From IMG/VR virus record IMGVR_UViG_3300003322_001466, positions 1 through 41,260 of that record: a DNA stretch of 41,260 nt; one strand, written 5' to 3'. Below the pieces are notes generated by a model that was given only the letters and a program-made list of their open reading frames with translations, did no database searches and was not told the origin of the DNA. Position numbers and translations under genes: made by a program. Positions within the stretch are counted from its first letter, which is position 1; each line of letters begins with the position of its first letter. Shown piece by piece: positions 1 to 41,260 of this stretch. This DNA is from a virus.

Positions 1-25
1 TTCCAACGTCCTGACCATCGCCGGC
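1..25. repeat. terminal direct repeat, left copy
   Basis: The first 25 bases are identical to the last 25 bases of the window. An exact short end overlap of this kind is usual for an assembler closing a circular or circularly permuted genome. The reading frame of the sigma-4-like gene continues without a break across the joined ends, which supports true circular continuity rather than a biological terminal repeat. Confidence 0.9.
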
Positions 26-133
26 CATTCCCAAAAGGAGATCGCCGAAGCCTTGGGAATACCCTTCAAGACCTATCGGAACCGCCTGATGGACGTCAGG
101 AAGGACATCCTGCGCCGCGACGGCATGGCCTAG
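1..133 (+). CDS. sigma-70 region 4-like HTH protein, C-terminal part (begins at window end)
   Basis: Codons from position 2 read SNVLTIAGHSQKEIAEALGI and on to KDILRRDGMA, with a TAG stop at 131-133. This is the recognition-helix half of the gene that starts at 41048. The EIAxxLG(I)xxxTxxxRL pattern is the hallmark of sigma region 4 and LuxR-type HTH domains. The stop codon overlaps the -35 box of the first virion promoter (132-137), so this regulator gene ends exactly where the late virion unit begins. Confidence 0.75.
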   Translation, partial: SNVLTIAGHSQKEIAEALGIPFKTYRNRLMDVRKDILRRDGMA

Positions 134-161
134 GACACTTTGGCCTGCGCGTCCCTATACT
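132..161 (+). promoter_or_regulatory. late-class promoter AGGACA-N18-TATACT
   Basis: AGGACA at 132-137, an 18-base spacer and TATACT at 156-161. The same architecture, with R-G-G-A-C-A and exactly 18 bases, is found at 7118, 9265, 15485 and 19373, each time in front of virion or lysis genes. The predicted start (about 168) lies only a couple of bases from the ATG at 170, so the adaptor mRNA may be nearly leaderless. Confidence 0.65.
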
Positions 162-168
162 AGGGACG
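150..168. repeat. inverted repeat around the -10 box
   Basis: CGTCCCT at 150-156 and AGGGACG at 162-168 are perfect 7-bp inverted repeats separated by ATACT. The dyad covers the -10 box, so it may be a DNA-level operator rather than an mRNA hairpin. The right arm also supplies the only SD-like AGGGA before the adaptor start. Confidence 0.5.
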
Positions 169-169
169 T

Positions 170-898
170 ATGGCAAGCATGACTTTCTTACAACTCTATA
201 CCGATGCCCTGGTCCAGTGCGATGAGACGGCCGGTTCCGGCTCCGCCACCGCCAAGGCCATCGTCCAGCAAGGCATCAACGAATCCTATTCCGAGGTGGC
301 TTCCATCCGCGACTGGGAAACCTTGGAGAACAACGGCACCGTTTCCCTGGTGAAAGGTACCATGGAATACACCCCGGTGGTTTCCTCCGCTTCGGTGTGC
401 CGCATCCGCCGCATCGAAAACGTCCTGGACGAAACCAACAACCGCTACCTGGCCGAAGTGCGGCGGGACGACTTCCAGAAAGACTACCCGTACGTCGATC
501 CCACCCTTGCCACCAACCAGGGCAACCCGAGCCTGTGGTTCCAAAGTTCCTTCACCTCGAACCGTGATATCCGCCTCAAGTTCTGGCAGGTACCCGGTTC
601 AACCATTACCGCCCGCGTCTTCTGGATAGAGGAACCCTTGAAGCTTTCCGCCGACACGGACGTGCCCCGCATTCCCGACCAGTTCCATTACGGCCTGGAA
701 TACCTTGGGATCGCCAAGTATTTCGAGTACCAAAAGGACCCCATCGCTTCCTATTACCGGCAGCTGCACGAGCAGTTCAAGCAGAAGATCCTTTCCAACG
801 AGTGGGGCGATACCGATGAGATGCCGGCCATGCACCCGCAGGACGTCACCGGTTCCGGCGTGGTGATCGGCAAGCTCGGCCGCGTGTATAACCGGTAG
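170..898 (+). CDS. head-tail adaptor (SU10/P22 gp4-like)
   Basis: A 242-residue protein of the adaptor type that sits between the portal ring and the tail nozzle in podoviruses. The N-terminal helix MTFLQLYTDALVQCDETAGS and the following AKAIVQQGINESYSEVASIRDW are typical of the SU10 adaptor family, as is the order adaptor then nozzle. The rest is a beta-rich core plus a helical C-terminus rich in tyrosine and charged residues. ATG 170 and ATG 179 are both possible starts. The first gives a nearly leaderless transcript from the promoter at 132-161, the second leaves AGGGA 12 nt upstream. First gene of the virion unit, followed 4 nt later by the nozzle gene. Confidence 0.7.
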   Translation: MASMTFLQLYTDALVQCDETAGSGSATAKAIVQQGINESYSEVASIRDWETLENNGTVSLVKGTMEYTPVVSSASVCRIRRIENVLDETNNRYLAEVRRDDFQKDYPYVDPTLATNQGNPSLWFQSSFTSNRDIRLKFWQVPGSTITARVFWIEEPLKLSADTDVPRIPDQFHYGLEYLGIAKYFEYQKDPIASYYRQLHEQFKQKILSNEWGDTDEMPAMHPQDVTGSGVVIGKLGRVYNR

Positions 899-902
899 GC
901 CC

Positions 903-2915
903 ATGGATACCAAGCTCCCGTCCGTTCCCAGCCTCACTACCCAGTACGGTTCCTTCCAAAGCCACGATTTCGGCGGCGGCTACCGTTCCCTGGAAATCGA
1001 TACCGACGTCAAGCCGGACCAGCTGACCGGCGGCCAGAACGTGGACGTTAACGGCAACTCCATCGAAAAGCGCAAGGGACACCTCATATACGGCAGCGTT
1101 TCCGGGTTCTCTTCCGGGGTACTTGACCAGATCGCCCATACCCCTCCCGGCGGCACCGCCGAGATGCTGAGGGTCTGGGGAACGGCGGTTGAGCGGTACG
1201 TTTCCGGAACCTGGACCGCCCTTACCGGCGTCACCATGACGGCCGGGCAGCCTGCCAATTCGGCCTACTTTCCCCTGACCGCCAAGACCTACGTCGTGAA
1301 CGGGACCGACAACGTGGTGAAATATGCTTCCGGGTCTTCCGGCGACCAGACCGACGGTTCCTTCAAGAAGGGCAAGTACATCGTGGAGTACAAAAACCGC
1401 TTGATCGTGGCAGGCGTTGGCGGCCAATCCGACTATTGGTGGTACACCGACCTTGGGGTGGATACCTTTTCCACCAACAACTACGTCAGGGTAAACGGCA
1501 CCATCACCGGCGTGAAGACCCTCTATGACAAGCTGATCATCCTGACCGATACCCGCATCTACGTGGTGCAAAATTTCACCTTTAACGGGGTTGCCGCCGG
1601 TCCTGAGTCCATGCTGCCTTTGCGCGGCGATATCAACTGCGTCGCCCACCGTACCTTCCGCACCGTCGGCAACCTGGCCTACTTCCTGGGGATCAACTCC
1701 GAAGGCCTATGCGCGGTATATGTTACCGACGGGCTTACCATCGGCAACGAGCCGGTATCGCTTCCCATATACCAAGACATGGTAAACCTCGCGCCGGCCC
1801 AACTTTCCAACGCCTGCGCCGGGGCGTGGGGACGGTATTACCGCATCTCCGTCCCCCAGACCGGCCAGACTTCCAATAACCTGGAATATACCTATGACAC
1901 CTCCCAAAAGCGGTGGTCTCCTCCTTATACCAACGGGGTCGGCGGCTTTTCCTGCTACATGCAGCATACTGTTAACGGCCAGCGCTACCTTTTCGCCGGT
2001 TCCCAGTCCATGGGTGCCACCTACCAGCTCAACCAGGTTGACTATGACGAGCAGCTTAGCCAGTCGTTCACTTCCGGCCAGGACACCGACGGTCCGGTGG
2101 ACGCCAACCCGGCCAAGCGGGCGGCCCAAGGTTTCAAGATACCGGCCATGCAGTCTTCCACCTATTACCTGACGGGCGTCATGCTTTATCTTAAGAAGAA
2201 CGCGGGTACCACCACCGAGCTTACGGTCAGGATCGAAACCGACTCCGGCGGAAAACCGTCCGGCACCCTTGCCAATGCCAACCTCACCGCCACCATCCCC
2301 GCCTTTTCCTCTACCTCTTACGGTTGGTACTATCCCAAGTTCACGGTACCGGCCGCCCTTTCCACCGGGACTACCTATTGGATCGTGCTGAGGCATACCA
2401 CCGAGGGGACCGGCAGCAGCCAGTACTACTGGGGTTATGCCGCCTCCGGTACTTACGCGTCCGGCACCGGTGCTTCGTACGCTTCTTCCGCCTGGACGGC
2501 CCAGGCTTCCGCCGATTACCTGTTCGGCCTTACCATAGAGGGCGATTATGACGCCTACGCCGACACGGCGGCCTTTTACCTGGCCCCCATCGGCCAGAAG
2601 TTCCACCTGCGCGACCTGTTCGTTGACGCCAAGGCATCCGGCAACTACCCGGTGCAGGTGGGACTGAATACCGGCTCCTATAACTCGTTCGTCTACCAGG
2701 ACATGACGGTTGCCTCGAACGGACCGGTCATCGGATCCACCTTCGTCTTCGGCCAATCGGTCCTGGGCGGCCAGCTCCGCTCCGAACAGCGCCTCCGTTA
2801 CGATGCGATCCGCGGGTATACCCTTAAGATCCGGTTCAGGAACCGCCTGGCCAACCAACCCTTCAAGATCTACGGCATCAGGACACGGCACGAGATACTG
2901 CTTAAAATCAAGTAA
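903..2915 (+). CDS. tail nozzle / stopper-type protein with inserted jelly-roll domain
   Basis: A 670-residue, beta-rich protein. The N-terminal half (roughly 1-390) resembles podovirus nozzle or tail-hub proteins: it carries the characteristic QNVDVNGNSIEKRKGH segment and propeller-like strand repeats (KGKYIVEYKNRLIVAG, TDTRIYVVQNF). Residues about 400-545 look like a separate beta-sandwich (AQGFKIPAMQSSTYYLTGVM, followed by VRIETDSGGKPSGTLA), a pattern known from carbohydrate-binding-like modules inserted in phage tails. The nozzle fold appears to resume near residue 550. It directly follows the adaptor gene, as in SU10-like phages. The assignment rests on sequence look and gene order; the insert may decorate the tail tip or bind surface sugar. 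Confidence 0.65.
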   Translation: MDTKLPSVPSLTTQYGSFQSHDFGGGYRSLEIDTDVKPDQLTGGQNVDVNGNSIEKRKGHLIYGSVSGFSSGVLDQIAHTPPGGTAEMLRVWGTAVERYVSGTWTALTGVTMTAGQPANSAYFPLTAKTYVVNGTDNVVKYASGSSGDQTDGSFKKGKYIVEYKNRLIVAGVGGQSDYWWYTDLGVDTFSTNNYVRVNGTITGVKTLYDKLIILTDTRIYVVQNFTFNGVAAGPESMLPLRGDINCVAHRTFRTVGNLAYFLGINSEGLCAVYVTDGLTIGNEPVSLPIYQDMVNLAPAQLSNACAGAWGRYYRISVPQTGQTSNNLEYTYDTSQKRWSPPYTNGVGGFSCYMQHTVNGQRYLFAGSQSMGATYQLNQVDYDEQLSQSFTSGQDTDGPVDANPAKRAAQGFKIPAMQSSTYYLTGVMLYLKKNAGTTTELTVRIETDSGGKPSGTLANANLTATIPAFSSTSYGWYYPKFTVPAALSTGTTYWIVLRHTTEGTGSSQYYWGYAASGTYASGTGASYASSAWTAQASADYLFGLTIEGDYDAYADTAAFYLAPIGQKFHLRDLFVDAKASGNYPVQVGLNTGSYNSFVYQDMTVASNGPVIGSTFVFGQSVLGGQLRSEQRLRYDAIRGYTLKIRFRNRLANQPFKIYGIRTRHEILLKIK

Positions 2916-2930
2916 GAAAGGAAACCCTCC

Positions 2931-3476
2931 ATGGCACTCATCAATCCCGACCTATCCGGCATCGTAGACGGCGCGGTAGGCGACGCCGCCGATTGGACCA
3001 CCCCGTTCAATACCATTACCAACGCTATCAACGGAAACCTGGATAACAGTAACCTCTCCAGTACCGCCGCCATCGACCCTACCAAGATCGCCACCCGGGT
3101 CCTTGGGTACGCCCAGGCCACGGCCGATCAGACCGGCATTACCACCATTACCGACCTCACCAACCTGTCGGTTGCCGTTACCGTTCCCTCCGGCGGTGGA
3201 CGGGTACGCATTTCGGCCCAGGTCCTAGCCTTTTCCGACCTTGACGCCCAGACCGTGGAGCTTTCCATCCGGGAAGGGTCGACTACCCTGCAACTGGGGG
3301 ATTGGCAGACCCATATCACCTCCGGAACCCCCAACCAAACCGTTTGTTCTACCTGGGTCGGCACCCCTAGTTCCGGCAGCCACACCTACAAGCTTTCGAT
3401 TTCCACCACCGGCGGCACCACCGGCATCCATGCCACGGCCACCGACCCATCCTTCATCCTGGTAGAGCTCCTTTAA
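2931..3476 (+). CDS. small fibre-like virion protein
   Basis: A 181-residue protein preceded by a good SD (AAGAAAGGAAA). The N-terminus (DAADWTTPFNTITNAINGNL, then DNSNLSSTAAIDPTKIA) is a short anchor found on many phage fibre proteins. The C-terminal 110 residues are an all-beta domain rich in T, S and G (VTVPSGGGRVRISAQVLAFS), like a C1q/TNF-type fibre head. It lies between nozzle and internal proteins, so it is probably a head or tail decoration. No enzymatic motif is seen. Confidence 0.55.
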   Translation: MALINPDLSGIVDGAVGDAADWTTPFNTITNAINGNLDNSNLSSTAAIDPTKIATRVLGYAQATADQTGITTITDLTNLSVAVTVPSGGGRVRISAQVLAFSDLDAQTVELSIREGSTTLQLGDWQTHITSGTPNQTVCSTWVGTPSSGSHTYKLSISTTGGTTGIHATATDPSFILVELL

Positions 3477-3488
3477 CCTTTTCCACCA

Positions 3489-4985
3489 ATGGCTACCGAC
3501 CAGACAGCCCGGTTCGTCAAGGATCCGAATAGCGCCACCGTTTACGACACGGCGGGCGGTTTTCTGGATCCCATCGCCTCGGCGGAAGACTTCGCCAAGC
3601 GCGCCGGTACCACCGACATAGCCGGCAACACCCTGGTGGTACCGAACGTCAACCAATACCTGCAAGGGGTATTCCAAAAGCAAGCCCAAAACCGATTCCT
3701 GCCCCAACAGGACCTGGCCTTGCAAGGCATCCAGCAGTCAGGCGCCAAGCTTGACCAGAACGCCGCCGACGTTAACCGCCAATACGATACCCTCGGCCAG
3801 CAGTTGGTGGACGCCGCGAACCAAGCCAGGGGAAGCCTGACCGAATCCGCCAACAATTACGGCCTGCTCTCCTCCGGCCTTACGGCGGCAGGCTTGGGCA
3901 AGATTTCCTCCGACCTTTCCAAGAACCAGGGAAACGCCGCCCAGGACCGGGCTTCCCAGCTCGCCTCCATCGCCTTGCAACGGGCCGGCCTTGCCACCCA
4001 GGAGGCAAGCGTCAAGCAGCAGACTTCCCAAAGCATCAACGATTACGTCAACCAGCTCCTTTCCGGATCTACCCAGGCCCAGGAAGCAGCCTTCAACAAG
4101 CAGTTGCAACTCCAGCAGCTTGCCGCGAGCATCCCCAAGGGCCAAAGCATTACCATCCAAGGCCAAACCATCCAAGGGACCGCCGAGCCGAAGCTCAGCC
4201 AGATCGACCTCGGCAACAAGGTGGTAAGCGTCGATAGTAACGGCAACGTGGTAGCAAGCTACGCCAAGGGCCTCACCCCATCGGTTTCCTCTTCCGGTTC
4301 AAGCCTTTCCACCGCCCAGGGCAAGGTAGCCGCCCTCCAGGATGCGGTCCAGCAGGCCATCGCTTCCGGCGGTTACTCCTATAGCGGCGAGAAGGGCAAG
4401 AAGACCCGCGAGCAGCTGATCGGCGAGCTTGCCGGTGAATTCGCCGGTTCCGGCATTACCTCCCAGCAGATCAAGGACGCCGTTTACGGCACGTTCCGGG
4501 GAGCAAGCGAAGGGGCCTACGTCCCGTCGAACGGTTCTACCGGCCAGGCCACCGTGGACCAGTCACACGCGGCGGGCTTCGCCGCCCGGATGCAGCAGGC
4601 CGGCTCGACCCTGGATTCGCTGACCCCCAAGGTAACGTCCATGAACCAGCTTTCCTACGGCGTCCAACGAAACCTGCCCAGCTTCGCCCAGTCGTCTACC
4701 ATCCAGCAGGAAATGCAGGCCGAGCAGAATTTCATCAATGCCATCCTGCGCCGGGAATCCGGGGCGGCCATTTCCCAGTCGGAATACGACAACGCCGCCA
4801 AGCAGTACTTCGTCCAGCCCGGCGATTCGGCGCAGGTCATCGCCCAGAAGAAGGCCAACCGCGACCTGGCAACCCAGAGCCTTATCCAGCAGGCCGGGAG
4901 CGCTTGGAAGGCCCCGTCCGTGTCGGCTCCTACCTCTTCCTCATCCCCTTCCATTTCCAACTACCTTAACAGCCTAGGTTTCTGA
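3489..4985 (+). CDS. internal virion (ejection) protein, coiled-coil rich
   Basis: A 498-residue protein, mostly helical and rich in A, Q, N and S, with long heptad-like stretches at about 60-220 (QQDLALQGIQQSGAKLDQNA onward). Near the C-terminus (about 410-470) it has the conserved segment FINAILRRESGAAISQSEYD followed by AKQYFVQPGD, which recurs in internal/ejection proteins of many podoviruses. Such proteins sit inside the capsid and leave with the DNA. It lies immediately before another large internal-type protein. No lytic transglycosylase catalytic motif was recognised. Confidence 0.6.
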   Translation: MATDQTARFVKDPNSATVYDTAGGFLDPIASAEDFAKRAGTTDIAGNTLVVPNVNQYLQGVFQKQAQNRFLPQQDLALQGIQQSGAKLDQNAADVNRQYDTLGQQLVDAANQARGSLTESANNYGLLSSGLTAAGLGKISSDLSKNQGNAAQDRASQLASIALQRAGLATQEASVKQQTSQSINDYVNQLLSGSTQAQEAAFNKQLQLQQLAASIPKGQSITIQGQTIQGTAEPKLSQIDLGNKVVSVDSNGNVVASYAKGLTPSVSSSGSSLSTAQGKVAALQDAVQQAIASGGYSYSGEKGKKTREQLIGELAGEFAGSGITSQQIKDAVYGTFRGASEGAYVPSNGSTGQATVDQSHAAGFAARMQQAGSTLDSLTPKVTSMNQLSYGVQRNLPSFAQSSTIQQEMQAEQNFINAILRRESGAAISQSEYDNAAKQYFVQPGDSAQVIAQKKANRDLATQSLIQQAGSAWKAPSVSAPTSSSSPSISNYLNSLGF

Positions 4986-4986
4986 C

Positions 4987-7137
4987 ATGGCCGGCACCTT
5001 AAGCCAGACCCAAGTAAAATCGATCATCCAGGGCGCTCCGGCCGGGACCAACCCCCAGGATATCGTCAACGAGCTGCATAACCGTGGTTACCAGCTGGAA
5101 GGCCTTGACGTACCGGCCCAGTCCCAACCGGCCGTCCAACCCCAAGCGTCCCAGCCGAACGTCCTGCAAAAGGCCGCGAACGCCCTGGCCCCCCTCGGAA
5201 AGGACATTTCCCAAGCCCTGGCCGCCCCGTCTACCAGCAAGGTAAAGAACTTCCTGTCCGGCGGTACTTCCGGCGCAACCCAGGCCTACCAGGACAGCCT
5301 TGACCGCAACCACCAGATCGACAACCAGATCCTCCAGCAGGCCCACGCCGCCATGGCCGCCGGTAACAAGGACAAGGCAAACAAGCTCCTGAAGCTTATA
5401 GGCGTTAATCCCAACCTGCCAACCGCGGAAGATATCGCCACGAACGGCCAAGGGTACGCCACGAACGGCCAGGTGGTAGGAGACGCCGCCCAAACCGGCC
5501 TGAACACCCTGTCAGGCGGCACCCTTTCCGGTGCCGGACGCCTTGCGGGTACCCCGGTAGCCGATGCGGCCGCCAAGCTGCTTGCCCCTACCGCCGCCAT
5601 TTCTTCCACGGGAGGAAAGGTGGGTACCACGGCGGCCAAGGTATTGTCAGGATCCGCTTTGGGAGCCGCTTCCGGCGCTTCCAACGCCCTCTCCAACAAG
5701 CAGGACGTACTCAAGGGGGCGACCCAAGGGGCCGAGTTCGGCGCCGCCATCCCTACCGGGATCGCTTCGGCCGGAGCCTTGAAGGACGCGGGGGGAAAGA
5801 TAGTGGCCAACGCCGCCAGTACCTTGTCCGGTGCCGGGGCCAAGGCCCTCCAGGAAGCCGCAAGCAACCCGAACAAAGCCCTCATATCCGCCATGCGCAG
5901 CAAGACCTCCGCCGAAGACTTGCTCTCCGCCGCCCAGGATGCGGTACAGAACGTCGTCGCCAAGCAGCGGTCGGATTACCTGGCAAAGTCAGGGGAAGTC
6001 TTTGATTCCGGGGCGAACATCGACAAATCGGCCATCGAATCCAAGCTCCAGCAGGCCATGAAGTCGTTTGGCATTTCCCTCCAGAAGGAAGAACCCGCTT
6101 CGGGCGGCAAGTTCTACTACCATGTCTCCCCGGCCGAAAACGACGCCAGCATCCGGGCCCAAGGCCTGGTTCCCGGCGGCACGTCGCCCGCAGGGGGAAG
6201 CTTCGACGGGGTAAGAAACCTGAGCCACGGCGTGAGCCTCTACGCGGACAAGGGCCCGGCCGACGCCTATGCCAGGAACCTGGCCGAAACCGGCGTCCAG
6301 CCCAGCGTCTACAAGGTGAAGCTTACGCCGGAGCAGGAAAAGGCCCTGAAAACCGACCTTTCGGGCTCTCCCCTCTTCCCCGGCAGCATCCCCGCATCCC
6401 AGGTAAACCCCGGTTCCGGCGGCAAGGTGGACCTTTCTGGCGCTACCATTTCCAAGAAGAGCGCCGGCGACGTCCAGACTATCATCGACGAGGTCATGAA
6501 CAACAAGGACTGGAGCGTGAAGGGCGTTGATTCCTTGAAGCAGCGGGTAAACGATTACGTCAACTACAACGCCGCCAACCCGGCTTCCAGCAAGACCCAG
6601 GCCTTCATCAAGCAGGTTGCGCGCGGCATTACCGCCGAACTGAACAAGGTACCCGGTTACTCGGACGCCACCAAGCCGTACGCCCAGACATCCCAGTTCC
6701 TCCAGCAGCTCAACAAGTCGGTAAACACCTCCGACAACGCTTCGCGCGAAACGGCGGTCCGGAAGCTCCTTTCCGTGATGAAGGACAGCGCAAGCCCCAT
6801 CCGCCAGGCCCTCTTGGAAGAACTTGACCGGCAAGGCGGCGGCGACCTGACTTCCCAGGCGGCAGGCTTAGCCCTCAGCCCGGTCTTCCCAGGCGGCGTC
6901 CAGCGGGCCTTGGAAGGGACGGGAGCCGCCGGGGCCGCCCTGCTTGGCCTCCACCCGGCGGCCGTTCCCTTGGCCGCAGGCGTGGTCGCCTCTTCCCCTC
7001 GGCTTTCCGGCGAGGTAGCGGTCAAGTACGGCCAGGCGAACAAGGCGGCCGGGGCCGTCCTGCCCTCCGCCGTTCGCAAACTGGTAACCCGCCAGGCTGT
7101 CGTCCAAGGGAGCAAGAAGGACAAAGCGGGGCGATGA
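4987..7137 (+). CDS. large internal/ejection protein with ADP-ribosyltransferase-like domain
   Basis: A 716-residue protein. Residues 1-370 and 490-716 are Ala/Gly/Ser-rich, helical and low in complexity, as expected for an ejected internal protein. Embedded at about 370-490 is a compact domain starting FYYHVSPAENDASIRAQGLV, followed by SLYADKGPADAYAR, VYKVKL and LFPGSIPASQV. This series (H/Y near the first strand, an S/T strand, a late acidic/polar loop) resembles ADP-ribosyltransferase-fold toxins and RNA 2'-phosphotransferase relatives. T4 Alt sets the precedent for a virion-borne ADP-ribosyltransferase acting on host RNA polymerase. The fold call is by eye and the catalytic Glu is not certain. 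The last coding bases overlap the -35 box of the promoter at 7118-7147. Confidence 0.55.
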   Translation: MAGTLSQTQVKSIIQGAPAGTNPQDIVNELHNRGYQLEGLDVPAQSQPAVQPQASQPNVLQKAANALAPLGKDISQALAAPSTSKVKNFLSGGTSGATQAYQDSLDRNHQIDNQILQQAHAAMAAGNKDKANKLLKLIGVNPNLPTAEDIATNGQGYATNGQVVGDAAQTGLNTLSGGTLSGAGRLAGTPVADAAAKLLAPTAAISSTGGKVGTTAAKVLSGSALGAASGASNALSNKQDVLKGATQGAEFGAAIPTGIASAGALKDAGGKIVANAASTLSGAGAKALQEAASNPNKALISAMRSKTSAEDLLSAAQDAVQNVVAKQRSDYLAKSGEVFDSGANIDKSAIESKLQQAMKSFGISLQKEEPASGGKFYYHVSPAENDASIRAQGLVPGGTSPAGGSFDGVRNLSHGVSLYADKGPADAYARNLAETGVQPSVYKVKLTPEQEKALKTDLSGSPLFPGSIPASQVNPGSGGKVDLSGATISKKSAGDVQTIIDEVMNNKDWSVKGVDSLKQRVNDYVNYNAANPASSKTQAFIKQVARGITAELNKVPGYSDATKPYAQTSQFLQQLNKSVNTSDNASRETAVRKLLSVMKDSASPIRQALLEELDRQGGGDLTSQAAGLALSPVFPGGVQRALEGTGAAGAALLGLHPAAVPLAAGVVASSPRLSGEVAVKYGQANKAAGAVLPSAVRKLVTRQAVVQGSKKDKAGR

Positions 7138-7147
7138 ACCGTACAAT
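7118..7147 (+). promoter_or_regulatory. late-class promoter AGGACA-N18-TACAAT
   Basis: AGGACA at 7118-7123 lies inside the end of the upstream gene. An 18-base spacer follows, then TACAAT at 7142-7147. It would start transcripts near 7154, in front of the basic repeat protein and portal. Confidence 0.6.
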
Positions 7148-7176
7148 CGACATAGAACCAACCTAAGTCACTACCC

Positions 7177-7479
7177 ATGGCAACAGCCAAGCGTCCGTCC
7201 ACCGGCGGCACCACCAAGAAATACCCGGTACAGCACCCTGGCAACCCGTCCACCGGCGGCACGACCAAGAAGAAAAAGGTCGTCCACGCGGGCAACCCTT
7301 CGACCGGCGGGAGCACCAAGAAAGTAACGGTCGTGGCTACCAAAGCCGGCAAGGCCAAGGGAGCCAAGACGGCCAATCCCTCGTTTTCCGACTCCCAGGA
7401 CTACTCCTACAAGCCGACCATGAAGGTCTCCAAGGCCAAGGGCCTCAAGGGAGGCGGGCGCAAGTCCATGAACTATTAA
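7177..7479 (+). CDS. basic repeat protein (PSTGGTTKK repeats)
   Basis: A 100-residue, Lys/Gly-rich, very basic protein. Three tandem copies of PSTGG(T/S)TKK occur in the first 50 residues (RPSTGGTTKK, NPSTGGTTKK, NPSTGGSTKK), each followed by a short variable spacer. The C-terminus is also Lys/Gly-rich (KVSKAKGLKGGGRKSMNY). It is transcribed from the promoter at 7118-7147, directly ahead of the portal gene. The charge suggests DNA or RNA binding, perhaps as a packaged internal protein. No family was recognised. Confidence 0.6.
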   Translation: MATAKRPSTGGTTKKYPVQHPGNPSTGGTTKKKKVVHAGNPSTGGSTKKVTVVATKAGKAKGAKTANPSFSDSQDYSYKPTMKVSKAKGLKGGGRKSMNY

Positions 7480-7516
7480 CCTCCAGAAGATGCGCCGCAA
7501 AGGAAAGCTCTGAACC

Positions 7517-9262
7517 ATGCCCAAGAACCAGGCGCAAGGACCGGATAACGCCCAATTGGCGTCCCGCATCCTTACCGATTACCAACGCTCGTACAAGGCG
7601 AAGCTGCCCAAGGAAACCTTGTTTCGCGATGTCTACTCCCGTTACCGGTCCTACCTAGAGCGTAGCCGTACCGCTTCCCGGTCAACCCTCTTCATACCGG
7701 AGAGCTTTACCGTGGTAGAAACCGTGGCCCCCCGCATGGTAGCCCAGAAGCCTGCCGCCTCGGTTCTGCCTCGCACCTCCGAGTTCGTCAACAAGGCCGA
7801 TGCCGCTTCCAATTACCTTGATTACGTCTATGACCGGTCCGGTAAGTTCCAGAAGCACAAAAACTGGAGCAAGCAGGGCCTCATTTACGGCACGTCCTTC
7901 GTTAAGAAGGGCTGGGACAAGGAGAACGAGCTGCCTACCACTGATGTCGTGGACGTGGCCGACCTGTTCGGCGACCCTTCCACCTATTCCTGGCAGGAAG
8001 GGTTCGTCATCCACCGGTTCTATGCCACCGCCGAGGAGCTGAAGCGCAGCGGCGTCAAGTATAAGAACCTGGATGTCCTGGAGATGCGCGAAAGCACCGC
8101 CAAGGACGACATGCTTCGCCAGTACCGGGACGCGGTACAGGGCGTCCCCTACGAACCGATGCGCGAAGGGGCGGAAATCCTGGAACACTGGTGCCGGGAA
8201 CCGGAAGACGGCAAAATCTGGGTCCGGGCCGTGGCCAACCGCAGCGTCCTGATCCGTAACGAGGTTTCCCCCCTTCCCTTGGACAAGTACCCGTTCATTC
8301 CCTTCTTCGACCAGGCGGTTCCCTTCGACCGCTGGGGCATCGGCGAAATAGAACCGATCATCGACCTCCAGGACGAGGAAAACACCACCCGCAACCAGCG
8401 GGTGGACGAAAAGAACCTGTCCATCCACAACATGTGGGTGGTAAGCAAGATGGCCGGCGTGGACTATAAGAAGCTGGTCTCAAAGCCGGGCGGCATTATC
8501 CTTGCCAACGACATCAACGGCATCAAGCCGCTGGAAAAGCAGAACATCACCCAGGACTCCATCCAGGAGATAAACCTCATCAAGGCCGACATCAAGCAGG
8601 CCACCGGCGTCAACGACTTCAGCCTGGGCGCCTACCAGCGAAACGGTACCGCCACCGAGGCCTCCCTGGCTTCCCAGGAAACCAACGTCCGGTTCTCGGA
8701 GAAGATCTCCAACCTGGAAATCGCCATGAAGGAAGACTTTGAGTGGGACTTGGCCTTGGGAGCCGAGTTCATGACCAAGAAGGCCGAGTACCGCATAGAA
8801 GGGAAGTTCGGTCCCGAATTCGTCAAGATCACCCCGGACGACCTCAAGGGCGAATTCGATATCCAGATAGAAACCGGGTCGTCCATGCCGTCCAACCCGG
8901 ACCTGCGCCGCCAGCAGCTGACCCAACTGACCGAGCTCTTGGTACCGGTGCTGTCAAACCCTAACGGCATCCCCGACGGCGTGCGCGAACTCCTCCGTTC
9001 CCTCATCCAGTCCTTCGACCTGAAGAACGCGGACGATATCCTCCAGTCCGCCCAGCATCCGCTGGTCAGCCAGGCCATGGCCGGGCTTACGCCGGACGAG
9101 ATGCAAGGGGCCAATCCCCAGATGGTGGAAGCGGAGATCAAGCGCCGCCTCATGTCGCAGGGAAGCCTGTCCGGCGGCCAGCAACCCCTTCCCCAGCAGA
9201 CAGGCCAGGCCCCCCAGGGAGCGCGTCCCCAACAGCCCATGGTTCCCACTCCCGGCCGCTAA
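7517..9262 (+). CDS. portal protein
   Basis: A 581-residue portal of the podovirus type. The N-terminus (FRDVYSRYRSYLERSRTASR) is followed by a membrane-facing Pro/Ala patch (IPESFTVVETVAPRMVAQKP) and a central region ending in the helix DLQDEENTTRNQRVDEKNLS, typical of large portals. The domain ATGVNDFSLGAYQRNGTATE, then ASLASQETNVRFSEKISNLE, is the clip/stem helix signature of this family. The C-terminal 60 residues are Gln/Pro-rich (GGQQPLPQQTGQAP). The portal forms the dodecameric ring through which terminase packages DNA and onto which the adaptor docks. The order portal, small gene, scaffold, capsid supports the call. Confidence 0.9.
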   Translation: MPKNQAQGPDNAQLASRILTDYQRSYKAKLPKETLFRDVYSRYRSYLERSRTASRSTLFIPESFTVVETVAPRMVAQKPAASVLPRTSEFVNKADAASNYLDYVYDRSGKFQKHKNWSKQGLIYGTSFVKKGWDKENELPTTDVVDVADLFGDPSTYSWQEGFVIHRFYATAEELKRSGVKYKNLDVLEMRESTAKDDMLRQYRDAVQGVPYEPMREGAEILEHWCREPEDGKIWVRAVANRSVLIRNEVSPLPLDKYPFIPFFDQAVPFDRWGIGEIEPIIDLQDEENTTRNQRVDEKNLSIHNMWVVSKMAGVDYKKLVSKPGGIILANDINGIKPLEKQNITQDSIQEINLIKADIKQATGVNDFSLGAYQRNGTATEASLASQETNVRFSEKISNLEIAMKEDFEWDLALGAEFMTKKAEYRIEGKFGPEFVKITPDDLKGEFDIQIETGSSMPSNPDLRRQQLTQLTELLVPVLSNPNGIPDGVRELLRSLIQSFDLKNADDILQSAQHPLVSQAMAGLTPDEMQGANPQMVEAEIKRRLMSQGSLSGGQQPLPQQTGQAPQGARPQQPMVPTPGR

Positions 9263-9264
9263 GG

Positions 9265-9294
9265 GGGACAAACTTTCGATTGCGCCTATATACT
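9265..9294 (+). promoter_or_regulatory. late-class promoter GGGACA-N18-TATACT
   Basis: GGGACA at 9265-9270, an 18-base spacer and TATACT at 9289-9294. It lies in the 43-bp gap between portal and the next gene. The predicted start near 9301 leaves only about five bases before the ATG at 9306. Confidence 0.7.
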
Positions 9295-9305
9295 AACCAC
9301 AGACG

Positions 9306-9623
9306 ATGAAAGAGATTAAGATTACTGAAACCCAAGACCCGGAATACCAGGAAGACCTTGACCGGGCGTCCGACGGCGAAGAAATCGAGCGGATGATGGC
9401 CACTCCCGGCTGGAAGATAGTGGAATCACTCCTGAAGGACCAATTGGAGGCCTACGTCGCCGATAACGCCACTTCCGCCAAGGATTGGAACGACTACCTT
9501 GAAAAGTCAGGCAAGATCTTCGGCATCCGCCTGCTGCTGACCGACCTGGACGATTACGTGCGCCAAGGCCAGGAAGCGAAGGAGAGGATCGCCGCCACTT
9601 CGAAAGACCGTACCCGCCCGTAA
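9306..9623 (+). CDS. unknown acidic protein between portal and scaffold
   Basis: A 105-residue, acidic, probably helical protein (EEIERMMATPGWKIVESLLK and later DWNDYLEKSGKIFGIRLLL). No family recognised. It is transcribed from the promoter at 9265-9294 with a very short leader and has no SD: the start is preceded by CTAACCACAGACG. Its position between portal and scaffold suggests a head-assembly factor. Confidence 0.7.
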   Translation: MKEIKITETQDPEYQEDLDRASDGEEIERMMATPGWKIVESLLKDQLEAYVADNATSAKDWNDYLEKSGKIFGIRLLLTDLDDYVRQGQEAKERIAATSKDRTRP

Positions 9624-9748
9624 GGGCGCTTCTCATCGTCGGCGCCCATAACTTGCGGGCGGCTATGGACCTTCGAAGTCCCCCCAGCTTAGGGGCAGGT
9701 TGTTCGCCACCCTGTAAAAAAGGCAGTCAAATAAGTAATCGAAGCATC
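9624..9748 (+). promoter_or_regulatory. structured leader upstream of scaffold/capsid genes
   Basis: 125 bases without a convincing gene, rich in short inverted repeats: GGGCG/CGCCC around 9624-9648, a GGAC-CTTCGAA-GTCC hairpin near 9669, CCCC/GGGG around 9681-9695 and CAGG/CCTG around 9696-9714. It leads to an A-rich stretch and the scaffold ATG at 9749. It could be a translational control element or mRNA-stabilising leader for the highly expressed scaffold and capsid. A promoter of the RGGACA class is not clear here. Confidence 0.4.
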
Positions 9749-10372
9749 ATGGAAGAAGAGACCCAGGACGTATTAGCGGAAGAGCAGGTAGCTACCCAGG
9801 ACCCGTCCCCCGAACAGCAAGATCCTGTGCAGGACCAAGCCGAATCCCGGCCGTCCGAAGAGACCGATGAGAAAGGCGTGCCGCTCAAAAACCGCGAAGC
9901 CGAAGCCCAGCGCAAGGCCAAGGCCGCTTCCCGCGCCCAGCAGGCCCTCCTTTCCCAAGAAACCCCCTCCAGTAGCGACGATTCTGACCGCCGCTTGCAA
10001 GAGCTGGCAGACCGTGCGGCAGCGCGCCGCTTGGAACCCGTCCTTGCCAAGCAGTTCCTCATGGAAAACCCTGACGCGATGGAGTTGGTGGACGACATCA
10101 ACCGCATCCGCCAGGAATACCCGGAAATCTCCGGCATCGACAAACTCGACGTGGCCTACAAGGTCGCCAAAGCCGAACGCCAGGAAGAAATCCTGAGGAA
10201 ACGGTTGGAGCAGGAAGAGCTCCGCAAGGCGGAGACCCTGGAAAAGGCCGCTTCGGCGTCCGCCCAGGGAACCAACAAGGCCAAGGCTCCGGCCGACTCC
10301 TTGGACCAGCGCATTTCCCAGGCCGCAAGCCTCAAGGAACTGCAAGACCTGGAATCAATGATTGCCTCATAA
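9749..10372 (+). CDS. capsid scaffolding protein
   Basis: A 207-residue, highly charged helical protein. The acidic, Gln/Pro-rich N-terminus (MEEETQDVLAEEQVATQDPS) is followed by a long coiled coil (NREAEAQRKAKAASRAQQAL and, later, RQEEILRKRLEQEELRKAET) and a short C-terminal helix (QRISQAASLKELQDLESMIA). Length, charge and position directly before the capsid gene match phage scaffolds, which template the procapsid shell and then exit. The start at 9749 is chosen over an in-frame ATG at 9653 because the extra N-terminus would run through the structured leader and has unlike composition. Confidence 0.75.
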   Translation: MEEETQDVLAEEQVATQDPSPEQQDPVQDQAESRPSEETDEKGVPLKNREAEAQRKAKAASRAQQALLSQETPSSSDDSDRRLQELADRAAARRLEPVLAKQFLMENPDAMELVDDINRIRQEYPEISGIDKLDVAYKVAKAERQEEILRKRLEQEELRKAETLEKAASASAQGTNKAKAPADSLDQRISQAASLKELQDLESMIAS

Positions 10373-10407
10373 CCAACCCGTAAGACGACGATGAAGAAAG
10401 ACCCCGC

Positions 10408-11382
10408 ATGGCTTACATCGGAAACGATACGACCCAATTGGACATCACGGTACGCAGTTACTACGACCGCCTTGCCCTTTTGACCCTCCAAAACAACGTG
10501 GTGCTCCCCCAATTCGCCGAAAAGAAGCCCCTTCCCGGAAAGTCCGGTAAGACGATCTTCTGGAACCGCTACAATAACTTCGCCGAGGTGACTACCAACC
10601 TCTCCGAAGGCGTGCCGCCTACCGTTATCCAAATGTCCGCCGTCGCCGTGAGCGCTACCCTGATCCAAAAGGGTTTCGTTACCGAGATCTCCGACATCTT
10701 GGACATGACCAACATCAACGACAACGGCAAGGCCGCCGTCGAGCGTTTGGCTTACCAAGCGGCAATCTCCATTGACGGTTCCATCCGCCGTGAGATTTAC
10801 AACACGGCCAGCAACTCCGCCACCGCCATTTCCGCCAACGTCTTCAACCAGTTCGGTGACGGTTCCTACGGCAACGTCAGCGCCATGCCTTCCACTTCCG
10901 CCCGCATGACCACCGCCGTTATCCGCAACGCCGTGGTGAAGCTGAAGACCAACGCCGTTCCTCCCCTGGAAGGCAACGACTACATCCTGGTAGTATCCCC
11001 CCAGACCGCCAGCCGCATCCGCCAGGACAGCGTATGGCAGAACGCCAACCAGTACTCCGGCGTCTACGCCGAGAAGATCTTTAACGGCGAGGTAGGACGC
11101 ATCGAAGGCGCCCGGGTCATTGAAACCCCCCAGATAACCTTCTTCGCTTCCGGCGGTGCCGCCTTCGTTTCCACCAATGACACCTCGGTATACTTCTCCA
11201 TCCTCTTGGGCAAGTCTTCCATCGGCATGACCGAGATGAACGGCGGCCTGGAAACCTACACCGTGGCCGGTGCCGACAAGAGCGACCCGCTCAACCAGAA
11301 GACTTCTTACGGCTGGAAAATAACCTACGTTCCCAAGGTTCTCAATTACAGCTGCGCAGTAGTGATAGCCACTACGGACTGA
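10408..11382 (+). CDS. major capsid protein, N4-gp56 family
   Basis: A 324-residue HK97-fold shell protein of the N4-gp56 family. Recognisable segments are the N-terminal arm plus spine helix (LALLTLQNNVVLPQFAEKKP, then LPGKSGKTIFWNRYNNF), the LSEGVPPTV turn, and FVTEISDILDMT...AAVERLAYQAAISIDGSIRRE. The A-domain strands YILVVSPQTASRIRQD and the terminal TSYGWKITYVPKVLNYSCAV also fit. Length and order (scaffold before, terminator after) are as expected. It is closely followed by an intrinsic terminator, so high-level virion transcription may end here. Confidence 0.9.
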   Translation: MAYIGNDTTQLDITVRSYYDRLALLTLQNNVVLPQFAEKKPLPGKSGKTIFWNRYNNFAEVTTNLSEGVPPTVIQMSAVAVSATLIQKGFVTEISDILDMTNINDNGKAAVERLAYQAAISIDGSIRREIYNTASNSATAISANVFNQFGDGSYGNVSAMPSTSARMTTAVIRNAVVKLKTNAVPPLEGNDYILVVSPQTASRIRQDSVWQNANQYSGVYAEKIFNGEVGRIEGARVIETPQITFFASGGAAFVSTNDTSVYFSILLGKSSIGMTEMNGGLETYTVAGADKSDPLNQKTSYGWKITYVPKVLNYSCAVVIATTD

Positions 11383-11404
11383 GATAAGGTTAGAAAATCA
11401 AACG

Positions 11405-11431
11405 GCCGTCCGAAAGGGCGGCTTTTTGGTT
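11405..11431 (+). terminator. intrinsic terminator after capsid gene
   Basis: GCCGTCC at 11405-11411, GAAA loop, GGGCGGC at 11416-11422, then five T. A GNRA-capped hairpin with T tract, 22 nt after the capsid stop. Confidence 0.85.
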
Positions 11432-11445
11432 TTACATCTCACTTG

Positions 11446-11474
11446 TTGACAAAACTTTAAAAAGGTGGAATAAT
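11446..11474 (+). promoter_or_regulatory. sigma-70 promoter of the homing endonuclease
   Basis: TTGACA at 11446-11451, 17 bases, AATAAT at 11469-11474, in an A/T-rich stretch unlike the surroundings. It differs from the RGGACA-N18 late class, so the endonuclease brings its own early-type promoter. Confidence 0.7.
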
Positions 11475-11506
11475 ACTTCCAACTAGTTAACATAAAGAAG
11501 TAGGCG

Positions 11507-12106
11507 ATGAAAGAAATTCCTTTGCGAGGAAAATACAGCCTTGGCAAGTACGCCAAAGTAAGCGACGAAGACTACGAGGAACTTTCAAAGAAGAAGTGGT
11601 ACGTTTCCCCAAGCGGGTACGCGGGCCACAACGTGGTGACGAAAGACGGACACTATATCGAATGGATGCACAGGATCGTTCTCAACGCGCCGGCAGGAAC
11701 CATCGTGGACCATCGTGACCAGGACAAGTTGAATAACCAACGGGAAAACTTGCGGTTGTGTACCCACTCCGAGAACCACGCCAATACCAGCGTACAGCCG
11801 AACTGTACCAGCGGGTACCGTGGCGTTGCCTTCCATAAGGCCAGCGGCAAATGGCAGGCCCATATAAAGCACATGAATAAGAACGTCTACTTGGGGTTGC
11901 ATCTGACTAAACGGGCAGCTGCCGAAGCATACAATGCCAAGGCACTAGAGTTGTTCGGGTCATTCGCCAGCCTCAACGTCATCAAGGAAACCGATGACAC
12001 CGACTTGCCTATTATCAAGCTTGATCGAAGGCGTAGCAGGCCGGTGAAGGAGCTGGTAGAAGAAGCCAAGGAAATCCTCGCCAAGTACGGCCACCTGGTC
12101 CGTTAG
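11507..12106 (+). CDS. freestanding HNH homing endonuclease with AP2 domain
   Basis: A 199-residue protein. Residues about 45-90 carry an HNH_3-type nuclease motif (WMHRIVLNAPAGTIVDHRDQ, then KLNNQRENLRLCTHSEN with H, N and H in register). Residues about 100-150 are an AP2-type DNA-binding domain (SGYRGVAFHKASGKWQAHIK, then YLGLHLTKRAAAEAYNAKAL). It nicks or cuts specific DNA to promote its own spread. The gene has its own promoter, follows a terminator, and separates the capsid from the glycosyltransferases, which is typical of an inserted selfish gene. No intron boundaries are evident around it. Confidence 0.9.
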   Translation: MKEIPLRGKYSLGKYAKVSDEDYEELSKKKWYVSPSGYAGHNVVTKDGHYIEWMHRIVLNAPAGTIVDHRDQDKLNNQRENLRLCTHSENHANTSVQPNCTSGYRGVAFHKASGKWQAHIKHMNKNVYLGLHLTKRAAAEAYNAKALELFGSFASLNVIKETDDTDLPIIKLDRRRSRPVKELVEEAKEILAKYGHLVR

Positions 12107-12107
12107 G

Positions 12108-12137
12108 TTGACCTGCCCCCTGTCCCGGCGCTACCAT
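12108..12137 (+). promoter_or_regulatory. weak candidate promoter TTGACC-N18-TACCAT
   Basis: TTGACC at 12108-12113 and TACCAT at 12132-12137 with the 18-base spacing of the late class, just after the HNH stop and before the glycosyltransferase genes. The hexamers match neither class well. Confidence 0.35.
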
Positions 12138-12162
12138 TAACCTATACCCCTAACGACGATGC

Positions 12163-13782
12163 ATGGCGCAAGACAAGAAGTTCTCGGTAATAGTCCCCAT
12201 TTACCGGGACGGGTGGAAGGACCTGCCTTCCCTCCTCTTCCATTTGCGGGAACAGGACTATGCCAACTGGGAGCTGGTAACCGCTTACAATTCACCCGAT
12301 TCCGATACCCAGGAAAAGACCAGAAAAACCTTGAAGAAGGAAAAGCAGAAGTCGTACCTTGAGGTAGACGCCGGCTATGATCCCGACCTCAAGGCCGGCA
12401 ACCATTGCGCTGCCTTCAACGCCGGGGCCGAACGTGCCACCGGCGACTTCCTGCTGTTCCTGGATCCGGACATCGAACTGTTTCCCGGCGTTCTCCGCGA
12501 ATACAAGGACGCCTTCGATGCCAACCCTGAGGTTTCCTTCGTTTACGGCGATTACGACCTGAAGGGCGGATTGGGCCGTATCCTTGGTCGGCGCTACGAT
12601 GAGTACGAACTGCGCTGCGCCAACTACGTTTCCGGCGCCTTTCCCATCCGCCGCGAAGCGTTCAAAGGGTGGGATCCTTCCGTAAAGTCGCTCCAGGACT
12701 GGGACATGTGGCTTTCCGCCGTGGACGGCGGCGCTACGGGCCTTTACATCGGCCGTCCCTGCTTCCAGGCTGACGCCCCCAAGGACGGCGGCATTTCCTC
12801 GGAAGGTGCTGCCAACTGGGAAGAACGGTATTCGTACGTTAGGACGAAACACGGTTTTCCGCCTTCGAAGACCGTTTACACCAGCCTGGGCGCCCCGGCC
12901 CACGCCACCAACGCCGCCAAGGTGGTCGGTGCCGACAGCCGCGTGCTCAGCAACTTGCACACCTTCAAGCCCAACTCCTACGAAAACGTGGTCCTGATCG
13001 GCTTTTACAGCGCTTCGCCTGATCCGTCCGACCCCATGATGGCGGTGCGCCAGCACGTATCCCTCTTTTACAAGGGCGGAAACCTCAAGTCGGAACCCGT
13101 ACCGGGAAAGAAGGTCATCCACTGGGTAGGCACCGACATCTTCATGCTCCAGCACAAGGTTTCCTGGATGGGAGAGCGCTTTATCTCCAAGATGCTTACC
13201 GCGCCCGACCTCGGGGTTATCCACCTGGCCGAATGCGAAGAGACGCAAAGAGAGCTCCAGGAGCTAGGAATAGAATCTCAGGTCGTTCCCTTGCCACCCA
13301 AGCGCCTCTTTGAGCCTCTACCGTTGCCGGAAGAGTTCGCGGTCGGCATTTACGTCAACCCTACCCAAGACATGTACTTCGAAGACCTCATGTACGAATT
13401 GGCCGACGCCATGCCTGACGTCAAGTTCAGGTTCTTCGGCGACCGCCATCCCAAGATGGAAGGCAACAAGGAGTGGGTAGGCTTCGTGGATATGGGGGAG
13501 TTCCTTAAGACCGTTTCCGCCGTGGTCCGCATTACCGTCCATGACGGCCTTCCCTTGGGACCGGTGGAAGCCATGATGGCCGGCCGCCAAGTCATCGCCA
13601 CCCACCCGCTAAAGTACGCCGTGACGCACGAAAAGAAGAACGGCGAGCCGGACCTGGCAACCCTTATCGAACAGGTACGGGCGCTCCAGTCTTCTTCCTT
13701 GGATCCGGAAGCGCCTTCCTATTGGAAGCGCACCCTGTCCCACGAAGCCTACCGGGAAGCGATGGACCGGATCCTCTCATGA
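12163..13782 (+). CDS. two-domain glycosyltransferase (GT2 plus GT-B-like domain)
   Basis: A 539-residue protein with two parts. Residues 1-240 are a GT-A family 2 domain: strand FSVIVPIYRDGWKDLPSLLF, the donor-site LFLDPDIELFPG (DxD-like DPD), and SLQDWDMWLS near the acceptor site. Residues about 270-539 look like a GT-B/GT4-type domain (KVIHWVGTDIFMLQ and, later, VRITVHDGLPLGPVEAMMAG with the GPVEAMM donor-loop motif). It would transfer sugars, either onto the virion or to modify host surface glycans. The start ATG at 12163 lacks an SD (CTAACGACGATGC precedes it). It overlaps the next glycosyltransferase by 4 nt. Confidence 0.85.
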   Translation: MAQDKKFSVIVPIYRDGWKDLPSLLFHLREQDYANWELVTAYNSPDSDTQEKTRKTLKKEKQKSYLEVDAGYDPDLKAGNHCAAFNAGAERATGDFLLFLDPDIELFPGVLREYKDAFDANPEVSFVYGDYDLKGGLGRILGRRYDEYELRCANYVSGAFPIRREAFKGWDPSVKSLQDWDMWLSAVDGGATGLYIGRPCFQADAPKDGGISSEGAANWEERYSYVRTKHGFPPSKTVYTSLGAPAHATNAAKVVGADSRVLSNLHTFKPNSYENVVLIGFYSASPDPSDPMMAVRQHVSLFYKGGNLKSEPVPGKKVIHWVGTDIFMLQHKVSWMGERFISKMLTAPDLGVIHLAECEETQRELQELGIESQVVPLPPKRLFEPLPLPEEFAVGIYVNPTQDMYFEDLMYELADAMPDVKFRFFGDRHPKMEGNKEWVGFVDMGEFLKTVSAVVRITVHDGLPLGPVEAMMAGRQVIATHPLKYAVTHEKKNGEPDLATLIEQVRALQSSSLDPEAPSYWKRTLSHEAYREAMDRILS

Positions 13783-14447
13783 CGGTTTCCATCGTTATGC
13801 CTTGCTATAACGCCGCCCCCTGGCTGGCGCGGGCGATCAGTTCCTGCCTGAACCAGACCCTTCCTCCCTTGGAGCTGATCGTGGTTGATGACGCCTCAAC
13901 CGATTCTTCCCCCAAGGTCATGGAGTGGGCCGCCACTACCTTTCCTTCGGTCAAGGTGGTGCGCCTGCCGGAGAACGGAGGACCGGCGGCGGCCATGAAC
14001 GCCGGCATCCGGGAAGCCAAAGGCGACATCATCTGCTTCGCCGCCGCCGATGACCTCCAGCAGGCAGGCAAGGTCCAGGTACTAGTGGAATCGTTCGAGA
14101 AAGGCGTGGACTTTTGCTACACCGGCTACTACCACGCGACCGTCAAGGGTGAAATCTTCGAGGAGGTCCACCCCAAGCCGCTGAACCGGGAAAACATCCT
14201 GGCCAACGACTGCGCCGCCGGGGAAGCCTTGGCCGCCAAGAGGGAAGTGTTCCTCCGCATCCCCTTCCGGGAGAACCTGCGGGTAAACGAGGACATGGCC
14301 ATGCTCATCGATCTGTACAAGGCCAAGCTTAAGTATGCCCTGGTGGACATACCCACCTTCCGCTACCGTTTGCTTCCCAGCGGGATTTCGTACTCGAAAA
14401 AGGCGGAGGTTGACCGCATTACCCAAGAACTAAGCACGGAACTATGA
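13779..14447 (+). CDS. glycosyltransferase family 2
   Basis: A 222-residue GT-A protein with textbook motifs: VSIVMPCYNAAPWLARAISS at the N-terminus, LELIVVDDASTDSS (nucleotide-binding Asp), NGGPAAAMNAGIREAKGDII and the FAAADD metal-binding DxD-like site at about 86-91. Late RENLRVNEDMAML gives the ED catalytic-base position. ATG at 13779 overlaps the previous stop (ATGA coupling). Middle gene of a three-gene set. Confidence 0.9.
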   Translation: MTVSIVMPCYNAAPWLARAISSCLNQTLPPLELIVVDDASTDSSPKVMEWAATTFPSVKVVRLPENGGPAAAMNAGIREAKGDIICFAAADDLQQAGKVQVLVESFEKGVDFCYTGYYHATVKGEIFEEVHPKPLNRENILANDCAAGEALAAKREVFLRIPFRENLRVNEDMAMLIDLYKAKLKYALVDIPTFRYRLLPSGISYSKKAEVDRITQELSTEL

Positions 14448-15481
14448 CCTGGGATAAGAAACGAAAGATCAGCATCTGGGGCATGTCCAACCAAGACACC
14501 GCCGTTTACCAGTACCGCATCATCCAACCCTTGCAAGGGATCGCCAAGCAACGTTTCGCCACCGTCCACCACTTGCCGTTCTTCGGCCAGCACGCCCGCC
14601 ACCTGACCTCGCCGGAGTTCCGGGAATACCAGGCGCTCGAAGGAAAGTGGGCCGACGTGCTCTTTACCACCTTGGGTTCCGACCGCCACTATCTGGCCCT
14701 GATCCTGGCCCTTAAAGAGCGCTACGGGCTGAAGCTGGTGGTAGACCTGGACGACGACATCCTAGCCACCTACCTGGAACCGAACAACCCGGCGTACTCC
14801 GCCTACGTGTCCGGTGAGGGGAAGCATGCCGAATACGCCCAACTCTGCCTCCAGCAAGCCGACTTGGTAACCGTTTCTACCGATTACCTGAAGCGCAAGT
14901 ACGCTCCCCACAACGCAAACATCCTGGTAGTTCCCAACTGCCCGGACCCTTCCCTCTTTGCGCCGTCCAAACAGGAAGGACCGGTTACCATCGGTTATGC
15001 CGGCTCCGGCAGCCACCAGAAGGACTGGGAAATGGTTGAGCCGGTACTGCGCAAGCTCAAGGAAGAAAAAGGAGTCAAAATAAAGGTACTGGGTCCCATG
15101 GTGACCGCCATCGCCGATGAGCAAGTGAGTTGGGTGGAAGCCTTGGAGTACCCGAAGGCCCTTTCCGACCTCGGCATTTCCATTGGCGTCGCTCCCCTCA
15201 AGGATTCCGCCATGAGCCGAGGGAAAAGCAACCTGCGTTGGCTGGAGTACTCCATGCTCAAGGTGCCCACGGTCGCCAGCGACACGGTTCCGTTCAGGGG
15301 CATCGACAATATATTCCTCGTTTCGGAACCGGAAGATTGGGAGCGGCAATTGGCGTACCTGGTAGAAAGCCCGGAAGCCAGGAAATCTCTAGGTGAAGCC
15401 GCCTACGCCGAGGCCTTGACCAAATTCTCCCAGGAAGCGGTATCGCGCGACCTCTTTTCCTCCTTCAAGGACCTCTTCTAA
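14444..15481 (+). CDS. GT-B glycosyltransferase (GT4-like)
   Basis: A 345-residue protein of the phage/bacterial GT4-like type. The N-terminal domain has SIWGMSNQDTAVYQYRIIQP and LKLVVDLDDDILATYLEP. The C-terminal domain has VTIGYAGSGSHQKDWEMVEP, SIGVAPLKDSAMSRGKSNLR and WLEYSMLKVPTVASD, which form the donor nucleotide-sugar site. ATGA overlap with the previous GT2 gene. The three glycosyltransferases would use sugars from the host or from the phage pathway at 36.6-41.1 kb. The target is not known. Confidence 0.85.
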   Translation: MTWDKKRKISIWGMSNQDTAVYQYRIIQPLQGIAKQRFATVHHLPFFGQHARHLTSPEFREYQALEGKWADVLFTTLGSDRHYLALILALKERYGLKLVVDLDDDILATYLEPNNPAYSAYVSGEGKHAEYAQLCLQQADLVTVSTDYLKRKYAPHNANILVVPNCPDPSLFAPSKQEGPVTIGYAGSGSHQKDWEMVEPVLRKLKEEKGVKIKVLGPMVTAIADEQVSWVEALEYPKALSDLGISIGVAPLKDSAMSRGKSNLRWLEYSMLKVPTVASDTVPFRGIDNIFLVSEPEDWERQLAYLVESPEARKSLGEAAYAEALTKFSQEAVSRDLFSSFKDLF

Positions 15482-15484
15482 GCT

Positions 15485-15514
15485 GGGACAACCGGTAGGT
15501 AGCGGCTATATACT
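15485..15514 (+). promoter_or_regulatory. late-class promoter GGGACA-N18-TATACT
   Basis: GGGACA at 15485-15490, an 18-base spacer and TATACT at 15509-15514, four bases after the glycosyltransferase stop. Identical hexamers and spacing to the copy at 9265-9294. It serves the fibre genes that follow. Confidence 0.7.
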
Positions 15515-15540
15515 GGATCCAAAGCCACTAATGCCAGCCA

Positions 15541-16035
15541 ATGGACCGAGTAACCGACCAACAGGTAGCTTCCGAATTCCGCGTCATCCAGGCCGTGCTG
15601 GAAGAACCGTCGATTCCCAGCGTGCGCGCCGACGGCCCGGTTTCTCGGTCGGCGGAAGACTTGGCCGCCATAGAGCCTTCCTTTTCGGAGCACCAGTCGG
15701 TAACGGGGCTGCCCTTCGTTGCGACCTACTATAAGCTCGACAAGGTATTCCAAGACATCATGGTTCCCGACCGGACCAACGTTTCCCGGGTCAACGCCTG
15801 GGTTGCCAAGCGCCTCCAAGAAGGCGGCTACCAGGATACGGCGGAAGCGGCCGCTTCCATCCTCAAGGGACTTGAGGACAAGCTTGGCCTGAACGACTAC
15901 CAGGATCCCTACTACAAGCTGGACAAGCTTGGCGCCTACGTCCGGGCGCTGGAGCCGGGAGGGCGGCCCGTTGACCTGCGCCGCCAGCTCTTGGCCGGCC
16001 AGCGTAACCGGGAAACCAACGGGAGGTTCCGATGA
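15541..16035 (+). CDS. unknown protein with duplicated YYKLDK motif
   Basis: A 164-residue charged protein, probably helical. YYKLDK occurs twice (TYYKLDKVFQDIMV and PYYKLDKLGAYVRA), suggesting an internal duplication. First gene after the promoter at 15485-15514 and 4 nt overlapping the next gene. An upstream ATG at 15531 is in another frame. No family recognised; the position suggests a tail-fibre attachment or baseplate role. Confidence 0.65.
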   Translation: MDRVTDQQVASEFRVIQAVLEEPSIPSVRADGPVSRSAEDLAAIEPSFSEHQSVTGLPFVATYYKLDKVFQDIMVPDRTNVSRVNAWVAKRLQEGGYQDTAEAAASILKGLEDKLGLNDYQDPYYKLDKLGAYVRALEPGGRPVDLRRQLLAGQRNRETNGRFR

Positions 16036-16364
16036 GCGTACCCACCCCCTCTACCAAGTACACCGAACAGCATATCCTCAACCGCAGTTATGACGAGCGG
16101 TTCGAAGTGCTGGCCTTCGAGCCGATGGAACGCACCGGCCCTTCTTCCGTTTCCTCGCCGGTTTCCAAGCAGACGGCCGTGAAGGTCCAAACTGCCGGCA
16201 CCGTTACCTACGTGGCGAAGGCAGCAATCGGTAGCGACCAGGCGGCGGCGGTGTGGCAGGCCAAAAAGATCGATTCCAGTTCAGGCGTCGCCATAACCTG
16301 GGCGGACGGCAACGCCGACTTTGACAACGTGGCGACCGACCTTTCGCTCCTAACCTATTCCTGA
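16032..16364 (+). CDS. small virion protein of fibre operon
   Basis: A 110-residue protein with a short helical N-terminus (STKYTEQHILNRSYDERFEV) and a beta-rich Ser/Thr/Ala C-terminal part. It overlaps its neighbours by a few bases on both sides, so the fibre genes are translationally coupled. Small proteins of this look precede receptor-binding proteins in many metagenomic podoviruses. Confidence 0.6.
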   Translation: MSVPTPSTKYTEQHILNRSYDERFEVLAFEPMERTGPSSVSSPVSKQTAVKVQTAGTVTYVAKAAIGSDQAAAVWQAKKIDSSSGVAITWADGNADFDNVATDLSLLTYS

Positions 16365-16612
16365 TGGCAATCGTACCGAAGTATGACGTTCTGCTGGATG
16401 AGATACGGGAAGAGGACCTGGGTTACGGCACGGCGGACAACCCCTTTCCGTCCAGCGGTTTTTACATGTACGACGCGTTGGGAGCCTTGCAGATCGTAAC
16501 CATAAGCGCGGCCGGGGCATTCGTCATAACGCCGGCGAGTCCTCCCACCGTTACCACTAACGTCATCCTCAAGGAACTGGGGGGCAATTACATACTAAAG
16601 GGATACAACTAA
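16364..16612 (+). CDS. small beta-rich virion protein
   Basis: An 82-residue protein (MAIVPKYDVLLDEIREEDLG...), probably a small beta structure with several Tyr/Gly turns. Stop and start codons of neighbouring genes overlap by one base on both sides (TGATGG at the start, TAATGG at the end). No family recognised. Confidence 0.6.
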   Translation: MAIVPKYDVLLDEIREEDLGYGTADNPFPSSGFYMYDALGALQIVTISAAGAFVITPASPPTVTTNVILKELGGNYILKGYN

Positions 16613-18606
16613 TGGCAGTCATCATATCCGACAACTTTACCCGCGCCGATTCCACCACGGTGGGCAATTCCTGGGTCGATACCTACTCGAAGTATAAGAT
16701 TGCCAGTAACACTTTGCAGGCCAGGGCCAGTATCGCCAACCTGGCGTCAACCACCATCAACGCTTCCGCTTCCGCTGGTACCAACAGCGTATCGTTGGCC
16801 TCCGGGGGTACCAGTTACGCCGCCGGGGACCTGGTAATGGTAGGAAGGGGTTTGTCCACGGTCGAGCACATGGTAGTTTCCACTTCCACTACCACCAGCA
16901 TCACCTTTACCACCAACTTCGTTAACGCCCATAGCTCCGGCGAGACCATCCAGCGCCAACAGTACGTCCCGCTTCTGCGTCCCAACACGGAAAACGTGCG
17001 GGACGAACAGGTGATCCTGGACATGGCCGCCCTCCCCACGTCTACCCAGTACCTGACGTCCGTTTACCTCCGCTGGCAGGATCCGGGCAATTACATCCGG
17101 ATGCTCTTTTCCTGGAGCACTGCCTTTACCCAGGTGACGGTTTCGCTTTTCCAAGCGGTAAACGGCACCGAAACCGGCGTTAGTCCCACCGATAACTTCA
17201 CGGCCACGGCTGGTTACATTCCCCGGTGGGTCATTACCGTGTACGGTACCAATCCTACCACGGTAAACCTCAAGCCGTTCCGCAACGTAAGCGGTACGTA
17301 CTCTTCCCTCCAAACCTCGGGCGGCATCAAGAACCAGGACTGGACCATTTCCACGGCTACCAACTCCGCGGTCCAAAGCGCCGGTTACTGCGGACTGGCC
17401 ATTGCCTCCGGCAGCGTCAACGGCATCACCGGCTTTACCTACTACGATGCCACCGACCAGAGCGTGGCGGTGAACGATACCCAGGCCGACAAGGGTTTTT
17501 CCCCGTACGTCTGGTACAAGAACGGTTCTACCTACTACCAAACCCAGCACACGAGCGCCTACCTGAAACTTAAGTTCACCGGTACCCACTTGGCCTTCAC
17601 CCAGGACACGTCCCACTGGCAGTCAGGCTATACCGCGGGACCGGTCTTCAAATACAGCATCGACGGTTCCACTTGGCAGTACCCGTCCGGTTCCAGCTCC
17701 GGTACCATCACCTTGGCCAATTCCCTGGTATACGGTACCCATACGTGCCAGATTTACTGGCGGGTAATGGTCGCTGGCGGTACCCAGGACTTATGGACCA
17801 CGCCGGCTTCCAGCCAGCGGATAACCGGCTTCATCCTGGACAACGGCGAATCGTTCCTTGATCCCGGCATGAAGTCCGCCAAGGCCCTCTGGTTCTGCGA
17901 TTCCCTGGGCCTTGGCCCGACCGCCGGGGACGTGGATACCCAGGCCGATCCCGCCGCCAACTTCGCCGCCGGGCTTTCCGCAGCCCTGGTTGCCGAATAC
18001 GGGAGCGTGGCCTTCGGGGGCCAAGGCTACGGTTCCGCGGGGGTATCTAACGTCCCCCAGCTTTATGACGGGACTACTGACTCCAACCAAACGTGGAACA
18101 AGTACTTTTCCGGCCAGAGCAGGCTTTCGGCAGGCCTGTTTTCGCCTGCGCCGACCTATATCATCTGCCAGCAAAGCATCAACGATTACATCCACTCCAC
18201 CTCTTCGGCGACGTACATCGCCAACATCAAGGGCGCCCTTACCGCCTGGAGGACCGCGGCTCCCAACGCCAAGATCATTATTTTCACGGCGTTCCAAGGA
18301 AACCTGTCAACCAGTTCCATGCCCAACGGCATATGGACCGACATGGCTACGGCGTATGCCCAGTACCAGGCAGCCACTCCTGACCAAAACTGCTTCTTCA
18401 TTCAGCTTGACTCCTCAGTAACCGCCGGATTTACCAGCACTCGGTACGATGGAGCGAGCTCCGGTACTTCCGGAACGGCCGATGGAACCCACCCTATCCT
18501 TTCCGAGGAAGTTCCCCTTATCGCGTACTTAAGCCGTGGCGTCTTCCCGGCTCTTTACCCCGCGATCCAGAAAGTCTCATCCAATAACATGTCAGGAGGA
18601 ATATAA
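16612..18606 (+). CDS. tail fibre/spike with SGNH (GDSL) hydrolase domain
   Basis: A 664-residue protein. Residues 1-420 are beta-rich (NFTRADSTTVGNSWVDTYSK and repeated T/S/Y strands), like a LamG-type adhesive region plus stalk. Residues about 425-650 are an SGNH hydrolase with all four blocks: FCDSLG with nucleophile Ser at about 431, GGQGYG (block II Gly), QQSINDY with Asn at about 524, and DGTHP with Asp624 and His627. Such fibres deacetylate or otherwise trim surface polysaccharide during adsorption. It is the longest gene in the fibre set and the best candidate host-range determinant. Confidence 0.85.
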   Translation: MAVIISDNFTRADSTTVGNSWVDTYSKYKIASNTLQARASIANLASTTINASASAGTNSVSLASGGTSYAAGDLVMVGRGLSTVEHMVVSTSTTTSITFTTNFVNAHSSGETIQRQQYVPLLRPNTENVRDEQVILDMAALPTSTQYLTSVYLRWQDPGNYIRMLFSWSTAFTQVTVSLFQAVNGTETGVSPTDNFTATAGYIPRWVITVYGTNPTTVNLKPFRNVSGTYSSLQTSGGIKNQDWTISTATNSAVQSAGYCGLAIASGSVNGITGFTYYDATDQSVAVNDTQADKGFSPYVWYKNGSTYYQTQHTSAYLKLKFTGTHLAFTQDTSHWQSGYTAGPVFKYSIDGSTWQYPSGSSSGTITLANSLVYGTHTCQIYWRVMVAGGTQDLWTTPASSQRITGFILDNGESFLDPGMKSAKALWFCDSLGLGPTAGDVDTQADPAANFAAGLSAALVAEYGSVAFGGQGYGSAGVSNVPQLYDGTTDSNQTWNKYFSGQSRLSAGLFSPAPTYIICQQSINDYIHSTSSATYIANIKGALTAWRTAAPNAKIIIFTAFQGNLSTSSMPNGIWTDMATAYAQYQAATPDQNCFFIQLDSSVTAGFTSTRYDGASSGTSGTADGTHPILSEEVPLIAYLSRGVFPALYPAIQKVSSNNMSGGI

Positions 18607-19373
18607 TGCCCAAGCAAAACTTCAAAAAAGGCACGACCAGCAAGACGGTCAAGGTATTCATCCAATCGGCCACCACCGGTAACCCCATTACCGGTATCGC
18701 TTACAACAGCGTCGGCCTTACCGCCTACTACATTAAGGAAGGTTCTTCCTCAGCCACGGCCATTACCCTGGCCTCCGGTACCCTGGGTACGTGGTCCAGT
18801 GGAGGGTTCGCCGAGGTTGACGCAACCAACATGCCCGGCCTGTACGAACTGGGCATACCCAACGCCGCCCTTACCTCGGCGAACACCTGCCACGTTTACC
18901 TCACCGGCTATTCCGGCATGGTCCCCGTCATCATGGAGATCCAGCTGGAAAACGTGGACAACCAGGACGCCGTGCGCTACGGGATGACGGCCCTTCCGAA
19001 CGCGAACGCCAGCGCTTCGGGCGGCTTGCCGACCTTCGGCACCTCTTCTGGCCAAATAACCCTTTCCGGCGGGGCGGTGACCGTGGGGACCAACAGTGAT
19101 AAGACCGGCTACAGCCTTAGCCAGTCCTTCCCGTCCAACTTCTCATCGCTTGCCATCAACGGTTCCGGGTTGGTGAAGCTTGACCTGACCCAAGCCGTTC
19201 CCACTTCCAACACCGCCGAAACCGTGGGAGATGCCCTGAATGCCGCGCGGGCCGATGGATTCGGCAAGTGGGTGAAGTCCGGAACCACGGTAACCCTGTA
19301 CGCCAACGACGGAACCACGGCGGTCCGGAGCTTTACCCTTGACAGTTCCACGTCGCCTACTTCCCGCACCTAA
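18606..19373 (+). CDS. tail fibre protein
   Basis: A 255-residue protein of a type common in phage fibre loci. The first 110 residues form a beta-sandwich-like domain (KTVKVFIQSATTGNPITGI, SVGLTAYYIKEGSSSATAIT, VDATNMPGLYELGIP, TCHVYLTGYSGMVPVIMEIQ). A flexible Ser/Thr/Gly stalk follows, with a final strand pair GTTVTLYANDGTTAVRSFTL. It overlaps the SGNH fibre by one base. Probably a second receptor-binding or accessory fibre. Confidence 0.75.
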   Translation: MPKQNFKKGTTSKTVKVFIQSATTGNPITGIAYNSVGLTAYYIKEGSSSATAITLASGTLGTWSSGGFAEVDATNMPGLYELGIPNAALTSANTCHVYLTGYSGMVPVIMEIQLENVDNQDAVRYGMTALPNANASASGGLPTFGTSSGQITLSGGAVTVGTNSDKTGYSLSQSFPSNFSSLAINGSGLVKLDLTQAVPTSNTAETVGDALNAARADGFGKWVKSGTTVTLYANDGTTAVRSFTLDSSTSPTSRT

Positions 19374-19402
19374 GGACAGTTCTTCCTTAAGGTCCATATA
19401 AT
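19373..19402 (+). promoter_or_regulatory. late-class promoter AGGACA-N18-TATAAT
   Basis: AGGACA at 19373-19378, an 18-base spacer and a perfect TATAAT at 19397-19402. It drives the lysis cassette. The leader is A-rich (AACAAACAAGC) and lacks an SD before the ATG at 19435. Confidence 0.7.
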
Positions 19403-19434
19403 AAAATCAACAAACAAGCATTAACGATCACACC

Positions 19435-19686
19435 ATGTCCCAATTACTGGACCAGATCGGGAGCGAGGCCGACCAGGCGCTTCGCCCCACCCAAGACCAG
19501 CGGCTTTCCCAGATGCGTGCCATCCTGGAAGCCAAGAAGGAAGAACTGACCCGCGACCGCCAATCCCTAGCTGACCGCCGGGCCAACCTTGACGCCGAGG
19601 AAGCTTCCTTCGCCGGCCGCGAGCAGGAGTTGACCGACGCTTCCAACGAATTGGAAGCCATGGTAAGCCCTGAAAGCCAAGGCTAA
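19435..19686 (+). CDS. small coiled-coil protein of lysis cassette
   Basis: An 83-residue, highly charged helical protein with heptad spacing (RLSQMRAILEAKKEELTRDR and onward). No signal or membrane segment. It is the first gene behind the promoter at 19373-19402 and lies one base before a small membrane protein. It could be a structural or spanin-like accessory; no family recognised. Confidence 0.6.
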   Translation: MSQLLDQIGSEADQALRPTQDQRLSQMRAILEAKKEELTRDRQSLADRRANLDAEEASFAGREQELTDASNELEAMVSPESQG

Positions 19687-19687
19687 G

Positions 19688-19849
19688 ATGCACCTGACCG
19701 AAACGCTGGCGGTGTCCCTGTTCCTTCCCTTGTGCGTGGTCGTCATCGGCCAGGTACTCGGCCATAAGCTTAACCGTGACCAATACGAGCTTACGAAGGA
19801 AATGCGCGACGTCCTGAAAAAGATAGAAGAGAACCAACCGAAAGGATAA
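19688..19849 (+). CDS. small one-pass membrane protein of lysis cassette
   Basis: A 53-residue protein (ATG 19688, TAA 19847-19849). Residues 6-24 form one hydrophobic helix (LAVSLFLPLCVVVIGQVLG), followed by a charged helix (NRDQYELTKEMRDVLKKIEE). The topology resembles an inner-membrane spanin or a class III holin accessory. It ends 2 nt before the endolysin start. Confidence 0.6.
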   Translation: MHLTETLAVSLFLPLCVVVIGQVLGHKLNRDQYELTKEMRDVLKKIEENQPKG

Positions 19850-19851
19850 CC

Positions 19852-20532
19852 ATGCAGATTTACAAGCAAACCGATCCTTCCTGGGAAGCCTTGCCGCTCG
19901 GCAATTCCCCCTACAAGATGGGAGAGCCGGGCGTCGGGTACGGCTGTACCACCGTCGCCGTGGCGCAGCTTCTCGCCCTGGCCGGCTGGGACATCAACCC
20001 GGCCCAGGTCTGCCAATCCCTTGAGGCGAACGGCGGCTATACCGACCAAAGCAACAAGCTCGGCGGCGGCTTGCTCATTTGGGACAAACTGATGCAGGCC
20101 TATCCCCAGTTCCACTGGAAAGGAGGCGGACCGTACCACCTGTGGTCCGGACGCTACGGCGCTTCCGTTCACTGGCTTTCCGAGAAGGACGGTACCTTTT
20201 ACGACTCGATTACCGGACGTTCGTTCGGCAGCAAGGAAGAGGCGGAGGCAACCGTCGGCGTGAAGGGGCTTACGCTCACGTACGCCAACTCAATCGACCA
20301 GGCGCCGGTTCCCGTCAACGTCAACTTCTTCGGCACCGTCTCCGTAAGCCTGCTGAATGCCCGCCAGGAAGCCACCCGTGACTCCGCCACGATCAAGCAG
20401 GTCGGTCGGGGAACCCTGGTCGAATTCCTGGAAAAGAAGGATGACGGCGAAATGGTGGACGGAAACTCCACGTGGTACAAGCGGGCCGAAGAAGGCCTGT
20501 GGATGTGGAGCGGTGGCATTACCCTCAAGTAA
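19852..20532 (+). CDS. endolysin: C39-like cysteine peptidase plus SH3 domain
   Basis: A 226-residue lysin. Residues about 1-150 match the C39-like peptidase pattern: QTDPSWEALPLG, then VGYGCTTVAVAQLLALAGWD with the catalytic Cys at about 32, GASVHWLSEKDG with His at about 107, and TFYDSITG with Asp at about 118. Residues about 160-226 are a bacterial SH3-type wall-binding domain (VSLLNARQEATRDSATIKQV, WYKRAEEGLWMWSG). It would cleave peptide bonds of peptidoglycan. There is no signal peptide, so export depends on a holin. Preceded by AAAGGATAACC. Confidence 0.8.
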   Translation: MQIYKQTDPSWEALPLGNSPYKMGEPGVGYGCTTVAVAQLLALAGWDINPAQVCQSLEANGGYTDQSNKLGGGLLIWDKLMQAYPQFHWKGGGPYHLWSGRYGASVHWLSEKDGTFYDSITGRSFGSKEEAEATVGVKGLTLTYANSIDQAPVPVNVNFFGTVSVSLLNARQEATRDSATIKQVGRGTLVEFLEKKDDGEMVDGNSTWYKRAEEGLWMWSGGITLK

Positions 20533-20552
20533 CCAATAAGTAACGTATTACC

Positions 20553-20783
20553 ATGGACAAGGTATTCTGGCGTCGGAGCGAATGGTGGGCAGCGGTGGCA
20601 TTCCCCTGGCTGGCCACGGTGATCGACAGTTTGCAGCACCTCATCAGCAACGGCAACCTGCCGGCGGACAACCCCGTGTACATCCTCCTCCTGAAGAGCA
20701 CGGCCATCCTGACCGGCCTGTACACCCTGGGACGGGCCTTCGTAAAGGGCAAGTCCGTTGACAGCGGCCAGGCCCAAGGCTAG
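20553..20783 (+). CDS. holin-like membrane protein
   Basis: A 76-residue protein with two likely membrane helices (WWAAVAFPWLATVIDSLQHL and VYILLLKSTAILTGLYTLG) joined by a short polar loop, and a charged C-terminus. Size, topology and position after the endolysin fit a class II holin. It is the last gene of the rightward late block and is followed by a bidirectional terminator. Confidence 0.6.
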   Translation: MDKVFWRRSEWWAAVAFPWLATVIDSLQHLISNGNLPADNPVYILLLKSTAILTGLYTLGRAFVKGKSVDSGQAQG

Positions 20784-20832
20784 GATAAGGACATCCGGCC
20801 CCACCGGATCCCTTTGCCCGTCATCGCACAGG

Positions 20833-20865
20833 AAAAAACGCCCCGTCCTATACCGGGGCGTTTTT
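20833..20865. terminator. bidirectional intrinsic terminator
   Basis: A-tract plus ACGCCCCG, loop TCCTATAC, CGGGGCGT plus T-tract: a GC-rich stem flanked by A and T runs, functional on both strands. It separates the rightward lysis genes from the leftward early operon. Confidence 0.9.
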
Positions 20866-20873
20866 AGTGGGTA

Positions 20874-20903
20874 TTGACAAGGGTTTGGGCGCGGGAGCAC
20901 AAT
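20874..20903 (+). promoter_or_regulatory. candidate promoter TTGACA-N18-CACAAT
   Basis: TTGACA at 20874-20879 and CACAAT at 20898-20903 with 18-base spacing, placed directly between the bidirectional terminator and the candidate small RNA. Confidence 0.45.
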
Positions 20904-20909
20904 GGAGTG

Positions 20910-21048
20910 GCAACGCGGATGCGTGGCCCCTGAACGATTAGGCTGATCCTAGGTAGCCGAAAGATCCCGGGCCGGGCCCAGCGCGCCGCACCGTACTAAG
21001 AACCGTTAGGATAAGGAGTAACCCTTCTGAAAGTAAGCGGTTCTTTTT
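20910..21048 (+). ncRNA. candidate small structured RNA
   Basis: About 140 bases with no credible gene, bounded by the promoter at 20874-20903 and an intrinsic terminator: AGAACCG at 20999-21005 pairs with CGGTTCT at 21038-21044, followed by a T run. The inner loop holds AAGG-AGTAAC-CCTT. Upstream, GGCT/AGCC around 20941-20958 and GC-rich segments (CCCGGGCCGGGCCC) can form further helices. It also contains TAAGGAG, an anti-SD complement, in the terminator loop. No known RNA family recognised. Confidence 0.5.
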
Positions 21049-21067
21049 TATTGGCCTCCCACATTAC

Positions 21068-21478
21068 TTACAGGTCTTGCAAATATTCATCGATAATCCT
21101 TTTTGCCTCCTCGAAACCGACGGCGAACTCAGCCGCGTAACGGCGTTTCCTTAACCGGTCCAGCAATGCCGCCTGCTCCCTGATATGCCGGTCGGCGGTC
21201 AGCTCGCCGTTCTTTTTGTATACGCAGGTCCCTTCTCGCTTGAGTTCCAAGAAAAGGCCGCAGTACTGAGGTCCTTCCTGGTGGCCTTCGTCCCATTCGT
21301 GCCACTTCGGCTGGGCAACGAAGATGTCGGGCCAGGCGCGTCCCTGCTGGACCGCCTTGGCTTGGCGGGCTTGGGACATGGTAAGCCGTACCCCTGCCAT
21401 GTCGGTGTGCCACAGGACATCCGGATAGCGGTAGCGCAAGTACTGGGCTACCTGGAGGTGGAGGTCGGCTTCGGTCAT
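21068..21478 (-). CDS. VRR-NUC domain nuclease
   Basis: A 136-residue, probably complete VRR-NUC (PD-(D/E)xK superfamily) protein. The core reads ADLHLQVAQYLRYRYPDVLW, then GRAWPDIFVAQP (Asp of the PD motif at about 51) and YCGLFLELKREGT (ExK at about 78-80). These stand-alone nucleases can act on branched DNA such as Holliday junctions; in phages they often lie in recombination/packaging regions. It is the last gene of the leftward operon. ATG overlaps the preceding stop (ATGA). Confidence 0.8.
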   Translation of the reverse strand: MTEADLHLQVAQYLRYRYPDVLWHTDMAGVRLTMSQARQAKAVQQGRAWPDIFVAQPKWHEWDEGHQEGPQYCGLFLELKREGTCVYKKNGELTADRHIREQAALLDRLRKRRYAAEFAVGFEEAKRIIDEYLQDL

Positions 21479-21645
21479 TTGGCAGCCGTCCTTACGGCGT
21501 ACACCGGCAGCGGAAACCCGTTATCGGGCAGCGGTTCCGCGGTAGCCACGATTACCAAGAAGAAAAACAAGAGGAAGAGCACAATGAAGGCGGCGACGCG
21601 GTACCAGCGTTGCTTGGATAGCGGGGGTCCGGGTATGTACCTCAT
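21475..21645 (-). CDS. small membrane protein
   Basis: A 56-residue protein starting at ATG 21645 (MRYIPGPPLSKQRWYRVAAF...). One strongly hydrophobic helix (AFIVLFLLFFFLVIVATA) is followed by a short non-cytoplasmic tail (EPLPDNGFPLPVYAV). Coupled to the VRR-NUC gene by an ATGA overlap. No family recognised. Confidence 0.55.
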   Translation of the reverse strand: MRYIPGPPLSKQRWYRVAAFIVLFLLFFFLVIVATAEPLPDNGFPLPVYAVRTAAK

Positions 21646-21689
21646 GGTATTCCCATGATACGTCAGCCTGGACCGCAAATCCACCTATC

Positions 21690-21980
21690 CTACCTTTCCC
21701 CTTCCTCCAGGTCGGCGTCACCGGATTCTATGGCATCAAGCGCCACGTTGAAGGAAGGATACCGTCCAAGGACCGTGACGTGTCCCCCTTCTTCGAATCT
21801 GGCTACTTCGATGGGAGCCGCCCCATATGCCTGTTTCATGAGGAACTGGAACCGTTCGGCGAGAGGTTCGTCCCCAGGGGATACCTCGTCAGGGAAAACG
21901 GCCCGGTCTATCACGGAGTAGCGTTGCCCTTCGTGTTCCCATATCTGTTGGTTCTTGCGCTTGGAAGAGATTTCCTTCAT
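21690..21980 (-). CDS. unknown small soluble protein
   Basis: A 96-residue acidic protein (MKEISSKRKNQQIWEHEGQR, later MKQAYGAAPIEVARFEEGGH). Mixed alpha/beta look, no cysteine clusters, no membrane segment. 13 nt after the winged-helix gene in the same operon. Not recognised. Confidence 0.6.
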   Translation of the reverse strand: MKEISSKRKNQQIWEHEGQRYSVIDRAVFPDEVSPGDEPLAERFQFLMKQAYGAAPIEVARFEEGGHVTVLGRYPSFNVALDAIESGDADLEEGER

Positions 21981-21993
21981 GGGGGTATCGTGG

Positions 21994-22494
21994 TTATTCG
22001 GTTGGTTTTCGGCCCAGGGCGTCGGCCAGCTTGTTGGCTAGGATCACGTATTCGCGCTCCCAGTCCACGGGTTGCGCTTGGACCTTTTCGACCGTATCGT
22101 TTTCCCATCTCAATCGCCCTGCTCCTACTCCTAATAGTTCCTCAGTGTTTCTATCGGGGGCGGTGGATGACATTTCTTTTTCCGATTCCGAATCAGCTGG
22201 GATCGGCGTAACGATAACGGTTTGCTTCGGATGCTGGTTCATCTCCTTCAGTTTGTAGTCCCACTTGGTCGCTTCGACGATTCCTTTCTGGGTCAGGGTC
22301 AAGAAAATTAACTTACCCTTTTCCTTCCTGGATGTTATCCATCCCTTTGCCTGCATCAGCTTTATGCTTCCCGTACTTATCTGTCCTTTCTTTCGAAGTA
22401 AGCGCCGTATTTCAATAAGGCTCAGCGGACCGTCAAGGAGAAGTACCAGTATCTTGTACGGCAACCTTTTGTCTACTTTCATTCCTTTGTTCAT
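21994..22494 (-). CDS. winged-helix DNA-binding protein
   Basis: A 166-residue protein. Residues about 10-75 look like a winged helix (YKILVLLLDGPLSLIEIRRL, LRKKGQISTGSIKLMQAKGW, wing ITSRKEKGKLIFLTLTQKG). The C-terminal 90 residues are polar with a final helix (REYVILANKLADALG). Probably a transcription regulator of the phage. The ATG at 22494 has no SD and is preceded by AACTAACCGAAAGACG, a leader shared with several other genes here. Confidence 0.65.
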   Translation of the reverse strand: MNKGMKVDKRLPYKILVLLLDGPLSLIEIRRLLRKKGQISTGSIKLMQAKGWITSRKEKGKLIFLTLTQKGIVEATKWDYKLKEMNQHPKQTVIVTPIPADSESEKEMSSTAPDRNTEELLGVGAGRLRWENDTVEKVQAQPVDWEREYVILANKLADALGRKPTE

Positions 22495-22550
22495 CGTCTT
22501 TCGGTTAGTTATTAGTTCTTACAATGGAGCTATTTCCTTTTCCGTGGTCA

Positions 22551-22703
22551 TTATTCCTTCTTCTGGTTCACAGGTTCTTCGCTAAGCGCCTTCTTTAGAA
22601 TGGCCCAGTGCGCCTCTACGATGGCTTCGGTCCTGCCAAGGCGGTAACCTATGTAGATGCCGAATCCAACATTTATGCAGGTAGCTATGATTTCTCCGAT
22701 CAT
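22551..22703 (-). CDS. small membrane protein
   Basis: A 50-residue protein (MIGEIIATCINVGFGIYIGY onward) with one N-terminal hydrophobic helix and a charged helical tail. The ATG overlaps the stop of the zinc-finger gene (ATGA). Not recognised. Confidence 0.55.
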   Translation of the reverse strand: MIGEIIATCINVGFGIYIGYRLGRTEAIVEAHWAILKKALSEEPVNQKKE

Positions 22704-22894
22704 TCTTTCTCCTTCTCCCCGACGGGGGTAATTATTTTTCTCATGCTTATAAGTGCGTTGTATGGATTGCCTAGCTTTCTCCGCGCGCACCTGCCGCACA
22801 TGGGTTTCCATTCTCCCTCTAGTGTTTCCTGTTCCCACATCGGCTTGTTCGGTAAGTAACCGTATTTACACCAGTTACAAGGTACCTTACTCAC
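22700..22894 (-). CDS. small zinc-ribbon protein
   Basis: A 64-residue protein with two CxxC knuckles (PCNWCKYGYLPNKP and KPMCGRCARRK), consistent with one zinc site. It begins at GTG 22894, which overlaps the end of a 16-codon reading frame. Could bind nucleic acid or mediate protein contacts. Not assigned to a family. Confidence 0.65.
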   Translation of the reverse strand: MSKVPCNWCKYGYLPNKPMWEQETLEGEWKPMCGRCARRKLGNPYNALISMRKIITPVGEKEKE

Positions 22895-22937
22895 GGTCGG
22901 TTCCTTCCTCCTCGGCGAGTAGATGGTCGTTAGTCAT
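22887..22937 (-). CDS. possible micro-gene (16 codons)
   Basis: ATG 22937 to TAA 22887 encodes MTNDHLLAEEEGTDRE. It overlaps the membrane-protein stop by ATGA, and the GTG of the zinc-ribbon gene lies inside its end. It also carries the GGAGGAAGGA that would serve as SD for the next gene. It may be just a coupling device. Confidence 0.3.
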   Translation of the reverse strand: MTNDHLLAEEEGTDRE

Positions 22938-23047
22938 AGTTCTTTTAGTAACTTATAGAATCCGTAGATTACCAACCCCACAAGGCATGCAACCAGGATA
23001 GTGCCTGCGATGCCAAGGATGCCCAGTAAAATGCCTGCTAAGTCCAT
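22934..23047 (-). CDS. very small membrane protein
   Basis: 37 residues: MDLAGILLGILGIAGTILVA, then CLVGLVIYGFYKLLKEL, a single long hydrophobic helix with a basic C-terminal end. It looks like a regulatory micro-membrane protein. The start is preceded by an A/T-rich, SD-less leader. Confidence 0.5.
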   Translation of the reverse strand: MDLAGILLGILGIAGTILVACLVGLVIYGFYKLLKEL

Positions 23048-23056
23048 AATGGTTGG

Positions 23057-23218
23057 TTAATCATTGGATTTAGGATTACCGTCATAGAACTTCTCCTGCA
23101 GGTAGGCCATATGGCCTACCACTTGACTATGCACGTCACTTGGAAGGTCGGTCCGCATGCTTAGGGATATCGCCTGTTCGTCCGTCAGGTTGGGAATAGG
23201 AGGGTAGCAGGTATTCAT
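23057..23218 (-). CDS. unknown small protein
   Basis: A 53-residue protein (MNTCYPPIPNLTDEQAISLS..., ending YDGNPKSND). ATGA overlap with the upstream gene. The coding sequence contains a perfect 20-bp palindrome at 23101-23120. No family recognised. Confidence 0.55.
   Translation of the reverse strand: MNTCYPPIPNLTDEQAISLSMRTDLPSDVHSQVVGHMAYLQEKFYDGNPKSND
23101..23120. repeat. perfect 20-bp palindrome inside a coding sequence
   Basis: GGTAGGCCATATGGCCTACC reads the same on both strands with no central gap. That is unusual inside a gene, and it may be a binding site for a dimeric protein. Confidence 0.6.
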
Positions 23219-23571
23219 TCTTCCTCCTTCTCCCCGCCCCCGGCGGACGCGCCGAGCAGTTCGGCCATGGCTATATCAACTTCTTGGTAGAAGTATCCTT
23301 GTTGTACTGTCGGCAATTCACCGTCAAATGGTTCTCCTGAAATCTTCTTCGCCTTCTCCCTCATATCCCGCACACCAGCCCTGTATCCGTCTTGGTACAG
23401 CAGGCGGCCGGAGTTGTCCATTTTGGCTTGGCCTTCTCTCACGCCGCGGGCGTAGGCCTGCCGTTCCAAGCGGCCCACCATTTCTTCCAGTTCATGGAAA
23501 ACCATGCCATAGGGATCAACCTTGTACGGGGAAAGTACCTCCAGCATTTCGGACAGTTTTTCGTCGGTCAT
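23215..23571 (-). CDS. unknown acidic helical protein
   Basis: A 118-residue protein with a helical middle (HELEEMVGRLERQAYARGVR, YQDGYRAGVRDMREKAKKIS) and a Gly/Glu C-terminus. No membrane segment or known motif. Both ends overlap neighbouring genes by 4 nt. Confidence 0.6.
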   Translation of the reverse strand: MTDEKLSEMLEVLSPYKVDPYGMVFHELEEMVGRLERQAYARGVREGQAKMDNSGRLLYQDGYRAGVRDMREKAKKISGEPFDGELPTVQQGYFYQEVDIAMAELLGASAGGGEKEEE

Positions 23572-24179
23572 ATTCCCCCTTCTCCCCGCCCGCTGCCACG
23601 AACCGTTTTCCTTCGGTAAATGATACGGCGGGTGAGCAGAACGATGCCGACCAGTAAAATTAACATAAATCCAATAAATAGCGCGTCACCGATAAGGTGG
23701 TCCCGACGCGAAACGACGACCGTCCTACCTTCCTGCTGTTCGACTACGGTTTGCTGGTATGCCGGCCTGTCGAAAAGCCACAGGTAGAACCAGGGATTAT
23801 AGCCGTAACCGTAACTGTAGGGGAAGAACGGCGTGTATCCCCATCCTCCTCCGCTCCCGTAACCGTAACTGACGCTGTGGTAGTTGTTCACGACGACGTT
23901 TCCGTTCGAAGTACTGTGCGTGGGGACGCTTTGGCTGTAGGCGCTTCTCCCGGTGGATTTGGTGGTGGTACCGGTACCGCTCCTACCGGTCACGTTCGTG
24001 GTTCCTGAATTGGCAGAGCTTTTTCCCGTACTGCCGCCGCTGGAAGTACCGCTCCTACCGGTACCGCTTGAAGAACCCGAATAGGAAGATCTCCCGGTAG
24101 ACCCTGAAGAGTAACTCTTGGAAGGCGCCGAGTAGGAAGAGCGTCCGGTACTGCTGGAGGCTATGAGATACGTTTCCAT
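23568..24179 (-). CDS. Ser/Gly/Tyr-rich repeat protein with C-terminal membrane anchor
   Basis: A 203-residue protein of unusual build. Residues about 9-85 are low-complexity Ser/Thr/Gly with six TG(R/K)S repeats, some as TGRSSYS or TGRSAYS. Residues about 95-130 are Tyr/Gly/Trp-rich (VSYGYGSGGGWGYTPFFPYS). A hydrophobic helix near the end (ALFIGFMLILLVGIVLL) is followed by an Arg-rich tail. A tail-anchored, disordered surface-type protein is likely. The ATG is directly abutted by AAGGAG with almost no spacer. Role unknown; it could alter the host envelope. Confidence 0.6.
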   Translation of the reverse strand: METYLIASSSTGRSSYSAPSKSYSSGSTGRSSYSGSSSGTGRSGTSSGGSTGKSSANSGTTNVTGRSGTGTTTKSTGRSAYSQSVPTHSTSNGNVVVNNYHSVSYGYGSGGGWGYTPFFPYSYGYGYNPWFYLWLFDRPAYQQTVVEQQEGRTVVVSRRDHLIGDALFIGFMLILLVGIVLLTRRIIYRRKTVRGSGRGEGGI

Positions 24180-24183
24180 CTCC

Positions 24184-24330
24184 TTATCCTAAGGTAGGCT
24201 CATCGGGAAGGGAAAACTGGCTCCACTTATCGTTACCCTCGTCATAAACCCATACGCGGCCCTTGTCGTCGATCACGAAGACGAAGCTGTTGCCGGTGAA
24301 GAAGATGTCGATTACTTTGATCTTGGGCAT
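24184..24330 (-). CDS. small beta-rich protein
   Basis: 48 residues: MPKIKVIDIFFTGNSFVFVI, then DDKGRVWVYDEGNDKWSQF, resembling a single propeller blade. The SD-less start is preceded by CTAACTACCAATT. No family assigned. Confidence 0.5.
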   Translation of the reverse strand: MPKIKVIDIFFTGNSFVFVIDDKGRVWVYDEGNDKWSQFSLPDEPTLG

Positions 24331-24348
24331 AATTGGTAGTTAGGCTGG

Positions 24349-24423
24349 TTAGTTTTTCTCTTCCCTGTCCAGGTACAGGACCTTGGTGAGGGCGTATCTC
24401 AGTATGGATAGCAGGTTGGTCAT
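24349..24423 (-). CDS. possible very short gene (24 codons)
   Basis: ATG 24423 to TAA 24349, MTNLLSILRYALTKVLYLDR plus EEKN, an amphipathic helix. It fills the gap between two genes and no SD is seen. Confidence 0.3.
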   Translation of the reverse strand: MTNLLSILRYALTKVLYLDREEKN

Positions 24424-24428
24424 GGCTT

Positions 24429-24689
24429 TTATTTAGGGTTATTGGCTTTCTCCTCCCATAGGTAGTCAATCGGATTCTCTCCTTTTATCACGCGGTCCAG
24501 GGTACCGTGCATGGTCTGCCTGTACCGCTTACCAAATAGCGCCTTGTGGAAGGCCGGATTGAAGATGATGGGATAGTGGGTGTTGTAGGCGATCTTGCCA
24601 AGGATCTGGGCCACGTAATACCGGTTCACGAAACCGCCGTCACGCTTTGCCCAATCCAACAAGTCGTTCAGGCGTTCAAGGTTTCCCAT
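24429..24689 (-). CDS. unknown small basic protein
   Basis: An 86-residue protein (LERLNDLLDWAKRDGGFVNR, then QILGKIAYNTHYPIIFNP), all-helical look, basic. Its start overlaps the upstream gene by 14 nt. Not recognised. Confidence 0.6.
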   Translation of the reverse strand: MGNLERLNDLLDWAKRDGGFVNRYYVAQILGKIAYNTHYPIIFNPAFHKALFGKRYRQTMHGTLDRVIKGENPIDYLWEEKANNPK

Positions 24690-25311
24690 GGCTCCCCGCT
24701 TCTTTGCTTCCTGTCGTATAACCGGCGTAAAAGCTTTCCAAGAGATAGGCGTTAATCCCGGCCCCTTTCTTTTGGGGGGATTCGAAGAACTTGGCCTTGG
24801 CGAAGTCGATGGACTTGCCGTCTTTGGCGTAGAAGAGAATCGCCGCGTTGTTACGATTATCCGCGCTGTGGCCGGCCACTATTACCACTTCGGATTCCTT
24901 GCCCTTCTGGTCCTTTTTCTTCCCCTTGGTATGCTTCTCGGTTACCCGGGCGTTGCTTACCAGGAATACGGCCACCGGCATAAACTCTTCCATGCTCATG
25001 TTCCCGGCTATTCCCTTTCCCGCCTCGAAGAGTATTCCGTTGCGTTCCTCAGAGGAGCCGCCCAACGATTCGAATGCTACCAACGCTTTCTCACGCTTTC
25101 CGCCGGCTCCCCGGTGCCCGTGGACAGTGAGGGTGGCAAGCGGACCTTTTTTCTCTTCTGCTACCCATTTGGCCGTTTCGTTGGCCAGGTCGCGCATCAG
25201 TACGTTCAGTTCGGTATCGCTGGGAAGGTGGGGACCGGGAAACCCAACCATCCGCTCGATGCTTTCCTCCAGCTTCCGGAGGTGCTCTTCCCGTCCGAGG
25301 ACTTTGGTCAT
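24676..25311 (-). CDS. unknown protein (211 residues)
   Basis: A soluble alpha/beta protein. The N-terminus is helical (REEHLRKLEESIERMVGFPG). A possible beta core covers residues 60-160, including LATLTVHGHRGAGGKREKAL, FMPVAVFLVSNARVTEKHTK and SEVVIVAGHSADNRNNAAIL. A Lys-rich insertion (TKGKKKDQKGKE) lies between two strands. No catalytic motif that I can name. Overlaps both neighbours by a few bases. Confidence 0.65.
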   Translation of the reverse strand: MTKVLGREEHLRKLEESIERMVGFPGPHLPSDTELNVLMRDLANETAKWVAEEKKGPLATLTVHGHRGAGGKREKALVAFESLGGSSEERNGILFEAGKGIAGNMSMEEFMPVAVFLVSNARVTEKHTKGKKKDQKGKESEVVIVAGHSADNRNNAAILFYAKDGKSIDFAKAKFFESPQKKGAGINAYLLESFYAGYTTGSKEAGSHGKP

Positions 25312-25559
25312 TTGGAACCTCCTGGCACGGCCATCTTCTCCAGGGCGGTTTCGGCGGCGGACTCCGCAAGGAGCTGCATGAACTCCCGGGTATGGTCCCG
25401 CTTCGATTCCACGTAGCGGTGGGCATCGGCCCAGCTGCGGATTTCCGGCTCTTCGACCATGTCCTCAAGGACGCCGATAAGCTTTTTCAGGGCAAGGTCG
25501 TTAAAGGCAAGCATGGCGTCCTTGAGGATTTCAACGTCCCGTTCGGAAGGCTGGCTCAT
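25308..25559 (-). CDS. unknown small helical protein
   Basis: An 83-residue acidic protein, entirely helical in appearance (RDVEILKDAMLAFNDLALKK, TREFMQLLAESAAETALEKM). ATGA couplings on both sides. Not recognised. Confidence 0.6.
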   Translation of the reverse strand: MSQPSERDVEILKDAMLAFNDLALKKLIGVLEDMVEEPEIRSWADAHRYVESKRDHTREFMQLLAESAAETALEKMAVPGGSK

Positions 25560-25945
25560 GATTCCTCCCCGAGATCGGTTACGGTCCAGGTTTCGTAGGG
25601 ACGCCCGAAAACGTCTACCTTGCGCTCCTTCTGGGCCGCGTCAACGTCGGCCTCGAAATGGGCACCGCTTACCGGGCAGATCCACATCCGGGGCTGGTCG
25701 GTAGGAGACATTTCAACGGTGTGATTTGGGCATTTTGGTCTGGACATGGTAAGTGAAAGGTTATTTTCTAATAGTCGTTTGAAAGAAAAGTAGTTTCTGG
25801 CGTGAGCAGCAGACAGCAACAAGTCGAACAGTGCGGTTGAGCGGTGAACCCAGTAAAACTCAACGCCAGCCAGAAGGAGTACAAGGAAGGAAAACAATGC
25901 GGATAGCAGCATCCACTTTCTTAAGTAACGTGAACGGTCATCCAT
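25556..25945 (-). CDS. membrane protein with C-terminal zinc-binding segment
   Basis: A 129-residue protein. An N-terminal basic flank plus hydrophobic helix (MLLSALFSFLVLLLAGVEFY) is followed by a linker and a zinc-ribbon-like end with Cys/His pairs (CPNHTVEMSPTD, WICPVSGAHFEAD). The 25945 start has a good GGGAGA SD and overlaps the upstream gene by 8 nt. An internal ATG at 25747 would give the ribbon alone (63 residues) and cannot be excluded. Confidence 0.6.
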   Translation of the reverse strand: MDDRSRYLRKWMLLSALFSFLVLLLAGVEFYWVHRSTALFDLLLSAAHARNYFSFKRLLENNLSLTMSRPKCPNHTVEMSPTDQPRMWICPVSGAHFEADVDAAQKERKVDVFGRPYETWTVTDLGEES

Positions 25946-26135
25946 GCTTCTCTCCCAGGATTATGCCGAAGTTGAGGCTTCCGTCCCATTCGAATCCGAT
26001 TACTTCGTGCTTTTCCATGCACTTGCGCATAAAGTCCCTGACCTGCGGATCGATGCGGTAATAGGCGGTACCTTTGGAAGCGGCAACCGGCAGGTTGATA
26101 TCGATGGCGATGAGCGGCTTGTCTTCGGTAATCAC
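25938..26135 (-). CDS. unknown small alpha/beta protein
   Basis: A 65-residue protein (KPLIAIDINLPVAASKGTAY, FMRKCMEKHEVIGFEWDGSL). ATGA overlap with the AAA+ gene upstream, suggesting they are made together. Not recognised. Confidence 0.6.
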   Translation of the reverse strand: MITEDKPLIAIDINLPVAASKGTAYYRIDPQVRDFMRKCMEKHEVIGFEWDGSLNFGIILGEKHG

Positions 26136-27613
26136 TTCGCTCCTTTCGCCTTGCTCTTGGCCTTTTCCTCGGCCCTGCGCATGATGTCGGACGATACCGA
26201 TTGCTGCTCCACGGTAAGGTTGCCGGACCCCATGCCGAGGTCAGGTCGTCCGCCAGCCAGCCGTGGCAGCTTGGCTTGCTGCTCGTACGCGGCTTGGAAC
26301 CCGTTCAGGCTCTCAACTTCCTTCTCGATGGCGGCCTTGAAGCACGCCATGTCGATGGTGTCCATCTTCCTGAAGGCGGCTTGGCGGGCGGCGTTCAGGA
26401 CGGCGTTCTTGATGTTGCCGCCGGCGATGGGATAGGAAGCCAAGGCCTTGAAGTCCACGTCCTTGGAAAGGGGCGCCTTTTCGGGGACCAAGCGCCGCCA
26501 AATGGCTTCCCGCTGCGTTTCGTCCGGAAAGGAGAATTCGATCTTGGCGCTGACTCTCCGCTCGAAGGCTGGATCCATGCGGCCGAGGCGGTTAGTGGTG
26601 AATATTACTATCCCAGTATAGTGTTCCAGGGACGTCAGTAAAGCGTTGATCTGAGCACCCAGGATCATTCCCACTTCGTTGCGGTCGGCAATGAGGGAAT
26701 CGCACTCATCGAACATCAGCACTTGGTTCTTCTTCTGGGCCTCTTCGAAGAATGCCTTGATGGCCCGTTCCGCCCCGCCCGGTTCTGAGGATTGGATCTC
26801 GCCGGAGGAAACCATCTTGAAGGTACGGCCCAGCTCGTCGGCGATAGCCTGGCCCATGAGGGTCTTGCCGGTACCCGGTACGCCGTAGAAGAGCAGGGAA
26901 ACCGCGGTGCCCTTTTCGAATACCTCGCCGAATCCCCATTCCTCGAAGATCTTGTCGGTGTGTTCCACCTGGGAAACGGCGGCGCGGATCAGGTCCTTCT
27001 TGTCTTCCGGCATGACGACCGAATCCATGGTAAGGACTACCTTCGCCTTACTTTTCCGGTTTGGTTCGGCGAACGAGTACCATGAATCGGAATAAACGTC
27101 ACTGGTAACCGTCATGTTATGGCTGTCATAGTGAACGGTAGAACCGTCATGATCCATCACGTCCACGTCAATAAGGTTGAACTTTACCCGTACTAATAAC
27201 AGGTGGGAAGGGTAGCTAAGCGCGTAAGCACTACCAAATTGACCTGTTGGGGGATATTTTTCTGTCACTACGTCGTAAATAGTTCCCACGACTGTATAAC
27301 CGGATTCTGCGAAGAACATGGTTATTTTCTTACCTTCCCAACCAAGCAGGGGTAACTGAGTCACCTCTTTTAGCGGGCGTCTGTCCTTTTTGTCTATCTT
27401 TGGCTCGTATGATGCCTTTGCCATCGTCTTGTTGTTAGTTGTGGGAGCCGAATACGCCGTTGCGGTCGTAGTAACCGTAGGAGAATAATGAGCGGACGCG
27501 AAAGGGTTTTGACCACTCAGTGCGTTCTTTATTTTCTGAAGTGCTGCGGCATTAGCGGCGTTAATCGAATGCGTTGAAAGGGAGTTTAGGTTGTTATCTC
27601 CTAAGATAGCCAT
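26132..27613 (-). CDS. AAA+ ATPase with unusual N-terminal domain
   Basis: A 493-residue protein. The AAA+ core has Walker A GVPGTGKT (244-251), Walker B VLMFDE (298-303), sensor 1 IFTTN (Asn about 341), FERR arginine region (about 350-353) and a sensor-2-like GGNIKNAV. This is the classical FtsH/CDC48-type clade. Residues about 65-230 (beta-rich, RRPLKEVTQLPLLGWEGKKI, KVVLTMDSVVMPEDKKD) are not recognised and may be the substrate-binding part. AGGGAG lies 5 nt upstream of the ATG at 27613. A second in-frame ATG at 27424 (MAKASYEP) is preceded by AACTAACAACAAGACG, a leader seen at other genes, so two isoforms are possible. It probably remodels a protein or DNA complex early in infection. Confidence 0.85.
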   Translation of the reverse strand: MAILGDNNLNSLSTHSINAANAAALQKIKNALSGQNPFASAHYSPTVTTTATAYSAPTTNNKTMAKASYEPKIDKKDRRPLKEVTQLPLLGWEGKKITMFFAESGYTVVGTIYDVVTEKYPPTGQFGSAYALSYPSHLLLVRVKFNLIDVDVMDHDGSTVHYDSHNMTVTSDVYSDSWYSFAEPNRKSKAKVVLTMDSVVMPEDKKDLIRAAVSQVEHTDKIFEEWGFGEVFEKGTAVSLLFYGVPGTGKTLMGQAIADELGRTFKMVSSGEIQSSEPGGAERAIKAFFEEAQKKNQVLMFDECDSLIADRNEVGMILGAQINALLTSLEHYTGIVIFTTNRLGRMDPAFERRVSAKIEFSFPDETQREAIWRRLVPEKAPLSKDVDFKALASYPIAGGNIKNAVLNAARQAAFRKMDTIDMACFKAAIEKEVESLNGFQAAYEQQAKLPRLAGGRPDLGMGSGNLTVEQQSVSSDIMRRAEEKAKSKAKGAK

Positions 27614-27924
27614 TACATCTCCCTTTCTTCCAATTCGATTATTTCGTTCGCCGCTTGCTCAAGGTACCAATCGTCGTCCTTCTTGACCCCTTTAGCCTGG
27701 TCAATCAGCATGCGGTCATTCCACTTGGACCGTATTTCGCGCCTCGAAGGGCGGTCCGGTCGGCGTGATCCGCGCTCCCTTCCCTCGCCGCCGTTTGCCC
27801 TTCCTTTCATCCACTTCCTGAACTCTAGCAGGCCGGGAATGAGGTCTTTTACCAGGAACTTTACCGATTCCAGGAAAACGTAGGTTGCCGCCATGTACCA
27901 GACTGCTTCCAAGGGCGATGTCAC
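27613..27924 (-). CDS. small membrane-anchored basic protein
   Basis: A 103-residue protein with an N-terminal hydrophobic helix (AVWYMAATYVFLESVKFLV), an Arg/Gly-rich middle (RGSRRPDRPSRREIRSKWND) and an acidic helical end. GTG start at 27924, overlapping the previous stop (GTGA) with GGAAGGAGG upstream. Its own stop overlaps the ATG of the AAA+ gene (ATGTAATG). It could tether the ATPase to the membrane; that is inference from coupling. Confidence 0.6.
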   Translation of the reverse strand: MTSPLEAVWYMAATYVFLESVKFLVKDLIPGLLEFRKWMKGRANGGEGRERGSRRPDRPSRREIRSKWNDRMLIDQAKGVKKDDDWYLEQAANEIIELEEREM

Positions 27925-28073
27925 TCTTCCTCCTTCCGCCGGTTAACCAGGAACGACAGGGCCAGCACGTTGACGATCAGGACGCCCCACAGGTTTTTGG
28001 AAGCCTCCGGGTTCGCCGCGGTTCCCGCAACAAGCGCCAGCAGGTACAGGAACGGGTAATCTCGTTTTTTCAT
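27921..28073 (-). CDS. small two-helix membrane protein
   Basis: 50 residues with two hydrophobic segments (FLYLLALVAGTAANPE and LWGVLIVNVLALSFLV) and a charged C-terminus (NRRKEEE). Coupled to the next gene. The topology is holin-like, but it lies in the early operon. Confidence 0.55.
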   Translation of the reverse strand: MKKRDYPFLYLLALVAGTAANPEASKNLWGVLIVNVLALSFLVNRRKEEE

Positions 28074-28077
28074 AGGG

Positions 28078-28311
28078 TTATTTGCTACGTTCTAGCGTTC
28101 CTCTTCCCAGGGCCACCGCCTTGGGATACCACTTCTCCAACTCGCGGACGGTAGGGTTTCCTTCGCATACCTTCTCGGTTACGCGCCGCAGGGTATGCCG
28201 GCGGTCCAGCAGCTTGACCTCGGGCCGGTTGCGGATGATCTGGGCCAGTATCTTCATGGACGTGCGGAAGTCGGCCAGTTCGTCTGTTCCTGAAAGCTTG
28301 TGTATCGTCAT
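28078..28311 (-). CDS. unknown small basic protein
   Basis: A 77-residue protein (FRTSMKILAQIIRNRPEVKL, RRVTEKVCEGNPTVRELEKW), helical and basic, so possibly nucleic-acid binding. Start preceded by AAGCAAGGAAAGACG, similar to the leaders of the winged-helix gene and the internal AAA+ start. Not recognised. Confidence 0.6.
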   Translation of the reverse strand: MTIHKLSGTDELADFRTSMKILAQIIRNRPEVKLLDRRHTLRRVTEKVCEGNPTVRELEKWYPKAVALGRGTLERSK

Positions 28312-28331
28312 CGTCTTTCCTTGCTTAGGTG

Positions 28332-28532
28332 TTAGTCTTTTGAAACGTACTCATTCCCCCACGCCAGCACGTCTTCCTTGTCCAGCAGGTTGGTATTGCC
28401 CTTCTTGACGTGGTCTATCCTGTTCTCCATGATCCGCGTGCGCACCAGTTCGTCACTCTTCCCTATAAGCCTTGCCGCCTGCGGAGGCGTCAGCACCTCT
28501 TCCTCTATGATCCGCCGGATGCTTTCTCGCAT
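28332..28532 (-). CDS. excisionase/MerR-like HTH protein
   Basis: A 66-residue protein with the helix-turn-helix of excisionase-type DNA-binding proteins: VLTPPQAARLIGKSDELVRT, then RIMENRIDHVKKGNTNLLDK (wing) and EDVLAW. No integrase is present, so a regulatory role is more likely than excision. The start overlaps the end of the ERF gene region. Confidence 0.75.
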   Translation of the reverse strand: MRESIRRIIEEEVLTPPQAARLIGKSDELVRTRIMENRIDHVKKGNTNLLDKEDVLAWGNEYVSKD

Positions 28533-28533
28533 G

Positions 28534-29310
28534 TCAGGAAATGTCGGTTATGTTCTTGTAGTTTCCCTTGGTAGTAACGTTCGCCTCGATGGTGCCTTCC
28601 TGGACCTTGGGGAAGAGCTTTTCGTCGAACACGCTCATCCAACCCCGGTCGGTCTGGACCTTGAGGTACGGTTCGCCGGAGCTCGTCTTTTTCCTCTCCA
28701 CGGCGAAGACCCGCAACTGGGCGTAGCCGGGAGGAGGCAGCTGGTCCGGTTCGTCGGTCCAGTGGGCTTCCGGCTCATGGCCGTAGTCCCCGTCCGCTAT
28801 GGCCTCGGACGCTGCTTTCAAGGCCGTTCCTTGGGCTTTTTGGGGGGAAGCCGGCTGTTGGTACCTGTTAGGTGCCTGGGCGGCTTCCTGCTCGTTCTCA
28901 GGGTCGTCCCCGGTGGGAATGAGGAAGCTGCTGGTAAGGACGTACTTCACGGCGCCGGTGATCGCCTTGTAGAGGCCCTTGTCGCCGGCGTCCTGGCCCT
29001 GGCCGCAAAAGGTGCCTTCCATGGTTGAGCCGTCGTCCACGTCCACGAAGGAATAGTGGGCCGTTATGGTGGTGGTAAGCTTGTCCAACCCCTTGGCGTC
29101 CTTGCCGTAGGTAACTTCCTGGTTGGTGATTTCAAGCTGGAACAGGATGCCGTGCTCGACCAGCAAGGGCTGGATGGCCCGCTTGATGGCGTATTCGGAC
29201 GCGTATTCGTAGTGTTGGAAGTCGTTGGTCTTGTCCTTGGCGATGGTGCCGACCTTTCCCATGACGGCAGCCATCTTCCCGTAGATGCCGGGTACCTTCG
29301 GTTCGGTCAT
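28534..29310 (-). CDS. erf: ERF-family single-strand annealing protein
   Basis: A 258-residue protein of the ERF (essential recombination function) superfamily of phage annealases. The N-terminal domain is diagnostic: IYGKMAAVMGKVGTIAKDKT, then NDFQHYEYASEYAIKRAIQP and LLVEHGILFQLE. GDKGLYKAITGAVKYVLTSS follows, with the lysine/tyrosine cluster, and ends near FLIPTGDDPE. The C-terminal third is Pro/Gln-rich with a small beta end. It promotes annealing of complementary single strands, probably for genome circularisation or recombination-dependent replication. ATGA coupling with the gene upstream. Confidence 0.85.
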   Translation of the reverse strand: MTEPKVPGIYGKMAAVMGKVGTIAKDKTNDFQHYEYASEYAIKRAIQPLLVEHGILFQLEITNQEVTYGKDAKGLDKLTTTITAHYSFVDVDDGSTMEGTFCGQGQDAGDKGLYKAITGAVKYVLTSSFLIPTGDDPENEQEAAQAPNRYQQPASPQKAQGTALKAASEAIADGDYGHEPEAHWTDEPDQLPPPGYAQLRVFAVERKKTSSGEPYLKVQTDRGWMSVFDEKLFPKVQEGTIEANVTTKGNYKNITDIS

Positions 29311-29519
29311 ATCCCCTCCTCCAGCAGGCTGCGGATGGAACTTCCGTACACGGATTCCAACCGGCGGGCGAAGGCGCGGCTGCGCTCCCTACCTTCCAGC
29401 CACCGTTCGTACGCCAGGTTGGCGTCAAGCTCCATTTCGCGCTCCATCGCTTCCCACTGCTCTAAGCTCGCCGCCCCGCCCCACGCCGCCTCTATGCGCT
29501 CCGCCGTCATCGTTTCCAT
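29307..29519 (-). CDS. unknown small helical protein
   Basis: A 70-residue acidic protein (ASLEQWEAMEREMELDANLA, YERWLEGRERSRAFARRLES). No motif recognised. The leader holds CTTACCAGTAAG, a short dyad, and no SD. Directly upstream of the ERF gene and overlapping it by 4 nt. Confidence 0.6.
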   Translation of the reverse strand: METMTAERIEAAWGGAASLEQWEAMEREMELDANLAYERWLEGRERSRAFARRLESVYGSSIRSLLEEGI

Positions 29520-29557
29520 GAAAAATGCTTACTGGTAAGTTGTTATCCGTAAAAGGA

Positions 29558-29737
29558 TTAGCCGTACGACGCCGTTTCCAGGTCGTACAGGTCGCTTTGG
29601 TAGGCCGTCCTGGCTTCAAGGTCACGCTCCGTTTCCCGTTCCAGCCAGGCCTCCCAGGCCAGGGGCTCGGTACCGGTTTCCTCGCAGAACTCCAGGTAGC
29701 CTTCGTAGAACAGCTTGTAGGTTTCCTCTTCGTACAT
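29558..29737 (-). CDS. unknown small acidic protein
   Basis: A 59-residue protein (MYEEETYKLFYEGYLEFCEE onward), acidic and Tyr/Glu-rich. The start at 29737 is preferred over an in-frame GTG at 29770, which would lie at or before the predicted transcription start. Sits behind the operator-containing promoter at 29773-29801. Confidence 0.6.
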   Translation of the reverse strand: MYEEETYKLFYEGYLEFCEETGTEPLAWEAWLERETERDLEARTAYQSDLYDLETASYG

Positions 29738-29772
29738 CGCTTTTTTCGTTAGGTGCTGGCTAATATGCACTT

Positions 29773-29801
29773 ATATTAACACTGGTGTTAACCGTTGTCA
29801 A
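29773..29801 (-). promoter_or_regulatory. leftward early promoter with operator in spacer
   Basis: On the minus strand TTGACA (29801-29796), 17 bases, TAATAT (29778-29773). The spacer carries the palindrome TTAACAC-CA-GTGTTAA (29791-29776), which reaches into the -10 box, a classical repressor site position. It overlaps the 3' end of the upstream leftward gene. Confidence 0.7.
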
Positions 29802-29970
29802 GCCCTTTGCCTTTCTGTTTCTTCGCTTCGTGCATCATGCGGGAATGGGCGGCTTTCTGCTCGGGAGTACGGAGGCTCTGGGAGCGCTTTCCGCCTTTCT
29901 TTCCCAGTTCGGACATGTAGCGGGAAAGCTCGGATTTCGGGTCGTTTCCAAGGTCGGTGGTGGTGTTCAT
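29788..29970 (-). CDS. small KGG-motif basic protein, first gene of leftward operon
   Basis: A 60-residue basic protein (SRYMSELGKKGGKRSQSLRT, then PEQKAAHSRMMHEAKKQKGK). The LGxKGGxxR motif resembles small KGG-type proteins in phages and bacteria whose biochemistry is not clear to me. Its ATG (29970) lies 7 nt after the -10 box TACGAT, so the message would be leaderless, as with lambda cI from PRM. With two operators in the overlapping divergent promoters, it is a candidate autoregulator, although it has no obvious HTH. Confidence 0.6.
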   Translation of the reverse strand: MNTTTDLGNDPKSELSRYMSELGKKGGKRSQSLRTPEQKAAHSRMMHEAKKQKGKGLDNG

Positions 29971-29987
29971 GGCCTGATCGTATCACG

Positions 29988-30004
29988 TGCTAAGCCGCCT
30001 TGCA
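29988..30004. promoter_or_regulatory. operator copy 1 (leftward promoter)
   Basis: TGCTAAGCCGCCTTGCA, an imperfect copy of the perfect palindrome at 33994-34010 (14 of 17 positions identical). Lies in the leftward spacer. Confidence 0.65.
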
Positions 30005-30006
30005 AT

Positions 30007-30023
30007 TGCTAAGCCGCTTTGCT
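30007..30023. promoter_or_regulatory. operator copy 2 (rightward promoter)
   Basis: TGCTAAGCCGCTTTGCT, matching the 33994-34010 palindrome at 15 of 17 positions. Lies in the rightward spacer, 19 bp (about two helical turns) from copy 1, so the two dimers would face the same side of the DNA. Confidence 0.65.
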
Positions 30024-30028
30024 ATGCT

Positions 30029-30131
30029 CATGCCAGTCCGGACCGGATCAAAACACTTCCAATGGTCCAAGGTCCGGACCCTTTACCCCGGAGGTAACCC
30101 CGGACTCCACATTCGGGGATGGCACTGAAAA
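30029..30131 (+). promoter_or_regulatory. structured leader of rightward early unit
   Basis: About 100 bases between the rightward promoter and the first gene. It holds GTCCGGAC twice (near 30037 and 30072), CCCCG/CGGGG and GGAG/CTCC arms around 30086-30118, i.e. several mutually exclusive hairpins. No gene is seen in it. Confidence 0.35.
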
Positions 30132-30164
30132 ATGGACGAAGAAGAAAAAGAAAGGGAGAGAACG

Positions 30165-30311
30165 ATGGACCAAGACAAGCAGAGGATCGTCACGATGCTC
30201 TACATGATAGACTGGACGGTAACGTCCGAACAGGAAGCCGCCAAACAGATAGGCTGCAGCGTTTCCCGGCTCAGGGAGATCCAGGCCGAACTTGACGGAG
30301 ATCACGACTAG
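30165..30311 (+). CDS. small HTH protein, first gene of rightward early unit
   Basis: A 48-residue protein from ATG 30165 (MDQDKQRIVTMLYMIDWTVT, then SEQEAAKQIGCSVSRLREIQ). The region EQEAAKQIGCSVSRLREIQA looks like a compact helix-turn-helix. AAAGGGAG 7 nt before 30165 favours this start; an in-frame ATG at 30132 would add 11 charged residues. It is divergent from the KGG gene across the operator region, a cI/cro-like arrangement. The next promoter (30292) lies in its 3' end. Confidence 0.6.
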   Translation: MDQDKQRIVTMLYMIDWTVTSEQEAAKQIGCSVSRLREIQAELDGDHD

Positions 30312-30320
30312 CAACATTAT
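30292..30320 (+). promoter_or_regulatory. candidate promoter for the tRNA-like array
   Basis: TTGACG at 30292-30297, 17 bases, CATTAT at 30315-30320. Predicted start about 30327, some 34 bases before the first tRNA-like element. Confidence 0.5.
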
Positions 30321-30360
30321 TTACGGGCCGAAGCTTTTACGCCTAGGCCCTCCCACACAT

Positions 30361-30459
30361 GCCTGTTGGGCGGACGGACCGCAAGGAAAAGTGCTCAGGC
30401 TTTCCTTCCGCATCACGAACAATTATGCGGTAAGCCCGGTTCGACTCCGGGAACAGGCA
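30361..30459 (+). ncRNA. tRNA-like element 1
   Basis: Acceptor stem GCCTGTT (30361-30367) with AACAGGC (30452-30458). D arm GCGG-ACGGA-CCGC. T arm CCCGG-TTCGACT-CCGGG (30435-30451) joined to the acceptor without a gap, as in tRNA. The 52 nt between D and T arms form AGGAA...TTCCT with a 13-nt loop and CCGCAT...ATGCGG with an 11-nt loop; no 5-bp/7-nt anticodon arm is seen. No encoded CCA. Could be a tRNA with an intron or a tRNA mimic. Confidence 0.6.
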
Positions 30460-30468
30460 CTAAAACAA

Positions 30469-30568
30469 GCTGGAGAGGCGAAAGGATCGCGGCAAGACGG
30501 AGAAAGTGCGCCGGAAAAGGCTACTAGTCCAAGCCCCGGCAATATCAGTTCGAATCTGATCTCCAGCG
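30469..30568 (+). ncRNA. tRNA-like element 2
   Basis: Acceptor GCTGGAG (30469-30475) with CTCCAGC (30561-30567). D arm GCGA-AAGGA-TCGC whose 5-nt loop still keeps A14, GG and A21 equivalents. T arm ATCAG-TTCGAAT-CTGAT. Between D and T arms lie a purine-rich stretch (GGCAAGACGGAGAAAGTGC) and a long hairpin GCCGG...GGCT-ACTAGTCCA-AGCC-CCGGC. No canonical anticodon arm. Confidence 0.6.
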
Positions 30569-30574
30569 CAATAT

Positions 30575-30676
30575 CCCAACGAGGCGAGTGGATCGCAAGC
30601 GGAGGATCAAGAAGGTTTTGGTACTTTTTCCCTCACCTTGGCGTACCAAATCCCAGTTCGATTCTGGGCGTTGGGG
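30575..30676 (+). ncRNA. tRNA-like element 3
   Basis: Acceptor CCCAACG (30575-30581) with CGTTGGG (30669-30675). D arm GCGA-GTGGA-TCGC, T arm CCCAG-TTCGATT-CTGGG. Between D and T arms lie purine-rich AAGCGGAGGATCAAGAAGG and the hairpin TTTGGTAC...GTACCAAA with an 18-nt loop. Same plan as element 2 with unrelated sequence, i.e. structure is kept while sequence varies. Confidence 0.6.
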
Positions 30677-30683
30677 CCTTAAA

Positions 30684-30765
30684 GCGGCAGTTGGCGTAAT
30701 GCGGAGTGGTACCAAGTCCCTTAAACAAGGTTGCCCTAGCGCAAGTTCGAATCTTGCCTGCCGCT
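30684..30765 (+). ncRNA. tRNA-like element 4 (shorter)
   Basis: Acceptor GCGGCAG (30684-30690) with CTGCCGC (30758-30764), extended outward by AAA/TTT. T arm GCAAG-TTCGAAT-CTTGC. At 82 nt this one has the size of a type II tRNA, but the D region is atypical and the middle offers only CCTT-AAAC-AAGG, so an anticodon arm is not clear. The most tRNA-like of the four by length. Confidence 0.5.
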
Positions 30766-30785
30766 TTGAGAGCATTTGACAACCA

Positions 30786-30894
30786 GTTCCCTCCAAGAAG
30801 CGGCGGCGGGCGGAGAACCGCTACGGTGACCCGGGAAGAAATAGTTAGCTCCGGCTGCAAGGCTACAAACCCTTGCCCGCTTCTTGGAGGGAAC
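30786..30894 (+). ncRNA. structured RNA with 18-bp closing stem
   Basis: GTTCCCTCCAAGAAGCGG (30786-30803) pairs perfectly with 30877-30894. Inside are GCGG-AGAA-CCGC (30810-30821) and GCAAGG-CTACAAAC-CCTTGC (30857-30876). The latter abuts the closing stem with no gap, as a T arm abuts an acceptor stem, but lacks TTCGA. The 3' strand hides a GGAGGG. Not recognised as a known RNA or riboswitch. Confidence 0.6.
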
Positions 30895-30936
30895 TTACAG
30901 GCATAACCCATACCGATGGTAGAGATAGGAGACAAC

Positions 30937-31026
30937 TTGAGGAACACCATACAATCCATCGGCTTCTTCCTCTTCATGGCGGTGATGGCCAACGGGTGGC
31001 CGAGACGGAAAGACAAGGACAAGTAA
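30937..31026 (+). CDS. possible very small membrane protein
   Basis: 29 codons from TTG 30937, which has AGGAG five bases upstream; an in-frame ATG at 30916 would give 36 codons but has no SD. The product has one hydrophobic segment (SIGFFLFMAVMANGW) and a very basic tail (PRRKDKDK). It lies between two structured RNA segments, so it may be a chance frame. Confidence 0.4.
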   Translation: MRNTIQSIGFFLFMAVMANGWPRRKDKDK

Positions 31027-31027
31027 A

Positions 31028-31056
31028 TTGACAACTAACGCCTTGCAAATGGTAAT
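31028..31056 (+). promoter_or_regulatory. candidate promoter of the large structured RNA
   Basis: TTGACA at 31028-31033. Possible -10 is GGTAAT after 17 bases or TAATGA after 19 bases with an upstream TG (extended -10). It sits directly before the helix-rich region. Confidence 0.4.
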
Positions 31057-31074
31057 GACATGAATGTCGTTACC
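31051..31074 (+). repeat. strong hairpin at 5' end of structured RNA
   Basis: GGTAATGACA-TGAA-TGTCGTTACC, a near-perfect 10-bp stem. Its 3' strand CGTTACC can instead pair with GGTAACG at 31162-31168, so two folds are mutually exclusive. Confidence 0.5.
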
Positions 31075-31443
31075 GGCGCGTTGCGCGGGACGGTGGGGCG
31101 CTGAACAGGCTTGCATAGCCGCCACGCTCCAGCTATGCCCGTCCCGCGGAGCGCACCGAAAGGTAACGTTCCAAAAACTGGACCCCTTGAAGGAAAACCG
31201 TACCGGTACCGTTCGCCCCGTTTGTAAGTACCAGACCCATTCGGGGGTACCGGACCGGTTCCGGGGCACAGGGTTTGGGGAGGGTGTGGCCCACACTGCT
31301 TATTAAAGAGCCCGCCGACTTGTCCCCATTGGGTCGGCGCCCCGGAACCGGGAACCTCGGGGGAGCGGGGCGAATAGCCAATAAGCCCTCAGTTCCTTCT
31401 TAGGAGGGAATTGTTCCACAACCTCCCCGGAGGGGACCGGAAC
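31062..31443 (+). ncRNA. large helix-rich RNA of about 380 nt
   Basis: No credible gene here, but dense complementary pairs. CGTTACC/GGTAACG (31068-31074/31162-31168) encloses GCGGGACG/CGTCCCGC (31085-31092/31140-31147) and GCATAGC/GCTATGC (31113-31119/31132-31138), whose loop may form a pseudoknot (GGGGCG 31095-31100 with CGCTCC 31125-31130). TTCGCCCCG/CGGGGCGAA (31212-31220/31366-31374) encloses a 13-bp helix 31255-31267/31339-31351, itself enclosing GTGTG/CACAC and GCCGAC/GTCGGC, and a local hairpin 31228-31250. The 3' end has TTCCTTC-TTAG-GAGGGAA (near 31391) and a hairpin at 31413-31443. Position beside tRNA-like RNAs in a phage recalls GOLLD/ROOL-type ornate RNAs, but no family match is claimed. 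It could also be a long 5' leader of the Acb2-like gene. Confidence 0.55.
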
Positions 31444-31470
31444 CAAGCAGCTAACAAGTAACTGGAAACC

Positions 31471-31746
31471 ATGCCTGACATAAAAGGGCACCGCAACCTA
31501 AGCGACGAGGAAGTGGCGCTGATAAACGAGATAAAGGAAAAGGCGGAAGAGTGCGGAGCGCTCGTGGAAAAGCTGCGCGGTCCCCAAAACGTATCCAAGG
31601 GACAAGTCCTGTTGGTAGAAGACCCTGCCGGCGAACTGCTTAAAATTCCTCGCCCTGACCAGCGGTGGGTATCCATCGGAGCTACCGACCTCCAGACCGG
31701 GTTCATGGCGCTGACGCGGTCCGTGGCCAAGCCGGAAAGCTTCTAA
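31471..31746 (+). CDS. acb2: Acb2-family anti-CBASS cyclic-nucleotide sponge
   Basis: A 91-residue protein of the Acb2/Tad1-domain type. Acb2 proteins (T4 Vs.4, Pseudomonas phage PaMx33 Acb2) form hexamers that sequester cyclic di- and trinucleotides and so block CBASS immunity. The family pattern is clear: GHRNLSDEEVALINEIKEKA and EECGALVEKLRG in the N-terminal helices, and the near-diagnostic C-terminus DQRWVSIGATDLQTGFMALT ending AKPESF. Between them is a roughly 25-residue insertion (GQVLLVEDPAGELLKIPRP) that shorter members lack. It acts in the host cytoplasm. Placed after the structured RNA and overlapping the next gene by one base. Confidence 0.8.
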   Translation: MPDIKGHRNLSDEEVALINEIKEKAEECGALVEKLRGPQNVSKGQVLLVEDPAGELLKIPRPDQRWVSIGATDLQTGFMALTRSVAKPESF

Positions 31747-31871
31747 TGGTCCTGGTACTCATCCTCACCTGGATCCTGAAGGGACTGGGCGTGCATGACG
31801 CCGTCCTCCTGTGGCATTGGTTCGGCAGCCACGTCTTGGCGACCGTGCTCATGGTATTGTTTTTGGCATAA
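31746..31871 (+). CDS. small hydrophobic membrane protein
   Basis: A 41-residue protein, almost entirely hydrophobic (MVLVLILTWILKGLGVHDAV, LLWHWFGSHVLATVLMVLFL). ATG overlaps the Acb2-type stop (TAATG), so they are coupled. No family recognised. Confidence 0.55.
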   Translation: MVLVLILTWILKGLGVHDAVLLWHWFGSHVLATVLMVLFLA

Positions 31872-31892
31872 CGACTAACGAAAGGAGCAAGA

Positions 31893-32168
31893 ATGGGTAC
31901 GTACACCAGGAAGGGGTTCGTAACGATAAGCGACCGGGAACTCACGGAGGTACCGGAAGGAAAGGCGGAATCCCGGCTTCCCCAGGGAGAGCCGGCAGTC
32001 ACGCTGATGGCAAACCCCCGTTACCTGGTCGAAGCGCTTTCAGCGTTTCCGGATTCGGATTTGGTGGAGATGCGGGTATGGGGACCGGTTTCCCCCGTGG
32101 TATTTCAGTCCCAGGAGACCTTGGCCGCGGTAATGCCCATCCTATTGGATGAGGAGAAGGGGGAATGA
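31893..32168 (+). CDS. stand-alone sliding-clamp (DnaN) C-terminal-domain-like protein
   Basis: A 91-residue protein preceded by a good SD (AAAGGAGCAAGA). Residues about 37-88 read like the last domain of the bacterial beta clamp: VTLMANPRYLVEALSAFP, SDLVEMRVWGPVSPVVFQ and LAAVMPILLDEE (compare the family pattern NxxYLxDxLxA...PxxPxxL...MPxxL). Full clamps have about 370 residues in three such domains; only one is present here. It might cap or compete with the host clamp, bind clamp partners, or be a domesticated fragment. There is no phage polymerase to serve. Confidence 0.6.
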   Translation: MGTYTRKGFVTISDRELTEVPEGKAESRLPQGEPAVTLMANPRYLVEALSAFPDSDLVEMRVWGPVSPVVFQSQETLAAVMPILLDEEKGE

Positions 32169-32311
32169 TGGACGGACTGGTGATTTTCTTGGCAGGGCTA
32201 ATCCTTGCGGTGATGACCGAGGAAGCCCCAAAATGGGTGAGGACGATGGTTTGGGTGGCCTTGGTGGTCATAGGGGTGCTCATGGGCGCCTTAAGCCGGT
32301 TCAGGGCATGA
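32165..32311 (+). CDS. small two-helix membrane protein
   Basis: 48 residues (47 if the second ATG at 32168 is used), with hydrophobic helices LVIFLAGLILAVM and MVWVALVVIGVLMGAL around a short polar loop. Overlaps both neighbours (ATGA at each end). Function unknown. Confidence 0.55.
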   Translation: MMDGLVIFLAGLILAVMTEEAPKWVRTMVWVALVVIGVLMGALSRFRA

Positions 32312-33075
32312 AAACGACCGCCGTTACCAGCGAAAAGGAGCTCGGTCCCTGTCCGAAGTGCGGCGTGGAACTCCTGCTTCCCTCATCGTGCCGCAGCCAC
32401 TCCGCTAACCGGTACAAAGCCAGGCGCCAGCGCGACCTGCCGCTTGCCCCCTGCGCCGAGTGCGGCACCTTGTGCGTAGGCAAGACCTGCTCGGTCACCT
32501 GCCGCAACCGCTGGATAGCCAAGAACCATCGGCCGTCCGACTTCGGCCTGAGGGATTGCGCCGTATGCGGCGCGGAATTCCGCGCCGCCAAGAAGAACCA
32601 GCTGTACTGCTCGATGCGCTGCCAGCACAAGAGGAACGCCGAAGCGTACAAGGATACCGACTGGTACCGGGAGATGAAGGAGCGGTCTTCCAATAAGAAG
32701 GTGAGCCGCCAGCGCATCGGCCTGAACATCAGGGACAGCCACCTGCAAATCCCTTCCCGGGACGCCAAGTGGCTCTGGGACGGCGTCGGCAAGTGGAGCG
32801 TGAAGTACTGGCCGGAAATCCAGGAATGCCTGGAATGCGGCACCAACGTCTACCGCCACGAGTCGCACGGCATCTGCGAGCGCTGCTACTCCCTCATGAA
32901 GCCGAAGGACCCGGAACAGGTGCGCAAGTGGCAGCGCAAGTCGTACGAGAAGGCCAAGTCCGTCCGTAGGCTGTCCGCCCAGCAGTCAAAGGATTGGATC
33001 GCCAAGGCCAAGGCGAAGGAGATCGAGATAACGCCGACCATCGGCAACCTCCTGGAAAACCTGGAAAGGCTGTAA
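32308..33075 (+). CDS. multi-zinc-ribbon protein
   Basis: A 255-residue, Cys-rich basic protein. Cys clusters: CPKCGVELL near the start, CAECGTLCVGKTCSVTCRNR, CAVCGAEF...YCSMRCQHKR, and CLECGTNV...GICERC at about 180-210. The C-terminal 50 residues form a basic helix (VRKWQRKSYEKAKSVRRLSA). Three or four zinc ribbons and the charge suggest nucleic-acid binding. The start at 32308 (ATGA with the previous gene) is chosen because the open frame upstream translates the membrane-protein gene out of frame. No family assigned. Confidence 0.65.
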   Translation: MKTTAVTSEKELGPCPKCGVELLLPSSCRSHSANRYKARRQRDLPLAPCAECGTLCVGKTCSVTCRNRWIAKNHRPSDFGLRDCAVCGAEFRAAKKNQLYCSMRCQHKRNAEAYKDTDWYREMKERSSNKKVSRQRIGLNIRDSHLQIPSRDAKWLWDGVGKWSVKYWPEIQECLECGTNVYRHESHGICERCYSLMKPKDPEQVRKWQRKSYEKAKSVRRLSAQQSKDWIAKAKAKEIEITPTIGNLLENLERL

Positions 33076-33146
33076 CCTCCCTTCCTGAACGCCCCGCCGG
33101 TTCAGGTATAACGAACTAAATCCCGTGCGGAAGCGCACTGGGCACC

Positions 33147-33176
33147 GGAAGTCCTGCAAGGGGCTTCCTTTGGTTT
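33147..33176 (+). terminator. intrinsic terminator
   Basis: GGAAGTCC, loop TGCAAG, GGGCTTCC, then TTTGGTTTT. Two preceding small hairpins, CCTGAAC/GTTCAGG (33084-33106) and GTGCG-GAAG-CGCAC (33125-33138), suggest a structured 3' end or a small RNA. Confidence 0.75.
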
Positions 33177-33439
33177 TCCCGCGCAAAAACAAAAACGGCC
33201 CCTCTTGCGAGGCGGACCGTCTTTGCAGGTAGCAGTCGTATTACTGGTACGCTACCACAACGGGTCTTGCCTGTCAAATTTACCAGGCTTGACAGTCTTC
33301 CTTTGCCGTGTGCTACAGTGTAAATACTGCTTTAGGTAGCAGTCGTCCGACTCAACCACCGGTAGGCCCGCGGATGGACGTTAAATCATAGCGCGGCAGT
33401 CCGGGGCTCGGAAACTCGGAAACTTTGACACCCAACCGA
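33177..33439. promoter_or_regulatory. gene-free regulatory stretch with repeats
   Basis: No gene seen. It holds a 13-bp direct repeat AGGTAGCAGTCGT (33227-33239 and 33334-33346). It also has an inverted pair CTGTCAA/TTGACAG (33271-33277 and 33289-33295) that presents TTGACA outward on both strands. A possible rightward -10 is TACAGT at 33314-33319, but the 19-base spacing is long. A promoter/operator region or a replication-related site is possible; neither is proven. Confidence 0.4.
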
Positions 33440-33814
33440 ATGAATGACCTTGACCAAACTTTCGAGGACACCTGGAAGACGCGGTCTGATAGGTTAGGAG
33501 GACTTTCCTACGCCAAGTACCTGGAATCGCAGGAATGGCGGGAAGTCCGGGCCAAAGCGGCGAAAAGGCCGCACTATCAGGCTTGCTGGCACTTCGGTTC
33601 CACGGAAGGCTTGGAGATACACCATCGTTCCTACAAGTGGATCGGTACCAAGCACGCCATGCGCGGGCTGGTAGCGCTCTGCAGGGAATGCCACCAAAGG
33701 ACCCACGATTACGCCAAGGGCAACCGCATATCCGTCAGGAAGGCCACGAACCTACTGAAGAAGGAAAAGGCAACGCTCGAAGGGCAAGGGACCCAGCTGG
33801 GCTTGGGCATCTAA
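33440..33814 (+). CDS. HNH endonuclease near terminase
   Basis: A 124-residue HNH protein. YLESQEWREVRAKAAKRPHY precedes the nuclease core LEIHHRSYKWIGT (HH), ending ALCRECHQRTHDYAKG (C-x2-CH). Stand-alone HNH proteins next to terminase genes assist cos/pac cleavage in some phages (HK97 gp74). Whether this one is such a partner or a mobile endonuclease is open. ATG 33440 lacks an SD; a TTG at 33425 is in frame. Confidence 0.8.
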   Translation: MNDLDQTFEDTWKTRSDRLGGLSYAKYLESQEWREVRAKAAKRPHYQACWHFGSTEGLEIHHRSYKWIGTKHAMRGLVALCRECHQRTHDYAKGNRISVRKATNLLKKEKATLEGQGTQLGLGI

Positions 33815-33952
33815 CAAGGGATTCGGGAGGGGAGAGAAGAAACGAGAAACAGGAGCCACTAGGGGAATCTGGATAGCAAAAGAAAAGCCCGGAGGGCAGG
33901 ATAATCCGGGGTCTTCTTAGGTTTGCCAGGATAAAGCTGCCAAATTTGATTC

Positions 33953-33978
33953 GCCACCGAAGAACCCGGCGGCTTTTT
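33953..33978 (+). terminator. intrinsic terminator upstream of packaging unit
   Basis: GCCACCG, loop, CGGCGGC, then five T. It isolates the operator-controlled promoter at 33989 from upstream transcription. Confidence 0.7.
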
Positions 33979-33988
33979 CCGTTCCCTC

Positions 33989-34017
33989 TTGACTGCTAAG
34001 CCGCTTAGCAGTATAAT
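33989..34017 (+). promoter_or_regulatory. operator-controlled promoter of terminase unit
   Basis: TTGACT (33989-33994), exactly 17 bases, perfect TATAAT (34012-34017). The spacer is almost entirely the operator palindrome. Confidence 0.8.
33994..34010. promoter_or_regulatory. operator copy 3, perfect palindrome
   Basis: TGCTAAGCCGCTTAGCA, an 8-bp perfect dyad around a central C. Two degenerate copies lie at 29988-30004 and 30007-30023 in the same position relative to their promoters. An additional half-site GCTTAGCA is at 34025-34032. Confidence 0.8.
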
Positions 34018-34047
34018 GGTGTCAGCTTAGCAATAAACAAAAACAAA

Positions 34048-34242
34048 ATGTTGGAACTCGAACCCCGCAAGATCACCGCCCTGGCCGCCCTCGGCTGCCT
34101 GGTCGCCATCGTCACCTACCTTTCCGAGAACAAGCAGTGCCCGAAGTGCCACCGCAACACCTTCAGGAAGCTCAAGGACTCGGACGGCCGCCAATGCCAG
34201 AACCCGTCCTGCGGCTACCGGGAAGACCGGTATGGCGCCTAG
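34048..34242 (+). CDS. membrane-anchored zinc-ribbon protein
   Basis: A 64-residue protein with an N-terminal hydrophobic helix (ITALAALGCLVAIVTYL) and a cytoplasmic zinc ribbon (QCPKCHRNTF...QCQNPSCGYRE). The leader is AATAAACAAAAACAAA without any SD. First gene behind the operator-controlled promoter. Function unknown; it overlaps the next small gene by 11 nt. Confidence 0.65.
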   Translation: MLELEPRKITALAALGCLVAIVTYLSENKQCPKCHRNTFRKLKDSDGRQCQNPSCGYREDRYGA

Positions 34243-34369
34243 GCGGTGGATTGAACCGGATACCAAGTACATCTGGGACCAGATGGCCGACGCGGAACTG
34301 ACCCTGGAGGAGCTGAACCAGGTGTTGGAGGCCGGCGAGGAGCCGCAAGAGGAAGAAAGCCCGTTCTGA
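34232..34369 (+). CDS. small acidic protein
   Basis: A 45-residue acidic protein (MAPRRWIEPDTKYIWDQMAD, then AELTLEELNQVLEAGEEPQE). GGAAGACCGGT lies just upstream of the ATG at 34232. Its stop lies inside the hairpin of the terminator at 34357-34390. Confidence 0.6.
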   Translation: MAPRRWIEPDTKYIWDQMADAELTLEELNQVLEAGEEPQEEESPF

Positions 34370-34390
34370 ATTGACAGGACGGGCTTCTTT
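34357..34390 (+). terminator. candidate intrinsic terminator / attenuator
   Basis: AAGCCCGT (34357-34364) pairs with ACGGGCTT (34379-34386), followed by CTTT. The hairpin includes the stop codon of the upstream gene, so translation could keep it open. It lies between the operator promoter and the terminase genes. Confidence 0.55.
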
Positions 34391-34398
34391 GGCGCAAG

Positions 34399-34578
34399 AT
34401 GGGGAAAATGGCAGACATCACCCTTACCGCAGACAAGCTGAAGGTATCCGGTCCCCGGATCGACGGTTCCTACGCCCTGACCTTCGAGGTAGGCGAATAC
34501 GAGCAAAAGGAAATAGCCAAGTGCGTGATGCTGCCCAAAGATGAACTAATCAGGCTGGAAATAACTTCCGGCCCCTAA
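34399..34578 (+). CDS. small beta-rich protein
   Basis: 59 residues from ATG 34399 (56 if ATG 34408 is used): MADITLTADKLKVSGPRIDG, SYALTFEVGEYEQKEIAKCV. A single small beta sheet is likely. Four nt before the terminase small subunit. Not recognised. Confidence 0.6.
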   Translation: MGKMADITLTADKLKVSGPRIDGSYALTFEVGEYEQKEIAKCVMLPKDELIRLEITSGP

Positions 34579-34582
34579 GCCG

Positions 34583-34942
34583 ATGGCATCCAAGAAGGGA
34601 CAAACCAAAGAAGATATCGCCAGGCTCAAGTTGGAGTTCCTTGACTACTACAAGGACGTGCCCATCCAGAAGTACGCGGCCCAGTGGATCGGGAGGGACC
34701 AGACCACCGTTTCAGATTGGAAGGCGGCCGACCCTGATTTCGCCAAGGCGATCCAGAAGATGGAAGCGGCCTTCATTAGTAAGAACCTCCTGAAGACGAA
34801 GGCGGAGTTCAAATTGGAGCGTATAATCAAGTCCGAATTCGCCCAAAGGACGGAACTGAGCGGGCCGGACGGCAAACCCATACCCATCTACGGAGGCTCC
34901 AGTGCCATTCAGGGACACGACGGCGACCAGGAAGGTCTTTGA
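34583..34942 (+). CDS. terS: terminase small subunit
   Basis: A 119-residue protein. The N-terminal DNA-binding part is HTH-like (MASKKGQTKEDIARLKLEFL, then YKDVPIQKYAAQWIGRDQTT and VSDWKAADPDFAKAIQKMEA). A helical oligomerisation segment (FISKNLLKTKAEFKLERIIK) follows. It recognises the packaging site and loads the large subunit. The 41-nt overlap with the large-subunit gene means its last residues are read in another frame. Confidence 0.75.
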   Translation: MASKKGQTKEDIARLKLEFLDYYKDVPIQKYAAQWIGRDQTTVSDWKAADPDFAKAIQKMEAAFISKNLLKTKAEFKLERIIKSEFAQRTELSGPDGKPIPIYGGSSAIQGHDGDQEGL

Positions 34943-36089
34943 CCTCAAGAAGCGCGTCAGGGCGGTAGCCGGCGGTACCAGCGCTTCCAAGACCATTTCC
35001 ATATTGGTGTGGTGCATCGATTACGCCCAGACCGTCAAGGACGAACTGGTTACCGTGGTCTCCGAAAGCTTCCCCCACTTGGACGGCGGGGCCATCCGGG
35101 ACTTCAAGGCCATCATGAAAGCCCAGGGGTACTGGGAAGATGCCAGGTGGCACGGCACCAGGCACGAATACACGTTCCCCTTTACCAACAGCGTCATTGA
35201 GTTCACCTCCGTTGACACCTACGGCAAGGCCCACGGTCCCAGGCGCGACGTTTTGTTCATCAACGAGTGCAACAACCTTTCCTGGGCCATCGCCGACCAG
35301 CTCATAACCCGTACCCGCAAGGTGGTATGGCTTGACTGGAACCCGTCGGAGGAGTTTTGGTTCTACACCGAGCTGCTGCCCCACCGGGACGACGTGGACT
35401 TCATTACCCTTACCTACAAGGACAACGAAGCCTTGGACGAGGTGACGGTCAAGGAAATAGAAAGCCACAAGGGCAACAAGAACTGGTGGCGGGTATACGG
35501 CGAAGGCCAGCTGGGAGAAGTGGAAGGCCGCATCTATACCGGTTGGCAGGTCATAGACGAAGTCCCCCATGAGGCCCGGCTTGAGCGGCGCGGCCTTGAT
35601 TTCGGCTATAGCCACGACCCGGCGGCCGTGGTGGCCTGCTACTACTACAACGGCGGATGGATCGTGGACGAGGAAATCTACCAAAAGGGACTCCTCAACA
35701 AGCCGCTTGCCGATTCCATCCTGAACGGAACCGAGCCTCAGTTGCTCATCAAGGCGGATTCGGCCGAACCCAAGTCCATAGACGAACTGAAGCTCTACGG
35801 CCTGAACGTCATGCCGGTGGAAAAGGGCCAGGATTCGGTCAGGAAGGGCATTGAAACCGTCCAGGAGCAGCGCATCAGCGTTACCCGCCGATCTTACAAC
35901 CTGCTGAAAGAATACCGCAAGTACATGTGGAAAACCGACCGGGACGGCAACATTATCAGGACGCCGGAGGACGGCATGGACCACGCCCTGGACGCGCTCA
36001 GGTACGCCCTGGAAGGCGTTGCGTACCGATCCGAAGAAGAGGTAGAATTGCCTGAGTACGAGCCGGTATTCGGCCGGACCGGCTACTAA
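34902..36089 (+). CDS. terL: terminase large subunit
   Basis: A 395-residue packaging motor. ATPase: Walker A GGTSASKT (24-31), Walker B VLFINE (117-122), coupling-motif region VVWLDWNPS. Nuclease (RNase H-like): RRGLDFGYSHDPAAVVA with Asp at about 233, IKADSAEPKSIDELK and MDHALDALRYAL near the C-terminus. It translocates DNA into the procapsid and cuts concatemers. It starts inside terS, which secures a fixed ratio of the two products. Confidence 0.92.
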   Translation: MPFRDTTATRKVFDLKKRVRAVAGGTSASKTISILVWCIDYAQTVKDELVTVVSESFPHLDGGAIRDFKAIMKAQGYWEDARWHGTRHEYTFPFTNSVIEFTSVDTYGKAHGPRRDVLFINECNNLSWAIADQLITRTRKVVWLDWNPSEEFWFYTELLPHRDDVDFITLTYKDNEALDEVTVKEIESHKGNKNWWRVYGEGQLGEVEGRIYTGWQVIDEVPHEARLERRGLDFGYSHDPAAVVACYYYNGGWIVDEEIYQKGLLNKPLADSILNGTEPQLLIKADSAEPKSIDELKLYGLNVMPVEKGQDSVRKGIETVQEQRISVTRRSYNLLKEYRKYMWKTDRDGNIIRTPEDGMDHALDALRYALEGVAYRSEEEVELPEYEPVFGRTGY

Positions 36090-36096
36090 CCATCCT

Positions 36097-36591
36097 ATGG
36101 CATACGATCCTTACCTTTACTGGGAAGACCGGGCGCAGACGTGGGTCCGGGAAAACTTTTTCACCGCTTCCGAGTGGGAGCATATCAGGCCCTACGTCAG
36201 CCAGTCCTGGAAGGTGCTGGAAGTAGGTTGCGGCGATGGCAGGTGGGCTCCTTACTTCTGGAACTATGCCGGCTGCGACATCTCCCACCGCCTGGTCGCC
36301 CACTGCAACATCAATCGTCCCGGCCACAAGTTCTTCCAACTGAACCTGGAAACCGCCTATTCCCTGCCCGCCGTCATGGACACGGTCTTCAGTTACACCT
36401 GCCTGGAGCACGTGCGGCCGGAAGCGATGGGCCACGTCGCCGACCTGTTCGAAGGCAAGCGGCTCCTGCTGGTGGAACCTGCCGGCGAGTCCGGCGTGGA
36501 ACACTGCTTCAAGCACGATTACGAACGCATCCTCGGGGTTACCAAGCTCAAGGACTTCGGCCAGCTGACCGTTTACGGGAGGGACGTATGA
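36097..36591 (+). CDS. class I SAM-dependent methyltransferase
   Basis: A 164-residue methyltransferase: VLEVGCGDGRWAPYFW (SAM motif I) at about 40-55, YAGCDISHRLVAHCNI (motif II), TVFSYTCLEHVRPEAMGHVA (post-motif, like small-molecule MTs) and GKRLLLVEPAGESG. Size and neighbours suggest a sugar or other small molecule as target rather than DNA. ATGA overlap with the SDR gene. Confidence 0.8.
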   Translation: MAYDPYLYWEDRAQTWVRENFFTASEWEHIRPYVSQSWKVLEVGCGDGRWAPYFWNYAGCDISHRLVAHCNINRPGHKFFQLNLETAYSLPAVMDTVFSYTCLEHVRPEAMGHVADLFEGKRLLLVEPAGESGVEHCFKHDYERILGVTKLKDFGQLTVYGRDV

Positions 36592-37367
36592 AGGTCCTGG
36601 TAACCGGTGCTTTCGGAAGCCTGGGCTCCGCCTTCACCAAGTTTTTCCTGGACCGGGGCGACAGCGTGGTCGGCCTGGACAACAACGAATGGGCGGTGGC
36701 AAGCTACCCGGAGCACCCGAACCTGAAGAAGATGCTTCGGGATTTCTCGAACGTCAAGGGCGACTATGACCTCATAGTGCACTGCGCCGCCTACAAGCAC
36801 GTGGACCTCATAGAATCCAACCGGGAAGAAGCCAGGTTCAACAACGTGGACAAGACCCGGTTCCTCTACGCGAAAGTCACGGGCCAAGTACTGTTCGTGT
36901 CCACCGACAAGGCGGTTGACCCCTGCTCCTTTTACGGCCTGACCAAGCAGGAGGGCGAGCAGCTGACCCTGGAGCGCGGCGGCGTGGTCCTGCGCCTGGG
37001 CAACATCCTGTCCAGCCGGGGATCGGTTATCCCCAAGTGGGAAGACGCCTTGGAAAAGGGAGAACCACTCCTGGTAACCGATTTCCGCATGAAGCGCTGG
37101 CTCATTTCCGCCGAAGAAGCGGTGGCAAAGGCGATGTACTTGTTACCTCGGGCGAAGGCGGGAGATACTATCATCCCCTCCCTTGGCGATCCGGTGTCCC
37201 TGCGCGAGATGCTGGACCGGGTGCTCACCGCCCACGGCAAGCCCCTTGACTATCCCACGAAGGAGATAGGGCTCAGGCCGGGAGAGCGGTTGGAGGAAAA
37301 GCTCTTGCGGGATGACGAGGAAATCATTTACGATGGTAAAAACGGCATAATCGCACGCAGACGATGA
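36588..37367 (+). CDS. nucleotide-sugar 4,6-dehydratase-like SDR (PseB/CapD type)
   Basis: A 259-residue extended SDR. MKVLVTGAFGSLGSAFTKFF has the GxxGxxG Rossmann motif. CAAYKHVDLIESNREEARFN and NVDKTRFLYAKVTGQVLFVS match the AAYKHV..MExN pattern of UDP-GlcNAc 4,6-dehydratases of the PseB/FlaA1/CapD group. STDKAVDPCSFYGLTKQEGE holds the S-T-D-K and YxxxK active site. Its usual products are 4-keto-6-deoxy sugars, substrates for the aminotransferase encoded nearby. It is about 70 residues shorter than typical PseB. ATGA coupled on both sides. Confidence 0.85.
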   Translation: MKVLVTGAFGSLGSAFTKFFLDRGDSVVGLDNNEWAVASYPEHPNLKKMLRDFSNVKGDYDLIVHCAAYKHVDLIESNREEARFNNVDKTRFLYAKVTGQVLFVSTDKAVDPCSFYGLTKQEGEQLTLERGGVVLRLGNILSSRGSVIPKWEDALEKGEPLLVTDFRMKRWLISAEEAVAKAMYLLPRAKAGDTIIPSLGDPVSLREMLDRVLTAHGKPLDYPTKEIGLRPGERLEEKLLRDDEEIIYDGKNGIIARRR

Positions 37368-37627
37368 ACGCGGACGACCTGAAGGAGCGCTTGAAAGGCA
37401 ATTGGCAACGTACCCTGACCGGGCAGATACCCGAGGAATCCGTGAGCTTGGATACGCTCGCGGAAATTTTGGTTTCCCTGAACGAACGGGTAAGCGCCTT
37501 GGAAGGCACGCCGGTTACTCCCGCGGCCAAGGCGGAGCGAAAGCTGAAACCTGGCGTCACGGTACTGCCCAAAGGGTCCTACATGTTACATGGAAAATTC
37601 ATAAGCAAATCGGAGGCATTCGAATGA
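37364..37627 (+). CDS. small coiled-coil protein in sugar cluster
   Basis: An 87-residue protein (SLDTLAEILVSLNERVSALE is a leucine-zipper-like helix) with a basic C-terminal extension. ATGA overlaps both sides. No family recognised; perhaps a subunit or linker for a neighbouring enzyme or for virion attachment. Confidence 0.55.
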   Translation: MNADDLKERLKGNWQRTLTGQIPEESVSLDTLAEILVSLNERVSALEGTPVTPAAKAERKLKPGVTVLPKGSYMLHGKFISKSEAFE

Positions 37628-38478
37628 GAGTACTGGTAACCGGTGACAAAGGATTCGTCGGCGCGGAAACGGTGCGTTTGCTCAAGGAAAAAGGGCATGA
37701 AGTGGTCGGATACGACATCATGGATGGCAACGATATCCGTGACAAGGAAAACTTGTTCTATACGGTCGGTAGGATGCGCGTGGACCGCATTCTCCACCTA
37801 GCAGCCGTTGCCCGTTTTGATGAGGCGGACGCCAACCCCATCCTTACCCATGAAACGAACGTGGTAGGTACCATGAACGTGGTAAGCGTGGCGGAACGGC
37901 ACCACATCCCCTTGGTCTTCGCCTCCACCGGCTCCGCCTACATGCCGATCAAGCTGGATCCGCCCATCACCGAATCCTTCCCCATCCAAGGAAACAGCGT
38001 TTACGGCTGCTCCAAGGCCCTGGCCGACAAGTACGTCCAAGCGGCCGAGGTGCCGTGGATCGTATTGCGCTACGCCCACCTCTATGGCGCCGAAAAGCGC
38101 TTCCACGGTCTGATCGGCGGGTTCGCCAGCCGCATCGAGCACGATTTGGAACCGGTCCTGTACGGGGGCAAGCAGTCCAACGACTTCTGCTACATCAAGG
38201 ATATCGCCCAGGCCAACCTCAAGGCCCTGGAAGCCTCCTGGGACAAGTGGAACCAGGCCTACAACATCGGCACCGGCGAGGAAATGAGCGCCGAGCAAGC
38301 CGGAAAGGCCGTCTGCGACGTACTCGGCTACACCGGCAAGATCCAAGTGAAGGAGCAGCGCTCCGTAGACGCCGAACGGTTCGTCTTCGATATCTCCAAG
38401 GCCAAAACCAAACTCGGCTACCAGCCGGAATACACCTTCAGGCAAGGACTGGAGGACATGTTCAAGGAGCAGCAGTGA
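37624..38478 (+). CDS. NAD-dependent nucleotide-sugar epimerase/dehydratase
   Basis: A 284-residue extended SDR of the GalE/RfbB type: MRVLVTGDKGFVGAETVRLL (GxxGxxG), ILHLAAVARFDEADANPILT, TNVVGTMNVVSVAE, FASTGSAYMP (Ser/Thr), GNSVYGCSKALADKYV (YxxxK). NDFCYIKDIAQANLKALE is the conserved D-x2-D/H late motif. It would epimerise or dehydrate an NDP-sugar. Second SDR in this set. Confidence 0.85.
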   Translation: MRVLVTGDKGFVGAETVRLLKEKGHEVVGYDIMDGNDIRDKENLFYTVGRMRVDRILHLAAVARFDEADANPILTHETNVVGTMNVVSVAERHHIPLVFASTGSAYMPIKLDPPITESFPIQGNSVYGCSKALADKYVQAAEVPWIVLRYAHLYGAEKRFHGLIGGFASRIEHDLEPVLYGGKQSNDFCYIKDIAQANLKALEASWDKWNQAYNIGTGEEMSAEQAGKAVCDVLGYTGKIQVKEQRSVDAERFVFDISKAKTKLGYQPEYTFRQGLEDMFKEQQ

Positions 38479-38771
38479 ACAAGGCTGAAGAAATGACGGG
38501 AAAAGGACTTCCTACTCTCGTTTACCTGGAATGGAGCGATTCTTCTTCCCGCTCCGGATGGGAGGACGAAGAGGAAATGCGCGAATTCGCCAGTTCTTCC
38601 AGTTACCTTGTACGCCAGGTCGGGTGGATCTATGAGGAAGACGATACCAAGCTGGTCCTTTACGGAAGGTACCACGATTGGGAGGTCGGTGAAGCCAAAG
38701 GGAGGCGCGAATACGGAAACTGCCAGTACATACCCAAGTCTTGGATAACCAGCAGAAAGGAGCTATCGTGA
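38475..38771 (+). CDS. unknown small protein in sugar cluster
   Basis: A 98-residue protein from GTG 38475, which overlaps the preceding stop and has AAGGAG six bases upstream. LPTLVYLEWSDSSSRSGWED and RQVGWIYEEDDTKLVLYGRY recall a small phage/bacterial protein family seen near nucleotide-sugar or replication genes, of unknown function. The next gene starts within its stop (GTGA). Confidence 0.6.
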   Translation: MNKAEEMTGKGLPTLVYLEWSDSSSRSGWEDEEEMREFASSSSYLVRQVGWIYEEDDTKLVLYGRYHDWEVGEAKGRREYGNCQYIPKSWITSRKELS

Positions 38772-39628
38772 GTGATTCTAAACGTATCTTGGTAGTAGGC
38801 GCAGGCGGCCCTGCCGGACTGGGCATGGCCCGTTGCCTATCCGTTCCTGAGCTCGGTTACGAGGTCTACGGCAAGGACGAATCCCGCTGGGGATCGCTCG
38901 CCATGGAAGTCCCCTTCGCTGTCCAACCCGATTCCACCTACAACCTCATCATGCCGGTCCCCGACCGGGCGGTACTTAGCTATTCCCAGTCCAGGATCGC
39001 CTTCCTGCCCCCTGCCTACCAGTTGGAACTGTGCCAGGACAAGGAACGCACGGCCCGGGTGCTGGACGACCTTGCCCCCAAGACGATCTGGGTCAGGGAT
39101 ACCAAGGGTGCCGGCGGATCGGGCGCGCAGATGGCAAGCGAATACCTGCCTGGCCGCAACTACTCCGTCGAATTGGTCTACAATAAGGGTGTGCTGCTTG
39201 CCTACTTCCAAAAGCGGCGCATCTCCTACCTGGTGAAGAAGACCGAGCACCTGGTTACCGCCTCAGGGTCCAGCGCGGTCAGCATCTGCGTGAACGACCC
39301 CGATCTCCTTTCCCGCGCCGTGGACGCCATAGGGCGGGTCTGCAAGGAGACCACCACGCAGGCGCACGGCTTCTACGGCATAGACTTCAAGGAAAGCGAA
39401 AAGGGCGAGCGGCTCATAACCGAAATCAACGCCGGCCGCCTGCTGACCGCTTCCTACTCCTATTTCTGGCTTACCGGTTGGAACCTGCCGGCGATAGGGG
39501 CCAGGGCCTATTTCGGCCAGGATCCCTTGGAGCTGCCAGATTACCCGGCAGGCTGCGGCGTCATCCGCCAGGCCGACATGGAGCCCAAGCTGTTCGGGCC
39601 GGAAGAAACGGAAGCGTGGGACTACTGA
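38768..39628 (+). CDS. ATP-grasp enzyme
   Basis: A 286-residue protein. The N-terminus has a PylC/carB-like Rossmann start (KRILVVGAGGPAGLGMARCL). The ATP-grasp core contains DTKGAGGSGAQMASEYLPGR and YSVELVYNKGVLLAYFQKRR. The metal-binding end is GFYGIDFKESEKGERLITEI followed by NAGR (D and E..N ligands). Such enzymes ligate a carboxylate to an amine and are common in capsule and amino-sugar loci. GTG start at 38768, coupled by GTGA. Substrate unknown. Confidence 0.7.
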   Translation: MSDSKRILVVGAGGPAGLGMARCLSVPELGYEVYGKDESRWGSLAMEVPFAVQPDSTYNLIMPVPDRAVLSYSQSRIAFLPPAYQLELCQDKERTARVLDDLAPKTIWVRDTKGAGGSGAQMASEYLPGRNYSVELVYNKGVLLAYFQKRRISYLVKKTEHLVTASGSSAVSICVNDPDLLSRAVDAIGRVCKETTTQAHGFYGIDFKESEKGERLITEINAGRLLTASYSYFWLTGWNLPAIGARAYFGQDPLELPDYPAGCGVIRQADMEPKLFGPEETEAWDY

Positions 39629-39906
39629 TGGCACGGATAGCGGTTGACTTCGACGGCGTGATATTCGACAAGGCGAAAGGAACCCTTATGCCGGGGTGCG
39701 TCAGGGCCCTCAGGAAGATGGCCGAAGGGAAAAACGAGATCACGGTATTTACCAACCGTCCCGATTACGACTACAGTACGGTAAAGGCCATCCTTGACGC
39801 CAACTATATCCCGTACGACCGCATCATCTGCGGCAAGCCGTCCTACGACCTGTTCATTGATGACCGGGTCGCCAGGTTCGAAGGATGGGACAAGGATTAC
39901 CTATGA
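39628..39906 (+). CDS. HAD-superfamily phosphatase-like protein
   Basis: A 92-residue mini-HAD: IAVDFDGVIFD (DxDGV motif I, nucleophile Asp), ITVFTNRP (motif II T/S), ICGKPSYDLFIDDRVARFEG (motif III Lys and motif IV DD). It lacks a cap domain. It could dephosphorylate a sugar phosphate in the pathway. One-base overlap with the ATP-grasp gene. Confidence 0.8.
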   Translation: MARIAVDFDGVIFDKAKGTLMPGCVRALRKMAEGKNEITVFTNRPDYDYSTVKAILDANYIPYDRIICGKPSYDLFIDDRVARFEGWDKDYL

Positions 39907-39922
39907 AACTGGAGGAACTTAC

Positions 39923-40096
39923 ATGATTCTTGAAAAGGCGCGTAAGGATACCGTCTGCTCCCAATGCGGAAAGGAAATCCCTGACTCTTCCGTGGTATGG
40001 GTGTGGTGGACGCCGAAAAGGTACTTGAAGCGGACCACCTGTTCCAGGGAATGCTATGAGAAAAAATATCTGAAAGGACTAAGAAAACGCCGATGA
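39923..40096 (+). CDS. small zinc-finger protein
   Basis: A 57-residue basic protein with C-x2-C and C-x3-C pairs (VCSQCGKEIPDSS, TTCSRECYEKKYLKGLRK), like a FLZ/MYM-type ribbon. GGAGG seven bases upstream of the ATG. Overlaps the aminotransferase start. Confidence 0.7.
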   Translation: MILEKARKDTVCSQCGKEIPDSSVVWVWWTPKRYLKRTTCSRECYEKKYLKGLRKRR

Positions 40097-41058
40097 ACGT
40101 CCCCTTTTCAAAGCCTGACCTCGGAGTGGAAGAGGCCGATGCCGTCACCCGGGTGCTGGCTTCAGGTTGGTTGGCGGCAGGCCCTGAGACGGAAGCCTTT
40201 GAGCGTGAGTTTTCCACATACATATCCCCACCTGGGGAAAACTACTACTGCATCTTTACCAATTCCTGCACCTCGGCGCTCAAGATGGCGTACAAACTGA
40301 CCAAAGAAGGCGGCCATACGGGAATTGAATACCCGTTAAACACTTTTTGCGCTACCTATTCCGCTGCTAACGAGATGGGACTAAATGCGTTATCGTATAC
40401 AGATACTGAGCGTAACGAGGACTTTGGTTACCCACGGGTTAACATGGCATACGGCGGCATCAAGGACGAAACCCCCTGCCTCATCGAAGACTCGGCCCAC
40501 CGGATAGAGCCCAACGACCCGCTGGTCGGCAAGATCCGCTGCTACAGCTTCTACGCCACCAAGAACATGACCACCGGAAGCGGCGGCATGTTCGTAACCG
40601 CAGACAAGGAGATCTATGAGCGAGCCAGACTCTACTGGAAGGACGGGCTTACCACCAGCACCGCTGATCGTCAGTCAGGACCAGTTGATTACGAGGTTAA
40701 GGCTATGGCAGGAGGATATGATGGCAACGACCTGGCCGCAGCTTTGGGCCGAGTTCAACTCCGGCGACTTCCTGATTTTACCGCCCGAAGGAATGCTATT
40801 GGAAAGCGGTATAACGAAGCCTTTGGGAGAGAGTGGCTGGGAAATCACCTATACTGCCTCGATCTCGGTTCGGTGGAATCCGTCCGAAGAGTAAGGAACG
40901 AGCTCTGGGAGGCAGGAATCGGTACCGGTTACCACTATCCCGGTACTGGCTGGACCTCAATTTCCTTGCCGGTCTACCCGGGACTTACGGATGAGCAGCA
41001 GGATTACGTCATCAACAAAACACTAGCGGCGATGGGAAAGGAAGGCAGTGGAATATGA
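40093..41058 (+). CDS. DegT/DnrJ/EryC1/StrS sugar aminotransferase
   Basis: A 321-residue fold-type I PLP enzyme: PFSKPDLGVEEADAVTRVLA, SGWLAAGPETEAFEREFS, FTNSCTSALKMAYKLT, IEDSAHRIEP (PLP-ring Asp), SFYATKNMTTGSGGMF with the Schiff-base Lys. The family aminates keto-sugars, so the likely substrate is the product of the 4,6-dehydratase-like enzyme upstream. Slightly shorter than the usual 360-380 residues. Codon usage between about 40300 and 40450 is more A/T-rich than that of its neighbours, hinting at recent acquisition. Confidence 0.88.
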   Translation: MNVPFSKPDLGVEEADAVTRVLASGWLAAGPETEAFEREFSTYISPPGENYYCIFTNSCTSALKMAYKLTKEGGHTGIEYPLNTFCATYSAANEMGLNALSYTDTERNEDFGYPRVNMAYGGIKDETPCLIEDSAHRIEPNDPLVGKIRCYSFYATKNMTTGSGGMFVTADKEIYERARLYWKDGLTTSTADRQSGPVDYEVKAMAGGYDGNDLAAALGRVQLRRLPDFTARRNAIGKRYNEAFGREWLGNHLYCLDLGSVESVRRVRNELWEAGIGTGYHYPGTGWTSISLPVYPGLTDEQQDYVINKTLAAMGKEGSGI

Positions 41059-41260
41059 GCGCGTACGCGTAACCCTGGTAGAACTTACCGACCACCGGGA
41101 AGTGGAACATGACGGCGAGCGCGATTACCGGGCGCACCATCCCCACGAAACGGTACCGTTCCAGCGGGTAGTCGGCGTGATGGACCTCCTGGACATGATC
41201 GCCGGCCTGCCCCTCAAGGACCAAATACTCATGGTTTCCAACGTCCTGACCATCGCCGGC
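41048..41260 (+). CDS. sigma-70 region 4-like HTH protein, N-terminal part (continues at window start)
   Basis: This frame opens after a stop at 41024. It has a GTG codon at 41048 preceded at short distance by AAGGAAGG, and it runs off the right end. The same frame resumes at position 26 and stops at 131-133, giving a protein of about 106 residues. The start overlaps the end of the DegT aminotransferase gene by 11 nt, so the two are probably translationally coupled. The first 45 residues (VEYERVRVTLVELTDHRE...) are not recognised. The C-terminal half reads like sigma region 4: a helix LPLKDQILMVSNVLTIAGHS followed by an HTH QKEIAEALGIPFKTYRNRL and a basic tail. Region 4 of sigma contacts the -35 promoter element, and no region 2 is present. 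It could be a late transcription regulator, or a small terminase-like or other HTH protein. The function is inferred from the motif only. Confidence 0.7.
   Translation, partial: MEYERVRVTLVELTDHREVEHDGERDYRAHHPHETVPFQRVVGVMDLLDMIAGLPLKDQILMVSNVLTIAG
41236..41260. repeat. terminal direct repeat, right copy
   Basis: Identical to positions 1-25. Joining the two copies gives a closed genome of about 41,235 bp. Confidence 0.9.

Follow-up and report, generated by a model that had tools for sequence, protein, structure and literature searches.

Tandem tRNA-like units with no canonical anticodon arm in a viral genome: putative tRNA mimics

The IMG/VR virus record IMGVR_UViG_3300003322_001466 (41,260 bp), analysed over its whole length and called the window here, carries an array of four RNA units at 30361-30765. 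They are very probably real tRNA-like RNAs, kept by selection, that have no canonical anticodon arm. The units are unusual and recurrent in kind, with partly similar known systems such as the species 1 RNA of phage T4, and their function is putative. Mimicry of tRNA is the best reading of the array, and from it we infer that the units serve as decoys for host factors that target tRNA. The units and their parts are as follows.

30361-30458, plus strand: unit 1, acceptor stem GCCTGTT/AACAGGC, T arm CCCGG-TTCGACT-CCGGG
30370-30382, plus strand: D-like hairpin of unit 1, GCGG-ACGGA-CCGC
Within unit 1, plus strand: interior hairpins of 7 bp (AAGGAAA/TTTCCTT) and 6 bp (CCGCAT/ATGCGG)
30469-30567, plus strand: unit 2, acceptor stem GCTGGAG/CTCCAGC, T arm ATCAG-TTCGAAT-CTGAT
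30478-30490, plus strand: D-like hairpin of unit 2, GCGA-AAGGA-TCGC
Within unit 2, plus strand: interior of a purine-rich stretch, then a bulged hairpin (GCCGG..CCGGC)
30575-30675, plus strand: unit 3, acceptor stem CCCAACG/CGTTGGG, T arm CCCAG-TTCGATT-CTGGG
30584-30596, plus strand: D-like hairpin of unit 3, GCGA-GTGGA-TCGC
30684-30764, plus strand: unit 4, the short one (82 nt), acceptor stem GCGGCAG/CTGCCGC, T arm GCAAG-TTCGAAT-CTTGC

Scanning the window with a descriptor (7-bp acceptor, 5-bp T stem, TTCRANY loop) gave exactly four full-score matches, all on the plus strand, which are units 1-4. Their acceptor and T-stem pairs are Watson-Crick throughout (48/48), and the T stem is flush with the acceptor. 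Sixty random windows matched to it in dinucleotide composition yielded no such unit, against four in 400 nt here. Unit 1 has an eighth acceptor pair (T30360-A30459), and the acceptor of unit 4 is lengthened by three A-T pairs (30681-30683 with 30765-30767). Two bases after the acceptor, units 1-3 each have a 4-bp hairpin whose 5-nt loop reads NNGGA (ACGGA, AAGGA, GTGGA); the chance of a 5-nt-loop hairpin carrying GG is about 0.006 per unit. Unit 4, with no D-like hairpin bearing GG, only partly resembles the other three. Encoded CCA is absent from all four. A preliminary description, made from the sequence alone, had reported the four units with abutting T arms and TTCGANT loops, three D arms whose minimal loops keep GG and A, lengths of 99-102 nt with one of 82, and the missing CCA, and all of these observations are confirmed.

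The same description took differing stems with kept pairing as a sign of selection on structure, and the pair changes agree with it. In an alignment of units 1-3, three paralogues of one genome, 10 of 16 pairs are changed on both sides and 100% of cells are paired; since the structure was read from these same rows, this shows maintained pairing and not cross-species conservation. None of 500 shuffles equalled units 1-3 in double-sided changes, and sliding the partners by 1-3 columns abolishes the signal.

Searches among phage records found no sequence homologues of the four units. A D-hairpin/T-loop pattern matched 47 times in viral contigs, never in a window-like unit; the true matches are an ordinary tRNA array in contig L045. 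No homologue was found by scanning 47 terminase relatives, together with further sequence of their contigs, for units, and the neighbouring HNH, AAA and ERF genes led to no relatives. The sole bacterial-genome relative found for the phage's terminase lies in a Blastocatellia (Acidobacteriota) bin, and a covariance model search of 199 genomes of that bin's phylum, run without a positive control, returned none. Alongside the irregular tRNAs of Acidobacteria discussed below, the terminase relative is suggestive only.

Contig L045 has further features of its own, and its repeated units look like tandem Y RNAs.

L045 (IMGVR_UViG_3300050821_009975), 1-5555: phage contig carrying many tRNAs in a large array
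L045, 234-1808, minus strand: gene for a Ro60/TROVE protein (Pfam TROVE 3.5e-41, vWA_Ro60 9.7e-67)
L045: sub-threshold YrlA match; several repeated units that start GAGCCC and end near CTACGTTC

Arrays of other phages are like the window array in architecture, without sequence homology. Three T loops spaced as in the window occur in at least 120 viral contigs, and among the matches listed there are 92 distinct acceptor/T units without an ARAGORN call, the window's four included. Some of the 92 will be ordinary tRNAs that ARAGORN overlooked, and the set holds at least two sorts: true tRNAs with an insert, and units without an Rfam match. Contigs L201, L228, L151 and L206 have units with neither ARAGORN nor Rfam calls. 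In L201, three 100-nt units have nearly identical interiors, and their acceptor and T stems are all different yet paired; a middle stem changes on both sides, from CCTTAC/GTAAGG to CCTCGT/ACGAGG. In L206, a regulator lies just 5' of the units. A GCAAG-CGGAG motif shared by units 2 and 3 and L228 was dropped for having too few examples.

The long irregular units of L174, L159, L186 and L195 exceed the Rfam tRNA cut-off and are true tRNAs with an insert of about 40 nt, so they were dropped as supporting cases. The insert, a hairpin and then a conserved ACAGCAA motif, occurs in phage tRNAs or tRNA-like units of several contigs and looks like a small intron-like element; for the L174 unit at 8727, the Rfam alignment places it in the anticodon loop. 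Separately, Leu-type tRNA frames occur in a number of contigs, several of them in one contig; they agree in acceptor, D arm and T arm, and their anticodon and variable regions are entirely different.

L174, 8727-8838, 8895-9012 and 9129-9245: units with the ~40-nt insert
L186, 2258-2818: units with the ~40-nt insert
L159, 1800-2354: units with the ~40-nt insert
L195, 1015-1493: units with the ~40-nt insert
L220, 627-745: unit with the ~40-nt insert
L247, 5778-6944, minus strand: Leu-type frames
L278: Leu-type frames
L264, 12226: Leu-type frames
L217, 8491: Leu-type frames
L238, 9816: Leu-type frames

L151 is part of a Lacticaseibacillus phage, and BLAST with its locus found about 45 records from phages of the species L. 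casei, L. paracasei and L. rhamnosus. Eight regions were inspected (L283-L290: A2, R24.2, R3.3, LJ, T25, JNU_P10, phiAT3 and JNU_P9). A mini unit of 53-55 nt, made of an acceptor, one hairpin and a T arm with no D arm, is conserved in all eight. Its hairpin has a 5-bp stem and a 7-nt loop whose middle positions vary by phage (GCTGAGA, ACCGTGA, ACTGCGA, GCTGTGA). A second unit, in six of the eight regions, keeps the acceptor GCAACCG/CGGTTGC constant around a swapped interior (53, 57, 70 or 81 nt). The 81-nt version (LJ, T25 and JNU_P10) has the layout of the window units: the acceptor is followed after two bases by a 4-bp hairpin, here with a loop of 4 nt, and then by further hairpins and the T arm. 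The Lacticaseibacillus units (A2, LJ, T25, phiAT3, R3.3) are like the window's in having an acceptor and T arm with TTCGANT and a non-canonical interior, and often stand two per locus; they are shorter (53-81 nt in most), they have no sequence homology to the window units, and the A2 version is close to an ordinary tRNA. Deposited annotation at these loci gives 'hypothetical protein' or nothing. Both in L151 and in the other Lacticaseibacillus phages, these loci have the late regulator ArpU on one side and GcrA-like or terminase genes on the other.

The array of the window lies at a divide near 30 kb, with minus-strand replication-type genes to the left and plus-strand genes leading towards the terminase to the right. 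It is 5' of the terminase genes and forms the first RNA-coding segment of the rightward block, which from its gene content is probably the late block. The surrounding features are as follows.

7517-9262: portal gene
10408-11382: capsid gene
26132-27613, minus strand: AAA ATPase gene
28534-29310, minus strand: ERF recombinase gene
30132-30311, plus strand: ORF for a small HTH-like protein of 59 aa, directly 5' of the array (HTH_Mga E 0.0065, below cut-off)
30292-30320, plus strand: sigma-70-like promoter candidate TTGACG-17-CATTAT, about 40 nt 5' of unit 1
30785-30895, plus strand: multi-hairpin RNA closed by a strong, perfect inverted repeat of 19 bp, immediately 3' of unit 4 (z = -5.8)
34583-34942, rightward block: small terminase subunit gene
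34902-36089, rightward block: large terminase subunit gene

The 59-aa ORF resembles the phage's own genes in codon usage. The promoter candidate is weak, matching at 9 of 12 positions with 0.7 such matches expected by chance in the scanned region. By codon usage the array stretch is non-coding: a 135-aa ORF across it has negative codon log-odds, and we ruled out a protein-coding reading on that ground. The structure at 30785-30895 possibly belongs to the array's non-coding transcript. An Rfam MIR904 match on the minus strand (30771-30910) was below cut-off and reflects merely the long inverted repeat. Two further strongly folded elements, likewise closed by long inverted repeats, lie in the same non-coding stretch 3' of the array, at 31074-31158 (repeat of 20 bp, z = -4.6) and 31255-31351 (13 bp, z = -2.1). 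Elsewhere in the window, 36141-41058 and 12163-15481 hold two nucleotide-sugar epimerases, a DegT-type aminotransferase and glycosyltransferases, a gene set that suggests glycan synthesis or modification.

The position common to the window, L151, L206 and the Lacticaseibacillus loci is a lead to a common function, not proof of one. It also accords with a rival explanation, which we consider unlikely, that the units are punctuation for processing or stability in a late-transcript leader, offering cut sites to RNase P and RNase Z and having no function in trans. The array opens the rightward block, the units of L151 and the Lacticaseibacillus phages stand between a late regulator and terminase, strongly folded RNA comes after the array, and the acceptor and T sequences are free provided that pairing holds. 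However, four consecutive units exceed the need of a cut site, three of them retain the GG hairpin, and L201 conserves the interior.

The interior sequence is different in every unit. Predicted folds comprise two hairpins in unit 1, one bulged hairpin in unit 2 and little structure in unit 4; in unit 3, several other folds come close in energy to the long hairpin and compete with it. A purine-rich stretch of 19-24 nt followed by a long hairpin had been proposed to replace the anticodon. This stands for units 2 and 3, with the hairpin of unit 3 present yet rivalled, but in unit 1 the stretch forms its own 7-bp hairpin. As replacement of the anticodon would have it, units 1 and 4 contain no 5-bp stem closing a 7-nt loop that has U33; units 2 and 3 have weak, mismatched ones.

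ARAGORN in normal mode calls no tRNA in the array, and Rfam at curated cut-offs gives no match there; the tRNA model RF00005 stays below cut-off, its best match (20.1 bits) beginning inside unit 2, offset from the unit. With introns allowed and thresholds lowered, ARAGORN places tRNAs on units 1-3, their inserts being 12, 28 and 25 nt long. Shuffled interiors receive intron-mode calls in 76-100% of cases at these relaxed thresholds, so the calls lend the intron reading no support. At the 95% setting, units 2 and 3 themselves receive no call, although 17% of the shuffles of unit 2 and 83% of those of unit 3 do; unit 4 is the sole unit called there more readily than its own shuffles (13% pass). 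The intron search therefore revealed no canonical tRNA beyond shuffled interiors in units 1-3, and we reject an intron-bearing tRNA for these three, with unit 4 at the strictest setting as the exception. Where tRNA mimics and tRNAs with inserts had been offered as alternatives, the pair changes and the comparable phage arrays favour mimicry, and the shuffle test does not support intron-bearing tRNAs.

These results also make it distinctly improbable that the units are highly diverged tRNAs that still decode, with odd anticodon arms or an unknown splicing step. Units of similar length in L174, L159, L186 and L195 are true tRNAs with the insert of about 40 nt, and a review (PMC7609411) describes irregular tRNAs, their cloverleafs unusual, that come from Acidobacteria and soil. 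Set against such precedents are the sub-threshold, offset Rfam match, the absence of the U33 arm from units 1 and 4, and intron-mode calls in units 1-3 no better than those in shuffled interiors.

The differing interiors could alternatively be inserts that pair with mRNAs, stabilised and matured by a tRNA shell, which would make the units tRNA-scaffolded small regulatory RNAs. Swapped interiors on a constant frame in the Lacticaseibacillus phages and in the Leu-type frames of L247 and L264 fit this idea, but the interiors are no more complementary to the genome of the phage itself than shuffles are, and we consider the idea very unlikely. Hardly credible is a decaying remnant of a former phage tRNA array: such arrays are common and lose members, and no intact tRNA remains here, but decay would be expected in all arms, and the acceptor and T pairs are intact despite their differing sequences.

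Returning to mimicry, RNase P, RNase Z, the CCA-adding enzyme, T-loop modifiers and EF-Tu recognise the acceptor and T arm of tRNA. Perfect acceptor and T stems with the anticodon discarded fit a molecule that resembles tRNA to such proteins and need not decode. The array would be transcribed as one precursor, from which host RNase P and RNase Z, recognising the acceptor/T helix, would excise the units. The host CCA-adding enzyme would then finish their ends, as the units encode no CCA. The resulting stable, non-decoding RNAs may occupy tRNA-binding host factors, the likeliest targets being proteins that grip the acceptor, T arm or elbow, for example defence nucleases that attack tRNA or enzymes that mature it. 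We rate this mechanism as a whole, with non-decoding mimics matured by the host and acting on tRNA-binding factors, at about an even chance. Only tentatively do we extend it to phages of many hosts, in which a class of non-decoding tRNA mimics might have mostly escaped annotation. They would counter tRNA-targeting immunity as decoys or substrates for host factors that hold tRNA by its acceptor/T-arm face. Members of such a class would keep that face, have the anticodon or D arm substituted or lost, and often sit at the start of a late operon.

The presence of tRNA genes in phages has long called for an explanation, and the usual answers are codon supply and the replacement of cleaved tRNAs. 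Units with the top half of a tRNA and no decoding cannot supply codons, which points to another use. Gene finders overlook such units because they require an anticodon arm. Since related units occur in cultured L. casei phages, the question of tRNA mimicry can be tested in ordinary dairy-phage systems.

Several known systems resemble the window units in part. The units have the 7-bp acceptor, 5-bp T stem and TTCRANY loop of canonical tRNA (RF00005), but not its anticodon arm of 5 bp and 7 nt with U33, a score at the cut-off or an ARAGORN call. The Rfam models for bacterial Y RNA (YrlA, RF02553) and tRNA-Sec (RF01852), proposed as checks in the preliminary description, do not match the array. 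Y RNA likewise mimics tRNA and has T- and D-like arms; unlike it, the window units have a terminal tRNA-like acceptor stem, and the ORFs of the window that were scanned include no Ro60/TROVE gene. Allo-tRNAs and tandem irregular tRNA-like genes are known from Acidobacteria and soil (Mukai et al. 2017, as reviewed in PMC7609411); some are not chargeable by E. coli enzymes and some have an extra hairpin near the acceptor. Allo-tRNAs combine an 8/4 or 9/3 acceptor branch with an anticodon, whereas all four units of the window have a 7/5 branch, lengthened by outer pairs in units 1 and 4, and no canonical arm. For the serine or alanine identity of allo-tRNAs, the units present no anticodon arm from which to read it. 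For an enzyme acting on the acceptor/T side without an anticodon arm, Cas12a3 provides a precedent (PMC12851939). T4 species 1 RNA (rnaC) is a known small stable RNA encoded beside the tRNA cluster of its phage. Its T arm is perfect (CCGGG-TTCGAAT-CCCGG), its acceptor stem resembles that of tRNA, and its middle forms a long hairpin. It differs from the window units in its length of 139 nt, its weaker, mismatched acceptor, its single copy and its place among ordinary tRNAs. No sequence similarity was seen between the two, and what they have in common is the T arm and tRNA-like ends.
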